In this document: piece by piece, positions 1 to 64,000 of the stretch
Position numbering within the stretch: the first letter of the stretch is position 1
How the letters are laid out: each line of letters begins with the position of its first letter
Assembly: GCA_037951105.1 (NCBI GenBank)
Contig: JBAMJV010000905.1
Location: forward strand, 159,001 to 223,000
DNA: 64,000 nt
Origin: Echinarachnius parma
Taxonomy: Eukaryota; Echinodermata; Echinoidea; Clypeasteroida; Echinarachniidae
Direction: 5' to 3'
Notes under the pieces: model-generated
The model's database searches: none
The model's input: the letters and a program-made list of their open reading frames with translations, nothing else
Told to the model about the DNA's origin: nothing
Program-made: the position numbers and the translations under genes

Positions 1-245
1 GGGGCGGAAGGCGCGGGTGGCAGGGGTGAGCGGCGGCCGCTGCGACGTGGTCTCGGACGCACAGCGGGCAAGACGACAGCGCGTCGGCGTGCGATCTGAA
101 GCACGGGATCGTAGTCGCCTTCGCGTCGGGGGACGAGCGGACGTGGTGGTGGATGGACACTGGCTGCCGGGCGTGGTCGTTCCCGTTGGTCGGTGTCAGG
201 GGCGGTGTGCGGTTCAGAATCAAAGAATCGACGTAAAATGAGCGC
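1..245. other. GC- and CpG-rich stretch of unknown role
   Basis: The first ~240 bp are far richer in G, C and CpG than the AT-rich remainder. A 74-codon frame runs through it on the plus strand and others on the minus strand, but none resembles a protein I know. It could be the edge of a CpG-rich promoter or first exon whose rest lies before the window. Confidence 0.4.
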
Positions 246-1846
246 GACATCGTGATTGAAGGCGTCTTACTCGCGAGGTCTCAGAATGTCCAACTTAAAT
301 TGATACTTGAACCATTAAAGCAGTACAAGTTTTCAAAAATTGTTCAACTTGAATTGATATTTGAATTAGTACCATGGAATGAGTACAAGCGTTCAAAATT
401 TAAAACTTTGGTTAGACAACAAAAAATGTTGTAGATGAGTCTCCCTGGCGATAAAATATTGCACTATCCACAGTTTTATGTCGATCTTTAAATTTCGTTA
501 AAGCAATACTATCATTCTTTGCTAAGTCAAAATTGTCGACAGAAAATGTTATGGTACAACCAAACAGTTAACGATAGGATGAAGCTGTGAAAATTAGCGG
601 CGTGTTTTCGGCAAACGTCGAAATAAATTATTGCACTTGTGTTTTTCCCGGACTGCTCGGGTTGGATCAGAGGTGTCCGAAGACCACGGTCTATAGTATT
701 ATGATGACGGTCTGGGGTGGTGTCCCCGGATATATATATGACAGGAGAACTCGCGCCAAAAAGCGAAGTGAGATGTCTAAACCATGTCATCCACGCCTCC
801 CACGACAGGGGTATATATCAGGGGGGAACAAGTGGGTACATGGCATGCACCCCTTCTCGCCTTGTGTCCGGCTACTCGCGCCAAGACAAGTATACCCCGC
901 TCTCGTATTGGTCACAAGTCCTCTTGTCGCGCGCCCAACCAGCGAATCAGAGAACGTCTCTTGAGGGAGGCCCTCAGTTTTCTGTTTCTCCCTTGTGAGC
1001 CCCCCATGCACCCGTTCCTAAATACATCACCGACTAACCACTCTCCACCCCTCTCTATACAAGCCCCTCACATCAGCACCGACTACCAGTGATTTTGTGG
1101 TTTTACCTACCCCTCGCTTGCCCTCTCATACCCACTTTTTTTTTTTTTTAGTTACGGAAACATTCCCTCTTTTTCACTCTTCTCCACCCCCTCTCTCTCT
1201 TTCACGCTTTCCTCTATTGAAGTTTGGCTAATCAGATCACGTGACTGATGGTGGTTTGTTTTGTGTTTCGTCATGGACCGTGGTATAGCCAAGCATGCTC
1301 TTGTAATGGTTGTGATGTCACCAGGCTTATCGAGAGAAAGAAAAAAAGGAGAAAATATAAGGGGACATATACAAGGGAGAAAGAGGAGTAGAATAACGAG
1401 TGAGAGAAATAGAAAAAGGGAAAGAAAGACACAAAGTAAGACGGAGAGAGGAAGGGATAGATATGGCATATCGATAAGGATTGGTCCAGTCGAGTGGTCG
1501 GCGCGTGTCAGCCACGCGAGCTAACCAGCCCTAACTAGCCCCTCCTCGAACCGCTCTTGTATACACTGGATAGAGTGCGGTCCACTCTCACAGCACTATT
1601 GCCATGAGTGCCAGTCGCTGTTCCACTTGTTCGCTACCCCCTATAGGGGTGTAAGTGTGACCCTCTCTATTCTTTCAAAGGACACACCCACTCTTTCTCC
1701 GACCCCCCCCCCCCCCCTCTTCCTTAACTTTATTTTTGTTCTCTCATTCTTTAAGAACTTTTCTCGAAGATTATTTTCGACCTCTTCTCCCATATGGTAC
1801 TCATATGTTTTGATAACTCTTACGTTCTCTCCTGATATACCCTTTT
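246..1846. other. no gene seen; purine/pyrimidine-rich tracts
   Basis: It holds pyrimidine-rich sequence around 1120-1215, a purine-rich stretch at 1330-1460 and a C15 run at 1703-1717. Short frames here are not protein-like. Confidence 0.6.
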
Positions 1847-1847
1847 A

Positions 1848-2229
1848 AAAGGGATCTAGTAACTTTGTTGACAAGTGCAAAAAGTGATGCGTGGTTAATA
1901 AAATGTGTATTGGTGAGATCTCATATATCCAGAAAGTAATGTGTGGAAATTTCAAGTTATTTGGATGTTATTTGGCCGAGAAATGAGCGAAAATGCAAAG
2001 TGATATTCACTTACTCATTGCACTTACTTTGTACACAGCTGGAAAGGTCCCGTAGAAAATTTCATATCCGAACTCTTCAATCGTATATCTTTTGAACGAA
2101 ATGGAAATTTGAAAAACCGAAACCTGTCCCATGTCTGTATTGTTAATACGAATAAAACAAGGTATGATGGAATCGCTAGAATTCCAACTGGATTTTGAGG
2201 ATTTGGACATGTTACTAAGTCCCTTTAAA
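1848..2229 (+). mobile_element. family A MITE-like element, copy 1
   Basis: It starts AAAGGGATCTAGTAACTTTG and ends GTTACTAAGTCCCTTTAA. The inner family blocks CAAGTGCAAAAAGTGATG and GGCCGAGAAATGAGCGAAAA are present. The ends lie on TTAA-like sequence, and there is no coding. Confidence 0.75.
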
Positions 2230-2464
2230 AAGCTTCTATTCTATACTACCCGAAGAGTTTCATCCCCTCATACTTTCAAAGACTTTACATTTGTTCCTCG
2301 TATGTGTTGTTAACTTTCTTCGTGTTCACGTATATTTAGAACGTCCTAGTAGACCGTATTCTTCTTCCATGTGCTATTCGTGATAAGAACTCGCAGCTTT
2401 TACTCATATTAGTTACTTTGTGGTCTTTGGTCTCCGCCATTAATACAACCAACCACCTTCTCTC

Positions 2465-2836
2465 ACATTAAATGGATCTTGTATCTTTGTTGACATGTGC
2501 AAAAAGTAGTGATGAATGGTTGAAAAAATGTGTATTTTTGTGATCTGATATGTCTAGTTAGTAATTTGTGAAAATGTCACGTTAAACAGATAAATGGAAA
2601 TACCCATCACATCCCTAGTAATGAGCGAAAATGCAAATTTATATTTAATAGTGGATAGTTACAAATCCGAACACTTCAATCGTTAATATCTTTCAAACGA
2701 AAAGGAAATTTGACAAACCAAAACATGTTCCATGCTTTATCTATTGGTAATACGATTACAACAAAGTATGAGAGAACCACTAGATTTCGAATGAACATGA
2801 AGTTTTGTGGATTTGGATAATGTTAATAGAATACGT
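2465..2836 (+). mobile_element. family A MITE-like element, decayed copy 2
   Basis: It parallels copy 1 block by block (GTTGACATGTGCAAAAAGTA, GATCTGATATGTC, ATGAGCGAAAATGCAAA), but both ends are degraded. Confidence 0.65.
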
Positions 2837-2937
2837 CGCTTAAATGAATTGAGTCAAAGTGTTTTAATTTATTTGTGACATTTAAACGTGTAAAATTTTA
2901 AAAACTCATCTCAGAGTTTGCAATATCATTTAGATAT

Positions 2938-3087
2938 GGGCCTCGTTGCAGAAAAGGATACAATCGATTGTAAGTTACAATCAATTGTAAGTAATAAAAT
3001 GTGCGTGTTTCAACTAATCAGATTTGCGCATTTTAGAACACATGATCTGACTTACAATCGATTGTATCTCTTTCTGCAACGGGGCCC
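2938..3087. mobile_element. 150-bp hairpin MITE
   Basis: The arms of about 37 bp at 2938-2974 and 3051-3087 are inverted with three mismatches. They share CGTTGCAGAAA and GATACAATCGATTGTAAG. The interior is short and non-coding. Confidence 0.8.
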
Positions 3088-4611
3088 TGATGATACATGA
3101 CATATCTCTCTATTTTGATAACGTATATTGGTTTTCTTTTATTGGGATAGAGAAATAAAACCTGATTTATATTAATTGAATTAAATTTTCGGTTTGTTTG
3201 GTCAGGTGATTGTATGATTGTTCAAGAGACTAATACGCGTGTATGCCTTATTATAAACATCGTGGTGTCCTGTATGTGTGCTATTATATAGACATATACT
3301 TATATCCGAATTTCTTCCTAGCTCGAGTGTCAGTGTGTCTGCTTGTTTATTTTGAGGGGGCGTTATTAAAAAGAGATTAGGTTTGATTGTGGTTCATCGT
3401 CAATTTTTTTTCCTTCTACATGCAATGCCCTTGTCCCCATAATTATGCGGTTAAATCAAATAGTAGAGACACATGCGCATCATCCATTGTCAGGATGCTG
3501 TCTTTGATATTATACCACCAGTAAGGGTTAGGCCACTTGTTATTAGAGCGTTCGCCTACCATCATGCCTACTCAACACAACCTATATATTATCGATTCCC
3601 TGATACACTTCTTCAGTTGGCGAAATCAAAATATGACGCATGATGATGCGGACAAATTTCACACTCAATCACTCGATGATTCGATAGACAATTGAACACT
3701 ATGTAAGGAGGAAAACGAAAGGATTGATGATTCTGATTCGAAATCTAATTGCATGTGCAAAAAAATAGAGAATTTATCTCAAAAGGGGAAGGAAAATGGA
3801 CCAGGCATTGCTAGTTGTGCGAGTACCACGAATAATACACGATAGTGGTTTTAGACCCGCGCTAAGAAAACCGCACGCATCATGCCGGTGGTTTTCAGCT
3901 GGTATACCCCCTATTGCGCTCAAAAGGATTCTATAATACCCCCACGTTGCCTGCGATTTCGCGGGGCTCGCGCCCGTGGAGCGTTTCGGCTGGACGCGCT
4001 CATCTGCAGCCGTGTGAATTCATGGGAAGGTGGCCTGAAAAACAGTGTCAAATTTATACAAAATTAACCCCAAAAAAAGAGTAGACTTCAGACCACGGGA
4101 AAGCGTTCTTACATTATTATTATTATTCTAATATTGTGAATATACAAATAGACACATCAGTGGCGAGATTACTTTTTAATGACCCCAAATTATTATCAAG
4201 GATGTACAAAATGATATCTAGTGATTTTATTTCATTGAAAGTCGGAGTAGGTAAACTTTTTTGTGCATAATCTGAACCCAATGGCATACCGTGGTCGGAC
4301 TGATTTGGAAGAGGTGAAAAGCGGGGTTACACCTTATTCCCCCCCCCCCCCCAATTTTTATATTTTTGTTTCTGTGACATTATTTGGTGGGTTGGCGGCG
4401 GGGGGGGGGGGGGGGGGGTCACGTGCCCTCCGTGCCACCCTGTATCTATGTTAATGTTTTAATCGATTAACAAGAGCTATTTTCAGATTGGCAGACTTAG
4501 TTTCAAATAGGTAATTTTGTGGATTTCAATCATAATTCTCGTATAGTATAATAAGGCAAGAAATTGCTAAAATCTCAAACACTGTTGAACACAACTATAG
4601 GATTTGACAGT
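3088..4611. other. no gene seen; C14 and G19 runs
   Basis: AT-rich and without supported coding. A C run lies at 4339-4352 and a G run at 4400-4418, in a decayed repeat that begins ATGGCATACCGTGGTCGGAC at about 4280, a phrase that recurs inverted near 20375-20400. Confidence 0.55.
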
Positions 4612-5182
4612 TTAAAGGGATAGTTGAGTTTTGGTAGAGAGGGCGCTAGACTACTTTTTTTTTTTTGTGAGGTAATTAAAAACTGAGTGTAAAATTTGAA
4701 AGAGCATATTTAAATAATAAAATCATCTTTGTTTGATCAAAATCGGTTCAGAGACGGCTGAAATATCCATAAATATAACAATTTGTAATAAAGCTGGGGC
4801 CCCAGGTTTATTAGAGAATTTTGAACCAGCCGTTACAAATTTAAGAAAATGCTTCCTCTTTTCAAAAAGTTACAAAATAGGTATTTAAATAGTTGTTGGT
4901 TATTTATCTATCTAATCACTATTACAACAAAGCATCACATGCACAATATTTTATTTAAAATGGTTGAAACCGATGAGTGTTTAGAGAGCGCCCTCTTACG
5001 TTTTAACGGCTCTTTTTGAATGATAACATGATCTTTACTACGTCATTTGTAATTTTGTGTTCCTTTCTAGTTATAACTATCAGTTTGTAATGTAATGATG
5101 CAGGTTGATGCAGGTTTTGGTTACTAAAATTCAGTTTCACCAAAACTGTACTCTCCTTACCAGAACTCAACTATCCCTTTAA
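4612..5182. mobile_element. family B TTAA-flanked MITE-like element, copy 1
   Basis: TTAA at 4612 and 5179 flank the ends AAAGGGATAGTTGAGTTTTG and CAGAACTCAACTATCCCTTT. GAGGGCGC near each end is typical of the family. 571 bp, no coding. Confidence 0.82.
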
Positions 5183-5224
5183 ACATATAAATCCTAAAAG
5201 GCTGATGGAACGCATTTTGAAAGC

Positions 5225-5425
5225 TCATCATTATCATCATCATCATCATCATTATTATCATCATCATCGTCATCATAGTCGTCGTCGCCCTCCTCCTCCA
5301 CAACATCATCATCGTCCTCCTCCGCTTCCTCCTCCTCCTAATCATCATCATCATATCGTCATCGTCGTTATAGTCGTCGTCATCATCATCATCATCATTA
5401 TCATCATCCTCATATTTAACTCATT
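5225..5425. repeat. ATC/GTC trinucleotide microsatellite
   Basis: Interrupted CAT, CGT and CCT triplets extend over 200 bp and give His-rich plus-strand and Met/Arg-rich minus-strand frames without biological meaning. Confidence 0.93.
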
Positions 5426-6787
5426 TACTGCACATCTGCTTTAAAAGATCATCGCTTAATTCACATAATAAAGTCAATACACGGAGACGCAGAGAACGAT
5501 ACTGTAATGCAGTATTAGTTCAGACTCTCTAGATAGCATCTTTAACGAAATTCATTAAAACAAAATTAAACTGATATTTAAAAAAAGTTCCGGACAAACA
5601 GTCGTATAGCTAGGATCAAATAGGACAGGGCGAGGGGTGGGAGGGAGGGAGATGGGTGGGATTACGCAAAGCTTCCCACGATGAGCTGTCTGCTGTGTCG
5701 AATACGAATACATTGTTTTTTTTTATCAGGGAGGTGGTATTATAGACTCCCATTTCCCTGGTTGAATTATATATTTATATATATGTATTTTTTCTTCTTC
5801 CTATAACCAGATAGCAGTGGGCGAGAATGTGGGGGAGGGGGCGGGGGAGGGAAGAGCGGCCCATACGGGAGGAGAGGGGGGGGGGGGGGGGGTGGGAAGG
5901 GTGAGTGCCCCCATTAACCCCATGTATCACGTTTATATCCGCGAGAAGACCACTAAAGAGTCAATGGCCACACCGAACTAGGTGGAACATTCGTGCTGAG
6001 AGTGAAAGTAAAAAAAAAAAAAAAAGAAAAAGGAGAACAAATAGCTGCTTGCTTTCATCTGTTGGTCCATGGTCTAGAGAAGTGTGATGCTGCCCTATCC
6101 CCGAAATAATACCCCATGAAACTTAACCCCCTGAAACTCATTTACAAGTGTTCATACATTTTATAGTATGACTGTGATAATTCCATTTACATTATTACAG
6201 ATTGGCGCAAGAGTGTCATGAGTGTGGACAGGCATCCAGTGAAAACATGGCCTGTTTCTTTGGCAGACCAATACAAATTGCTTGAGGCTGCTGGTAGCCA
6301 AACGGTAGTACTATACAGTGCCACTAACCATAGCCCTAACCCCCAGTGGTCTTAAGTAAACCCCGCAAACCCCATTTGCCGGGGAAAAGTGTTAAAAATT
6401 CGCACCAAATGCGCGTAAAATGCCTCCTGAATTGTCATAATAATGTATTATCCCTTCATTATGTTCTCCTCTTAGGGGTCGATGGCTAGGTGACTGTTAA
6501 GGATCGTGCTTGTTTTTTCTCTGTTGTCGTCTTTTCCTCCCTTCTCAATGTTTTTAAGTTGGAGATTACATTATTTTGTTCTGCTGGGTGGCTTGGTTCG
6601 TGCTGTTGTTTCGCCTAGCCCGAGGGGAAACCCCGCCAAAAGAACACAAATACAAGCCAGAACAGGGTTGTATATTAGGGAGGTGAAACAAGAACTAGGC
6701 CGCACAAACCCGGACGTCGGCCCGCAATGATTCCTGCTCAACTGAGGCTTGTGATGTGAATTCCTGAAATATTGTCGCGTCCAAAAC
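5426..6787. other. no gene seen; G-rich patch
   Basis: It holds a G-rich patch at 5822-5900 with a G17 run (5876-5892) and an A-rich run at about 6010-6030. No supported coding. Confidence 0.6.
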
Positions 6788-7051
6788 TTAAAGGGATAGT
6801 TGAGTTTTGGTATAGAGGGCGTTACACAAAATAATTTGTTTGTGAGATAATGAAAAACGGCTCTTTTAACGGCTCTGTTTGAATGATAACAGGCTTTTTA
6901 CTTAGTCATTTGTAATTTTGTATTCCTTTCGAGCATGGTGCATGGAGTTATAACTATTAATATGTAATGTAATGGTGCAGGTTTTGGTTGTACTAAAATC
7001 CAGTTTGACCAAAACTGTACTCTCTTTACCAGAACTCAACTATCCCTTTAA
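6788..7051. mobile_element. family B TTAA-flanked element, copy 2 (short)
   Basis: TTAA at 6788 and 7048 flank the same family B ends (AGGGATAGTTGAGTTTTGGT and complement). At 264 bp it is an internally deleted version of copy 1, sharing AACGGCTCT and AGTCATTTGTAATTTTGT. Confidence 0.82.
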
Positions 7052-8042
7052 TTGTGGCTCATGTGGTGTAGCGTGGTCTGAATCGGGAGGGGGGGGGGGG
7101 GGGGGGGGGGGGGCATGCAAATTATTTTGGGGCGCACATAATGAATTCCTTAATTTTTTTCAAATATGTTCCTCTTAATTTTAAAACAAATTATTGGGGC
7201 GGGGGCGGCACGTGCCCCATGCCCACCTTAGCTACGCCCCTGTTGAGACGTATCCTCAACTTCAGGCTGCTGTTCATTTTGGCTTGATAAGTTTCCACTT
7301 ATTCGCTTCTCTCCCAAATGTCACGGATAAAGTCTGTAAATGTTGCTTCCAACTTGAGATATTATAAATTATACAGATATTTAACGTTGATCCGTGACGT
7401 TTCGTCCATGTACATAAACACAACACATTCATTGTGAAACAGATGGATCATATACCAATAATGTTTTTTAATTCAAACTTCTTCTGATCCCTCCACATTC
7501 ATATTGTCACAATGTATTTTTCTTACCTGTTCTATTCTCTGTTTTTTGTTGTATAATGTTGTTCTTGTTCTTGTAAATTTTACCTGTGTTGTGACTGTTT
7601 AAAAAAAATGATTTTATGAAATAAAGATGACAAAGGGGAAGAAGAAACAAAGACAATTTAACTCGCTTGGAAGCAAGACAAATATACCACGCTGGTTTGC
7701 AATTCTCTCAATTCATATACGTAAATCAGAGAGAAGAATGAGAAATGTTAGTTAACGGGGCTATAACCAAACAGGGGCTGCCCCCGGCCCCTTTTGTCAT
7801 ATGTCAAATTCAAAGGACTGTTTTCCGTTTTTGCCATTATTCCCGATATATACTCCTTGCGGCCTTTACCCCCTCATTTCTGAATGTAATGCATTTTAAA
7901 TCGTTCGTAAATTGGGCTGACATGCGCCGCATAAAGAGTTTAGATTGCAATCAAACGCAGTTCTTTTCTGTTTTTCTTCAGGGCTAAAGGTGAAAAGTGT
8001 GTATTGGAAAAAGAGTAAGGGGGGCAACCGAGCACGCGCATG
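7052..8042. other. no gene seen; G25 run
   Basis: A G25 run at 7089-7113 precedes a decayed GGCACGTGCCCC ... TAGCTACGCCCCTG phrase, probably the end of a fossil DNA transposon. The rest is AT-rich and unassigned. Confidence 0.55.
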
Positions 8043-8436
8043 TTAAAGGGATCTAGTAACCCTTTCGACGTAATTATTAAAAAAACTGACAAAGGGTTGA
8101 TCAAATGTGTATATTTTCTGTCATCTGATATGTCCACTGAGTGATGTGTGCAATGCATGATTCAATGTTGAATAAATGTCGTATGGCCGAGAAATGGGCA
8201 AAATTGCAAAGGGGTTTTGCTAACTATAATTGACATCAGTTTGTAAACACAGTTAAAACGATCCCCGGGCAGGTTTTGTTCAAATAAAAACATGAACATC
8301 TCAATATTGGGAAGAAAGAACATTGGAAACTCGAAGCCGGTTTGATACTAATTTATATTATCATATTATTATATTTATATAACTAGAGATACAAGTGAAT
8401 TTGGTCAAATCAGACAAAGTTACTAGATCCCTTTAA
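8043..8436 (+). mobile_element. family A element, copy 3
   Basis: TTAA at 8043 and 8433 flank exact inverted ends AGGGATCTAGTAAC and GTTACTAGATCCCT. It is 394 bp and non-coding. This copy shows the TTAA target duplication most clearly. Confidence 0.85.
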
Positions 8437-8682
8437 CATATCGTCCATGTTCAACACCTGTCCATTAGTTGAACAAAAATAAAAATAGAAAAGGAAGAGA
8501 GAGAGAAAAAAAGATATTCCGATTCAGAAAAAGGAACCATTTGAACAATTTACACTGGGCTGGGCCATCTTGTATTGCAGAGTTGCTGAATGGGGTTATG
8601 TGCAGGGTGAGAATGAGTTTTGGCCTAGTTTAGATAGCTCGTCTTTCATGTGTTCGGTAGGGAAAGTAGAACAGGAAAATAC

Positions 8683-9060
8683 TTAAAGGGATCTAGTACA
8701 TTTGTTGACATATATATATGCAAAAAATAACAAAGAGTTGATCAAATATGCATTTATGTGATCCGATATGTTTACTGAGTGATGCGTCATATATGACAAT
8801 TCCATGTTAAATGGATGCTATATAATATGGCCGAGTAATAGGCGAAAATGCAAAGTGATATTTGCGAACTCATTGCATTGACTTTGTACAATGTTGAAAT
8901 GGTACCAGGGAGACTTTCAAATTTAAGCATTTCAATCATACGTATCTTTATAGCGAAAGAAAACTTGGAAAAACCAAAATAAATACAACAAGGTATGTTA
9001 CAACTGCTAGAGTTCTAAGTGAAATTTGTCGATTTCGACAATCATACAAGATCCCTTTAA
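8683..9060 (+). mobile_element. family A element, copy 4
   Basis: TTAA at 8683 and 9057, ends AGGGATCTAGTACA and CAAGATCCCT, inner blocks GATCCGATATGT and GGCGAAAATGCAAAGTGATA. Confidence 0.8.
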
Positions 9061-9584
9061 ATGCACTTAAGTACACTGTCATCCGCAATAGATGCTGTAC
9101 AGAAACAAGTTACGTGACTCGACAACTGAATAAAAGAAATGAAATTGAAGTCGAAAAATATTGTATGATCTGTCCATTATCATAGAAGTATTTTATAATT
9201 CACCACAACAACAACATGACTTATTAGTTATTCCTTCTTCCTTTTTTCAATTATGTTTGTATTTACAAACATTAGAACTAGGCTAGTTGCGCGCACGGTC
9301 TTGAAGATTTGTTTTAAAAATATGATTTAATTTTGTTTTGAAAAAGAAAGAACAAAATAAATGTATATAATTATTGAAAATAGGTAGTGTATTTTAAATG
9401 TATAATATAAATATATTAAACTATCAAGAGAGAAATGTATGTGGTGACAAAAGTCAATATAGACTAATCGCCAAAAAGAACTAAATTACAACAACAACAA
9501 CAACATAACATTGCGTCAGTGTGCAGTACGCACCGTGCGCAAGGCCGCGTTCGTAAAGATGGCACCGCGTATCTGATTCACGAA

Positions 9585-9660
9585 TCCGGATTCGAAGCAG
9601 GGCATAGTTGCGCGAAGGGCAGAGCTTTGATCACATGACCACAACCCCTCTTCATATGTT
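9585..9660 (-). repeat. tRNA-derived SINE head, fragment
   Basis: On the minus strand a box A-like GGTCATGTGATCAAAGC is followed by a box B-like GCTTCGAATCC. The order matches the SINE at 29430-29582. A (CAA)n tract lies just before, at 9490-9507. Confidence 0.6.
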
Positions 9661-9739
9661 TTTTATTTGGGAAAACCTGGTCGAAAACAAGAGTATGACC
9701 AGGGTTAAACAATTGTTGTTCTTGTTGTTGATGGGAGGT

Positions 9740-9763
9740 GGGGGGGGGGGGGGGGGGGGGGGG
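9740..9763. repeat. G homopolymer, 24 bp
   Basis: A G24 run directly before the family B copy at 9777. Confidence 0.95.
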
Positions 9764-9776
9764 TAGTTGGGGTGGG

Positions 9777-10182
9777 TTAAAGGGGTAGTACAGTTTTTGT
9801 AAGGCTGAACTTTAGTAACCAAACCAGGACAGTAACATTATAAACTAATAGTTATAACTCCACCATGCTCGAAAGGTATACAAAATTACAAACGACTAAG
9901 TAAAAAGCCTGTTATCATTAAAAAAGAGCCATTAAAACACAAGAGGGCGCTTTTTTAAGAGGCATTGGTTTCTACAAATTTTCATACAAAATTATGCATG
10001 TGATGTTTTATTGAAATAATGATTAAATAGAGAGATCATCAACAACTAGATTTTGACCAAATAAAGTTTATTCTGCCATTAAAATTGCATGTTCTCTCAA
10101 ATTCGACACTCAGTTTTTAATTACCTCACAAAAAAATTGTGATGTGCAGCGCCCTCTCTACCAAAACTAAACTACCGCTTTA
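9777..10182. mobile_element. family B element, copy 3
   Basis: TTAA at 9777 and 10179, diverged ends AGGGGTAGTACAGTTTTTG and CAAAACTAAACTACCGCTTT. AGTCGTTTGTAATTTTG is inside as its complement. Confidence 0.78.
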
Positions 10183-11182
10183 AAGAGGGAGTGAGCTTGG
10201 ATATCTTTGGAAATATATATGTGGTGTAAGATGTGTTTAAGGGAACATGGCGTTGTGTATTTCAATCTTTATTAGAGGGCGTAGCTACGGGATAGGGGGT
10301 ATATAGGGGGTTAGAAATGGACAAAAATGGACAAAGGAAATCGGCAAAAATCATCTCAATTCCAGGTAAAAATTCTTAATTTTCGATCACCTAAAATGAT
10401 GAAGAACTTGTTTTACTTGCTTAACAGGTCCAAATCGGAAAGAAAGATGATATTCAAATCACTGTGCCCAATTATGAAAATGCAAGGTCTACCTGGTTAC
10501 CCCCACCCACCCCCACTGTCCAATGATAACAAATCCTTCCTATACACCGCTGTTTAGCAATATTTATAAATATGGACAGTCAATAGTAACTCTGATAAGT
10601 ATCATTAGGGGGAAATCTTCCCCTTACGCAACTCCTAGCATAGCACCACCGCTGGTAGACAATCGCCGGGTTCTGAGGGCTGCATAAACACGTGGAGGTG
10701 GATGGATGGGGAATAGACAGGCGTGCATGCAGCGGACAGAGACCAATAAACACCGCCGTACCACCGGGGACGGGATCCTTCAACAGAGGCTTAGAGTCAG
10801 CTGCGAGTCACGTCGCTTTAGTACATTAATTTCAGGGAACGGAATATATCAAGAATAACAAAATGATTGACAATTTACAATAATAATGTATGATATATGA
10901 TGAATATTCTAGTGCGGCTGGACATTTGTCTTATTGTAATCATGCCAATATGACACGATATGATCCTTTGTCAAATTAATATTATTAACAATAAAAAGAG
11001 ATTTGTACCAAATAATTGTCTTTGCATCGATTGTCGACAAAATTAAATATATAGCCAACATTTTTGCCGATAACAACGTGATTTTGGTTGAAAGAATAAT
11101 ATTGCGAATATTCTCACGAATTGCATGTTCTCATAAATGTATGACTATTACTCCTAAATATGTTTTGTTTTACATTATTATT
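10183..11182. other. no gene seen
   Basis: The sequence contains a GAGGGCGTAGCTACGGG phrase at about 10275 that looks like a transposon fossil. Short frames at 10327-10557 and 10580-10783 have no recognisable domain. Confidence 0.5.
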
Positions 11183-12412
11183 AGGTGGGCTGTACATCAT
11201 ACAGACCACCTCATAATTTCGTTAGAATTGCCTTTATTTATTTATTATTATTCTTTATTTTTCTTATTTCCAATCACTTTTTTGTTAGCAAGATAACTTG
11301 AAAATGGCTCAATCAAGTGCCTTGAAATTTGGCACACATATATATAGGCATATGGACAAAGCAAAATAAGGTTTTGAACCCTGACCTTGACTGATGACGT
11401 CATCTAGGCGCCATTTTGTAAAATTTTCTGAATATCTTCTCATGATCATATCTTCATAACGAAAAGTTGTTTCTCATTCATATTTATCATGATCAAGGTC
11501 AATATCCGTCCGGTCAATTTCAGGTCAAAAAACGCGCGCGCATGCGTACGTGCGCGCGTCAGCGCGCGCGCAAAATTTTAAAATGTTCAAAATCGTCGCA
11601 AATTCATTTTGGATACGTTTTAGGCCATTTTAAGCATTTTACGAAAAAACGCGCACACGCGCATGCGCGCGCGTTTTCGCGCGTACTGGCATTTTGCAAC
11701 ATAGAATCGCCGAATTTTCTCTGTTATCATATTTAGCCCATCTTTCCAAGCATTTTGATACCTTGTTCACCTTTTTCTGACTAGTAAAAACGCAATGAGC
11801 TTCCGTTCAAGAAACATGTCCGTGCGCGCGAGCTCTTGTAATACATAGCATATATGGGCAAAAACATGCCTATACAAAATTCATTGTAACTCTTCAGAAT
11901 GGATGGGAACTCCCAAGTTTTTTTTTATATTTGGATAGATTATGAGTCGGAGATATGATTTCATGTCTCATTTGACCCTCAATTAACTCATGGCGTCATC
12001 ATAATGGCCTCCGAACTCAAAATTTCAATTTGCATATTATGACGTCAGCATATTTTTGGAAAATTTATTGTATCTCTGTAAATATTGATCGATTTTCTTC
12101 CAAATTTTGATATGTTCTATCTGAGACAATTCTCTACAAATGTAATGATCACGATTTTTCATTTTGACAAAGGCATCATGGCGTATTTTTGCGATTTAAG
12201 GAGGTATGTCATTTTTTCACATTTTGCGTGTATTCTCTATGGGACATGACTTTTTTTCAAAACTGGATTCTACATTCCCGTCTTTCGCGACCAATATCTT
12301 CTTCGTTTTAGCTTCGTTTACGCTGAACTTCGAGTATGTTGTAGCTGAGACAATAAGCTATCTCAAATGAGCCCTTGATTATGTCTTTAATTTTAGTTCG
12401 ACCAGCCCACCT
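11183..12412. mobile_element. 1.2-kb non-coding element with AGGTGGGCTG inverted ends
   Basis: AGGTGGGCTG at 11183 is matched by its complement CAGCCCACCT at 12403-12412. The interior has CpG-rich alternating purine-pyrimidine tracts (about 11531-11571 and 11649-11690, GCGCGC/CATGCG type) and repeated TGACGTCAT-like sequences. No coding. Type of transposon uncertain. Confidence 0.55.
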
Positions 12413-12546
12413 ATACTTGTTCTAAACAAGTATTACAATTCTAGTTCTAATTCAATTTTACCCGTACAACGTACGGATACAAATTACAACAGCTTGACTT
12501 GAAGAACAATTTGAGTACCAAAAGACTAACCTACTTTTAAAACAGG

Positions 12547-12844
12547 GGGTGTTTCATGCAGATTCTAAGTTGAACTTAACTCTAAGTTGGACCTAACAAT
12601 TATGGAAAGCCGTTAGTTTCTTTGTACAATTATTGAAGCAGTTCTTTTGAAAAAGCACTAATTTGACTAAACAACAGTTATATTTGTTATTATCAAGGAT
12701 GCTTGATATTGTATTGATATACATTTTGGTTGAAAGTCTCAATTACTCGCATGTTTTGCTTTTGAATAGTTTTTATTCGAAGGCTACACATGGCTTTCCA
12801 TAGCTATTAGGTCCAAACTTAGAATCATTCTTTGTGAAACACCC
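12547..12844. mobile_element. GGGTGTTT-ended MITE, complete copy
   Basis: The ends are GGGTGTTTCA and TGAAACACCC. Subterminal inverted blocks ATTCTAAGTTGAACTTAACT and TAGGTCCAAACTTAGAAT, with GGAAAGCC/GGCTTTCC, identify the family, which is also present at 26145 and 39361. Confidence 0.8.
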
Positions 12845-12937
12845 ACTGGTCTGCGTGAAATGAAAACAAGTAGCAAGTGGAGGGAACTGGATCAAACGGG
12901 GGAAGACAGGACTCATCTGTACTCCTTGGCAGCTATA

Positions 12938-13177
12938 CAGGGTGGCCCACAAATAACGGAACGGGGTACTTGCCATACTAAAGACTCATGATGCCCGCCA
13001 TACTGCATCGAGTAACGATCAACCGTGCGCCATTGTGAGTGTGCGTTCAGCTGTGTAACATAGAGAAGAAAGGGTAATAACAATGGCGCACGCATTGAAC
13101 GTTACTAGTTGCTATCACGGGCATCATGTGTCTTCATTATAGCCAGCACCCCGTTCCGTTATTTCTGGGCCACCCTG
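12938..13177. mobile_element. mariner-like MITE, 240 bp, TA target
   Basis: The ends CAGGGTGGCCCACAAATAAC and GTTATTTCTGGGCCACCCTG are inverted over about 30 bp, and TATA flanks both sides. Inner symmetry continues (TGATGCCCG / CGGGCATCA). Non-coding. Confidence 0.88.
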
Positions 13178-15295
13178 TATAGTACCACTACCAATGCACT
13201 TAATGCTTACGCAAACCCCGATTCCCGATCACTTATCAGTTGACTTGGGTAAGTTGTTTTCTCAACGCCATAAATCGGTCGGATGACAGACTGGGCTCGA
13301 CAATTACAAGGACATTATCTCGTTCGAGCGTCATTTTTGGGACAAAGATAAATAGAAGATCATAGAGGAACTTGGAATAAAAAAAACAATAACATAATAC
13401 ATTTATTATGGATGAACAAAAAAAAAGAGAAAGTGGCTTTCTTCAGAGAAAATTGGCCGGATTTCCCATGATGTCGTTATTATTCCAAGACAAATCCAAC
13501 GTCCGGATAAATATCTTACGCACTTTTCCAAAAAGAGGTTGATCTTAAAATACTATAGGACTGGAAGTAAGCCTCCCTCACTAAGAGTGGCGATTAAGGG
13601 TACGTATAGGACTGGTGGTGTTCATGGTGTTGTAATGCCTCAGTCACACATTACCGTAAAACTCTCCCGTAAGAGCCACATAGCTGGTATTTATGTGGAA
13701 TGCAATGAATCGGTGCTATTTGGTGGCGACTTCGTTCCTATATTCCGTGGCAATAAGTGGCACCTCGTGATACTACGTGGCAGAACTGGGTAAACGTGCC
13801 GCTTACGGGAAGGCAGAGCTGAAATGTCAAAATGTTCACAATTCTGCCACAACCTGGCTTGTAATACAGTGCAGAGAGTGGCCGAGAATCTGACGAGACT
13901 AGTTCGTGGCTATTCAGTAGCTATGGCTATTGGTGGGTTTCCCGTGGCTTGACGAGGCCAGCTTTTTACGGGGTGTTTACGGCGCCGTAAAATAATCATG
14001 TGGTTGCATCGACCATCGGCCCCTCTACTAGTTACGCCATTTTTCTATACATCAGGCCTATATCGGTATATGGTACCATTTTATTGGCGGTGGGGGAAGC
14101 TAAGTGCGATAAACAATTTATCCAATGGAGAGGAACACAAATCATATATTTATCATCAATGTAACTTAAAGCAGTATACGTACATTAGTTATAGGCTGAT
14201 GCATGAATGCAAACGGTAAATTTAAGGCTGATGATGAAGATCGAATTTATGGGACAAGTTTATTTGGCGATTGGAGGGAAGTATATAGGGTGAACTGTTT
14301 CTTCATACACCCAATAGCCGGGTAAGAGGGGGAATGGTGGTGAGAAAATAAATAAACTTCATTTTATGAAATACCACCCGTTTGAATGTCATATTTCTTG
14401 CATTGTTCAACAGGATGCATCTGTTCATAGATGATACATATACGACCATTCTGTTCTCGATCCTCCGTTGAAGAAACACATTTATGTAGTTTACCCCAAC
14501 TTCTTCAACTTAAACTGTCCCATATATAAACTTTAAAAAACAAAACTACAATAAAATTGCCCCTTTTACCAAATTTTTCCCTCTGTCACTACAATAAAAT
14601 TGTTCTATATATATACCAGTTTTCACCCCCTGACCGTTGTGATTCCATGGTTATCGGTCATAATGTCATGTTTATAAGGGTTTCATCGTCATGATCGTTG
14701 ATAAATATTCGAGGCGTGAAAAGTTCCCACGCGTGCGGCCGTCCCATAAAACAATTTTTGTTATGGGTCAGCTATAAAGATGATAGATTGAAGACACTCT
14801 TCTTTTCACGCCGCCGTATAATTATGGCAGAAAAAACGTGTTTGAGGTGATTTGTGCACGAGTCTGCACGTCCTAGCCCTTCGTTTTGTCTTCAAAGAAC
14901 TCAGTGTGATTTTTTACGGAGGATGGGCCCGGGATGGTTCACGGGGCGTCATCAACGGCCTTGAATCAACTTGGAATCGATCTGTAGCCAATGGACCTTT
15001 TGCTAAAATCCAAGAACCATTTCCCCTTGTACGAATTGATTCTCATAAAACAGACATGGAAAGTTTGTATGTGTGTAATCATGTATTGTACGTGTATGAC
15101 AGGGGATAGTAGTCTCTTTTTGTGCGTGTTTTGTACGCTTGTACATGCATGTAGGCTACCGTGTGGGTGCCATTTTGAATAATTGATTTCAATATATTTT
15201 GTTTTTTGCTGTATTTTTAAATCAATATGAAACTTGTTTTTACAGTTCCGTGGGTGTCATTTTGAATCGTTGATTGTAAGATTTATGATTCGTTA
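13178..15295. other. no gene seen
   Basis: I read both strands and found no protein-like frame. A weak inverted pair GGCGTGAAAAG / CTTTTCACGCC lies at about 14712-14812. Confidence 0.5.
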
Positions 15296-15372
15296 TTATG
15301 GTCTAGCGGTTATGACGCATGTCTAGTAATCTGGAAGTCGTGGATTCGAGGCCACACCCGAGTCCGCTTGTA
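15296..15372 (+). repeat. tRNA-Thr(AGT)-like relic, probably a SINE head
   Basis: A box A-like TAGCGGTTATGACG, an anticodon loop CTAGTAA preceded by ATGT, and a box B-like GTGGATTCGAGGCCAC occur in tRNA order and spacing. The anticodon stem has several mismatches and the acceptor ends do not pair, so this is not a functional tRNA gene. Confidence 0.65.
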
Positions 15373-18319
15373 ATTTTTTTTCACAGCATGTCAAAGCTAA
15401 AGCCAAATAATAGTATAACGCCCCACACACAACAAATTAATGAAACATACGCTTTTATCAGCTACCATGTGAAAGAATATATCATTACTTATCTGTTAAT
15501 GTAGATATTTAGACAACAACAGCTTTGAATTGACTATTTGAGCAAATACATGTTCGAAATAAAAACAAGTTTCATTACCATGATTACCATAGACGCATTT
15601 CAACTGCATGTACGCTGCATGCATAAGCTATAATTATACCAATATATACCAATACCCAGCCGGGCGTAGAGGGGCGAACGGGCTGTGAATTTAGGCCCAG
15701 CGGCGTGCTGGCGAGTACATTGAATTTCAACTGATATTTCTGCATTCAACGATACTATAAGGACTATAAGGACCATGGTTGGTGACTCTTAAATTGTTAA
15801 AGGAAATAAATTTGCCATGGTGACAGGATTGTAACGATAATGGCTACTAACTGGAACGTGAAAAATACAACCGGATGAAATTGCTTGCAAACAAGTTTTA
15901 ATTTTCTTTCTGACAAAAATAGATGACTTGTTAAACCAAGATTAATGACACAAAACATGTCATGTCCGAAACGATTTGTAAACAAAAAAAAAGAAACAAG
16001 AATAGATAAAATCACCGTTGGATTATAACAGAGTGATTGATCTCTCTTAACTGGTAGATCATAATCGTTCCTTTTTGTTTTCGTAATGATGAAAAATAGA
16101 GTCACGGCGAATCAGAATTTATAGTCGAGGTTTGTTTTTATTAATTTTATGTGGCGACTCTGGTTTATAGCTTGAGGCAAGTTCGCCGGCTGAAACAGAT
16201 GGACATTGCATGACACACAGAGACCCAACAAAAAGACGAAATATTACCCTAGTTCCGTGTGGTTTTTATAACAATTCTCGTATCTTTGTCGCTGTCCAAA
16301 GAATTGCAAAAATGATAATCATACCATCTGTACACTCTACTATCCCTCTAGTATATAAATGCATTTATCTCAATTTTTCTTCCGTTAGATTGATTCAGAT
16401 TGATTGTGTACTGATATGTTTCGTACAGTAAAGAACACATAAAACAATATAATATTGATGGAGACCAATCATTGCCTGTGTAATACTTTAAATGCATCTG
16501 GTCACTCGAGTGTCCATCCGTTTAACCCATCGCCCCCTTCTACCCAGAGTAACGCGTATTGAGTACAGGGAAATACAAATACTTCGCAGTGAACGAGTTA
16601 GCAGAGCGCGCGACAACGACAAAGGAATGATGGATATCTGTGTATTATGGCGTGCAGTATGTGGCAAAAAGACTAAGATCGGACGATGTGAGTAAAAGTG
16701 AACGATTTTGCTTATTGACAAAATCACAGAACTTTACTTTATATTGGACGCATTTTAAAAGGTAATTGATGAATCAATTAATATTGGCGTAGGGTTAGAG
16801 CAAACTGTACTTTATCTTACACAGGTGAGATGTTGGACTGTTGGTTAAAAATTACCATCGAATTAGCCAGTACCATTAACCACCATTGATCGATATAACA
16901 TTTTTGTTTTAAAACGGGGTATGGTTTTACACGTGTTTATCGATATGAGGACATTTATATAAATCTTTGAACATATATTCCACGATAATTTGTCACATTA
17001 ATTTTTTTTGTTTTTGTTTTTGTTTTTACATCGATCGACTAAATATGGACCAGGCTCGGTTTCATTATTAACTTATGCGATTGTCCAATTATCTTCAACA
17101 GCCAATCAACATGGAGCATTGCAGCAGTTGCCATGGTAATTACAATAAGTGGACCCTTACAAGAACTGCGCACGTTTTTTTATGAAACGGGACCCAGACC
17201 GTGACCAATTCTTTAATTCCAGTTATTTGGATCGGTGAATGGTTAGTCAAACGTGATTCAATTGATGGATACTGCACTACCACTAGTTTTTACCCCAGTT
17301 GAACGATCCAAAAGTGTATTGACACTATCGGCGCACCATATCCTAAGCCCGCGTATCCTATTACGGACCGTTTGTCGGATCTAAACCCCGCCACGCGCCA
17401 TTATGACATCGTCCTCTGTCCCTCCCCAAAAAGGAAAAGAAATGGTTCTTGAAGATGATGGATGATAGGCGATGATAGGGGAGGAGTGGAGACAATTATC
17501 CATCAACCACCATGACCACCACGATCGCCGAACCCGGCCACCGAACACGTTTTCCCATTTGGTGCCATTGTAACGTCCAGTCCGCGGCCTTGCACGTCTG
17601 TCAAGTGAAAATAACTTCACCCCGATGTTCATGTTCGATGGCTCAATGTATTAAGTTCGAGTCTCATTCGATGTCTATAATGTCATATTGATAAGGTTTG
17701 GCAGTCTATTACCCCGTATCCCAGTAACCGTTCGCCTTATGCCGCGTGTTGACATGAAAACGTAGGCCTAATATGATAAAGCGATCACAATTAAGAAACC
17801 TACCGGTATCTAAAAAGTTGTACAAAGAACAGTATTACTATTTAAAAAGTAACAACATATCAGCTAATTCTTGTTTTGTTTGTTCAGCAAGATTTACCCA
17901 ATGTAAATACATGTATATTGATGCACATAATATTCATCAATTCCATGCAAATATTTCTTAAATTACATTCGAAATCGTACATACTTTATTAAACAGTGTA
18001 AACGTACCTTTAAGAGGCACAATGAGCAGTTTATGCAAATTTTAAGCAACGAATAATTTTAATTATCTACAGTTTCTATAGGTCTTTTTTTTAAAACTTG
18101 GATTGTTCGTTATAAGGTGCCCTGATTGCGTTGTTATCGTGATCTAATCCAGTCTAATTGCATGGCCATTCATCGGCTTTGCAAATTTAATTATACAAGT
18201 GATACCTACAACATGATTAATGTACTGTCATCGGAGGAAACAGATACCATGCCATGGATTAGAGGTCCAAAGATAGTCTACATAATCGCTTAATGACCCA
18301 TGATTATGATATTAGGGGA
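15373..18319. other. no gene seen
   Basis: AT-rich and without recognised repeats apart from a short TTTTTG repeat at about 17005-17030. Frames up to 102 codons on the minus strand around 15797-16105 have no known domain. Confidence 0.5.
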
Positions 18320-18336
18320 GGGGGGGGGGGGGGGGG
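18320..18336. repeat. G homopolymer, 17 bp
   Basis: A G17 run following TTAGGGGAG. Confidence 0.95.
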
Positions 18337-18633
18337 TTACCCCACCCGCTCCGCTAGCGCTGGGCTGGAGATATCGACAAACTCGCATATCGTCAGCTAG
18401 CATAGTCTTTTGCACGTAGCAAATACACGGTTCCGCACGCGGTTAAATTGAAATTTGTCAACGATCGTTTTATTTTGGAACCGATAAATGCTCAATTAGT
18501 CAATTTAAAAGCATTTTTTTCCCCTCCAAATCTTTCATCTAAGTTATGATATATTCTTTCACGTGGTAGGTGAGGAAAGCATATTTTTCATCGTTTGTAT
18601 GTGGAGCGTTTCCCAGTACTGTTATTTGGCTTT

Positions 18634-18870
18634 ACAGGGATCTAGTAACTTTGCTGGCAAGTGCAAAAAGTGATGAGTGATTAATAAAATGTGTATTGGA
18701 GTGATCTGATATGTCAACAAAGTAATGTGTTAACATTTTACGTTAATTGGATGTTCTTTGGCCGAGATATGAGCAAAAATGCAAAGTGATATTCACTAAC
18801 TCATTGTGTTTACTTTGAACACGGTATGAAATTATCCCGTAGACAATTTTGTATCATTTCAATCGTAAAT
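18634..18870 (+). mobile_element. family A element, 5' part only
   Basis: It starts CAGGGATCTAGTAACTTTG and follows family A through GATCTGATATGTC and ATGCAAAGTGATATTCAC. The matching right end is not found, so it appears truncated. Confidence 0.7.
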
Positions 18871-19739
18871 ATATTTTGAATGCAGCAAATATCCAATTTT
18901 CAAATTTCATTTCAAATTTGCCATTACATTGAAACAATACATGAGTATACAAGTCAAAAATTAAAGTTAACTTAATTATTAGCTTTACATGAAGCGATAT
19001 TAGATATTGATTTACACAGATAAAATGAAAAGTATTCTCCATACACACTCGTCAAGTATTAATACAGCGTTAACCGCAACATTGAATCAAACTGAGGTAT
19101 ACTACCTGTATTTGGTACTACTTATTTTATAGTAATATAGGCCTTCTTTCTGTACTTAGCTTCGTACATTGACCCTTACTGCTTGGTCCGCCATAATCCG
19201 GTTGGGCACGTGACCCCCATAACTCATGTCACTGTACGCTAAGCCTGGTCAAAATGTGAACGGATTTTGAAAAATTTGGAAAACCCAATTTTGATTCCTT
19301 CTTCTATACATGGTATTTTAACCAGAGAATCTGCCCTGGGCATTGTTATGATTTTGTATTCCGCATTTCGCTGTATGTCAACATTACGATCGCTATTAGG
19401 CGGAGATTATTTTTAAATAATTGGCGCAATTGCATGCGGACTTTAGTTCAGTACAATGTTCGCATGCCACCTTTCACCCCCACAAATCCGTCAATTTCGT
19501 GACTATTATTATTTTTCCCCATTTCATTTCAATTCAACATGATCAAGTCGACCCCGAAAAAAGGTCCATTTATCACTCTCGTTCCAGTTCAACGTACGTA
19601 TGATGACAGCCCAAGTAGAGTAGTACACATTTTCGCACCTTTTCTTATAAATATATTTACAGAAATACGTTTTGTTGTTGTCAAGTCTTACATGTATTGC
19701 GCAGGTACTGCCTTATTATCAATTAATAATTACTGTGAC
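18871..19739. other. no gene seen
   Basis: No supported coding or named repeat. Confidence 0.5.
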
Positions 19740-19862
19740 TTGATTATTAATTAATTAATTACTAGAATAATATAGATAATAATTACTAATTAATAATTAA
19801 TAATTAATTAATAATTAATAATTAATAATTAATAATAATTAATAATTAATAATTACTAAAAT
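19740..19862. repeat. TAATTAATA-type AT microsatellite
   Basis: About 120 bp made almost entirely of TAAT/TTAATAATTA units. Confidence 0.95.
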
Positions 19863-22060
19863 AATATAGATGAACTAATTTAGTACATCTTTCTAATCCC
19901 AAACACAAGATTATCAGTCTGTAAGCCAAATCTGGCCCCTCTGTGACCCCCCCCCCCCCCCCCCCCCTCTGGGATGACTACGCCGATGCAGTGGACGGGT
20001 GATACATGATTTGCCGATTACCAGTGTCGTATCCCCAGAGAGGGAGGCATATGCCCACCAATCATCTGAGAGAAAAACATAAATATAATATATAAAATAA
20101 ATATCCCCTCAATAAGTAATGCTCAAATCATTAGGCCCAGGCTAGCTACGCCTTTCACTGCCGGTCATGCATACATGCATCATAAACTGCTAGCATAGTC
20201 CATGTAGGCATCACTTGTAGAAACCCCCCAGCGGCGAAGTACAAGAGGGGACGCGCGCCCTACCCCAAAACAATAACTACTAAATAAACATAACAAATTA
20301 AATGTGTTCCAATAGAATGACGTTAAATTAAATGTGTTCCAATAAATGGCGTCACCCCTACCCCCGCCCCAGTCAGTACGTCCACGATATGCCACTGCAT
20401 GTAATGTAACAAAGACATCAAACGACAGTCATTTATAAAAACAGCCACTTTTACCAATAAATCACGCATTTGATTGAGTTTATTTCACTCGTACGGGCTG
20501 CGGAGAAATAAAACGAATCTCGGATAACAGACGATGATGCGGTGTTCGCAAAAGAAAAAAGACACAAATGAGCAATAGAAAACCGATTGTATTGGTGTAC
20601 GTGCGGGTATGAGCGTACGACACACGCCGAATAGGGAACATTATAGAGAACCCCCCCCCCCCCCCCCCCAATGCCATGTGTTTGGGGTTAGTCCTTATAT
20701 AATATTTCCCCTATTATTGACTTATTCTTCTTGGGTCTTCATAATCTGTCGATGAACGTTAAACAGTGCAAGTGTAATTAGTGCACACATCATAAAAGAG
20801 GTACGACGTGTACAATCGTAACACTCTTCTCACGAACAATAATAACTAGGCAATAACATTTGCATTAGATTTTCTGCTTGAGTGATATCACTTCGATTAT
20901 AATCATCTTGATACAATATAGTTCATTCACATGATTAATTGAATGGTTATCATATTTTGTATACAATAATTATTATCACACAACTCAATACTATATTATT
21001 TTAACTCAATAGAAAGCATCACATACGAAGGCGTGAACGGGTTAATTACCAGATCAACAATGTAGAGCGCACCTGCATTAGAAAGAAAACAAACACAATT
21101 AAATCTCGCAAATGTCAACTTTTGACACGCATTAATCGTGTCAATACAAAACGTATTTCGATTATTGCATTAAATGCACAATGCCATGGGTATACTGTGG
21201 TTGATACGCACGCGTTGATTCATTTGGCTATGGTGAGGGTCATTGCCACACACGTAATTAACTCCCATCACATATAATTTACGCATTCCAAGAACAATAG
21301 ATATAATTTTAATTAAGCACCATCCTGGAAATAAAAAATGACTGATGAATAAAACACACACGCCATTCAAATTCATTTAACTTTCACTATCGCACTAAGC
21401 CGTTTTTTTCTTCTTCATATCTATAAAGTATAAAAGACCAAACGAAATCGAATCAGAAACACGCATCATTCGTACTTCCGTCCATTTCCGTGCTCGACCA
21501 CTCGTTCCGGTTCTCGGCCACTGGATCTGGTGTTAAACGTCCAGCCTTTGTTCGTTTGACCATAGCGACCAGTGGCCGTATCAACTCGAAAGAAAAGAAA
21601 AAAACCCTGAATAAATAAAACGTATAAACCTCCATAAAAAAATTAAAAAAAACAAGGACGGGAGGATGGATGAGAAATATTGCTCGAAGCAGAATTATTT
21701 CAAAGATCTTTATCTCAATTTGATTTACAGATATCATTGTCCTGATTATTATTGTTGATATAAAGAAAAATGATTGTTATTATTATTTGTTATTGTATTT
21801 ATTTAAGAGTCTCCTTAGTTAAACACTACACAAAGCTATTTTTTAAATTTTTTACAGCGGTTAACCTCACCAACGACAACTTGCCCAGAGTACTCTCTTG
21901 TTTGGACTATGGCTCTGGTTGGAGGGGGTGCTGCTTTTAGGGAGCGACGCGATAGAGGCATGGGGCAGATGAAAGGGTGTGGGATGGGGGTACCCACGGT
22001 ATGGACTGTTATGGATTTCGGGTAATGAAACACACATTTTTAGGACTTTTAAAATGACAA
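19863..22060. other. no gene seen; two C runs
   Basis: C runs at 19947-19967 and 20651-20669. Between them a decayed transposon-like phrase (CTAGCTACGCC near 20145, GCAGTGGCATATCGTGGACG complement near 20390). Frames at 21170-21376 and 21453-21737 show no domain. Confidence 0.5.
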
Positions 22061-22069
22061 TATGTCACC

Positions 22070-22995
22070 AAAAATATGTATCAATAATTTAAGCGAAGGG
22101 CGAGATATGAACGTCACCGGAGGCCTGTTGGGATTGTCATATAGAGACTCGAACCCACGACCCACGAGGGCACGCATGATGCTGTCTTACATGTCTGTCA
22201 CAACTTCCGTGGCCTATATGATTGAATTCACTAAAAGTAAAACACTGGCTTTAATTTGAGATTAATCGACTATGACCCATTGTACCAGTTAACTCATCAC
22301 ATCAGCGATGGGTATTATTGGTGCGAATGAATGCTCAGTACAGGCAAGTACCTTCTTGCAGGGGGCTCGAACCCACAACCTTTTGGATGGAGGATGCGCA
22401 CTGTAACCGACATTGTCAGTCATAATGATATTATTTCTTCACCGAAAGGCCACGCAGACAGTCGATACCCCTATACGGTGTATAGGTCAGGCAAGTACAT
22501 TCTAGCACTAGTAGGGGTTTGAACCCACGACCTTTAGAATGGAGGAAACGCCCTCTAACCGACATTGTCCGCAGTCATAATAATATTTCTTCACCAAAAG
22601 GCCACGCAGACAGTCGATATCCTTATACGGTGTATAGGTCAGGCAAGTACATTCTAGCACTAGCAGGGGTTTGAACCAACGACCTTTAGAATGGAGGAAA
22701 CGCACTCTAACCGACATTGTCCGCAGTCATAATAATATTTCTTCACCAAAAGGCCACGCAGACAGTCGATATCCTTATACGGTGTATAGGTCAGGCAAGT
22801 ACATTCTAGCACTAGCAGGGGTTTGAACCCGCGACCTTTAGAATGGAGGAAGCGCACTCTAACCGACATTGTCCGCAGGCATAATAATATTTATTCACCA
22901 AAAGGCCACGCAGACAGTCGATGCCCTTACAGTGGAGGTCAAGTAAGTTTACAATGATGAGGGCGAGATATGATAATGACCGGAGGGCCTCTGGA
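22070..22995 (-). repeat. tandem array of 152-bp tRNA-like units
   Basis: Four units repeat at exactly 152 bp (GGGG of the box B region at 22362, 22514, 22666, 22818). On the minus strand each unit reads GGTTAGAGTGCG (box A-like), then GGTCGTGGGTTCAAACCCC (box B-like). The middle units are nearly identical. GGGCGAGATATGA plus ACCGGAGG occur on both flanks (about 22097 and 22963), with a diverged fifth box B near 22148, so the array sits between direct repeats. The anticodon region is not convincingly tRNA-like. Confidence 0.8.
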
Positions 22996-23755
22996 GATTC
23001 GCCAACGGCCATCGGTCACTTGTCTCTTGACCAGTCAAGGCGATGACCAAACCGTGACCGTGTTATCTCACACCGCCCATGTACAAGCACTGGCCGTGTG
23101 CCACGCGGTTACGTGACGTTCTGGGACCCCTCTGGACGCTTAACAAATTATAGCGTGAACCCTTTGTCTTCTGGTACCTGATGTGCCGTGTATTAACTCT
23201 ATACGTGAGTGGTGTGATCTGGGAGCCAATGAGTTCAAGAGACCAACCAAAATTGTACAAAAATGAAGACTATTCTGATGCGTAGTCGGTATTATTAGTA
23301 TTATTATTATTTTTTGGGGTGACAATGTCGAATAAAGTCAACCGTTGATTTAGTTTGCTGAAAATCGCGGTTTGTTTTTGACACGGTGAGCGTGTGTTTG
23401 CTCGAACAACTATACACGCATACAAGACACAAATTAACTGCGGTAAATTTTATGGGGAAAACGGTGTCAGTCGGGACAAATGGCTCTTTTATTCGTCAGA
23501 GTTTGTATTTTGTTTGTTTTGATATAGAATCCATGAATGCCATACTTTGTCTGTGTTGTCTCTGTGCTTTGTTGACCCACCGTGTGTTTATTATTGTTTA
23601 GAAAGGCCTCAATAGTCAAATAATAACGGAACAGGTCTTATATGTGATCATTATTCTCTCTTTTAGTAATGATAATTATATAAATTTGCATAATGTGTGC
23701 TTCCAATGAATTGTTGTATCCATAATGATTTCTAAATAATGAGAGCGTATGAACA
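22996..23755. other. no gene seen
   Basis: No recognised coding or repeat. Confidence 0.5.
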
Positions 23756-24107
23756 AAAAACTATTGCGTTGTCACATGCACAAACTAACAACATGGTATA
23801 AAATATGTATTTTCTGTGCTCTGAAATAAATGCCCTCTGAGGGTCATATTTCCATATGACCGAGTAATGTGCGAAAATGTGAAGTGCTGTTTGCAAACCA
23901 ATTTCTATAAATGTATACATAGTTCAATCTATCCCCGGGATTTATTCAAATTTAATTATAAATATTTCAATACATGTAACAACCACGTATAGAAGTTTGC
24001 AAAGTCAGATCTGGTTTCAGAGGGAAACGACCAGGCATGAAAGAACCACTAGAGAAATTAGAAAGTGAGTGTGGTCGATTTAGACAATGTTACTATAGAT
24101 CCCTTTA
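23756..24107 (+). mobile_element. family A element, left end degraded
   Basis: The internal blocks TATGACCGAGTAATGTGCGA and GATTTAGACAATGTTACTAT lead to the right end AGATCCCTTTA at 24097-24107. The left terminal motif is missing. Confidence 0.65.
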
Positions 24108-26144
24108 CGATAGAGTCAAGTGTTGTGACCAAATGGTTAATGAAAGTAGATATACAAAGTAAAATTGAAAGAGAGAACAAAACAGCATGTCCCGCAGTTT
24201 TGTGAGAAATACTTGGAACTACGAAAATTATATTGTTGATGGATTGCACATGCTATACGGTATATAGTGCACTAATGTATAAAATACCTTGTTTGCGTTA
24301 AAGTGTGTGATAGTGGCTGTGTTATAACAATCCTAAATTGTTGTAAATATAACAAAAAATAGCAAACAAATATGTATATAGTTGTTGTTGGTAAATAATG
24401 AATGCATTCGGTGACGTTTAAGTGTCTTAATATAATGTAGGGTCAGCGCTTGTTTAAAGACGGCGTTCACCATTTACATGTCCATATGAAACCGACCATT
24501 GTTCATCAACATCATTAACCATCAACATTTCTACTCGTAATTTTCCACTCCTCGCTATACGCTTGCTCCTAATGATTGTATGCCTACTAAAATCATCATC
24601 AATTTATTAGATGTTGAGATCATAATATTTTCATTGGTATTGACCCCGTGACCGTTGTTTATTAGCAATAGTATCTGAAGAACACTTCTCCTTTGACTCG
24701 CCCCAATCCGACTGGATGTATTATAATACTAAAATGATCATTACTTAATCAAATGTCGTTCTGATATTTTTTATACACAACCGACCGCTGTTCATAAGCG
24801 ATAAAACTACTACACACCAACCCTGGATATGCCTACTAAAATTATCATTAATTTATTGAATTTCATGAATATAATTTCTTGAATCAGATAATATAGGAGG
24901 TCTCGTACCAAATTGTATATTACAAGCCGCGTCTTCGCTTCATTATCGGCACTTTCCCCATCCTACCAACCCTTAGCCTCGCCCTTGGGGCATAGCAAGT
25001 TCAACTAAAATGGGGTAGGGGATACAATGTGGGGCAAAAAGTGAGACATAGAGGGAGGAAAGAGGGGCAGTCTTTCCCGCACATTGGCAGCCTATTATAT
25101 TACCATGATTATTGCCTGAAATGATTTTGTTTTTGTTTTACTAAAACACTTCTTCGTGACAGTTGTTCTTTTTAAAATGTGTCTATTTTGTCCAACATGC
25201 ATGGCAAGGGAGGTCGAGCATTGAAGGAGCAGTGTTGCGAGGGTTGCACAATGTTCATCGCTGGGGATGACAATAGCCCCTCCCCCCCCCCCCCCCCCCC
25301 TCCCCCCTTTCAGCTCCCCATAGCTTCACCTCGTCCTTCTTCAGCTCCAGGCCGCCGGGAATTAATCCCTCATCATTTTATCGAAGTGAACTTCGCGTAA
25401 CACTTATAACACGCTTCTCCAGAATGGATTAGCTAGAGTATCAAAGTCATACGATTGTTAAAGATGTTAGAGAAAGTATGTTAGGGATGCCCGCCCGCCT
25501 GCTCCACGTAGCCTACACTACTGTTGAAATTAATGCTCGCAAATTGGGTAAAATGCCACGATGCAAATTATGGCCCCCCTCATCTTATTCGCATTTATTT
25601 GGCGATGGAACACAAATTTAGGACCAGCAAGAGCATTATTATTATCCTCCCCCTCACAAACATGCAAATCATGCATAAGTGGTAAATAAAATGATCACAA
25701 ATTTTGACCGAATCGCTCGAGGAGAGAATAATAAGTTCAATTAGTATCCATAAAGAAAGAATTGATGAACGCAACGCATCGGAGTGCAGTTTGAGAAGAT
25801 ATACCAGAAATTGTTCAACCCTGTTCATTAGTATCACTCCATGATCAGCCATCGATTTATTACAAACCTAATGTGGTCTATGGCAACGAAATAGTTAAAG
25901 ACGGGCATATTAATTTGAAGGACACGCGCTTAAATTAGCGCGACGTGCGTTCCGTGCGAGCTCATCGCGCGCGCGCTCAGGACGGGATCAAACGGACGTA
26001 ATAACCCGTAATCGCTCGCTCATTAAAGTTATGGCTACTTCTGTACTTCACTTTTCTTCTCCGGTCCGTATTAGCATCTTGATGCCACCATCTTGTTGTA
26101 TTTATGTCCTTTTAAGATGTTCGTATTGTGTATTTCATCGACAG
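24108..26144. other. no gene seen; C19 run and CGCG-rich patch
   Basis: A C run lies at 25282-25300. A short CpG-rich patch (GCGCGACGTGCG ... CGCGCGCGCTC) lies at 25936-25978. No protein-like frame. Confidence 0.5.
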
Positions 26145-26985
26145 GGGTGTTTCACTAAGATTCTAAGTTGAACTTAACTCTAAGTTGGACCTAAATGTTA
26201 TGGAAAGCCAATTGTAGCCTTGGAATAAAACATATTCAAAAGCAAACAAAAATAAATAAATAATTTTCACATATTTTGATCAAACTTTATCCATTTTCAA
26301 AATAATTTTTTCAATAATCTTTTACAAAGAAACTAACGGCTCTCCATCATTGTTAAATCGAACTTATAGTTGAAATAAATGTAAAAAACTGCTGAAAACT
26401 GCTTGTCCACTATAAAGGCAAGTGTAATAAAATGTAAATCAATGAAGCCGCGAGCTATCGAATCTGGCAGATTCTTCTTCAGGCGTACAAATGACAGCTA
26501 ACTGTACTTAACATAGAGTTATAAACATACACAGGTAGGTGGAAGGTGCGACCAGCAACAAGCTGGAGTGAACAAGAACAAAAGGATGGGGGAATACAAT
26601 GGAGGAGGTGTAAATGCAGTAGCAGGCTAGAGTAGACAGGAACAAAAGAAATAGTGCTGATGAGGGCTACTGGGGATGGGAGAATGTTTCAAGTGGTGGC
26701 TAGAAACTTATAGTTAAGTTCAACTTAGTTAAGTTCAACTTAGTTAAGTTCAACTTAGTTAAGTTCAACTTAGTTAAGTTCAACTTAGATCTTTGTTCTA
26801 AGTTAAGTTCAACTTAGTTAAGTTCAACTTAGATCTTTGTTCTAAGTTAAGTTCAAGTGTATACGACTCTCATTTTACCACATTGGCGATTTTTTAGTAG
26901 ACAAGCAGTTTTCAGCAGTATTTTCCATATTCATTAAGTTAAGTTCAACTTAGTTAAGTTCAACTTAGATCGTTGTAAAACACCC
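26145..26985. mobile_element. GGGTGTTT-ended MITE with internal 15-bp repeat expansion
   Basis: The ends GGGTGTTTCAC and TAAAACACCC, and the subterminal ATTCTAAGTTGAACTTAACT, place it with the copies at 12547 and 39361. Unlike them it carries an array (26711-26852) of AGTTAAGTTCAACTT units, at least eight in number, that copies its own subterminal motif, plus two more units at 26935-26968. Confidence 0.75.
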
Positions 26986-27221
26986 AAATGAGTTCCTTGT
27001 CTTCAATTCCTTGTCATTACCATTGTTTCACGAAATAAGAAGATGACATTAGACGAATTGAAAATTAAATAATATGTCCCCCATCCATCATCGTTTTCTG
27101 TGTTCATACACTCGCGAAGAAAAACGTAACTAGAAAAGGAGGATGTAGATGGTTGGGGTAGAGAGGGAGAAGGGGATAGAAAGGAAGGGGGCTATAGTAG
27201 AACAACTGTTTCTCATAACAG

Positions 27222-27359
27222 GGGGTGTTGCATGCATAAAGAGTTGCGATTAATCGTAAGTCAACAAAATTACGCGCATTTGACATGTTTGAACCAATCA
27301 GAAATGCTTATTTAGGCGCAACTTTGCGATTGATCGCAGGTCTTTATATGCCACACCCC
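27222..27359. mobile_element. 138-bp hairpin MITE
   Basis: GGGGTGTTGCATGCATAAAG at the left is mirrored by TCTTTATATGCCACACCCC at the right, with inner GCGATTAATCG / GCGATTGATCG symmetry. Non-coding. Confidence 0.8.
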
Positions 27360-28518
27360 AGGGTCCGCTTCTACCATGTCTACGTCTACATTGGTTACAA
27401 GGTACTGTGTTCAGACTCTTCAGTTTTCAAGTATTTGAAGAAGATAGTCATTTTGACAGGAATGGTCTAATTATTATCAATAATTGAAAAGAATGTACAT
27501 AAAACAACAGTCCTTAAACATTATATCGAAACAATATAATATGGTTGTTGTCGAAATAATTATTAAAGGACGTAGTTGAAAAAGACAACATTATAAGTAT
27601 ACACAAACGTCGCAGGAATGAATGGGAATGAATGTGAACAGACCACTTTGTTGTACGTGCATAAGGTATAAGGACGCAGTGTGCGTTATGTTGACGCACG
27701 TGTATCCGTGCGTGCGTTCACAACAATAAAACACCCCCGATGAAAACCATGTCGTGCGTTATGAAAATAAAACACAAATCAATAAATCAGTGCGAAATTC
27801 ATATCTAAGATTCAACCATCCAACGTACGGCCAATGGGCAATATTTTGAATCCAGCTTTTGTCATTAACTCAATGTTCACACACGCATAAATATGATAAT
27901 ATTACACTAGCTGTATTTCGAGACATTATAGTAACGTTATTTTCATAATGATTGTTCCCATTTTAATTCACCTTGTATCAATATTCCATTTTTGTTACGC
28001 CGTAAAGATGAGAATTATATTACAGATGGATTGAAACACGAACGCTTGTTCGACCACAAACCCAACGACATTTAATTTGCCCCAATTAATCTTCCGAGAT
28101 TGACGCAAAAACAGCGTGATACAAGTAATCCTAAATATTACAAATCACACCCCAACGATTACAAAACACCAAAATCACAAGAGGAAATGTCACTTAAAAA
28201 GACCAGCTACATGTAGCTTTACAAATTAATAAGTTCCTACCTTGCTTGTGTTAGGTGGAGCGTGCATATATAAACAGGGTGCAGGTTTTAATTCGTGGTT
28301 GATTTGATTGTTCACGATAAAGGACAATAATCACCGAATTGGACTTATGTCAGTTTCATTTACTCAGGTGGATTAAGTCTTGGTAAATAGAGGGCAAAGC
28401 TACTGAAATGGAAATAGTTGCCAAAAAAAGGGTTACTCCAACCAAGGAGGTACCTCCTTGCTCCAGCATGGTAGGCTACTCTCTATATACACCAGTACAC
28501 CGAATGCATGCGCCATTC
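27360..28518. other. no gene seen; one 18-bp palindrome
   Basis: CAAGGAGGTACCTCCTTG at 28443-28460 is a perfect palindrome. Nothing else is supported. Confidence 0.55.
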
Positions 28519-29076
28519 TTAAAGGGATAGTTGAGTATTGGTCAAACTTAACTTTAGTAACCAAATATGCACCATTACGGTACAAAGTAATAGTTATAAT
28601 TTCACCATGCTCGAAAAGTATACACAATTACAAACGACTAAGTAAAACCCCTGTTATCATTCAAAAAGAGCCGTTACAACTCAAGAGAGCGCTATTTTAA
28701 AAAAATCACTGGTTTTAGCCATATTTCATACAAAATTGTGCATTTAATGTTTTGTTAAAATAATGATTCAATAGAGATATCATCAACGACTTTTTAAAAA
28801 CCTTTTCAGATTTTTTTCCCAAGTAGTCTTTAAGCATTTTTAATTTTGTTTTCTAAAAAGTCTAAATATCCCCCGGTGATTACCGGTGAAGAACCTTTTT
28901 AATAAAAATATACTTATGGATATTTCAGCTGTTTCTGAACCGATTTTTATCAAATAAAGTTTATTCTGTCATTAAAATTGTATGTTCTTTCAATTTTGAC
29001 AGTCAGTTTTTTATTATCTCACAAAAAAATATCGGGGGGCACTTCGGGAAATACCAATACTCAACGGTACCTTTAA
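28519..29076. mobile_element. family B element, copy 4
   Basis: TTAA at 28519 and 29073, ends AAAGGGATAGTTGAGTATTG and CAATACTCAACGGTACCTTT, inner AACGACTAAGTAAAA and AAAGAGCCGTTACAAC. It shares its right TTAA with the next element. Confidence 0.8.
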
Positions 29077-29385
29077 AGAGATCTGGTAACATTGTCAAAA
29101 TCTACACAATTTTACTAACAACTCTGGCAGTTCTCACATACCTCATTATATTTGAACCACCATGATCACCAATAGCATGGAACAGCTTTCGGTTTTCCAA
29201 AATTCTCTTCCGTTATATACAGATATGCATGATAGAAGTGTTCAGATTTATAATTATCTAGTGGATAATTATAACTGTGTACAAAGTCAGCGCAATGAGT
29301 TAGCGAATATCACTTTGCACTTTTGCTCTTATTTGCCCTGAAATTGTCACACATCACTCAGTCATGTCAGTGGACATATTATCAG
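29073..29385 (-). mobile_element. family A element, truncated, sharing TTAA with family B copy 4
   Basis: It begins TTAAAGAGATCTGGTAACAT directly at the family B end and follows family A in inverted order up to GTGGACATATTATCAGATC. The distal end is replaced by SINE-adjacent sequence. Confidence 0.75.
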
Positions 29386-29429
29386 ATCGAACCCGGGGTG
29401 GTTGATTGGTTGGTTGGTTATTTGTTTCT

Positions 29430-29582
29430 TGCAGACGCAACCAATCAAGTATGAGTATTTACGTCTGGGACCGCTCTTTAACGTCACCATTAGATAGACG
29501 CGACCAAGATTCGAACCCGGGCCGATTAGTGCGAAGAGCGGAGCTCTGACCACAAGACCAGAACTCTTCTGTTGTTGTTTTA
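29430..29582 (-). repeat. tRNA-derived SINE
   Basis: On the minus strand, TCTTGTGGTCAGAGC (box A-like) and CCCGGGTTCGAATCTTGG (box B) are followed by TAATGGTGACGTTAAAGAGC, then GGTCCCAGACGTAAATACTC. The GACGTTAAA ... GGTCCC tail resembles one I recall from several marine animal SINEs; that resemblance is from memory. Confidence 0.75.
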
Positions 29583-29625
29583 TAATTTTGGCGTTCATTC
29601 AAAATGAATATTCACGTCATCTCGT

Positions 29626-29712
29626 GTAACAGAGGGTTCGAATCTTGGTCACATCTATCGGATAGTGACGAAAAAGGGCGGTCCCAGACGTAAATAGGCA
29701 TAATTGATTGAA
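29626..29712 (+). repeat. SINE 3' part, same family
   Basis: GGGTTCGAATCTTGGTCACA, TATCGGATAGTGACG and GGGCGGTCCCAGACGTAAAT repeat the SINE body of the neighbouring minus-strand copy, in the opposite direction. Confidence 0.75.
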
Positions 29713-31799
29713 CACCTATGGTGTAACAGTGGAGGATGTACATGCAGTGGCAGAGATCGGATTTTTCCAGTGGGGAGGAAGGGGCCTCGCATTTCCGTGA
29801 GGGGGCACAGCTATATAAGTAGCATTATGACGTTATCAGTATTGCCCGAATTTATGGTTTTAAACATTAACATTACAAGATTTTGCCGATCTCCTTTGTT
29901 CATTTTGTTCACCGGATAACTCTTATCGTTGACCTTTTTTCTGGGGGGGGGGGGGCCCTTGGGCCATCAGAAAGGTGTGGGGGCACATGCCCCCGTCCCT
30001 CCGCAGGAAAGGGGGAATTGGGAAGGTTGATTGTCTGTGACAGCCGGTATTAGGAACAGCCGAAATAGGACAAAGATGATTATATTTATTACAATATTTA
30101 CTATTAAATGCACGATTTTACTGATATATTCAATAACCATAATGCGTTCTTATATATTGGCAAATATAATCTATAACAACAATTTTGATCGAGAATAGCC
30201 CCCAATAAAGTTTGTTGAACAGCATTTAATTACTGCAAATCAAATAAATATTACTACCCATATATACACATAAGATATTATTTTGTGTTTTGCAAACTCA
30301 TTCACATACTCAATTACAAAATTTTACACACTACTATTTGTTCCAGATACTTCCCCAAAAATGAATGCTTCAAATATTTAGGTTGATTTATTATTGACAT
30401 CTCCTTGTTCGCTCTACTTAATGAGCAGAATGATGTCATGTTTATCTCAAACCATCTTTACTCGAATGTTTTATCTGATTACCATGATTAACGGGGCAAA
30501 AAAACCTTGAAATTGAAGAGGAATTGGAACTAGAGCATCATGTTAACAACGGCAAAAATGTATATTCCTGAGAGGAAATGGTATAAATAATCGCTGATGA
30601 AAGTTTACAAGAGATATACCGAGAACAAAATTGCTGCTTAAAGTACGAACGCGTTAAGAAATACATTTTTAAAATGTTGCTAAAAGAATCGTCACTAAAA
30701 AGGTGTAGATAATTAATACAAATCAAGTGTGTTGGATCTGGGAAATAAAGCTATAACTATGCTCGCACAATTATGAACAATGTAATGATCATGATGATGC
30801 AAATAGGTCAGACATCACCCCTGTTCTAATTCGCGCTTTCTGCTCGGCTAATTGCAATTTGATTTGATAATTGGACCGAATAAAGATCGTAGGGGGCGAT
30901 CGTAATCTGTCCTTTTGTCAACAAAAATATGTAATATCTAATGAATCAAATGTTTCACCCGCTGACACTCTCCGTGTGACCAAATAACCTTTAGTTGTTC
31001 ATCATTATTCATCCTTGAAACGTTCATAAATAGAGTCAACAATCGGGGTTAAACGGGGCATCTATTCATTGTTCCGTTTGCAATATGTTTCAAGGGCAAT
31101 ACAAAAAGGGAAATATCAAACTTTAACAAAGCTATATGAGATTGGCAGGTGATTTATAGTTTGCGGCAGAGAGAAAAAATACATAAATAAATGAAATATG
31201 AATTATTGTCTGTATAACATTACAAGTTCCGTTAGGCTAGACATACTTTATTAATAATGATCAATGTGTTAATTTGTTTGTTGCATTCTAAAGTGCGCCG
31301 GTGGGAAGACAAGTGCATCTAAGCAAATAAGCTTTATCAGCAACATGATACAAATAACAAAATAACAACACTGACAAACAAAAAACCGCAACAGCCAACA
31401 AGGCAGCTGAAACCTTTAGCAATGTGGCACCAACTCTTTCCTTTTAATGTTTTTTTCTGGGTACATTTTGATATAAGGTCGTTTCATTAGTTCACATTCA
31501 TAAATATGCACTTCTAAAACATAATACACTGAGAGAAAAAAAAAAAAAATTTAAATCAAAAGAGCCCGCAAACCGATAAAGCGAAATACATGGAATGTCG
31601 TATTGTGGAAGAGATTGGATTTAAATTTTTCATCAACTTTCATTATGAAACATGCATGATTAACTGGCGACCAACGCTAAGCAGTCTAATCAGGTCACAA
31701 GTGTTCAAGTTATCCAACGACTTTCAAAACGTTATTTTGCACTCTCAAAGTGGATGGGGGTTGGGGTCGGCTGGACGGGGGACGACCTCTTAGCAAAGG
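29713..31799. other. no gene seen; G13 run
   Basis: A G run at 29943-29955 with GGGGGCACATGCCCC nearby. The rest is AT-rich and unassigned. Confidence 0.5.
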
Positions 31800-32169
31800 T
31801 TAAAGGGCCTTAGTAACATTGTCCAAATCCTCAAAACTTACTTGGAACTCTTGTGGTTCTCTCATACCTTGTCATATTCATATTAACAATAAAAGCACGG
31901 GGCAGATTTCCATTTCGTTCAAAAGATATTTACGATTGAAGTGTTCAGATGTTAAACTGTCTACGGGATAATTTAAGCCGTGTACAAAGTAAGTGCAATG
32001 AGTTAGTGAATATCACTTTGCATTTTTGCTAATTCCTCGGCCAAAACACATCCAATTAACGTGCATTTTTCACACATTACTTTGTGGACATATCAGATCA
32101 CAGAATACACATTTTGTCAACCACTCATCACTTTTTGCACTTGTCAACAAAGTTGCTAGATCCCTTTAA
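31800..32169 (-). mobile_element. family A element, inverted copy
   Basis: TTAA at 31800 and 32166, ends AAAGGGCCTTAGTAACATTG and CAAAGTTGCTAGATCCCTTT. The interior is family A in reverse (TATCACTTTGCATTTTTGCT). Confidence 0.82.
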
Positions 32170-32325
32170 TACTGGCAGAATCCATAAACTCCTTGTAGTT
32201 CTATTTGTATTATGTAATTAGTGTCTCCGCTGCGACATCACAATGAAGCACCACTACTATACGATGCAGCAGAAATCAGAACAAAATGATCGAGCAAAAA
32301 TAAATAAATTAATCAGTTGTGGTCA

Positions 32326-32530
32326 GGAAAGGGGGAGGGGGGTAAAATACATTGTATCATTGGGAAACGGTGAGAGGAGCAGAAAGAGGGCAAATGAGTG
32401 GGAGGGGGGAGGAGTAAGAGGGGATGGAGAGCGGGGGAAAGGAGAGGGGAGGGGAGAGGAGAGAGGAGAGGGGAAGAGAGAGAGAGTGAGAGAGAGGGAT
32501 GGGATGAAAGAAAGAAGAAATTAAAAAAGT
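32326..32530. repeat. GA-rich purine tract
   Basis: About 200 bp almost entirely A and G on the plus strand (GGGGAGAGGAGAG type), giving spurious Arg/Glu- and Ser/Pro/Leu-rich frames. Confidence 0.9.
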
Positions 32531-33206
32531 AGAGAGAGGAAATAGATAAAAACACAAGTTTAGTGATGTGAGTTACAGCGTTTCTAAAAACAGCAAGTGC
32601 AATATTTATCTTCGGTTGAGTACATTTTAGCTTGATTTCGTGATACAATAATATGAAGTTTATTTTTCTTCAATGATTTCCCCGTGGCAATGACGGAGGA
32701 ATAAAGCAAATATGATTTAAGGTCCTTTGAGTAAAAACCTAGCCCGCGGCCCAATTTTCACACTCCTTTATAGAAAAGTTGTATTAATCTAAACGAATTG
32801 ATTGTTAAATATACTTAGTTGACTTTTGTTGAAGCAGCGCGTTATGCCGTTTGTTTTCTTTCCCGGAGTGCCAAATATGCCATATTTTTAATCTCACAAT
32901 TTCTCAAGCTATGATGGCAATGATAAATATAAAGTTAAAATGATTTACAAATCCGTGATAATTAACAAGGATAAAACAGAAATAAATATATATATTCCCG
33001 AGTCAAAATATAAATGTATATATTTGTAATGTGCGAGTAACGCCTACATAACGTCTTCCCAATGATAAGCAATATCATGCCTATGTACATGTAATATAAC
33101 TTGATTATGTTGTTAGAATCCGGTATTATGGGCATTATGTAAATACATTTCGATATACGATTACATATTTCAAATACTCGTGTTCGTTTGTAAATAATTA
33201 AACATG
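32531..33206. other. no gene seen
   Basis: AT-rich and unassigned. Confidence 0.5.
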
Positions 33207-33598
33207 TTAAAGGGATCTAGTAACTTTGGTGACGCGTGCTAAAACTGACTAAGGGTTGATATACAATTTGTATTTCCGTGATGGTGATGTGATATGTCCA
33301 CATGACTGTGATGTGTGAAATTCCATGGTAAATGAATGTCATATGACCGAGTAATGAGCGAAAATGAAAAGTGGTATTTGCTAACCCATTGCACTGTCTT
33401 TGTACACAGTTGATAGTCTCCCACGTGAGAAATTCAAATCCGAACACTTCACTCATAAATGTATGTTAATATCGAAAGAGAAATTCGAAAACTGAAACAG
33501 ATTCCATGCTATATTGTTAATATAAATAAGACGAGCTATGTGAGAACCGATATAGAGTTCTAAGTGATTTTGTTTTTAAATTTGGACAATCCCTTTAA
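33207..33598 (+). mobile_element. family A element, copy with clear TTAA ends
   Basis: TTAA at 33207 and 33595, left end AAAGGGATCTAGTAACTTTG, right end GGACAATCCCTTT. Inner GACCGAGTAATGAGCGAAAA. Confidence 0.82.
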
Positions 33599-33639
33599 CA
33601 AAAAAAGGTAGTGTCATACATACCCACTGCACAAACCAA

Positions 33640-34115
33640 TATTCATTTGAAGTAAACACAAACAAACAAACAAACAAAAAAGGTCAAAAAGGCTCCTATA
33701 TAGTACAATTTTGGTCACAGTTGTAATTTTATCACCATAGTTATTACAAACGAAAAAGGTCGGAAAGGCTCCTATATAGTACAATTTTGGACACAGTTGT
33801 AATTTTATGACCATAATTATTAGCCAACCGTTAAGAATATTCCAAATAATTATGAATATTGACATTCATTTGAAGTAAAAACAAACAAACAAAAAAGGTC
33901 GAAATGGCTCGCTCACAGTTGTAATTTTATGACGATAATTATTAGCCAACCATTCAGGATATTCCAAATAATTATGAATATTGACATTCATTTGAAGTAA
34001 AAACAAACAAACAAAAAAGGTCGAAATGGCTCGGTCACAGTTGTAATTTTATGACCATAATTATTAGCCAACCATTAAGGATATTCCAAATAAATATGAA
34101 TATTGACAACCATAA
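33640..34115. repeat. tandem repeat, 122-bp unit
   Basis: GACATTCATTTGAAGTAAAA recurs at 33861 and 33983. The unit continues AAAAAAGGTCGAAATGGCTC, then CACAGTTGTAATTTTATGAC, then TTATTAGCCAACC. A shorter version with an insertion lies at 33645-33830. About three and a half units. Confidence 0.88.
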
Positions 34116-35397
34116 CAAACAGCTTCAGTTGGCGTAAATTTTATTGCTGATCTTTATCATAATGAAAAATCCTTGTGAAACTACATTTATTAATTCAAAC
34201 ATATTTATGCGTTGAGATAAATTCTACATTTAGAAAATAAATCGCTGATTACTGTTTCGTGTAGCAAAACATGCAACCTAGGTATATTATAAACCTTAAA
34301 TGACTGAAATATATAATAGGCCTTTGAAGTTAAAATGGAAGAGAATAAAGTCGCTGGTAGCGATTTCATATCTCTAAATATCATTCACAATAGTTAGGCT
34401 ATTTAAGATTGTTTATAAATATAACTGTTGGCATGTTCCATTTGAATGCGTGGTGTAAACAAAAAAACGCTTAACACTCTACAAATTAATTCACTCAAAA
34501 TATTGACAGAACACAAAGGGAGTCACGCAGCAACAATAAAATTGTCACCTAAAACGTATTAATACAAAATATAAAATTCACAGCTTAACGCACGCTTAAT
34601 TTTATTCACTTAAATAATTTTATCAATACTTGGACTTTGAGCAGCTGTCTCTTATGATTATGAATAAAAAATATTTACTTTATCCCAAAGAGAGACAGTT
34701 ATTTATTGATGAGTTTCTATGTTTCTACGATACATCCAAAAATATGACATAATGTACATCATAATGACGGATGATGAAATTATCATTCCTTATTATGAAT
34801 ACAATTGAAATCAACAGGTCAAGTAGAAATAATAACAACAAATATATAAATTGACATTCATAAACTGTATATTCGTGTATTTATTGCATGTTGCGTTTGT
34901 CTTCTAACCCATAATCAACGTCCTGAAAGATGTCGTTTCAGGTAAGTTTGTCAAATATTTATCGATATAGCATTAAAGTGAGGCCTGTAAAGTGTCTAAC
35001 TCCACGAAAATTACTTGGAGCTTCCTCTTTTCTCTTCTACCGTGTTGTTTAGCTTATGGTAAGAGAAGAATAAAATAAGGTTAGATTTTTTTCAAATGCC
35101 CCTTTAGTATGACGATATCTATCATTCAGCTCAAAAGCGTTAACAAACGGTCATAAACTTCATAAACGTCCGTTGTAAAAGCTGACGCATATTTTCGCCC
35201 TTTTAACCAGGAAAGCAGTGTTCTTTTTCAATGAAACTTTCACACATCATTCGGACATATCTTACAATGATTTTTGGTACAGGATTGAAGTCTCAAATGT
35301 CATTTTGGGCAATATCTGACACTTTACAGGCCTCAGTTTAAGAAACAGTTATACAAATTGATTATTGGCTAAACGAGCGAACACAAAAGGACTGCTC
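34116..35397. other. no gene seen
   Basis: Strongly AT-rich, no supported feature. Confidence 0.5.
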
Positions 35398-35492
35398 TAC
35401 GCGGCCAGAGTTCGAAAAGAAGGGCGCGTCTCTCGGATGGTGACGATAAAGGGCGGTCCCATACCTAAATATACAAAATCGATTGAACGCAT
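35398..35492 (+). repeat. SINE fragment, same family as 29.4 kb
   Basis: GCGGCCAGAGTTCGAA, CTCGGATGGTGACGATAAAG and GGCGGTCCCATACCTAAATA follow the SINE order, with the head damaged. Confidence 0.65.
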
Positions 35493-37450
35493 CGGTAAAA
35501 TACCCCCAAACTGACAAACCAATGCTACGATATGACCGTTTTCCTATAGGTCATATTAAATAAACCATGGGCTATACATTATCATCTCTTCCCTTGAACA
35601 TGTAGGAAGACCTACAAAGCGGATACATTCTTGAAAGAAGGTCATTTGCTGCCCTGGCCCTGACGAAGATCCAGCTAAGAATTGAAAGCTAGGCTCTGAC
35701 ACGACGACTTTCGCATTCTTGAAGGAATAGATCAGAAAAATCGATCGACTGATGCTGCTACGAATGCTGATTGTTGTTTCATCTGAGCACTGTGTTAATT
35801 TCGCAAGCAAATTTTACACTATAAAGTCGCTTTAATTCTCTGATACAGAGACCGAACCCCAAATAGCGGGATTTTCTTATAATTGGATTATTTAGACAAC
35901 TATTTGACGATCTATACAGGAGGCGATCGATTTGTTGCTGGTTTGTGTATAATTATAATGAGCGTATTTTGAGCTCTATACCCGCGGAAAGCGAACAATG
36001 GGATGGCGTGTGTACATTTTGCCGATTATCAAAATAGTATTTAATCACGGAGTCCGATGTAATAAGTTGCACATACATGTATTTTTGTTTTAATATTACT
36101 AATCTAACGATAATCGGGATGTGATTGTGTGCGAATTCGAAGGATTATTTGAGATATTGTCCCTGCTTATGTTGGAAACTTCAAATTTAAAACAAAAGCT
36201 CTCCAACCTATTTCATTTCTCCATGGGTTTTCCTAACTAAAGATGAACATTGTAGAAACATAAACAAATATTGAAATCATAGAATCTCGAAAAGGGGGGA
36301 AATAAAGAGAAATTAATAATGGAACGCAGGTAAAGCAATGCATGTACAATGACTAGATTAGCTGATAAGTAAGCGGTGCATTTGTCTTCTTTGGTTTAGC
36401 CCATACTAAGCTTTGTGTTTCAGAAGTTTATCAAGAGAACAAAAATAGCCTTAAACTCGTCGTTTCAATCGCTGATTAGAATGGATGCACACATCATACG
36501 TGGCGGGAAAAGCAGTGCCAGGGAATACAAGCAAATAACCCACGCATGAAGTTTGTGGCCTTAAAGCATTTCAAATACAGTTTCGATAGTGTTTGTTCAG
36601 AAATTATTCCGAATTAACGACAGAGAAATGAGATAAAAGGAGAAAAGCAAAGGCGGGGCAATTTTTATTTAAGCATTATTTAAGAATATTGTGGAATAGA
36701 CTGAGCATACATGTACGGTCTATTTAGAAAGTCGAACACTTTATTGTATTATGATAAGTATAAAGGCTGGCTAAAGATAAATGTCGGGGAATTGAGGAAT
36801 AACCATGGGAATTATGTATACGCAGAGAAAACGTTGCACGTATATTAGATTCCTGACCCATTATGCCAAAGTTTTGCCAGTCATGTTACGGTTGTAAGAG
36901 CAGTGCAAATATTGGACAGGTGGCGACCAGAGGGGTACAAAGTGGTACCCCCTTGGTGTATACGTGGTCTGTGGTCACTGTCAAATAGGGGATCATTTAC
37001 CCCTATTTGCCTTCTAAAGGACTACATAATTATTTTCCGCTGAACACACAAGCCTATTCGTCCATTATTGGTCAAAAGGTATCGACTTTCGTGAACGGAA
37101 AAAAGACCAACATATCCTCCTGGTAGGAAATGTAAATCCAAACATCCAAATCCAAGCGAAAGGGAACTTGGCGGCAAAATAAGAACATGGAGAAAAGATA
37201 GATTGTTGACCAGAGAGCGTTATGTCGTGGGAGTTGCGGTACACAGCCAACAAGCTAGCCCGTATCTCTGCCGCGACTTCACTATGGAAAATGGATTGGT
37301 GGTGGGGGGGACCACAAAGTTTATATGGAACAAATGTCAACCCCTAGCGTCAGACTTGTATAGAGTTCACACTACATGCGAAGACCGGGGACAGATGTTG
37401 GATATATTTGACACCGTACAACCACAACACCACACCAGCCCTGTTGAGAC
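35493..37450. other. no gene seen
   Basis: Frames at 35556-35810 and 37065-37340 (minus) have no recognisable domain. No clear repeats. Confidence 0.45.
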
Positions 37451-37492
37451 TTCATCATCATCATCGTCGTCATCATCGTCATCATCGTCATT

Positions 37493-37553
<61 letters not shown>

Positions 37554-37748
37554 CCATCCTCATCATCCTCATCATCCTCATCATCCTCATCACCACCACC
37601 ACCACCACCACCACCACCATCACCATCATCACCACCATCATCACCATCATCATCATCACCATCATCGGCTAAATCATCATCACCATTATCATCACCATCA
37701 TCATCACCATCACCATCATAATTATCATCATCATCATCATCATTTGGC
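37451..37748. repeat. long (ATC)n microsatellite
   Basis: About 300 bp of CAT/CAC triplets, pure over about 37493-37550. It gives overlapping poly-Ser, poly-His, poly-Asp and poly-Met frames on both strands, none of them to be taken as genes. Confidence 0.97.
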
Positions 37749-39360
37749 CCAAAGTTGCGCATGCTCGACTCGCGTTGGTGGTAAACTGCCCCGAATGCTG
37801 TATTTGATTCAACTCGAAGTATCTACACCAAACACAAAATATCCTATCCAAACACGATTATTCTATTGATTCCTCAAAATCTCAACATTTGTGTGAATGC
37901 TTTAAGTCTCTTATCATATCGGCCGAGATAAATCCATACTTGGGTCAATGTTATTGTATCTTATGCAGTTAAAAAAGGGAGAGAAAAGTGTAAAAGGACA
38001 CTAAACTGAACTTTGTGGTGTGTTTGGCGTGGCGTGCCAAGGCCCCTTTGGAATGCGAGCGGACCACAGTACACACACTAGGCATCGGGGACCCGGGGAA
38101 TTGGCGTATTTGAAAATGACCCATTTTTCTTTTCAATTTGACGAAAGTCGACGACAAAAGCTGATCCCATTTCTCATGCGGAAGTCTTAAAAACGAAATC
38201 CGTGATTTCGGGGCGTCGAGGGGTTCAATTTTCGCCGTATCAAAAAGTGTATACATACATCTAAACGCGTCCAGGCATATGTCGCTATGGGAATTCTACG
38301 ACCGACAGTTTTCTTTTCTTTTTGTATTTTCTTTTTGCGGAAAGGATCCCTTGCTATTTTAAATGCGTTTCGGGCTCTTAAAAGGTAACGAATGCATTAC
38401 AGATGAATCGACAGATGTGCAATGTTCTATGGCCTTATTTATACCTGACTGACTGACTGACTGACTAAAAGCAACACTGGGGCTTTTAGATGTTGAGATT
38501 CGTCCGGGACCTATTTATTCGTCCAGAAATCCTAAAACCATGATAACCGCGTTACCCGCTATTCTTGAAATAATGATCCCGGTCTACCTTATCGTGTGCC
38601 TTCTTTCTGAAATTTGACTTTAATGATTCCCTTTACTTCTTCTTCTTCTGAACAAGTATTTATATTCAAATAGACTTATACAAAAAAAATGGACCACGAA
38701 GATCATCACGTTACAATAACTTGCAATAAGCACGAAGCCGTGCACATGCATACACGCGCATGCTGGTGGAGCAGTCAGTCACCCGAAAAAAATACTGCGA
38801 TGGTAATTGAAAAGAATCACTGGAGTTTCCATAATGCAAATGGGAGTACGTGGGGAAAATGTTTATCCTGTCATCGTTGTACAAGACTAAAAGTAGTGGA
38901 AGATGTCAATATGGAAGAAGAACAAAATGAACAGGAGATTTTCTCGTCTCCGTTTTTCACCCATCGCTAATTTTGAGTGTGGATGCCCAGCTAACCCCAC
39001 TCCATACCAAAGTGTATTATAATAATGATAACCTAATATGCGTATGGTAAATGTGGCAAAGGCAAGGTTAACCGTATACGTAATAAACGATAGGCATAAA
39101 TATTGAGGATGTGGAAGTAATTTCCATTATAAAGCGACGAGTGGCCAAAGAGAGAGGGAGAGCTAGAGGGGACAATGTTCACGTTCGTTAATTCGAGTAT
39201 AAAGCGGAAATTATGAAAAGGATTAACGGACAATACATATTCAATACGGCTTGATTTTTTCAATACGAATCGTTTCATTAGCTTTGAAATAGTTGGCATC
39301 AGGGATTAATAGACCAATTTGCTAGCATATACTTTTCATGCATATGATAATTTAGTCCTC
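37749..39360. other. no gene seen; short CTGA repeat
   Basis: (CTGA)n at 38447-38467. A 93-codon frame at 38689-38970 is compositionally protein-like in places (CLSCHRCTRLK) but has no recognised family. Confidence 0.4.
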
Positions 39361-39640
39361 GGGTGTTTCACACAGATTCTAGGTTGAACTTAATTCTAAG
39401 TTGAACCTAACAATTATGGAAAGCCATTTTTTGCCTTAGCCTAATAAGCAGATTTGAAATTGTAAAATTTCCCCCAAAAAGTTATATCAATAACTTCAAG
39501 ACTCCATGATAATAACAAATATTACTGATTTCAATCAAAATGACTTTGTATGCCTTTAAAAATAACTGTTCCAACAATTACACAAAGAAACTAACGGCTT
39601 TCCATAATAGTTAGGTCCAACTTTGAATCACACACACAAA
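39361..39640. mobile_element. GGGTGTTT-ended MITE, right end replaced by CA repeat
   Basis: GGGTGTTTCACACAGATTCT starts the element. GGCTTTCCATAATAGTTAGG and TCCAACTTTGAATC near 39597 are the inverted counterpart. The right terminus runs into a CACACA tract. Confidence 0.75.
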
Positions 39641-39813
39641 CACGCACACACATGTCTATACTAATTTGGGGGAGGGTATGGGAGAGAGTTTACCCCCTCC
39701 CACGAAATTTTTGAAATTGGTGTTTAAAATATCACTTTAGAAGTATGTTTTTAATGAGTTTTAACATTATTATTATTATGCATTTTATACAGATTTAACT
39801 TTGAAAAAAATGT

Positions 39814-39834
39814 GGGGGGGGGGGGGGGGGGGGG
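39814..39834. repeat. G homopolymer, 21 bp
   Basis: A G run interrupted by one T at its start, followed by GCCACCCGCC sequences. Confidence 0.9.
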
Positions 39835-40149
39835 TGTTTGTACAGGCCACCCGCCACCCGCCTCCCCCACACCAAAAAGTGGGGGGATATATCCCGGATC
39901 TATGCCCGTGCTTGTAATATGTTTGTATGATTTCCAAATGATAGCGAGAGGTATAATGTCAGATTTTTAATTTGTATTATCATGGTTATCAAGCATTAAC
40001 GATTGCCCTATATATAAATATGAAATATGAAATATGAACTGTAAGAAAATGGTGATTATATTGGCCATGGACAATTTAAGCGATGTGTGCCTACACAATC
40101 ATGTCAATATTTTAATTGCTTGCACTTAGTGTTATACTCTAATCGTCAT

Positions 40150-40205
40150 CAACATCATCACTACCACCACCACCATCATCATCATCATCATCGTCCTCGT
40201 CATCA
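40150..40205. repeat. short ATC/ACC microsatellite
   Basis: CATCATCACTACCACC and CATCATCATCATCG triplet repeats. 39641-41838 otherwise shows no gene, apart from a CpG-rich repeat-like patch at about 40668-40790 (GCGCGAAGC, TAGCCGGGGTCCAGGGC) whose phrase I associate with dispersed repeats of marine animals. Confidence 0.8.
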
Positions 40206-41838
40206 TCCAAACAAACTTTCACAAAGTCAAGCACAAAACTAAAGTTTCTCTTTATGAAAAGTTTTTAATAGTAAAGAAAACATTTTAGTACAATATAATA
40301 CTGTTTCAATGGAGTAATATAAGCTATAAAAGGAAGAAGTCATTACATATGAAGAAATATGAGGAAAAACATATTTTTCCTTTTAAAGTACTATTTTACT
40401 CGCTGGAAGAACAATTTCACAATATATGTAGTTCATTTACAAAATGAAAGTGTCCCTAATATGGCTCGAAACCATGAATAAATGCATAAAAAGTACACAC
40501 GAATATAAACATTCCAATCTGAAAAAAGGCAGTGATCCAAGATATTTTTAACAAGTAAAATATTGACCTTATTTCCCCCATTTTTACCTGGAATAGCACG
40601 AGTTCTTAGTTAATGCATAGCTGCCAACATTTGGAATTTTAAATTAGTAACATTTAAGCAAAACTGAATATCATGTGCGCGAAGCACACATCACGAGCGC
40701 GAAGTCCCTTTAGCCGGGGTCCAGGGCTCGCTTTAGGGCTCTGGAGCGTGAAGCGTGAAGAGTCCATTGCGGCTGGCGTCCATGGCCCTATATTTCATCA
40801 TTTTTGCACAATTACTAGGTATGATTTGGTCAGATTTACGTTTAAACGTTGTCTCTATACGTTTAAAAACGTGAAAACGAAAAAAAAAATAAAATTTGTA
40901 ACAATTACGAATTTTTCGTAACAGTTGGCAGCTATGTTAATGAATACATCTTGTTTAGCTAGGTGAGCATAACATGCAAGAATGCATAAAAGCTGATTTC
41001 TAATGATTCCTTTTTCCTCCCGCACAATAAACTAACCAGGTTCTTTTCTAAAAACTCTTCTTTTTCATGAGTAAAAAAATATAAGTTGGATGACTAAATT
41101 ACATGTACATATATCACTGTAATTGTCCAAACTTGCATAATAGTTTGCGAAAATTTCATGGCAAACACATTAATTTTGGATAAGATATGACCGAAATGAA
41201 AACAAAGAAAATACAAAAGAAAGAATCATATAATTACCTTAAACAGTTTTGCCATTGTTCTTCCAATAATGCAACCAAGTACTTTTTTAGATCTAGGTCG
41301 AGTGTGAAATATGGTGCAACATGTTCACCATTAATACTGTTCAAAGTTAATGCTACTCTTACACATCATTTACAAATTCAATACACTTATTAAACATAGT
41401 AGATTGGTTGATATTAACAATCTAAATTTGGCACTTTTGTCTCTTATTGCATTATCAAACAAAATCACAATCCCGATATTTCACAAGCCTTAACATTCCA
41501 TTCTTACAAATCTTTCAAGCATAGTTTTAATACACCATTTAAATTGTGATTGTCAATAAAGTGGGTGGTAAATGCATTAGTAATTGTGTTAATTCAGCGT
41601 TATATGGTTAGTTGGTTAGTATAAATGTATTAGTGTGTCAGTATTAACTAACTCTTAAAAAAAGTATGCAACATACATTAAAAAAAAAACTTTTTACGAG
41701 TTAAGAATAAAAACTAAAGCGTGTACATAATCTACAATCTACATTGATTATCTACGGTAAGTATTCCATTTACAGTAAGTTTTTTTATACTGTATAGGTT
41801 TCTTTCTTAATGAGTTGATAAAATTTACATATCTATGC

Positions 41839-42185
41839 TTAAAGGGATCTAGTTACATTGTCTAAATCCACAAATCTTACTTAGAACTCATTTGATTTCT
41901 CATACCTTGTTGTATTCGTATTACCAATAGAAGAATGGAACAGGTTTCCGTTTTTTGATATATTTAAGACTGAAGTGTTTGGATTTGTAATGATCCACTG
42001 AAAGTCAGTGCAAAGAGTAAGCGAATATCAAATTGCATTTTCGCTCATTACTCGACCATAATTATAATATCCATTTAACGTGAAATGTTCACACATTACT
42101 CAGTGGACATATCAGATCACAATACACATTTTATCAATCATTCATCACTTGTGCACATGCCAACAAGGTTACTAGATCCCTTTAA
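41839..42185 (-). mobile_element. family A element, inverted copy
   Basis: TTAA at 41839 and 42182, ends AAAGGGATCTAGTTACATTG and CAAGGTTACTAGATCCCTTT, inner TTGCATTTTCGCTCATTACT. Confidence 0.85.
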
Positions 42186-42607
42186 AATAAACAATGCTAC
42201 ATTGGTTGAGTCAAATAGCTAATATTGCAGTATTTCCAAAACTGTTCGCATGTAAATGAACTTGTCTTTAAAAACAGCTTCTCTGAATACCATGGTGGCC
42301 TTGAAAAGAATGATTTGGCTTTATACCATAAAATAAAGTGATTCAAAACCCGACTGATTTTCTTTTAAAGTATATGAAGGACATACCACACAATAATCTT
42401 TTTGTTGCTTATCAAAGGAAAAACAAAACCCCCACAATTAATTAACAGGGTGATGAGAAGATTATGCCATCCATTGCATATCATCAAAAATGTTGTTGAC
42501 TTTCCACAACCATCATATCATTATGGTATTTGAGAGAAATTTATGAGCGATAACAAGAAATTGAGTTGCTTGAACACATGTACACAAATATGAAATCCTT
42601 TCAAATA

Positions 42608-44242
42608 TTAAGGGGATAGAACAGTTCTGGTCAGACAGCATTTTAGTTACTGAAACTTGCAAGTTATCATAAAAACTAACAGTTATAATTCAATGATGCT
42701 TGAATGGTAGTAAAAACATATGTAACCATAAAGTTTTCTTTCCAAAAGCAGCCGTTAACACAAGAGGGCACCCTCCAGACACCACAAGTTTCAACACATT
42801 TTAATTAAAACAAATATTTATTCAATAGAGAGATCAAAAACAATTAAAACTAGATGGATCTTCGACTGCGCGCAGTCGAAAATGATGCCTCCGCCATTAC
42901 TCAATTTATTTATGTCAAGCCCAAATCAACATGTACACAGAATTAATTCTGTCAACTCAATTTTGATGGTACTCTGTCTTTTAGATCTTGACGTATCACA
43001 GTTATGAGCTATAAGTGATCTTGACCTTTGCCCTCATGACCCCAAAATCTAATGACTACAATTGTTCCCTATTATACATTCAGGTATCAAGTTGGATTGA
43101 AATCTGATATTCAGTTCTTGAGATTTCCAATCTCAAGCTACTTTTACATATAATGAGCCCTGTGACCTTTGACCTTTGACCTCATGACCCCCAAAATCTA
43201 ATCAGTTCATTGGCTCTCCAAGGAACATACATGTACCAAGTTTGGTCAGAATCTGTCAATCCCTTCTTGAGATAACGCGATCACGAGATATTTTTGCATA
43301 TATAATGAGCTCTGTGACCTTTGACCTTTGACCTCATGACCCCCAAAATCTAATCAGTTCATTGGCTCTCCAAGGAACATACATGTACGAAGTTTGGTCA
43401 GAATCTGTCAATCCCTTCTTGAGATAACGCGATCACAAGATATTTTTGCATATATAATGAGCTCTGTGACCTTTGACCTTTGACCTCATGACCCCAAAAT
43501 CTAATCAGATCATTGGCCCCCCAAGATACATACATGTACCAAGTTTGGTCAGAATCAGTCAATCCGTTCTTGAGATAACGCGATCACGAGCTATTTTTGC
43601 ATATATAATGAGCTCTGTGACCTTTGACTTTTGACCTCATGACCCCAAAATCTAATCAGATCATTGGCCCCCCAAGATACATACATGTACCAAGTTTGGT
43701 CAGAATCTGTCAATCCGTTCTTGAGAAAATGCGATCACGAGCTATTTTTGCATATATAATGAGCTCTGTGACCTTTGACCTCATGACCCCAAAATCTAAT
43801 CAGATCATTGGCCCCCCAAGATACATACATGACCCAAGTTTGGTGAAAATCCGTTGATCGGTTCTTGAGATAACGCGATCACGAGAACGGGACGTACGGA
43901 CGTACGGACGTACGGACGTACGGACGGACGGACAACCCGAAAACATAATGCCTCCGGCTACTTCGTTGCGGAGGCATAAAAACATTTTGGTATATTTTGA
44001 AAAATGTGTAGGATTTATACATATTTTCTTCAATTATTATATAAAAGTTGGTCCCCAACATTTATTCCGATCGGATATATTTATGGATATATCAGCTGTT
44101 TCTGAACCGATTTTGATCAATTAAAGTTGATTCTATCTTTAAAATTATGTGCTCTTTCAAATTTTGCACTTAGTTTTTCAGTACCTCACAAAAAAATGAT
44201 TTCTCGAAGCCCCCTCTAAACCAAAACTGAACTATCCCTTTA
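42608..44242. mobile_element. family B element, interrupted by a nested repeat
   Basis: The left half (TTAAGGGGATAGAACAGTTC, 42608) and right half (CCAAAACTGAACTATCCCTT then TTAA at 44239) are family B. Between about 42850 and 43980 a different element with a tandem array is inserted, raising the length from the usual ~560 to 1,635 bp. Confidence 0.75.
42855..43980. repeat. nested repeat with six ~151-bp units carrying DR1-like sites
   Basis: CCAAAATCTAATCAG recurs at about 43039, 43191, 43343, 43494, 43645 and 43789. Each unit contains TGACCTTTGACCTcATGACC, most with an extra TTTGACC. A perfect 20-bp palindrome lies at 42861-42880. A hairpin ATGCCTCCGG ... GGAGGCAT lies at 43948-43977, preceded by four ACGTACGG units. 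Confidence 0.85.
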
Positions 44243-44403
44243 AACCTTTTCGCCGATACGAAAATCCATCCCCATCAAGGCTCTCTCATAGAGCTTTGAT
44301 TGGTGTCCTTACCCTCTACAATTTCTTAAGTTTGCAAGCAAATGATATACTTCAAAAACTGAAAAAAGTAATTGAGAGCTGAACTTATATTAACATTTGA
44401 ATT

Positions 44404-44564
44404 ATAGTCAAACCTGTCTCAGTGGCCACCTGCCTATAGTGGCCACCAAAAGTGTTCCCCTGCAGAGAAAAGTTGTTATGGAACCAGTCTGTAGTGGTCA
44501 ACAGTCTTCAGTGGCCATTTTTCTTGTGTCCCCTAGGTTGTCACTTTACATGGGGTTGACTGTA
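44404..44564. mobile_element. small MITE-like element in the BRCA2 3' flank
   Basis: The ends are inverted: ATAGTCAAACC on the left and GGGGTTGACTGTAT on the right. The interior repeats the phrase AGTGGCCAC/GTGGCCACC. The right end stops about 11 bp beyond the BRCA2 stop codon, so the element would form most of the proximal 3' UTR. Confidence 0.6.
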
Positions 44565-44575
44565 TATTCTAAATG

Positions 44576-46939
44576 TCACACTTTGTAGCTGACACTCCTC
44601 CTGTTTTTTAGCCTTGAGGACCTCTTTGGCTGCGAGGATCCACCATCATCTTCCATAATGTTGATCACTTCCAGGGGAACTTCCGTCTGCCCCTTTCTTC
44701 TTCGCCCCCTTCTGCTCAGGCATCTCCTGCCTCCTTTTCCTGGACTCGCCTCAGGATCCACTTTGTCATCAGGAACAGATCTCCCCGGAAGCGTCTCTGA
44801 CATGTCTGTGATCTCCGTTGAATTTCCAAGACTTGTTTGGGAACCCTCCTGGTTTTGCGTGGTATGAGTCAGACTTGCTTGAGAATTGTCTTTGTCTAGG
44901 CTTGTCCAAGAGACTTCTTTATCTTTATTTTGAACACTTGCCTCTGAACAAGCTATGTCATCTCTGGAATCCTGTAACCCACTGGCAGTGTTTACGTCAA
45001 GCAACAAAGGTTCCTTGATATCCTGAGTGGTTTCTACGTCCTGGATCTGACATCTGTTCTCCCTCTCTTCAGAAATTTTGTGTATTGCTTCTCCATTGTT
45101 CTTCACAAAGTGTTCCATTTCCTTGATACGTCTCCCTTCCTCACAAAACATAGAATTGTCCACTAGATGATTATAATGATTTTGAATTGACTGAATGGCG
45201 GTTATGGCAGTGGTAGAACATACTGGTGCCAATATTTCCTTGTCTGAGAATGAAGGTGTGTTTGTACTAACTTCATTGTAGCTGCTTTTTTGGCCAGCAG
45301 ATGCTGACTCATCTTTAGGCTCTGATATGTCTTGACAAAGTTGTTTGCTCTCGGAAACAGATCCAGCTCCTTCATGTCTTACTAATGACAAATCTTTGTT
45401 CATTCCCACACCATGCTCTTCTTGACTGTTACAATGCTCCTTCGAATTCTCCTCATCGATTTTACTTTCCGTTGTCTCCGTGATTGAAGGTTTGATCAAC
45501 ATTCTATTTGTCTGGCTGTTGGTTTGTTGATGACCCTTCACGGAATCCTGGATGAGGGGTTCAGATGTTGCCTGCGACTGCGACCAACTCATCTCCAACT
45601 CCTGGAGGCACGAAGCAGAGAGACCTTGGAGGTCGTCAAAGTCTTCTTCACCGTCTCGATCGTTTCTTTCACTTCCTGTTTCTAATTTCTTCTCCTTTGA
45701 ATAGTTTGATGCAACTAGTGGATGTTCTGTAGAATCACAAGTATCCAAACAGCAATCGTCTGTCGCCTGGCGTCGCTGTACCTTACTTGGTAGACATTCT
45801 TCGTCCAACTCGTCTCTGAGCCGCTTTCTCACTGAACTGTCCACATCTCTTCCTGAAGGACCCCGCTTTTGAGAAACGGGTGTCTTGAACCCACGCCTTA
45901 CAGCCACTGGGGTTTGGACGGGCAGCGGGTTCAGTGGAGGGGGGGATGGGATACGGGATAGGAGCTGCGCTCTCCTCGCCGTTTCCCTCTGTTGGGCAGC
46001 CACCCTTGGTGAGATCGCCACCTCCGGTGTAAGTAGTGTTGGAGCTAATGGTGTCCTCAGCCTTTGCATAGAAATATCTTGCCTAGCATTGGGTGTGACA
46101 GTTTTTTGCTCAGGGGTAATTTGCCTTTGAGCTGGGGTCACTGGCCGTACAATTGGGGTCATGGTTCTTGGAGTGTAGCCCGATACTGGTGTTATAGGCC
46201 TCACAGTTTGGGTACCCTGTCTAGAAGCTAGAGTACATGATCTTTGGACTGGGGAAACCACCCTTGGACACCCTTGGATACCAGACGTTGGGACTTGCAT
46301 TACATTCCTTGGAGCTGCGATGATAGTTCTTGGAAATTGGATACCAGTTCTTGGTGCTGGGGTAAAATTCCTTGAAATGTTGCCTGCTGACCTGGGAACT
46401 CCAACAGGAGTCCTCGGAAACTGACCAACGACTCTTCCCGGTGTAAGAACTGGCCTTGAGGGTTGGACAACGTTCCTTGGAGCATGGATGATGGACATTG
46501 AAGTGGCGCCTCCCGACCGGGAGACCTCCCCATGAGCCCACCCAGCATTTTGTCCCACTGGTCTTGCGGCAGATTGATGTCCATACTGTCTTGATGCTAG
46601 AGGAGTGACACTGCCACCCTGGTTGGCAATCCTTGAGTTGGCGCTCGACTGCTGCGGAAAGTTTCTCGGACACGATCTCACCATCATGGACTGGTATCCC
46701 TGGTTCTCGGTACCCGCTGCGCCTGCTGTTGCTGTCGACTGGTGACCAGATCTTGATGGAGTCACGCTGTGGTGACTGCCAGGCGGTGGAACAGATGTAG
46801 AGGTAGGTGCCCACTCTCTCCTCCCAGCAGAATGTTGGTATGGGGTATGTGTACTCGGGTGTGTAGATGGAGATTGGGATGAAGTGTGTCTCAGTTGCTG
46901 AAGCTTCTGCTGCATCCCTTCCACAAATTTTGACACATC
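44576..46939 (-). CDS. BRCA2: BRCA2 last exon: long C-terminal tail with RAD51-binding-like block
   Basis: The exon follows acceptor TTTCACAG and runs 787 codons to TGA at 44578-44576. It opens with [16 protein letters not shown], then a Ser/Pro/Thr-rich stretch and a block of imperfect short repeats rich in PR, TP and RP (about 46090-46500). Next comes [18 protein letters not shown] and [13 protein letters not shown] (about 45855-45970), resembling the vertebrate SRLPLPPPVSP ... KYETPIKKK region that binds RAD51 filaments and carries a CDK site. [19 protein letters not shown] motif at about 45580-45640 resembles the vertebrate ISLLESNSIADEELALI part. The remainder is acidic and low in complexity, ending in a basic segment ([23 protein letters not shown]) likely to act as nuclear localisation signal. 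The tail is much longer than the few hundred residues of the vertebrate one. Confidence 0.93.
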   Translation of the reverse strand, partial: DVSKFVEGMQQKLQQLRHTSSQSPSTHPSTHTPYQHSAGRREWAPTSTSVPPPGSHHSVTPSRSGHQSTATAGAAGTENQGYQSMMVRSCPRNFPQQSSANSRIANQGGSVTPLASRQYGHQSAARPVGQNAGWAHGEVSRSGGATSMSIIHAPRNVVQPSRPVLTPGRVVGQFPRTPVGVPRSAGNISRNFTPAPRTGIQFPRTIIAAPRNVMQVPTSGIQGCPRVVSPVQRSCTLASRQGTQTVRPITPVSGYTPRTMTPIVRPVTPAQRQITPEQKTVTPNARQDISMQRLRTPLAPTLLTPEVAISPRVAAQQRETARRAQLLSRIPSPPPLNPLPVQTPVAVRRGFKTPVSQKRGPSGRDVDSSVRKRLRDELDEECLPSKVQRRQATDDCCLDTCDSTEHPLVASNYSKEKKLETGSERNDRDGEEDFDDLQGLSASCLQELEMSWSQSQATSEPLIQDSVKGHQQTNSQTNRMLIKPSITETTESKIDEENSKEHCNSQEEHGVGMNKDLSLVRHEGAGSVSESKQLCQDISEPKDESASAGQKSSYNEVSTNTPSFSDKEILAPVCSTTAITAIQSIQNHYNHLVDNSMFCEEGRRIKEMEHFVKNNGEAIHKISEERENRCQIQDVETTQDIKEPLLLDVNTASGLQDSRDDIACSEASVQNKDKEVSWTSLDKDNSQASLTHTTQNQEGSQTSLGNSTEITDMSETLPGRSVPDDKVDPEASPGKGGRRCLSRRGRRRKGQTEVPLEVINIMEDDGGSSQPKRSSRLKNRRSVSYKV

Positions 46940-49900
46940 CTGTGAAATCAAAGTACAGTGAAACCTTATTATAATAAGCACCTTGGGCACACTGAATTTA
47001 CCTTGTTATATTAATATTAGGGCTTACAAACAAAGAAATACATAGATCCCAGACCTGTCCAATTACCATGTTATATAATAAGGTACCTTACTGTAACCGA
47101 GCTTGTCATAAAGCAGTTCCACGGTATAAAGTGGGTATATTGTTTTTACAATTATTTACTGATTTAAAAAAAAATTGATATTAGCAATAATTCATGCAGT
47201 CACTTGTTTGTTATACAATGAAAACAAATGTCTAGCTTTTTGTATCACATTACATGATGCCAAATTAATGACAGAAACTACTTTACTGTATGCGATAATC
47301 CTGCTCATGATTTGTAGGGAGAGCAAGACAACAATGTGGATTTTGCAACTCCAATAGAGTTAGTATAGGACCCACCAGTTTCCTGTATGCAATGGGTTAA
47401 TATGTGCATGGGTTATAAAATCCTCATTGAATGAAAGAATGCAACTTACTGATATCTGTGTAAGCTTATATCTGTGCCCTAAGATGTTGAAGGGATGTTC
47501 GTAGAAAGGCTGCTTTTGGGTTTGGAGTGAAGACTGTGTAGTATGATGCAATGGCAGAAGGAATGGGTAATTGGCCGTGGTTTGTGGGGCTAGTGAGGCA
47601 ACATTATGCATAAGGGTTATAAAATCCTAATCGAATGAAACAATGTAACTTACTGATATCTGTGTCCTTAGGTGTTGAAGGGATGTCTGTAGATAGGCTG
47701 CCTTTGGATTCAGGGTAAAGACTGTGTAGTCGGATGCAATGGCAGAAGGAATGGGTATTTGCCCATGGTTTGTGGTGCTTGTGAGGCAACATTATGCCTA
47801 AGGATTAACAATTCTTCATTGAAAGAAAAGAAGGCAACTTACTGATATATGTGTCCTTAGGTGTTGAAGGGATGTCTGTAGATAGGCTGCCTTTGGGTTT
47901 GGGGTGAAGACTGTGTAGTCGGATGCAATGGCGGTAGGAACGGGCAATTGGCCATGGTTTGCAGGGCTGTAGCGGTACTGGAGATTACTCCCTGAGACAA
48001 GAGTTCCTGGTTTCAAGATGTCTTCAAGATTGAGAGTCTGAGGCGAACAAAATATGAAAATATTCTTTAAAAATGTATTTGATACCATCTACCACTTAAA
48101 TAAAACCTAATAATCTTATAAGTCTTATTAATGAAAAAGTGTGATTCTCCAAGAACAGATGAGTAAAATGTTGAAAATGAAGGTAACTTGTGGAGAAAAA
48201 TGGATCCTGGTGTCAACATATCCTCCAGATAGACAGTCTTAATAGAGAGCAATGTCAACAATTTCAAGATGATGCCATTTTATGACTGACATGTTATGGC
48301 ATAGCATACAGTGATTATTTCTTCACAGAGTATTCTGAATAATTAGATGTACATGTCGAGTTTATATCCTGGAGTTCACTTCTTTTGGCATCTAGACTTG
48401 ATTAGTACATAATTCCTTTATTGTAAGCTTCACCTGGTTTGTATGGATGTGTTCAATTTGTTTATAGACAGTCTAACTTCTGACAATAAGCTGCATGCAA
48501 TGTTTCCTTTTCGTTTGTGAAGTTTTTTTGATAGAATGAAAGCTTAATAACAAAGTGGTGGGGGAACTCGACCAGGCGGGAGAACTCAGCCACCTACATG
48601 TAAACATTTGAAGCAAACGGGTTGCGAGGGATCGGACTTCAAAATGCATAAGCGAGTATTGTGTGCATTAGCAGTACTTTGGAATACAGATGGCAAAGTT
48701 CCCCTTCCTCTACAGCAGGGCTCCACATTCACCTTTTTTGTCACTAGACCAGTCGGGCCAGTGAAATAATTTCTTCCCCTTTTCTGGTGGACTGAAAGAA
48801 AATTTACTGGCCCGAAAATTTGATTTCATGAGTAAACTTTTTACAATTCAAAATAAATGTATATCACTCTTAAAAGAAAACAAGATTTTCTCATTTTGTC
48901 AATGTCTGGTTCAAAATCTGCAGCGCCCAATCGGGCCACCAAAATATGACTTTTATACATTTTTGCTGGCCCCATGTGCGATTTCACTGGCCCCGAGCCA
49001 GCGGGCCAGTGCGAGTGTCGAGCCCTGCACTACAGTTTTGGGAATTAGCAAATTGCTCAAGGCATACCTTTAGCCCCATCCAGAACTTGATTGCCATTAG
49101 GTTGCCTTCTTCATCGGCCAAGTAGACAGCAGACCCATGCAGGCTGCCTGGTTGCTTGGCACTAAAATGGAATAAGAGAAAACAAAATTGAACCAATCGT
49201 ATAGAAATGCGTCATTTTAGCTTAATCCTTTTAGTACAAAGTTATGAAAAAGGCTGATGAGTTACCATCATGTGCCCATGGGATTGAGAGGAATAAATCC
49301 CTTGACCACGGGAACCAAATGGGTTGTGTACAAAGTCTATGGAGATTTAATAAACTCGTAGGGAACGGGTTAATGAATCTTAGGTTAAATAAGAGAAGGG
49401 CACCGAGTCACTTTTCGCACTATGTAGATAATCATGTTTAAAGTGTGGGAGCCTTGTACAAACCCTATTTGATCTTCTTTTTATTTAGTAAGAGTATTCC
49501 CAAAGTTAGAATTTATTATTATCTAAAAAATGGGCATCACACTCGGACCTACAAGATGGTTTGCAGAACTTAGCTTGGCAAAAAAAAAAAAAAAAATATT
49601 GGCCTTTTCATCCTCACCCAACAATATTGCTATAGAATGACATTATAATAACCAACATCATCACAGTAATATGGCCAACACCATCATCATCTTAGCAGTT
49701 ATTATCATCACCCATCACCATCATCATTATCATAAAGCGCTTAGAGATGATATAGGCGCTGGGCAATTCCAAGCAAACATTGACATAACCACTGATTTTT
49801 CAAATTCGTTGTACCATAACAAATTTGGTATCAAATGAAAGCTGAAAGATTGAACTTTCCAAAAATGCATTTTGTTTTTGAAAAAAAAAATTGTAAACTA

Positions 49901-52900
49901 TTATTTTATTGTTAATATATAGCATAAATTAATTTTCAGTTATTTTCACAAAACATTCAATTAAATATTAAGCATAAAAGAACTGCGAAAAGGAGTTTTC
50001 ATACAATTTTATTTCAGTGTTGATAGGATCATCATTGCTTCAATTTTTCAGATAAATATCAATTTCGTCATTTTCGCTCTTCGTTCCGCTTCAGTGACTG
50101 TCTCATTTACAGTCATCAATATGTCATGGCGTTACACTAAAAACAGATATTTTTAATATTTCTGGAAAAATATGAATGGGAATGAAATAATTTTTTGTTT
50201 TCTCTGTATTAGCCCATAGGGCTATACTATGGATGCTGAATAGCAGCATTATCTTTTACCAATTATTAATCTAATCAATATCAATTTGGTCACGGCGTTA
50301 CGTTTTGTGTAACGCCGTGACGCTACCTACTGGATTCCCATTGACATAATACAGTAGACATAATCAAATAGTGTAAGATATTTTTTGTAGGTATGCTTGG
50401 GCATTGCTCATGCTATAATTATATGAATAGGGTCAGTTGATAATGTTTCCAACTCAAAGTTACCTGAGTCATGTATGTGTAGGGGTTGTACGTCCGTCTG
50501 TCTGTATGTGCATCTGTGTACGTCCGTCTGTCTGTATGTGCATCTGTACATCAGTGTTCTTTTTTTTGCAATATCTCAAGAATCGTTGGATGGATTTCGT
50601 TCAAACTTTGTACAATCCATGTATTTAGAGGTACGGATTATTGGATATGATTTTGGTCCATGAGGTCAAAGGTCAAAGGTCACATAGCTAACAAATATGC
50701 AAAAATGTTATTATTATCAAGATAGTTTGAGAATCCTTGAAGGATAACATGATAATAATACTGGTATGCGTCAAGTGAAGTATATGACCTGATTAGGGAA
50801 TGGGGTCATGGGAGGTCATAGGTCAACTGGTCAAAATATTGTTGTTGTTTTTTGTTCTCACAATTAAGTTCCAGAATCAATGTTAGAAAGAGTACTGTAG
50901 GTAAAAGACAATTTTCTGAAACTGTTTGGGGCACAGGTCAAAGGTCACTCGGATAATTACCAATTGAAAAACAAACATTTAGTAACTCTGAAATCATGTT
51001 ACATGAAACAAATCACTTGCAAATAAGCACTGCGCAGACAAAAAATTAAACATTTGTATGTTATTTTGAGAAACAAGGTCAAAGGTCAGATGTCAAAGGT
51101 CTCACATTTCATTGTTACATTTAAGTATGTATTTTGGTTTTAATATTTAATGGTTCCATTAACTAACTTCTGAAATAGATAAGAATTTCAGTTATGTCCT
51201 AAAAGATTTTTTTGATCAATAGAGGGCGCTGTGCTGCAAATTTGTGTCATGCGGATGATCATTTAATAGCATCTTGGTTATATCACCCATTCATCTAGTT
51301 CTTTATTGATTCTGGATCACTGCATTAAAATTATATCATATTATTCATCTCTTTAATATCTCCCATATATATAACATGTACAATTCAGAGGTCACGGTGT
51401 TACAGTCACGGCGTTACAGTGCATAGATACATTCATGATATCATATTTACTATGAGCATTGGATTTTTTCAACATTTTTATTTGGATGTTCTAGCTTGAT
51501 GTCTAGTACAAAGAATCAATGTGATAAAAGTGCAAAATGTTCCTGTAGTTCACAGAGTTTACTTAGTTTCTTAGCATGTAAGAAACCTGTGTCTTTTTGC
51601 CGTCACGGCGTTACAGCAGATATTGATATTCATAATTCATAATTTATTGGGAATTTTGGTTTTCTTTCCTATTGTAAATAATTGGTAGGATAGTGGTAAC
51701 AGATGCATATCAAAAGTTGGTTCTAGATATTTAGATTTTATGAGTTATTTGGACTTTCATTGTGAGAAACACCCTCTGACCGTCACGGCGTTTGCTTGGA
51801 ATTGCCCCGCTATATAAATCAAACCTTTTATCTTATTCTTCATCATCATCATCATCATCATATTAGGCACTATATAAATCGAACCTATCATCATCGTCAT
51901 CATCATCATCATCGTCATCATCATCATCATCATCATTCTGGTCCCCAATGTCGCCACAACCACTACTACCACCACCACATTCTCCTCACCTCTGATCCCC
52001 AGTAGAAACCACCAAACCGACCACATCCATCTCTCCGTAGGCTGCTTGCCTGTACCCCTGATTCAGCCCTCGAATGGAGGCGACACACCTCGGCACGAAC
52101 ATCAACATCAACATCAACATTACCATTGCGGCAGCTACCACCACCACCACCATCATCATCCTTCCCATCACTACCACCACCACCACCACCACCACTTAAT
52201 AATACCATTGGCATTACTTACCTCTGATCCCCGGTAGAAACCACCAAACCGACCACATCCATCTCTCCGTAGGCCGCTTGCCTGTACCCCTGATTCAGCC
52301 CACGAATGGAGGCGACACACCTCGGCACGAACATCAACATCAGCATCAACATTACCATCGCCGCAGCTGCCACCACCTCCACCATCACCAACGCAACCGC
52401 AACCACCACCACCACCACTTAATAATACCATCGTCATTACTTACCTCTGATCCCCGGTAGAAACCACCAAACCGACCACGTCCATCTCCCCGTAGGCTGC
52501 TTGCCTGTACCCCTGACTCAGCCCACGAATGGAGGCGACACACCTCGGCATGAACACCCTGTCCATGTTGAGGCTTGCTGATGGCAGCTCTTCATAGCGG
52601 GTAGATCTGGTGGATGCTAGCTGGGTGGCTGCCATTCCAGGCACACTCCTAGATTGAAAAGAGGAAACATGGGGATAGATTTGTTTGGATTGAGATTAAA
52701 TATATCTACAAAACCTTATCGTGGTGGCTGATTCATTCCATGAATTTAGGCGACAAATTTCATCTTGAACACCTTTTCCAAGTTGTGGAGTGCTACTGGC
52801 ATTTCTTCATAGCGAGTAGATCTGGTGGATCCTAGCTGGATGGCTGCAAGCCTTCCCACACACACTTCTGTATTTGAAGCTAAGATTTGTCTTTGAGTCT

Positions 52901-55900
52901 ACGATTTGTTTTCCAAGCTTTTGATCTTTGCAGGTAAAACATTTTTTTCTTTCTCAACTTGTTGTTTGTAATACGTTTAATCCATCTAGATATACAATTA
53001 ATTTCATGTACACTTTAATAGGTAATAAGCTCAATTGCCTTAGAATGACACTTTCACGATTGTTTGTATAACGAATGCTCCTCAGGGAGTAGAGATGGTA
53101 CAAATCATTATGCATATTTGAATTGCACCTGATGGCTGCAGTAATTATAAAAAATAAAAGTTGTGCTTGATACACACCGTATTATCAGGCTTGGGTCTTT
53201 GGAAGACATTTAATATACCTAAATAAAATGGTCTTCAACAGATTCAATGTTGGAGCATTTAATACTAGTCAATTAATATGTTGTGCAAAACAAACATTAA
53301 TCGGTTCTCTACTAGATTTTGCAATCCTCATTGAGTAAATACAGGGGCGACCAGGTTCCCCTAGGCAATGGGTTAAAGGGGTAGTTCAGTTTTGGTTTTG
53401 AGGGTGCTTTTTTTAAATGCTTTTTGAATGAAAACAGCCCTGTAACTTGGCTGTTTATACGTTTTACTACCATTTAAGCATCATTGAATTATAACTGTTA
53501 ATTTTTAATGACAAGCTTTAGTTAATACAATCTAACTTGTTTTACCAAAACTGTACTATCCCTTTAAATGACACAAAATATACATGGCAAGACAGGAAAT
53601 GGCACCATTCTAACCTGGCAGCTGATGTGATCAAGCCAGTCACTCTGAACCTCTTCCCCTCCCTCAGTTGAGCAACGAGGTCATCGCTGGGTGCCCAGAT
53701 CGTCAGAAAAGTGGTCTGCTGCCATCTACTGGCTGCAGGTTTGTAGTCGCCGATGCGCAGCTTGAGCAAGGGGACTACACTGCGCTTGAAGGAACCCTGT
53801 TTTAGAGAGTGGAAAAATACATTTAATGAAGAAGATGATAAATGTTTCATGTAAATAGTTCAAACTTGAACTGGACGAAATTGCACTGGAATCATAATCA
53901 TCTTTACTATCACTAGCACCTTCATCTTCATCGCTGTCATTATCATCATCTTCAACTTTATCATCAACAACATCATCATGAACATCATTATAATCTTCAA
54001 TATCACCACCATCATCATCGTTATGATTGATATCGTCATCGTCGTCATCATCATTGTCATAATCTTCATCATCAGCTTTATCATCAACAACATCATCATC
54101 ATCAACATCGCTGTCATCTTCGTAATCATCATGATCATGTTGATGATCATGATCATCTTCATCATCAACATCATCATCGCCATCAACATCATCATCACTG
54201 TCATCATTGTAATCATCATCATCACTATTATCATCTTTGCTGTCATTGCTATCATCAGCTTAATCATCATCATCATCCACGTCATCGTACCTGCTTGGTT
54301 TGGTCTCCCAGTGCCTGATCGAATGCTGCCCGCAAGTCTTGCTGCTTGACATCGCACTGAGACCGTTGGTAGTCCTGCAGCCGCATCCTCTGACGATCGC
54401 TCAATAGGGACTACCATTGAAAAAAAAGAAAAAAAAAGAAATTAATTATCATTAATTTAATGTTTGTAGTAATTTTTTTGAGGAATTGAAATTGAAAGGA
54501 GAAACTATGACAAATGGCAGTCTTGCAGCATCACCCTCTGCCAATAACTCAATAGGAACTACCAATGATAAAGACAGATAAAGAATAAAATCATCATTAA
54601 TTTATTGTTTGAAGCAATTTTTGTGAGAAATTGAAATTGAAAGGAGAAATTAGGACAAATGGTAGTCTTGCAGTATCCTCCTCTGACTATTGCTCAATAG
54701 GGATGACCAATTACATAACAGATACAGAATTAAATCATTATGTATGTTTACATTTTTTGTGGGGATTTGAAATTGAAAGAAGAAATAAGTACAGTTGATC
54801 AAAACTTTGTTTTATTTCACTTATTGGCAGGCACTACTGGATGATCATAACCAGATTAATTATAATAACAGAAATTCTTGTATCGCACATATAAGGGTCT
54901 CTATGGGCATATTAAGAAGCGAAACATAGTAAAAGGGGAAAGAATGAATACAGAGACAGAATAGAAACCGAGAGGAAGAATGAAAGGCTGACACAAGCTT
55001 ACACCAAGAAAAGAAGTACATTTCAACCTCTGATACTGATACCCCCCCCCCCCCCCCCACTCCCATCTATATGTGACCCGCTATAGCAAAACCCAGCACT
55101 TGTCAGTAATTCATGTTTTGAATAAATTGGCATTTTAAGTTCACATAATGTGTGTAAAAGACCTATGATTGTAAAATTGAAACAATCATATATTCGCCAA
55201 TTATTGACCAATTAGTTACAACAAAGCATCAAATGAAAGCTTGTGATGAGGCCTTTCTAATGCTTTACACACCCTCATTCATGCCAAGTATCCATATTGC
55301 ACCTGGGTGGGGAGCAGCAATGTGGATAAAGTGCCTTGCTGATGGATTGTACTGGGGCATCGATCTGGGTTCGAACTCGGCTCTCGTGCTTTGCAGTCAA
55401 TCGCCTTTCAGATCTTGCCACAACACCTCCCCACCAAACTAGGTAATTTTACTAGTACAAGCCTTTTACATTCTATTTTTAACCCTGATACCAGATACCC
55501 AATAGAACATGGTAAATTTCATGGGCCAAAGCTCCTTGTTAAAATGAGGTTCCAATGTATTTCTCCTTAAAACGTAAAATGTCACAATATATATTTTGTA
55601 AATTGTATAAGAAATATCTAATACATATTTCATTGATGTTCTACCAACAACGTATGAAAGAGTTAGCATAACTGTGATTGTATAACATGTATTTTGATTG
55701 TTTTACGTTAATCACATGATCCCTTGTTAGAAGGGCTAGCTTAACTAGCATAATGTGCTATTTTCTATCCTTTTTACCAATTGATGAGTAATTGTTAAAT
55801 ATTGTACTTAAATTTTTTGTTGGTGAATTGGTAAATAAACAAATTCAATTCAATTCAATTCAATGTCCTTGTATTCCTGTATTACCTGGACTGCACCTGG

Positions 55901-58705
55901 GTCCAAGGCATCTTCCATAGCATTATACAGCTCTTCTCCAGTGCTTAGGCTCTCTACATTGGACAGGCTGCTGCTTCTACGACTATCTCTCTTCCTTTTG
56001 CCCCCTGAAAAAGAGCAGCAATTTAAACAAAACAAAGTTTTAAAATGTCATCGTTTGAGAAAGAGAAGGGTGCTAAGACAATTTTGTACTTAAAGTTTGG
56101 GATCTGTGAATATAGAAACCACATTTAATAATTGCATTGACATTTTTTTATATAAACGTCTATTTATTATGTAGATTCTTGTTCTTTATTGCACCATACA
56201 ACAATATTCATTCATGTTTTACTACAAGAATGTACCTACACAATGTTAATGCATTATGATTGTTAAGAATGACTTGGTAGCGTTAAAGGGACAGCCCCTC
56301 TTTTGCAAGCCAAATTTCAAAAGTTGCGAGGTTATTGTCTTATATGAAAGAAAATGTTATTTAATAGCATGCCTGAACAAATTAGGGCTTGAAATCTCTT
56401 TTTCGTGGAGTTATAGACCTAAATCTAATAAACCATCGTCCAACAGTTAATTGTGCAGTATACGTGTGTTCACCCGTCGAGAAAGTTCGCTCACGGATTC
56501 CAAGGAGTGCCACAGCGCTATGCGTGACCCGCGCTAGCTACGTGACCCGCGCATACATAACAATAGGTAAGCGATTACTAAGCAAAATAACCAAACCTCG
56601 CTTAAACTGGCTACATGTACATTCTTCATTTTTGAGATCTTTTTCCGTGACATACCTTTACAAATGTCGGCTTCACAATACCTATACCAGAATAAGTACA
56701 ATATTGTTGTAATATTATGCTAAATCAGTTAAACTCCTTTACTGACCGATATATAGTTCGATGGAGGGACGCATTCGTTTTTCATTCGTAGAATCCAAAT
56801 TACAGGGCTGTTCGATCTGATTTTGTGTGTGTGTGTGTGTTACATTCATCCCCATCCGTCAACTGGAAACTGTTCAGACGTTTTGTAAAAGAGAGGACTG
56901 TCCCTTTAAGAAGTGTTGAAGAATTCCCAACGATATATCAATCAAATCATGTGTCCTACCTTTTAGTGATTGTTTGACTTCCAACTGTCACTGTTTTTTG
57001 GCATACAGCTCCTCCATTTTGTTCTGCTTCTGCTTTTAATGCAGGCCTGCCGCTGATAATTTCTCTTCAGAAATGTAAACACTTGTAAACTTTTCCTAAT
57101 TCCCTACAATATATCAATAAAATCATTTGTCTTACTTTTAGTGATTGTTTGGCCTCAAACTGTCTCTGTATCTGTGCATGTATTTGTGCATGTATTGGCA
57201 TGCAAGACTGCCGCTTAAAACTTCTTTTCGCACATTTAAACACTTGTAAACTTTCCTAATTCCCTACAATATATCAATCAAATCATGTGTCTTACCTTTC
57301 AGTGATTGTTTGGCCTCAAACTGTCTCTGTATCTGTGCATAGAGCTCTTCCATTTTGTTGTGCTTCTGCTTGGCATGCATAGTTGCTGCCTTACTCTCCT
57401 CGCGGGCGTTACGGAACACAGTGCCTCCCTCTGCTAATTTCTCCATGAACTGAAAGTAAGAACAAAGTGTAAAATGAAGAAAAAAAAAGTGCAAACAAAT
57501 AAAGTGCTGGCTTCCACTACCTCGACCAGTATTCAAATATATCTATAAGTACTGCTTCTAAGTTAGAGGATTTCCTTCAATAACAGAGAAGAGCTAAATT
57601 AGGCCATTTTGCATAACTTATCATGTCATTGGGATGACAGTGATGGTGGATGACATCCAACTAGCCCACCATCCAGGAACAGAGATGTGATGGAGAGGGG
57701 GATGGTCCTGGGTCTAGCTTGATGGATATGGAATTACTTTGCCTAAAGTGATGGTCATGATATGTGATGGCGATATTAGAGAGGGTTGACGCTCCTTTTA
57801 CAACAATTATTGAATGTGACTTAGTTACGCTCACCCTACCTGCATTGAGTATGCTCTCAGTATAACCACATCCACACATCCAACTAGCCCTCCATCCAGG
57901 AACAGAGATGTGATAGAGGGAGGGGGAAGGGGCAAGGGTCTAGCTTGACGGATATTGAATTACTTTGCTTAAAGTGATGGTCATGATATGTGATGGCGAT
58001 GCTAGAGAGGGTTGACACTCCTTCTACAACAATTATCGAACAAGACTTATTTAAGCTCATCCTGCATGTACCTGCATGGGGTATGCTCTCAGTATAACCC
58101 CATCCACACATCCAACTAGCCCTCCATCCGGGAACAGAGATGTGATGGAGCATGGGGGAGGGGGGGGGGGGGAGGGAACTGGGTCTAGCTTGATGCAGAT
58201 TGAATCACTTTGCCTAAAGTGCTGGTCATAATGAGGATACTAGAGAGGCAAACTGTCCATTCTACAACAATTATTGAATGTGACGAATATAAGCTACTTC
58301 CTACCTGCATTGGGTATGTTCTCAGTATAACCACATCCACACATCCAACTAGCCCTCCATCCGGGAACAGAGATGTGATGGAGAGAGGAAAGGGGCGGGG
58401 GTCTGGCTGGAGCCCCAGTCTGGCGTCAAAGCGAGCACGGCGGGTCGAGTTGGCAGTGATCTTCAGCATCAGCTCTGGTGGGATCTGGGGGGGGAAAAAA
58501 GTTAACGCATGACTTTGATAACATGATTGAATTCTTGATTGCAATCAAAACTTCCTAATTCATAATAATGATCTATTTATAATCATCATTACCATCATCT
58601 TTATCATAACCTTTATCGTTATCATAACCATCATCGCTGTTATCATCACCATCACCACCTCATTATCGACATCGTCATTGTTGTCATCATCATAATCATC
58701 ACCAT

Positions 58706-58739
<34 letters not shown>

Positions 58740-61700
58740 CATCATTATCATCCATCATCACCATCATCATCCATCATCATCATCATCCATCATCATCATC
58801 CATCATCACCATCATCATCATCATCACTATACACTACCTCTAGTGGGGAGCATGCATCTTGTGATCCCACCAGCTCAGCCCCGTAGATACACAGCTTGGT
58901 TCCACATGGGATCTTGCCTTTCCTGACCAGGTTAGCCAGGGGCTGGTCAATGACCGCGGGGACGCTGTACCATCCATCCGTCAGTTCCAAGGTGGGATTA
59001 TTGGTGGGCACCTAAAACATCAAATTAGAAGGAAAAACATTCTTAACCCATTCATCAATGGAACCTTTTATAAAAGGTTCCTGTGAGTCCAGTTCTTTTG
59101 TAACCCCATGACTACGGGAACCTGGTGGGTTGTGTGCAAAGTCTATGGAGATTTCAGAAACTCTAAGGGCACGGGTTACTAATACAATATCTTTACATAT
59201 TAGCCCTAAATATGCAGTGCTTCCATAGTACTTTAAATGTACAAATGAAATCAAAATACACATCAAAGTACAGTACAACTTGTTTGAAGGAACATACATT
59301 CTTCTTCTTCTTCTTCTGTAAACTTTAAACAAACTCTACAAGTGGGAAATGCTATATTACTGTTGCAGGCATGTGGCGGTTAGAATGTGTGCGCGTAATT
59401 GGGGAGCCCGTGGTGGGCACTCCGGATGAAATCTATCATATTTATCTTACAAAAATGTCCCTGAAATGATAGTAATGATTGTAATGATGTGGCTTGGCGT
59501 GCATCATCTGGTAAGAGATTCCATTCTGCCAGATTTTGTGGTAGGAAAGATTAATATCCTACCTTTTTGCCATCGTTGCCTTGCCCCTTGTCCGGGGTCT
59601 GTTCTCGGCTAGTCACCGACGCCACGCAGAGGACCATTCTCCGGGACGGGGCGTCATCCCTCTCAAGTATCTTTCTTAGGGCGGGGCGTTGGGAATGATC
59701 GATCTCTCTGTCATAGCGATACTTCAGCTGAAGCAGCACAGTGTTTGGTGTCAGGAGCCTGTACAGAAATTACAAGAACATTAACTGGTTTATATCTGAG
59801 CAAATAACTACTACTATTACTATTAATTAAGCAGAAGCATTCAAGATTTAAGATCACAAGGCAACGCTATGAATTTTATCCATATTAATATCTGCACGTC
59901 CGCAATTTTGCAGTGGATGTCCCTTACCATGCAATCTATGTTGTTCTTTTTTTCATCTGTTCGGGACTGCCCAAACAATGAGCAGTAAAACGGAAGAATT
60001 TAAAAGGGTTTTGAGACTTCAAAGAAATTACCTGAGATGCTTCTTATTTCTGCTATTAAACAGTGGAATCAAGAGCAGTTTATTGCCATTGCAGAAATCT
60101 GCAGTTTCACTTTTCTTAAATAATACACGGTGGAATTAAAATCAGCCTGCAATAATAGCCTGCAGTAACAATTGGAAGTTCTTTAGGCACATTTTATCAT
60201 TCCTCCAGAAAGGGCATCCTCCGGAGGGCAGTTAGCTGGGAGTGATCAATGGGAGTAATGGCAATCAACCCATTGCTTTACAGGAACCAGGGCCCATATT
60301 CATAAAAGCGTGAGCGGGAAGAGTTTACACGTAGACACATTATGTCCTAGCCCCCCCCCAAAAAAAACAAAAAAAACAACAACATACATCTCCCCCTCAT
60401 AAGTCACTCCTCTCTCAAGCCACTGGCTTTTTAAATCTGATTTCCTGACACATTTTACCTTGTAAATATTGTACCTTTTATGAGAAATAAATAAATGAAT
60501 GAATGAATGAATGAAGTACTGCGCCCCTCTACATCATTAAATCCGAGCTCCGCTTCGTGCCTATATAGACATGACAAGGGAACAGATTCTCAATAGCAGC
60601 GTCTCAAGCCAAAACAAAAGTGTACAGAAAGCTTATCAAATCACACCAAACTTCAGACGTGAGCTATTAAATATGTCAACAAAAGGGCAACGAAAGGCAA
60701 ATTACTCTGAAGATGAAAACTTGTTTTTAGCTGACAAATACGAGGAAGTTTGAGAAATTCTTGATGGAAATCACAAGGATGCAGAGACAAACAAGAAAAA
60801 GACTGATGCTTGGGCAACTATTCTGAACCAACATTGCGCCAGCTTTGTTGCGGTCGAGAGATCTTTGGATGATCTAATAAACAGATTATGCAAATTCAAA
60901 TCGTAATCAAGAGATCGTGTGTCTGCCATGAAAAAGTCCCAAAATGCAAACTGGAGGAGGGAAAACCAGCTAAAGAACCTAATTCAGCACAACAAGAAAT
61001 CATCAACCTTTGTGAAGATACCCCAAGCTTCAAAGGATTAATAGGGATTGAGTCTGCAGTAGGACCAACCAAGAGATTGATAGCTTGTGATGATGGAGGT
61101 TAATAAATTATATACGCACATACTCCATATCAAACAGTAAGAAGCATTGTTTCTCCTTTATTTTTGTTTTCTTCCAATTTTTTCTCTTTCAATATTGATA
61201 AGACACAATTACCCCTGGGAACCAAATGTTTTACAAGCTTTGCTTCTTTTTGGTTCCCCCATATGTCACGTTATGTTAATTACAAACAAATGGTTGATTA
61301 TGTAATATTTATTGTATGTTAGTCTTCTGTGTATTTTATATTGTATTTCGTTTATGAATATATTGTTTGTTTGTATATTTATGGAAATGAATTAAAATTA
61401 AAAAAACAAATCAAAATCAAATTAACGTTTCATTTTCTATTTATTGTATCTCGATTTCAAGGTGATAGTTTAATCTATTGTCAGTGGTAATAATAATTGG
61501 TTAAAGGGCTGGCCTATGATACTCGGAATAGCGCTATATAAATAAACGTTTATTATTTATTCAATTAATGATTGTTGTTTTTTGTTGCAGAATTAACAAC
61601 ATGTTCTGTTTATATTTTGTGTATTTGTTTTTGTTTTTAATACAGATGATGATGTCATCGAGCTACCTGCGGAAGTGGAAGTTCCAGTGAATCAAACGCC

Positions 61701-63642
61701 GTCTACATCCAAGTCGACCGCGTGTCCGCCAAGTAAGAAAATGAAGACACAGCACAGGAACATTGATGGGCTTGTAGACATTGAACTTGACAATGCATTG
61801 ATTAAGCAAGAAAACTTGCGCTTGAAACAAGAAAAGCTCAAGCTACAGATTGAACCCATAAACATAATCAAAGATAAGCGAGGGCAGTTAACTGTGAGCA
61901 AAGACGCTTAATGGAAAGACCGACCACTGGACAATTTTCTTGTACAAAGTGAATGGGCAGCGCGCGATGTCCTCAGTTAATGCGCGCAATTACAGTCCTG
62001 ACGTCACAATGCGAATTGCACAGGGGGTTCCCCACATATTTATTGTTGCAGTTGTTGTTGTTGCTGCTGGCTTAATGTGAATGACTCGGCTATTTTTAGC
62101 CTAGCAACAACACTATTTTTGGAAATAAATCAGCTGATTAAGCGCACTGATTTTATAATGCGCACACATACGCAGTTATCATTGGTCAATTATCCCACAA
62201 AGCAGTATCATATTGGGAAGAACAAAGTCGATTGGTTTGTCGGTGCGTATATTACAGACAGTGTGCGTGATAATATGCAAATATCCAAATATGCCATTGC
62301 CTGTTTATTGTGCACGTTCTAGATCTGTGAATTTAACAATTCTTTATTTAGAAAATGTGAGTGAAAATCTCTAAAAGCTATCGACTATAATTTTTAAATA
62401 TTTTTACCTATACAAAGACAATATTGAATTAGAAAAACAATGTGTTCCCCAGGTGTACCCAACTTGGAGATAAGCTGATTTTCAATCGTCATACTAGCCT
62501 GAATTTGCCGAGTTTAAGTAAGTACGTTCTGATCCTTACTTTTGTTTAAATTAATACTAACAAAGGGAATATTTGTTCCAAAAAAGCTATCGACTATAAT
62601 TTTTAAATGTTTTTTCATTAATTTAAATGAACAAGATTCAGTACTGTAGCCAAACCTCTGGGTGTACCCAACTTTCTCTTTAGCTCGATTTGAATCTTCA
62701 TTCTGTTTGAAGGAACATCGCTGCGCGGCCGCTAGTGATCTGTCTTGTAATTCTACAGTCTTTGCTGTGAGTCAGGGGTGTCAATATTTTTTCTTTTGAC
62801 TTTAATTTATTACAGCATGTTTGTACCTATTCGTGTAAACAAACACTTGTTGATTTTAAAGAGTAAGATATTAAAAGTATGAGGAAGTCGCCATGCCAGT
62901 TGGTCAATTTTGTACGGCGTCTACCTATTTAACGTTTTGGATTTGTATTTGGATGGGGTCCCCTGCTATCATATGGAAAGTACCTGATGCATAGTACTGC
63001 AGTGCTATGAGAACCAGTTGGTAAGGTAGGAGTGCGGAGCTCCTCCTTGTTGCATGTTTTATATCAGGTGTTATGATATCTGTGATTTCTATTATACCCT
63101 CATGCGAAAACCTATATCGCAGGTTTTTTCTATCGCAAAAAATGTGCTCCCTACACATGGCACGCTTTAATGCACCTTATTCTAATATCCTCCTCCCCAT
63201 GTTTACGATCGCACGACAAGCAGTGACACAAAAAAACGGACTTTGGCCGTTTTTCCTGGTATTAAGTTCCTCAGGATTTTGAGTAAATTTTATCAATTTG
63301 TTCAGCTATCATGTGTTTAACAGATGTTTTCTGAACTGGCTCGCCCCAGCCTCAGGGTAAAGACTGCATGTCAGAGCAAAATTCACAGCATGGGTTGTTC
63401 ACTTAAAGATTAGAATAGACTGGGTTGGATCTCTTGAATGAAATTTGGAGCAACTTAAGAGTCAACTACGGCCGAAGCTTTTAAGCCTTAAAAGAATGTT
63501 TCCATTAACTCACCTTACTCCAAACTGGTGAGGGTAGGCAACCTCCATGCTGGCAAGCTTCCATACAATCCAGCGGTAGTGGTTGAACACCCAGTCCTCC
63601 TTCAGGAGCTTAGGATCTACACCAGGGGTATCAAGGAGAGCA
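44576..63642 (-). CDS. BRCA2: BRCA2 homologue, 3' half (12 exons, gene span within window)
   Basis: Twelve exons join in frame on the minus strand: 63642-63514, 59758-59563, 59011-58838, 58484-58305, 57449-57296, 56004-55886, 54410-54291, 53796-53615, 52648-52445, 49161-49068, 48037-47843 and 46939-44576. All introns are GT-AG and all phases agree, giving about 1,369 residues before the stop. The product aligns by eye with vertebrate BRCA2 from the helical domain to the C-terminus, including [61 protein letters not shown] and LMAIKFW. In known BRCA2 this region binds DSS1/SEM1 and single-stranded DNA and helps load RAD51 during homologous recombination in the nucleus. The 5' part (BRC repeats, N-terminus) is outside the window. 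Oddities are an unusually long last exon and tandem partial copies of exon edges at five exons. The identity is secure; whether the gene is intact upstream cannot be seen. Confidence 0.95.
46954..47095. mobile_element. 142-bp MITE with TACAGT inverted ends next to BRCA2 last-exon acceptor
   Basis: The left end TACAGTGAAACCTTATTATA faces a right end whose complement reads TACAGTAAGGTACCTTATTA. TA at both outer ends suits a Tc1/mariner or pogo-type target site. The left end lies only about 14 bp from the acceptor AG of the last exon (exon start 46939). Confidence 0.7.
47440..47800 (-). repeat. tandem copies of BRCA2 exon k 3' part plus intron start
   Basis: Copies end at 47654 and 47450, 189 and 204 bp apart from the real end at 47843 onward. 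The nearer copy has an uninterrupted frame identical in layout to the exon ([20 protein letters not shown]) and donor ATATCA/GTAAGT. The farther copy carries a short insertion that introduces TAA before the donor. The shared intron part includes GTAAGTTGC and GGCAACATTATG blocks. Confidence 0.87.
47843..48037 (-). CDS. BRCA2: BRCA2 exon k: OB3 end
   Basis: This is 65 codons in phase 0, acceptor TTCGCCTCAG and donor ATATCA/GTAAGT. It encodes [20 protein letters not shown], then a stretch with [20 protein letters not shown]. The pattern agrees with the vertebrate IIKPHMLIAASNLQWRP ... GDFSVFSASPKEGHFQET segment. Two tandem copies of its last ~118 bp follow downstream, and a decayed copy of its start lies upstream at 48185-48248. 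Confidence 0.92.
48185..48248 (-). repeat. decayed copy of BRCA2 exon k 5' edge
   Basis: Read on the minus strand this gives [12 protein letters not shown], parallel to [12 protein letters not shown] at the start of exon k. It lies about 200 bp upstream of the functional acceptor, so exon k has relics on both sides. Confidence 0.7.
48716..49027. mobile_element. hAT-like MITE, 312 bp, with 8-bp target duplication
   Basis: The ends are CAGGGCTC and GAGCCCTG. The flanking octamers are CTCTACAG (48708-48715) and CACTACAG (49028-49035), 7 of 8 identical, as expected for hAT elements. The interior repeats GGGCCAGTG/CACTGGCC. It sits in the BRCA2 intron 40 bp after the donor of exon j. Confidence 0.75.
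49068..49161 (-). CDS. BRCA2: BRCA2 exon j: OB3
   Basis: This is 94 bp, acceptor CATTTTAG and donor CTAAAG/GTATGC. The first base completes an AGT serine codon, then [19 protein letters not shown] and [12 protein letters not shown] follow. This matches [21 protein letters not shown] of vertebrate OB3. A hAT-like MITE begins about 40 bp into the downstream intron. Confidence 0.95.
49660..49735. repeat. short interrupted ATC tract
   Basis: CATCATCATC/ATCACC repeats in the BRCA2 intron lie directly outside the left end of the 2-kb inverted-end element. 49162-49660 shows nothing else I can name. Confidence 0.8.
50289..50321. repeat. perfect 13-bp stem hairpin GTCACGGCGTTAC
   Basis: GTCACGGCGTTAC at 50289-50301 is followed by a 7-base spacer and its exact complement at 50309-50321. 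The same motif recurs singly at 51405 and 51602, with near copies at 50123, 51391 and 51782. Confidence 0.9.
50450..51100. repeat. AGGTCA-rich repeat region (same family as 42.9-44.0 kb)
   Basis: It begins with a duplicated ACGTCCGTCTGTCTG block, then ATATCTCAAGAATCG and GAGGTCAAAGGTCAAAGG. Four clusters of direct AGGTCA-like half-sites follow, at about 50660, 50815, 50935 and 51080. The order of blocks mirrors, in reverse, the array ending at 43980. Confidence 0.65.
51835..52200. repeat. ATC and ACC microsatellites in BRCA2 intron
   Basis: ATC runs occur at about 51841-51862 and 51890-51938, with ACC/ATC runs at 52085-52110 and 52136-52200. They border and separate the exon i copies. Confidence 0.9.
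51985..52345 (-). repeat. tandem copies of BRCA2 exon i 3' half plus intron start
   Basis: Two copies of the exon i 3' half end at 52222 and 51990, 223 and 232 bp from the real exon end and from each other. Both are nearly identical to the exon over about 110 bp, keep the reading frame [20 protein letters not shown] and keep a GT donor (GTAAGT and GTGAGG). On the 5' side each abuts a GTTGAT/ATCAAC hexamer tract and then ACC/ATC microsatellite, so the exon-like part starts abruptly. These are the best preserved of all the exon-edge copies. Confidence 0.9.
52445..52648 (-). CDS. BRCA2: BRCA2 exon i: OB2 end and start of OB3
   Basis: This is 204 bp, acceptor TTCAATCTAG and donor CAGAG/GTAAGT, phase 2 to 2. 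It encodes [36 protein letters not shown] and [14 protein letters not shown]. These match vertebrate ANIQLAATKKTQYQQLP and the EVDLIGFVVSV start of OB3. Two downstream copies of its 3' half and one decayed upstream copy are present. Confidence 0.94.
52720..52875 (-). repeat. decayed upstream copy of BRCA2 exon i
   Basis: This stretch parallels exon i over about 150 bp. Matching blocks include GCGACAAATTTCATC against GCGACACACCTCGGC, TCTTCATAGCG, GTAGATCTGGTGGAT and TAGCTGGATGGCTGC. It lies upstream of the real exon in transcription order, is more divergent than the downstream copies, and has frame breaks. Confidence 0.8.
53373..53567. mobile_element. family B TTAA-flanked MITE-like element
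   Basis: It is bounded by TTAA at 53373 and 53564, with ends AAAGGGGTAGTTCAGTTTTG and the complement CAAAACTGTACTATCCCTTT. It is a short, internally deleted member lying 48 bp beyond the donor of BRCA2 exon h. Confidence 0.75.
53615..53796 (-). CDS. BRCA2: BRCA2 exon h: Tower return and OB2 core
   Basis: This is 182 bp, acceptor AAAACAG and donor GCCAG/GTTAGA, phase 0 to 2. It encodes [20 protein letters not shown], then [20 protein letters not shown] and [11 protein letters not shown]. It matches the BRCA2 VWKLRI ... [22 protein letters not shown] region, the strands that close OB2 after the Tower. Confidence 0.94.
53880..54285. repeat. degenerate ATC/GAT trinucleotide microsatellite
   Basis: About 400 bp of interrupted ATC repeats in the BRCA2 intron between exons g and h give long but meaningless Ile- or Met-rich reading frames on both strands. 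The repeat reaches almost to the exon g donor at 54290. Confidence 0.95.
54291..54410 (-). CDS. BRCA2: BRCA2 exon g: second Tower helix
   Basis: This is 40 codons in phase 0, acceptor AATGGTAG and donor AAGCAG/GTACGA. It encodes [18 protein letters not shown] and continues through [13 protein letters not shown]. This is a charged, Gln-rich helix at the place of the vertebrate [20 protein letters not shown] helix. Similarity is moderate and the placement rests on exon order and phase. The intron upstream holds two tandem copies of the acceptor edge. Confidence 0.85.
54411..54810 (-). repeat. tandem copies of BRCA2 exon g acceptor edge and upstream intron
   Basis: Exon g's first ~40 bp and ~100 bp of upstream intron recur with the TCCTG/TCTTG marker at 54373 (real), 54521 and 54666, spacings of 148 and 145 bp. 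Shared blocks include GCTCAATAGG, GAAATTGAAAG and GACAAATGG. The middle copy retains an AG acceptor (TTGGTAG) and an open exon-like frame. In the outer copy the AG is lost. Confidence 0.83.
55042..55058. repeat. C homopolymer, 17 bp
   Basis: A C17 run in the BRCA2 intron between exons f and g; otherwise 54810-55885 shows no coding. Confidence 0.95.
55886..56004 (-). CDS. BRCA2: BRCA2 exon f: Tower
   Basis: This is 119 bp, acceptor TTTTTCAG and donor GTCCAG/GTAATA, phase 1 to 0. It encodes a basic [10 protein letters not shown] stretch followed by [17 protein letters not shown], which matches the vertebrate QDGAELYEAVKNAADPA region at the Tower. The intron upstream contains a family C MITE-like element. 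Confidence 0.9.
56283..56909. mobile_element. family C TTAA-flanked element
   Basis: The left end TTAAAGGGACAGCCCCTCTT faces a right end AAGAGAGGACTGTCCCTTTA, with TTAA at 56283-56286 and 56906-56909. No coding region is visible. A (GT)n tract lies at about 56824-56840. It sits in the BRCA2 intron between exons e and f. Confidence 0.75.
56925..57240 (-). repeat. tandem partial copies of BRCA2 exon e 3' edge plus intron start
   Basis: The motif AGTGATTGTTTG, the complement of the exon e end, occurs at 57301 (real exon), 57141 and 56965, spacings of 160 and 176 bp. Each copy continues into the same intron start (TTCCTAATTCCCTACAATAT and TATATCAAT blocks). One copy has donor AAAAG/GTAGGA. The 56.96-kb copy carries an in-frame stop in the exon-like part. 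Confidence 0.82.
57296..57449 (-). CDS. BRCA2: BRCA2 exon e: OB2 into Tower stem
   Basis: This is 154 bp with acceptor ACTTTCAG and donor AAAG/GTAAGA, phase 0 to phase 1. It encodes [20 protein letters not shown], then [17 protein letters not shown], matching the BRCA2 segment where OB2 passes into the first long Tower helix. Two degraded tandem copies of its 3' edge lie downstream. Confidence 0.93.
57655..58172 (-). repeat. tandem partial copies of BRCA2 exon d 3' edge plus intron start
   Basis: Two copies of the exon d 3' end sit in the following intron, with copy ends at 58072 and 57840, spaced 233 and 232 bp from the real exon end at 58305. Both keep an open frame ([13 protein letters not shown] and equivalents) and a GT donor (ATGCAG/GTACAT and ATGCAG/GTAGGG). 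A fourth, truncated fragment lies near 57655-57745. The copies begin inside the exon near an AGACCC shared with intron sequence, which suggests a microhomology junction. None has a convincing own acceptor, so they are probably intronic relics. Confidence 0.85.
58305..58484 (-). CDS. BRCA2: BRCA2 exon d: OB1 end and start of OB2
   Basis: This is 60 codons in phase 0, acceptor CCCCCCCAG and donor ATGCAG/GTAGGA. It encodes [36 protein letters not shown] and [15 protein letters not shown]. The intron position after ...YPMQ agrees with the vertebrate gene, where the corresponding exon ends after ...YPIQ. The last ~100 bp of the exon plus the start of the intron recur downstream as two further copies and a fragment (see 57655-58172). 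Confidence 0.95.
58560..58832. repeat. ATC/ATCC microsatellite before BRCA2 exon c donor
   Basis: Degenerate ATC repeats with CATCATCC blocks fill the intron between exons c and d and run up to within about 5 bp of the donor of exon c. Confidence 0.93.
58838..59011 (-). CDS. BRCA2: BRCA2 exon c: OB1 core
   Basis: This is 58 codons in phase 0 between acceptor TGTTTTAG and donor CTAGAG/GTAGTG. It encodes [19 protein letters not shown] and [18 protein letters not shown], the signature of BRCA2 OB1. The intron immediately downstream begins with an ATC/GAT trinucleotide repeat, so reading past the donor gives a spurious acidic tail. Confidence 0.95.
59563..59758 (-). CDS. BRCA2: BRCA2 exon b: helical domain/OB1 junction
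   Basis: The acceptor is CTGTACAG and the donor AAAAAG/GTAGGA, giving 196 bp. The first base completes an AGG arginine codon begun in exon a. The sequence reads [20 protein letters not shown], then a basic stretch, ILERDDA and MVLCVASV, which matches the known [17 protein letters not shown] region and the first strands of OB1. It ends in phase 0. Confidence 0.94.
60571..61911 (+). pseudogene. broken two-exon Myb/SANT-like (Harbinger-type) DNA-binding protein gene
   Basis: Opposite in direction to BRCA2 and inside its intron. A likely start at 60673 gives [20 protein letters not shown] and a tryptophan-containing helix region ([11 protein letters not shown]), the layout of the Myb/SANT-like domain found in PIF/Harbinger accessory proteins and NAIF1-type host genes. 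TGA interrupts at 60751 and TAA at 60904. A frameshift near 60910-60965 then leads into [19 protein letters not shown] donor GGAG/GTTAAT at 61098 joins in phase to an acceptor TTAATACAG before 61646. Exon 2 ends in a Lys/Glu/Leu-rich coiled-coil-like tail ([14 protein letters not shown]) and a stop at 61911. Two stops and a frameshift make it a pseudogene. The retained intron argues against retrocopy origin. No transposase is seen nearby. The family call rests on domain layout only. Confidence 0.7.
62365..62700. repeat. duplicated ~212-bp block
   Basis: AAGCTATCGACTATAATTTT occurs at about 62373 and 62586, and GGTGTACCCAACTT also recurs about 210 bp apart. It is a two-unit diverged tandem duplication in the BRCA2 intron. 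The rest of 61912-63513 shows no coding I can support. Confidence 0.75.
63514..63642 (-). CDS. BRCA2: BRCA2 exon a: end of helical domain
   Basis: This 129-bp exon follows acceptor TTCTGCAG and ends at donor AAG/GTGAGT. It starts with the last base of a codon and ends two bases into the next. It encodes [13 protein letters not shown], then [17 protein letters not shown], matching the C-terminal part of the BRCA2 helical domain, which contacts OB1 and DSS1 in the known structure. The preceding exon lies beyond 64000. The upstream intron, 63690-64000, is a degenerate GAT/ATC repeat. Confidence 0.93.
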
Positions 63643-63684
63643 CTGCAGAAATAAGAGAAATAATGAGGACATGAGAACCAACTA

Positions 63685-64000
63685 GAGATGATGATGGTGA
63701 TGGTGAGGGTGAAGATGAAGATGATGACGATGACGATGACAATGATGATGTTGACGATGATGATGACGACAAAGACTACGATGATGAAAATTATCATGAT
63801 TTACACCACCATCATGAAGATCATCATTAAGATGTATAATCATCATCATCATCGTCATAATCACCACTACCACCACCATCCCCATAGCTATCATAATCAT
63901 AATTATAATCGTAATTATCATAATCATTATCATTGCCACAACCACCAGTGTCATCATCATTATCATCATAATCACCACTACCACCATTACCATCATCATT
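63685..64000. repeat. degenerate GAT/ATC microsatellite at window end
   Basis: About 315 bp of GATGAT/ATCATC with single-base variants lie upstream of BRCA2 exon a. The long Met- and Val-rich frames across it are artefacts. Confidence 0.93.

What the first reader, a model, noticed from the sequence alone, without database searches (positions are those of the whole stretch)
47440..58484. Five BRCA2 exons each carry about three tandem copies of one exon edge plus intron
Exons d, e, g, i and k are each accompanied by two (sometimes three) extra, diverged copies of one exon end plus the adjacent intron, with separate periods of about 233, 165, 146, 225 and 190-205 bp. Sequences differ between the five cases, so these are independent events in one 11-kb stretch. 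Each event spans just one splice junction, so the surplus copies fall into intron and the coding sequence survives. I infer recurrent small tandem duplication filtered by this rule. I do not know of a described BRCA2 gene with this pattern. Copies are too diverged to be assembly errors.
Basis: partly seen in the sequence, partly recalled or inferred. Interest (0 to 1): 0.85.

Follow-up and report, generated by a model that had tools for sequence, protein, structure and literature searches.

The report
Duplicated exon edges in urchin BRCA2
In a sea urchin's BRCA2 gene, five exons carry extra worn-out copies of one exon end plus neighbouring intron, a pattern published for lancelets as 'mirages' that also shows up at one of the same BRCA2 exon ends in a lancelet gene model, so exon edges may attract such duplications.

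Summary
Confirmed. The window holds the DNA-binding half of a BRCA2 gene (minus strand, 12 exons, in phase, no stops). Exons d, e, g, i, k each have 2-3 tandem copies of one exon edge plus intron. An exon-blind scan finds these five arrays and no other with units of 40 bp or more in the gene, bar one 33-bp repeat pair. Corrections: exon i also has an older copy of its other (acceptor) edge; exon k perhaps a relic. The animal is a sea urchin: 64% identity to Diadema, Lytechinus and Strongylocentrotus, 46-47% to six of seven Branchiostoma entries. This is the phenomenon published in lancelets as mirages, here in an echinoid. A Branchiostoma floridae BRCA2 model carries 11 in-frame copies of the same exon-d edge, but with 6 of 22 tested edges hit here that coincidence alone is about 1 in 4. 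The genome-wide test could not be run. New member of a known kind.

The parts
44579..63642 (-). BRCA2 3' half: exons a 63642-63514, b 59758-59563, c 59011-58838, d 58484-58305, e 57449-57296, f 56004-55886, g 54410-54291, h 53796-53615, i 52648-52445, j 49161-49068, k 48037-47843, l 46939-44579 (followed by a stop)
   Evidence: GT-AG at every internal junction, 1369 aa, 0 stops; Pfam helical, OB1, Tower, OB2 above cut-off, OB3 and TR2 below it on single exons; PDB 1iyj E=2.6e-139
57653..58411 (-). array d: donor edge of exon d plus intron; extra exonic copies 58169-58072, 57948-57840, 57722-57653 (truncated)
56922..57379 (-). array e: donor edge of exon e plus intron; extra exonic copies 57179-57135, 57043-56960
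54367..54793 (-). array g: intron plus acceptor edge of exon g; extra exonic copies 54703-54660 (acceptor AG lost), 54556-54515 (AG kept)
51985..52556 (-). array i, donor side: donor edge of exon i plus intron; extra exonic copies 52333-52222, 52101-51990
52728..52866 (-). separate older copy of the acceptor edge of exon i (exon bases 2-136, 79%), acceptor AG kept, stop inside
47405..47968 (-). array k: donor edge of exon k plus intron; extra exonic copies 47772-47654, 47591-47468
48205..48237 (-). possible relic of the acceptor edge of exon k (33 bp, 79%; reads [12 protein letters not shown] where exon k reads [12 protein letters not shown])
   Evidence: score 31 equal to the best of 200 controls; one search shows DML and PGS in Lytechinus and Strongylocentrotus

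Best explanation
These are mirages in the sense published for lancelets: minisatellite-like tandem duplications of an exon-intron border, here at five exons (six edges) of an echinoid BRCA2. Shown: in each array the working exon is the copy at the array's edge that is continuous with the rest of the exon (first copy for donor-side arrays, last copy for acceptor-side ones), the other copies lie in the intron, most keep their splice dinucleotide, and joining the working exons alone gives an intact protein. Inferred: a local duplication of about 150-230 bp, made by repair or replication slippage, is later expanded by unequal exchange or conversion. It does no harm when it spans one junction because the spliceosome keeps the proximal complete exon. 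Junction-spanning duplications look over-represented beyond what coding survival alone would give, so something at exon edges either promotes them or helps retain them. The copies have no evident function.
For: Six of 22 exon sides with copies above all controls. Exon-blind scan: six repeat clusters in the gene, five of them arrays, all at junctions. Unit-placement null P(one junction | one or intronic) 0.19-0.23, 5/5 p=4.3e-4; 7.9e-4 when repeat-rich intron is excluded. Exon-to-copy identity is higher in the exonic part (732/808, 90.6%) than in the intronic part (437/516, 84.7%), while copy-to-copy identity is alike (342/387, 88.4%; 154/175, 88.0%), as expected if only the working exon is constrained (arrays d, e, i, k only). 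Donor GT kept in 8 of 8 full copies. Published precedents: globins BflGb6 and BflGb9, Adh3, TnC, PGBD5 in Branchiostoma, with units of 150-160 bp in BflGb6. A B. floridae BRCA2 model repeats the exon-d edge 11 times.
Against: The lenient null (whole array span touching any exon) gives only 0.016-0.035, and the region was chosen because of the pattern, so the junction excess is not proven. One of seven exon-to-copy comparisons runs the other way (e exon against copy 3: exonic 82.1%, intronic 92.1%), and two copy boundaries were set one or two bases off. Differences unique to a copy lean to third codon positions (22 of 40), which plain neutral decay of copies does not give; with three sequences this may be changes of the working exon before the last duplication. 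No composition or DNA-folding feature separates hit from unhit edges (6 against 17, all p above 0.4). No transcript data.
Confidence: 0.72

Rival explanations
1. One reading: small tandem duplications fall anywhere; those that break the protein are removed, so the survivors at exons span one junction.
For: Explains the geometry and the intact reading frame. Needs no special mechanism. With the region picked for its look, a chance cluster cannot be dismissed; the lenient null gives 0.016-0.035.
Against: Predicts 3.4-4.4 wholly intronic units per junction unit; the exon-blind scan shows none as an array in the gene, only a 33-bp direct repeat pair at 62373/62582. With that pair counted as an intronic event, 5 of 6 still has p=0.002.
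Confidence: 0.25
2. The copies are alternative or once-functional exon ends kept by selection, for example spare donor sites or alternative splice forms.
For: 8 of 8 donor copies keep GT with consensus scores of 6-8 of 9, against 6-8 for the working sites; copy-branch differences lean to third positions, 22 of 40.
Against: Reading on to a copy donor hits a stop 1-39 codons past the exon end in 8 of 8 cases, and the intact g acceptor copy reads through stops. Copies of donor edges start inside the exon and so lack its acceptor. Copy-to-copy exonic and intronic identities are alike.
Confidence: 0.08
3. Assembly error or collapsed haplotypes.
For: Short tandem repeats are hard to assemble; the authors of PMC3087553 note that one lancelet globin mirage was aberrantly assembled in the draft genome (passage).
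Against: Copies differ from the working exon by 2-21%, array by array, with different periods and sequences; the working exons are intact and in phase.
Confidence: 0.04
4. Intron creation by tandem duplication of an exonic AGGT segment, or insertion of an introner-like element.
For: Both can leave repeated sequence at exon edges; intron gain through a boundary-crossing duplication is reported in a potato gene (abstract).
Against: The working junctions join in phase without use of copies. The five arrays share no sequence with each other outside simple repeats, unlike a mobile element. Intron positions of relatives were not compared.
Confidence: 0.05

Closest known systems
[quoted passage not shown] Adh3, TnC, BflGb6, BflGb9, PGBD5)
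   Same: Tandem units spanning an exon-intron border, on donor or acceptor side, copies keeping many but not all splice signals, protein unaffected; units of 150-160 bp in BflGb6 and 157 bp in BflGb9 are close to this range.
   Different: Described only in Branchiostoma in what I could read; here an echinoid, five exons of one gene, units of 145-233 bp. Published Adh3 (10-72 bp) and PGBD5 (60 and 108 bp) units are shorter. Length polymorphism, reported there, is not testable here.
Branchiostoma floridae BRCA2 model LOC118419819 isoform X2 (P0126)
   Same: Repeats the 3' edge of the same exon d (DGGMVGCVDVTVLRSYPMQ) 11 times, with seven further residues between copies.
   Different: Unit 31 codons (93 bp), nearly identical copies, annotated as coding; in a B. 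floridae x japonicum model the first form joins the next exon directly. That the seven residues are read-through intron is inferred, the DNA was not seen.
[quoted passage not shown]
   Same: A duplication that crosses an intron-exon boundary.
   Different: There a new intron arises; here the copies appear to be intron filler only.

Membership tests
mirage | tandem repeats whose unit spans an exon-intron border | tested here: met
   five arrays, plus a sixth edge at exon i with one extra copy
mirage | either the 5' or the 3' exon border can be duplicated | tested here: met
   donor edges d, e, i, k; acceptor edges g, i
mirage | many, not all, copies keep AG/GT signals | tested here: met
   donor GT 8 of 8 full copies; g acceptor 1 of 2; i acceptor copy 1 of 1
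mirage | normal mRNA splicing despite the repeats | not testable with these tools
   only inferred from intact, in-phase exons
mirage | length instability between haplotypes or somatic cells | not testable with these tools
   one assembly only
mirage | published host range, lancelets (a matter of where it was seen, not of definition) | tested here: not met
   window groups with four urchin sequences at 100/100 support; 64% versus 46-47% identity
introner-like element | similar element at many unrelated introns | tested here: not met
   arrays share no sequence within the window apart from microsatellite; other loci could not be searched
intron gain by tandem duplication | new intron bounded by the duplicated segment | tested here: inconclusive
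   no working junction uses a copy; intron positions of relatives not compared
BRCA2 | helical, OB1, Tower, OB2, OB3 and TR2 domains in order | tested here: met
   by single exon (TR2 26.6 bits against cut-off 27; two OB3 pieces 17.4 and 20.9 against 24); continuous 598-residue match to 1iyj
BRCA2 | BRC repeats | not testable with these tools
   the 5' half lies beyond window end 64000

The most novel reading that the evidence does not exclude
Exon-intron junctions are intrinsic hot spots for tandem duplication in at least two deuterostome phyla, hitting the same BRCA2 exon-d donor edge independently in a sea urchin and a lancelet, and feeding introns with exon-derived tandem sequence; the process would be a general engine of intron growth and potential new exons rather than a lancelet oddity.
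Probability: 0.3. Interest if true: 0.75.

Novelty: new member of a known kind. Interest (0 to 1): 0.55.

Why it matters
In the papers I could read, mirages are reported gene by gene in lancelets, with the mechanism called unclear. Finding 6 of 22 tested exon edges hit in one urchin gene, with no wholly intronic array of similar unit size beside them, makes a testable claim: duplication or retention is tied to the exon edge itself. A genome-wide count in any echinoid would decide it, and would bear on how introns lengthen and how new exons or introns may start. It also warns annotators, since one lancelet BRCA2 model has the copies written in as protein.

Tried and rejected
Lancelet origin was my first guess from the mirage literature and was rejected. 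Hairpin energy, GC content, GG runs or strand skew at hit edges: no difference (6 hit against 17 other edges; the acceptor of exon l was among the 17 though not tested for copies). Polarising changes onto exon or copy branches did not separate them (exon branch 5/2/8, copy branches 8/10/22 by codon position; Fisher p=1.0; arrays d, e, i, k only). Exonised copies in relatives: of the 235 proteins fetched show tandem peptide repeats in or near the DNA-binding region: B. floridae, and a 76-residue repeat in a frog, Nanorana parkeri, over the exon-k region, not followed further. A third search keyed on the B. floridae array lists 120 of 191 hits; apart from the query itself (759 bits) the best is 93 bits, so no listed protein has a comparable array. 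The three other arrays in the window (22341-22929, 33670-34108, 43004-43886) touch no gene I found, but only 7 of the 71 ORFs of 75 aa or more listed for positions 1-44500 were scanned, with three from intron a-b; none of the ten had a Pfam hit at E 0.01. tRNA and Rfam scans of the window: none. The first uniqueness check was masked in a way that hid repeat hits and was redone. Papers: PMC3087553, PMC3902484 and PMC2206037 seen as passages, PMC4974935 as outline with abstract; all others only as search listings.
Full report
What is there. The window carries the 3' half of a BRCA2 gene on the minus strand. Twelve exons (a-l, 63642 down to 44579) have GT-AG at every internal junction and join in phase to 1369 residues without a stop (boundaries chosen by hand). 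Pfam finds the helical, OB1, Tower and OB2 domains above cut-off and OB3 and TR2 below it on single exons; the joined product aligns over residues 1-598 to the BRCA2 structure 1iyj, E=2.6e-139.

The arrays. Aligning each of exons a-k against the intron on each side (up to 3 kb; 22 sides; 200 first-order Markov resamplings each) gives copies above every control on six sides: d donor, e donor, g acceptor, i acceptor, i donor, k donor; k acceptor just equals its best control. Exonic identities run from 79 to 98%.

Exon i is hit at both edges: two 95% copies of its donor edge downstream and one 79% copy of its acceptor edge upstream at 52728-52866. Exon k may have an old acceptor-edge relic at 48205-48237; its reading [12 protein letters not shown] shares DML and PGS with Lytechinus and Strongylocentrotus where the window's exon k has DIL and PGT, which fits an old frozen copy, but the score is borderline.

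The organism. A search with the DNA-binding region against full-length proteins puts the window among echinoids: 64% identity over the whole region to Diadema setosum, Diadema antillarum, Lytechinus variegatus and Strongylocentrotus purpuratus, 49-52% to three sea stars, 46-47% to six of the seven Branchiostoma entries (the 62% listed for B. floridae X2 covers only 39%, because of its repeat). A tree holds the window with the four urchin sequences at 100/100 and leaves its place among them open. It is therefore a sea urchin; the order is not known.

Is it chance? An exon-blind scan of the window for repeats at 40-1200 bp offset, with units of 12 bp or less masked, gave 11 clusters; six lie in the gene, five of them arrays at exons, the sixth a 33-bp pair at 62373/62582. 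Shorter-unit repeats do lie wholly in introns, for example a 30-bp unit twice at 50487-50547 and the ATC tracts. If a unit may fall anywhere that leaves the protein intact, either wholly in intron or across one junction, the chance of a junction is 0.19-0.23 per array and 4.3e-4 for five of five; with the 33-bp pair counted as a sixth, intronic event, p is 0.002. Excluding repeat-rich intron gives 7.9e-4. A lenient test, whole array span touching any exon, gives 0.035 for the gene and 0.016 without the last exon. These p-values are nominal because the region was reported for its look.

What the copies are. In exon-to-copy comparisons the exonic part is 90.6% and the intronic part 84.7% identical; in copy-to-copy comparisons they are 88.4 and 88.0% (arrays d, e, i, k; intronic parts missing for i copy 3; two copy boundaries one or two bases off). 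Six of the seven exon-to-copy pairs with both parts agree; e exon against copy 3 runs the other way. So on the whole only the working exon looks constrained. Against this, differences unique to a copy fall on third codon positions 22 times of 40, and the exon branch (8 of 15) does not differ from them; with three sequences these include changes of the working exon before the last duplication, so I read it as serial copying from the working exon, not as proof of function. All 8 full donor copies keep GT; reading on into them meets a stop 1-39 codons past the exon end in 8 of 8; the one intact g acceptor copy leads through stops.

What is known. [quoted passage not shown] The globin authors call the mechanism unclear and note that both boundaries can be duplicated. 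A duplication crossing an intron-exon boundary that created an intron is described in potato (abstract of PMC4974935). My searches for the pattern in sea urchins or outside lancelets listed no such report (listings only, open-access library only, so absence is weak). The huntingtin paper PMC2206037, seen as passages, mentions tandem repeat elements in the lancelet scaffolds without placing them at exon borders.

A link between phyla. The Branchiostoma floridae BRCA2 model P0126 repeats GSLC(P/T/A)DGGMVGCVDVTVLRSYPMQ 11 times at 31-residue spacing, with seven further residues after each copy but the last, which joins the next exon directly. This is the donor edge of exon d, the same edge as array d here. 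A B. floridae x japonicum model joins the first form straight to the next exon, so I infer that the seven residues are intron read through; the lancelet DNA was not seen. With 6 of 22 tested edges hit in the urchin, a single lancelet array would land on a hit edge about one time in four, so the coincidence supports but does not prove a hot spot. The unit sizes, 93 against 223-233 bp, differ, which favours separate origins. Among the 235 proteins only this one and a frog model (Nanorana parkeri, exon-k region) show tandem repeats in this region.

Mechanism. Shown: geometry, intact exons, copies that cannot extend the protein far. Inferred: local duplication by repair or slippage, growth by unequal exchange, survival because the proximal complete exon is used. 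Not explained: why junctions and not mid-intron. Fold energy, GC content, GG runs and skew do not distinguish hit edges.

Verdict.

Noticed in passing
window 43004-43886: About six copies of a 151-bp unit rich in TGACCTT heptamers, with a diverged inverted relative at 50518-50706 inside a BRCA2 intron; looks like a dispersed repeat family, not an exon array.
   Followed up: partly
window 22341-22929: About four copies of a 152-bp unit containing GGGTTTGAACCCACGACC, which resembles a tRNA B box (recalled); no tRNA or Rfam match.
   Followed up: partly
window 33670-34108: Overlapping tandem arrays of 76 and 122 bp, 92-96% alike, outside any gene found.
   Followed up: no
window 60541-61908, + strand: Open stretches in BRCA2 intron a-b that look like a Myb/SANT-type transposon-derived gene (recalled resemblance); no Pfam match for the three pieces scanned.
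   Followed up: partly
window 4400, 7085, 9740, 19947, 25277, 39814: Runs of 19-31 G or C, several close to dispersed repeats.
   Followed up: no
window 1844-2228, 2467-2830, 18631-18880, 31800-32170, 33203-33590, 41839-42188: A dispersed repeat family in both orientations, about 67-85% alike, probably a transposable element.
   Followed up: no
protein P0148, from residue 3538: Frog Nanorana parkeri BRCA2 model repeats about 76 residues over the exon-k region; duplication or annotation error.
   Followed up: no
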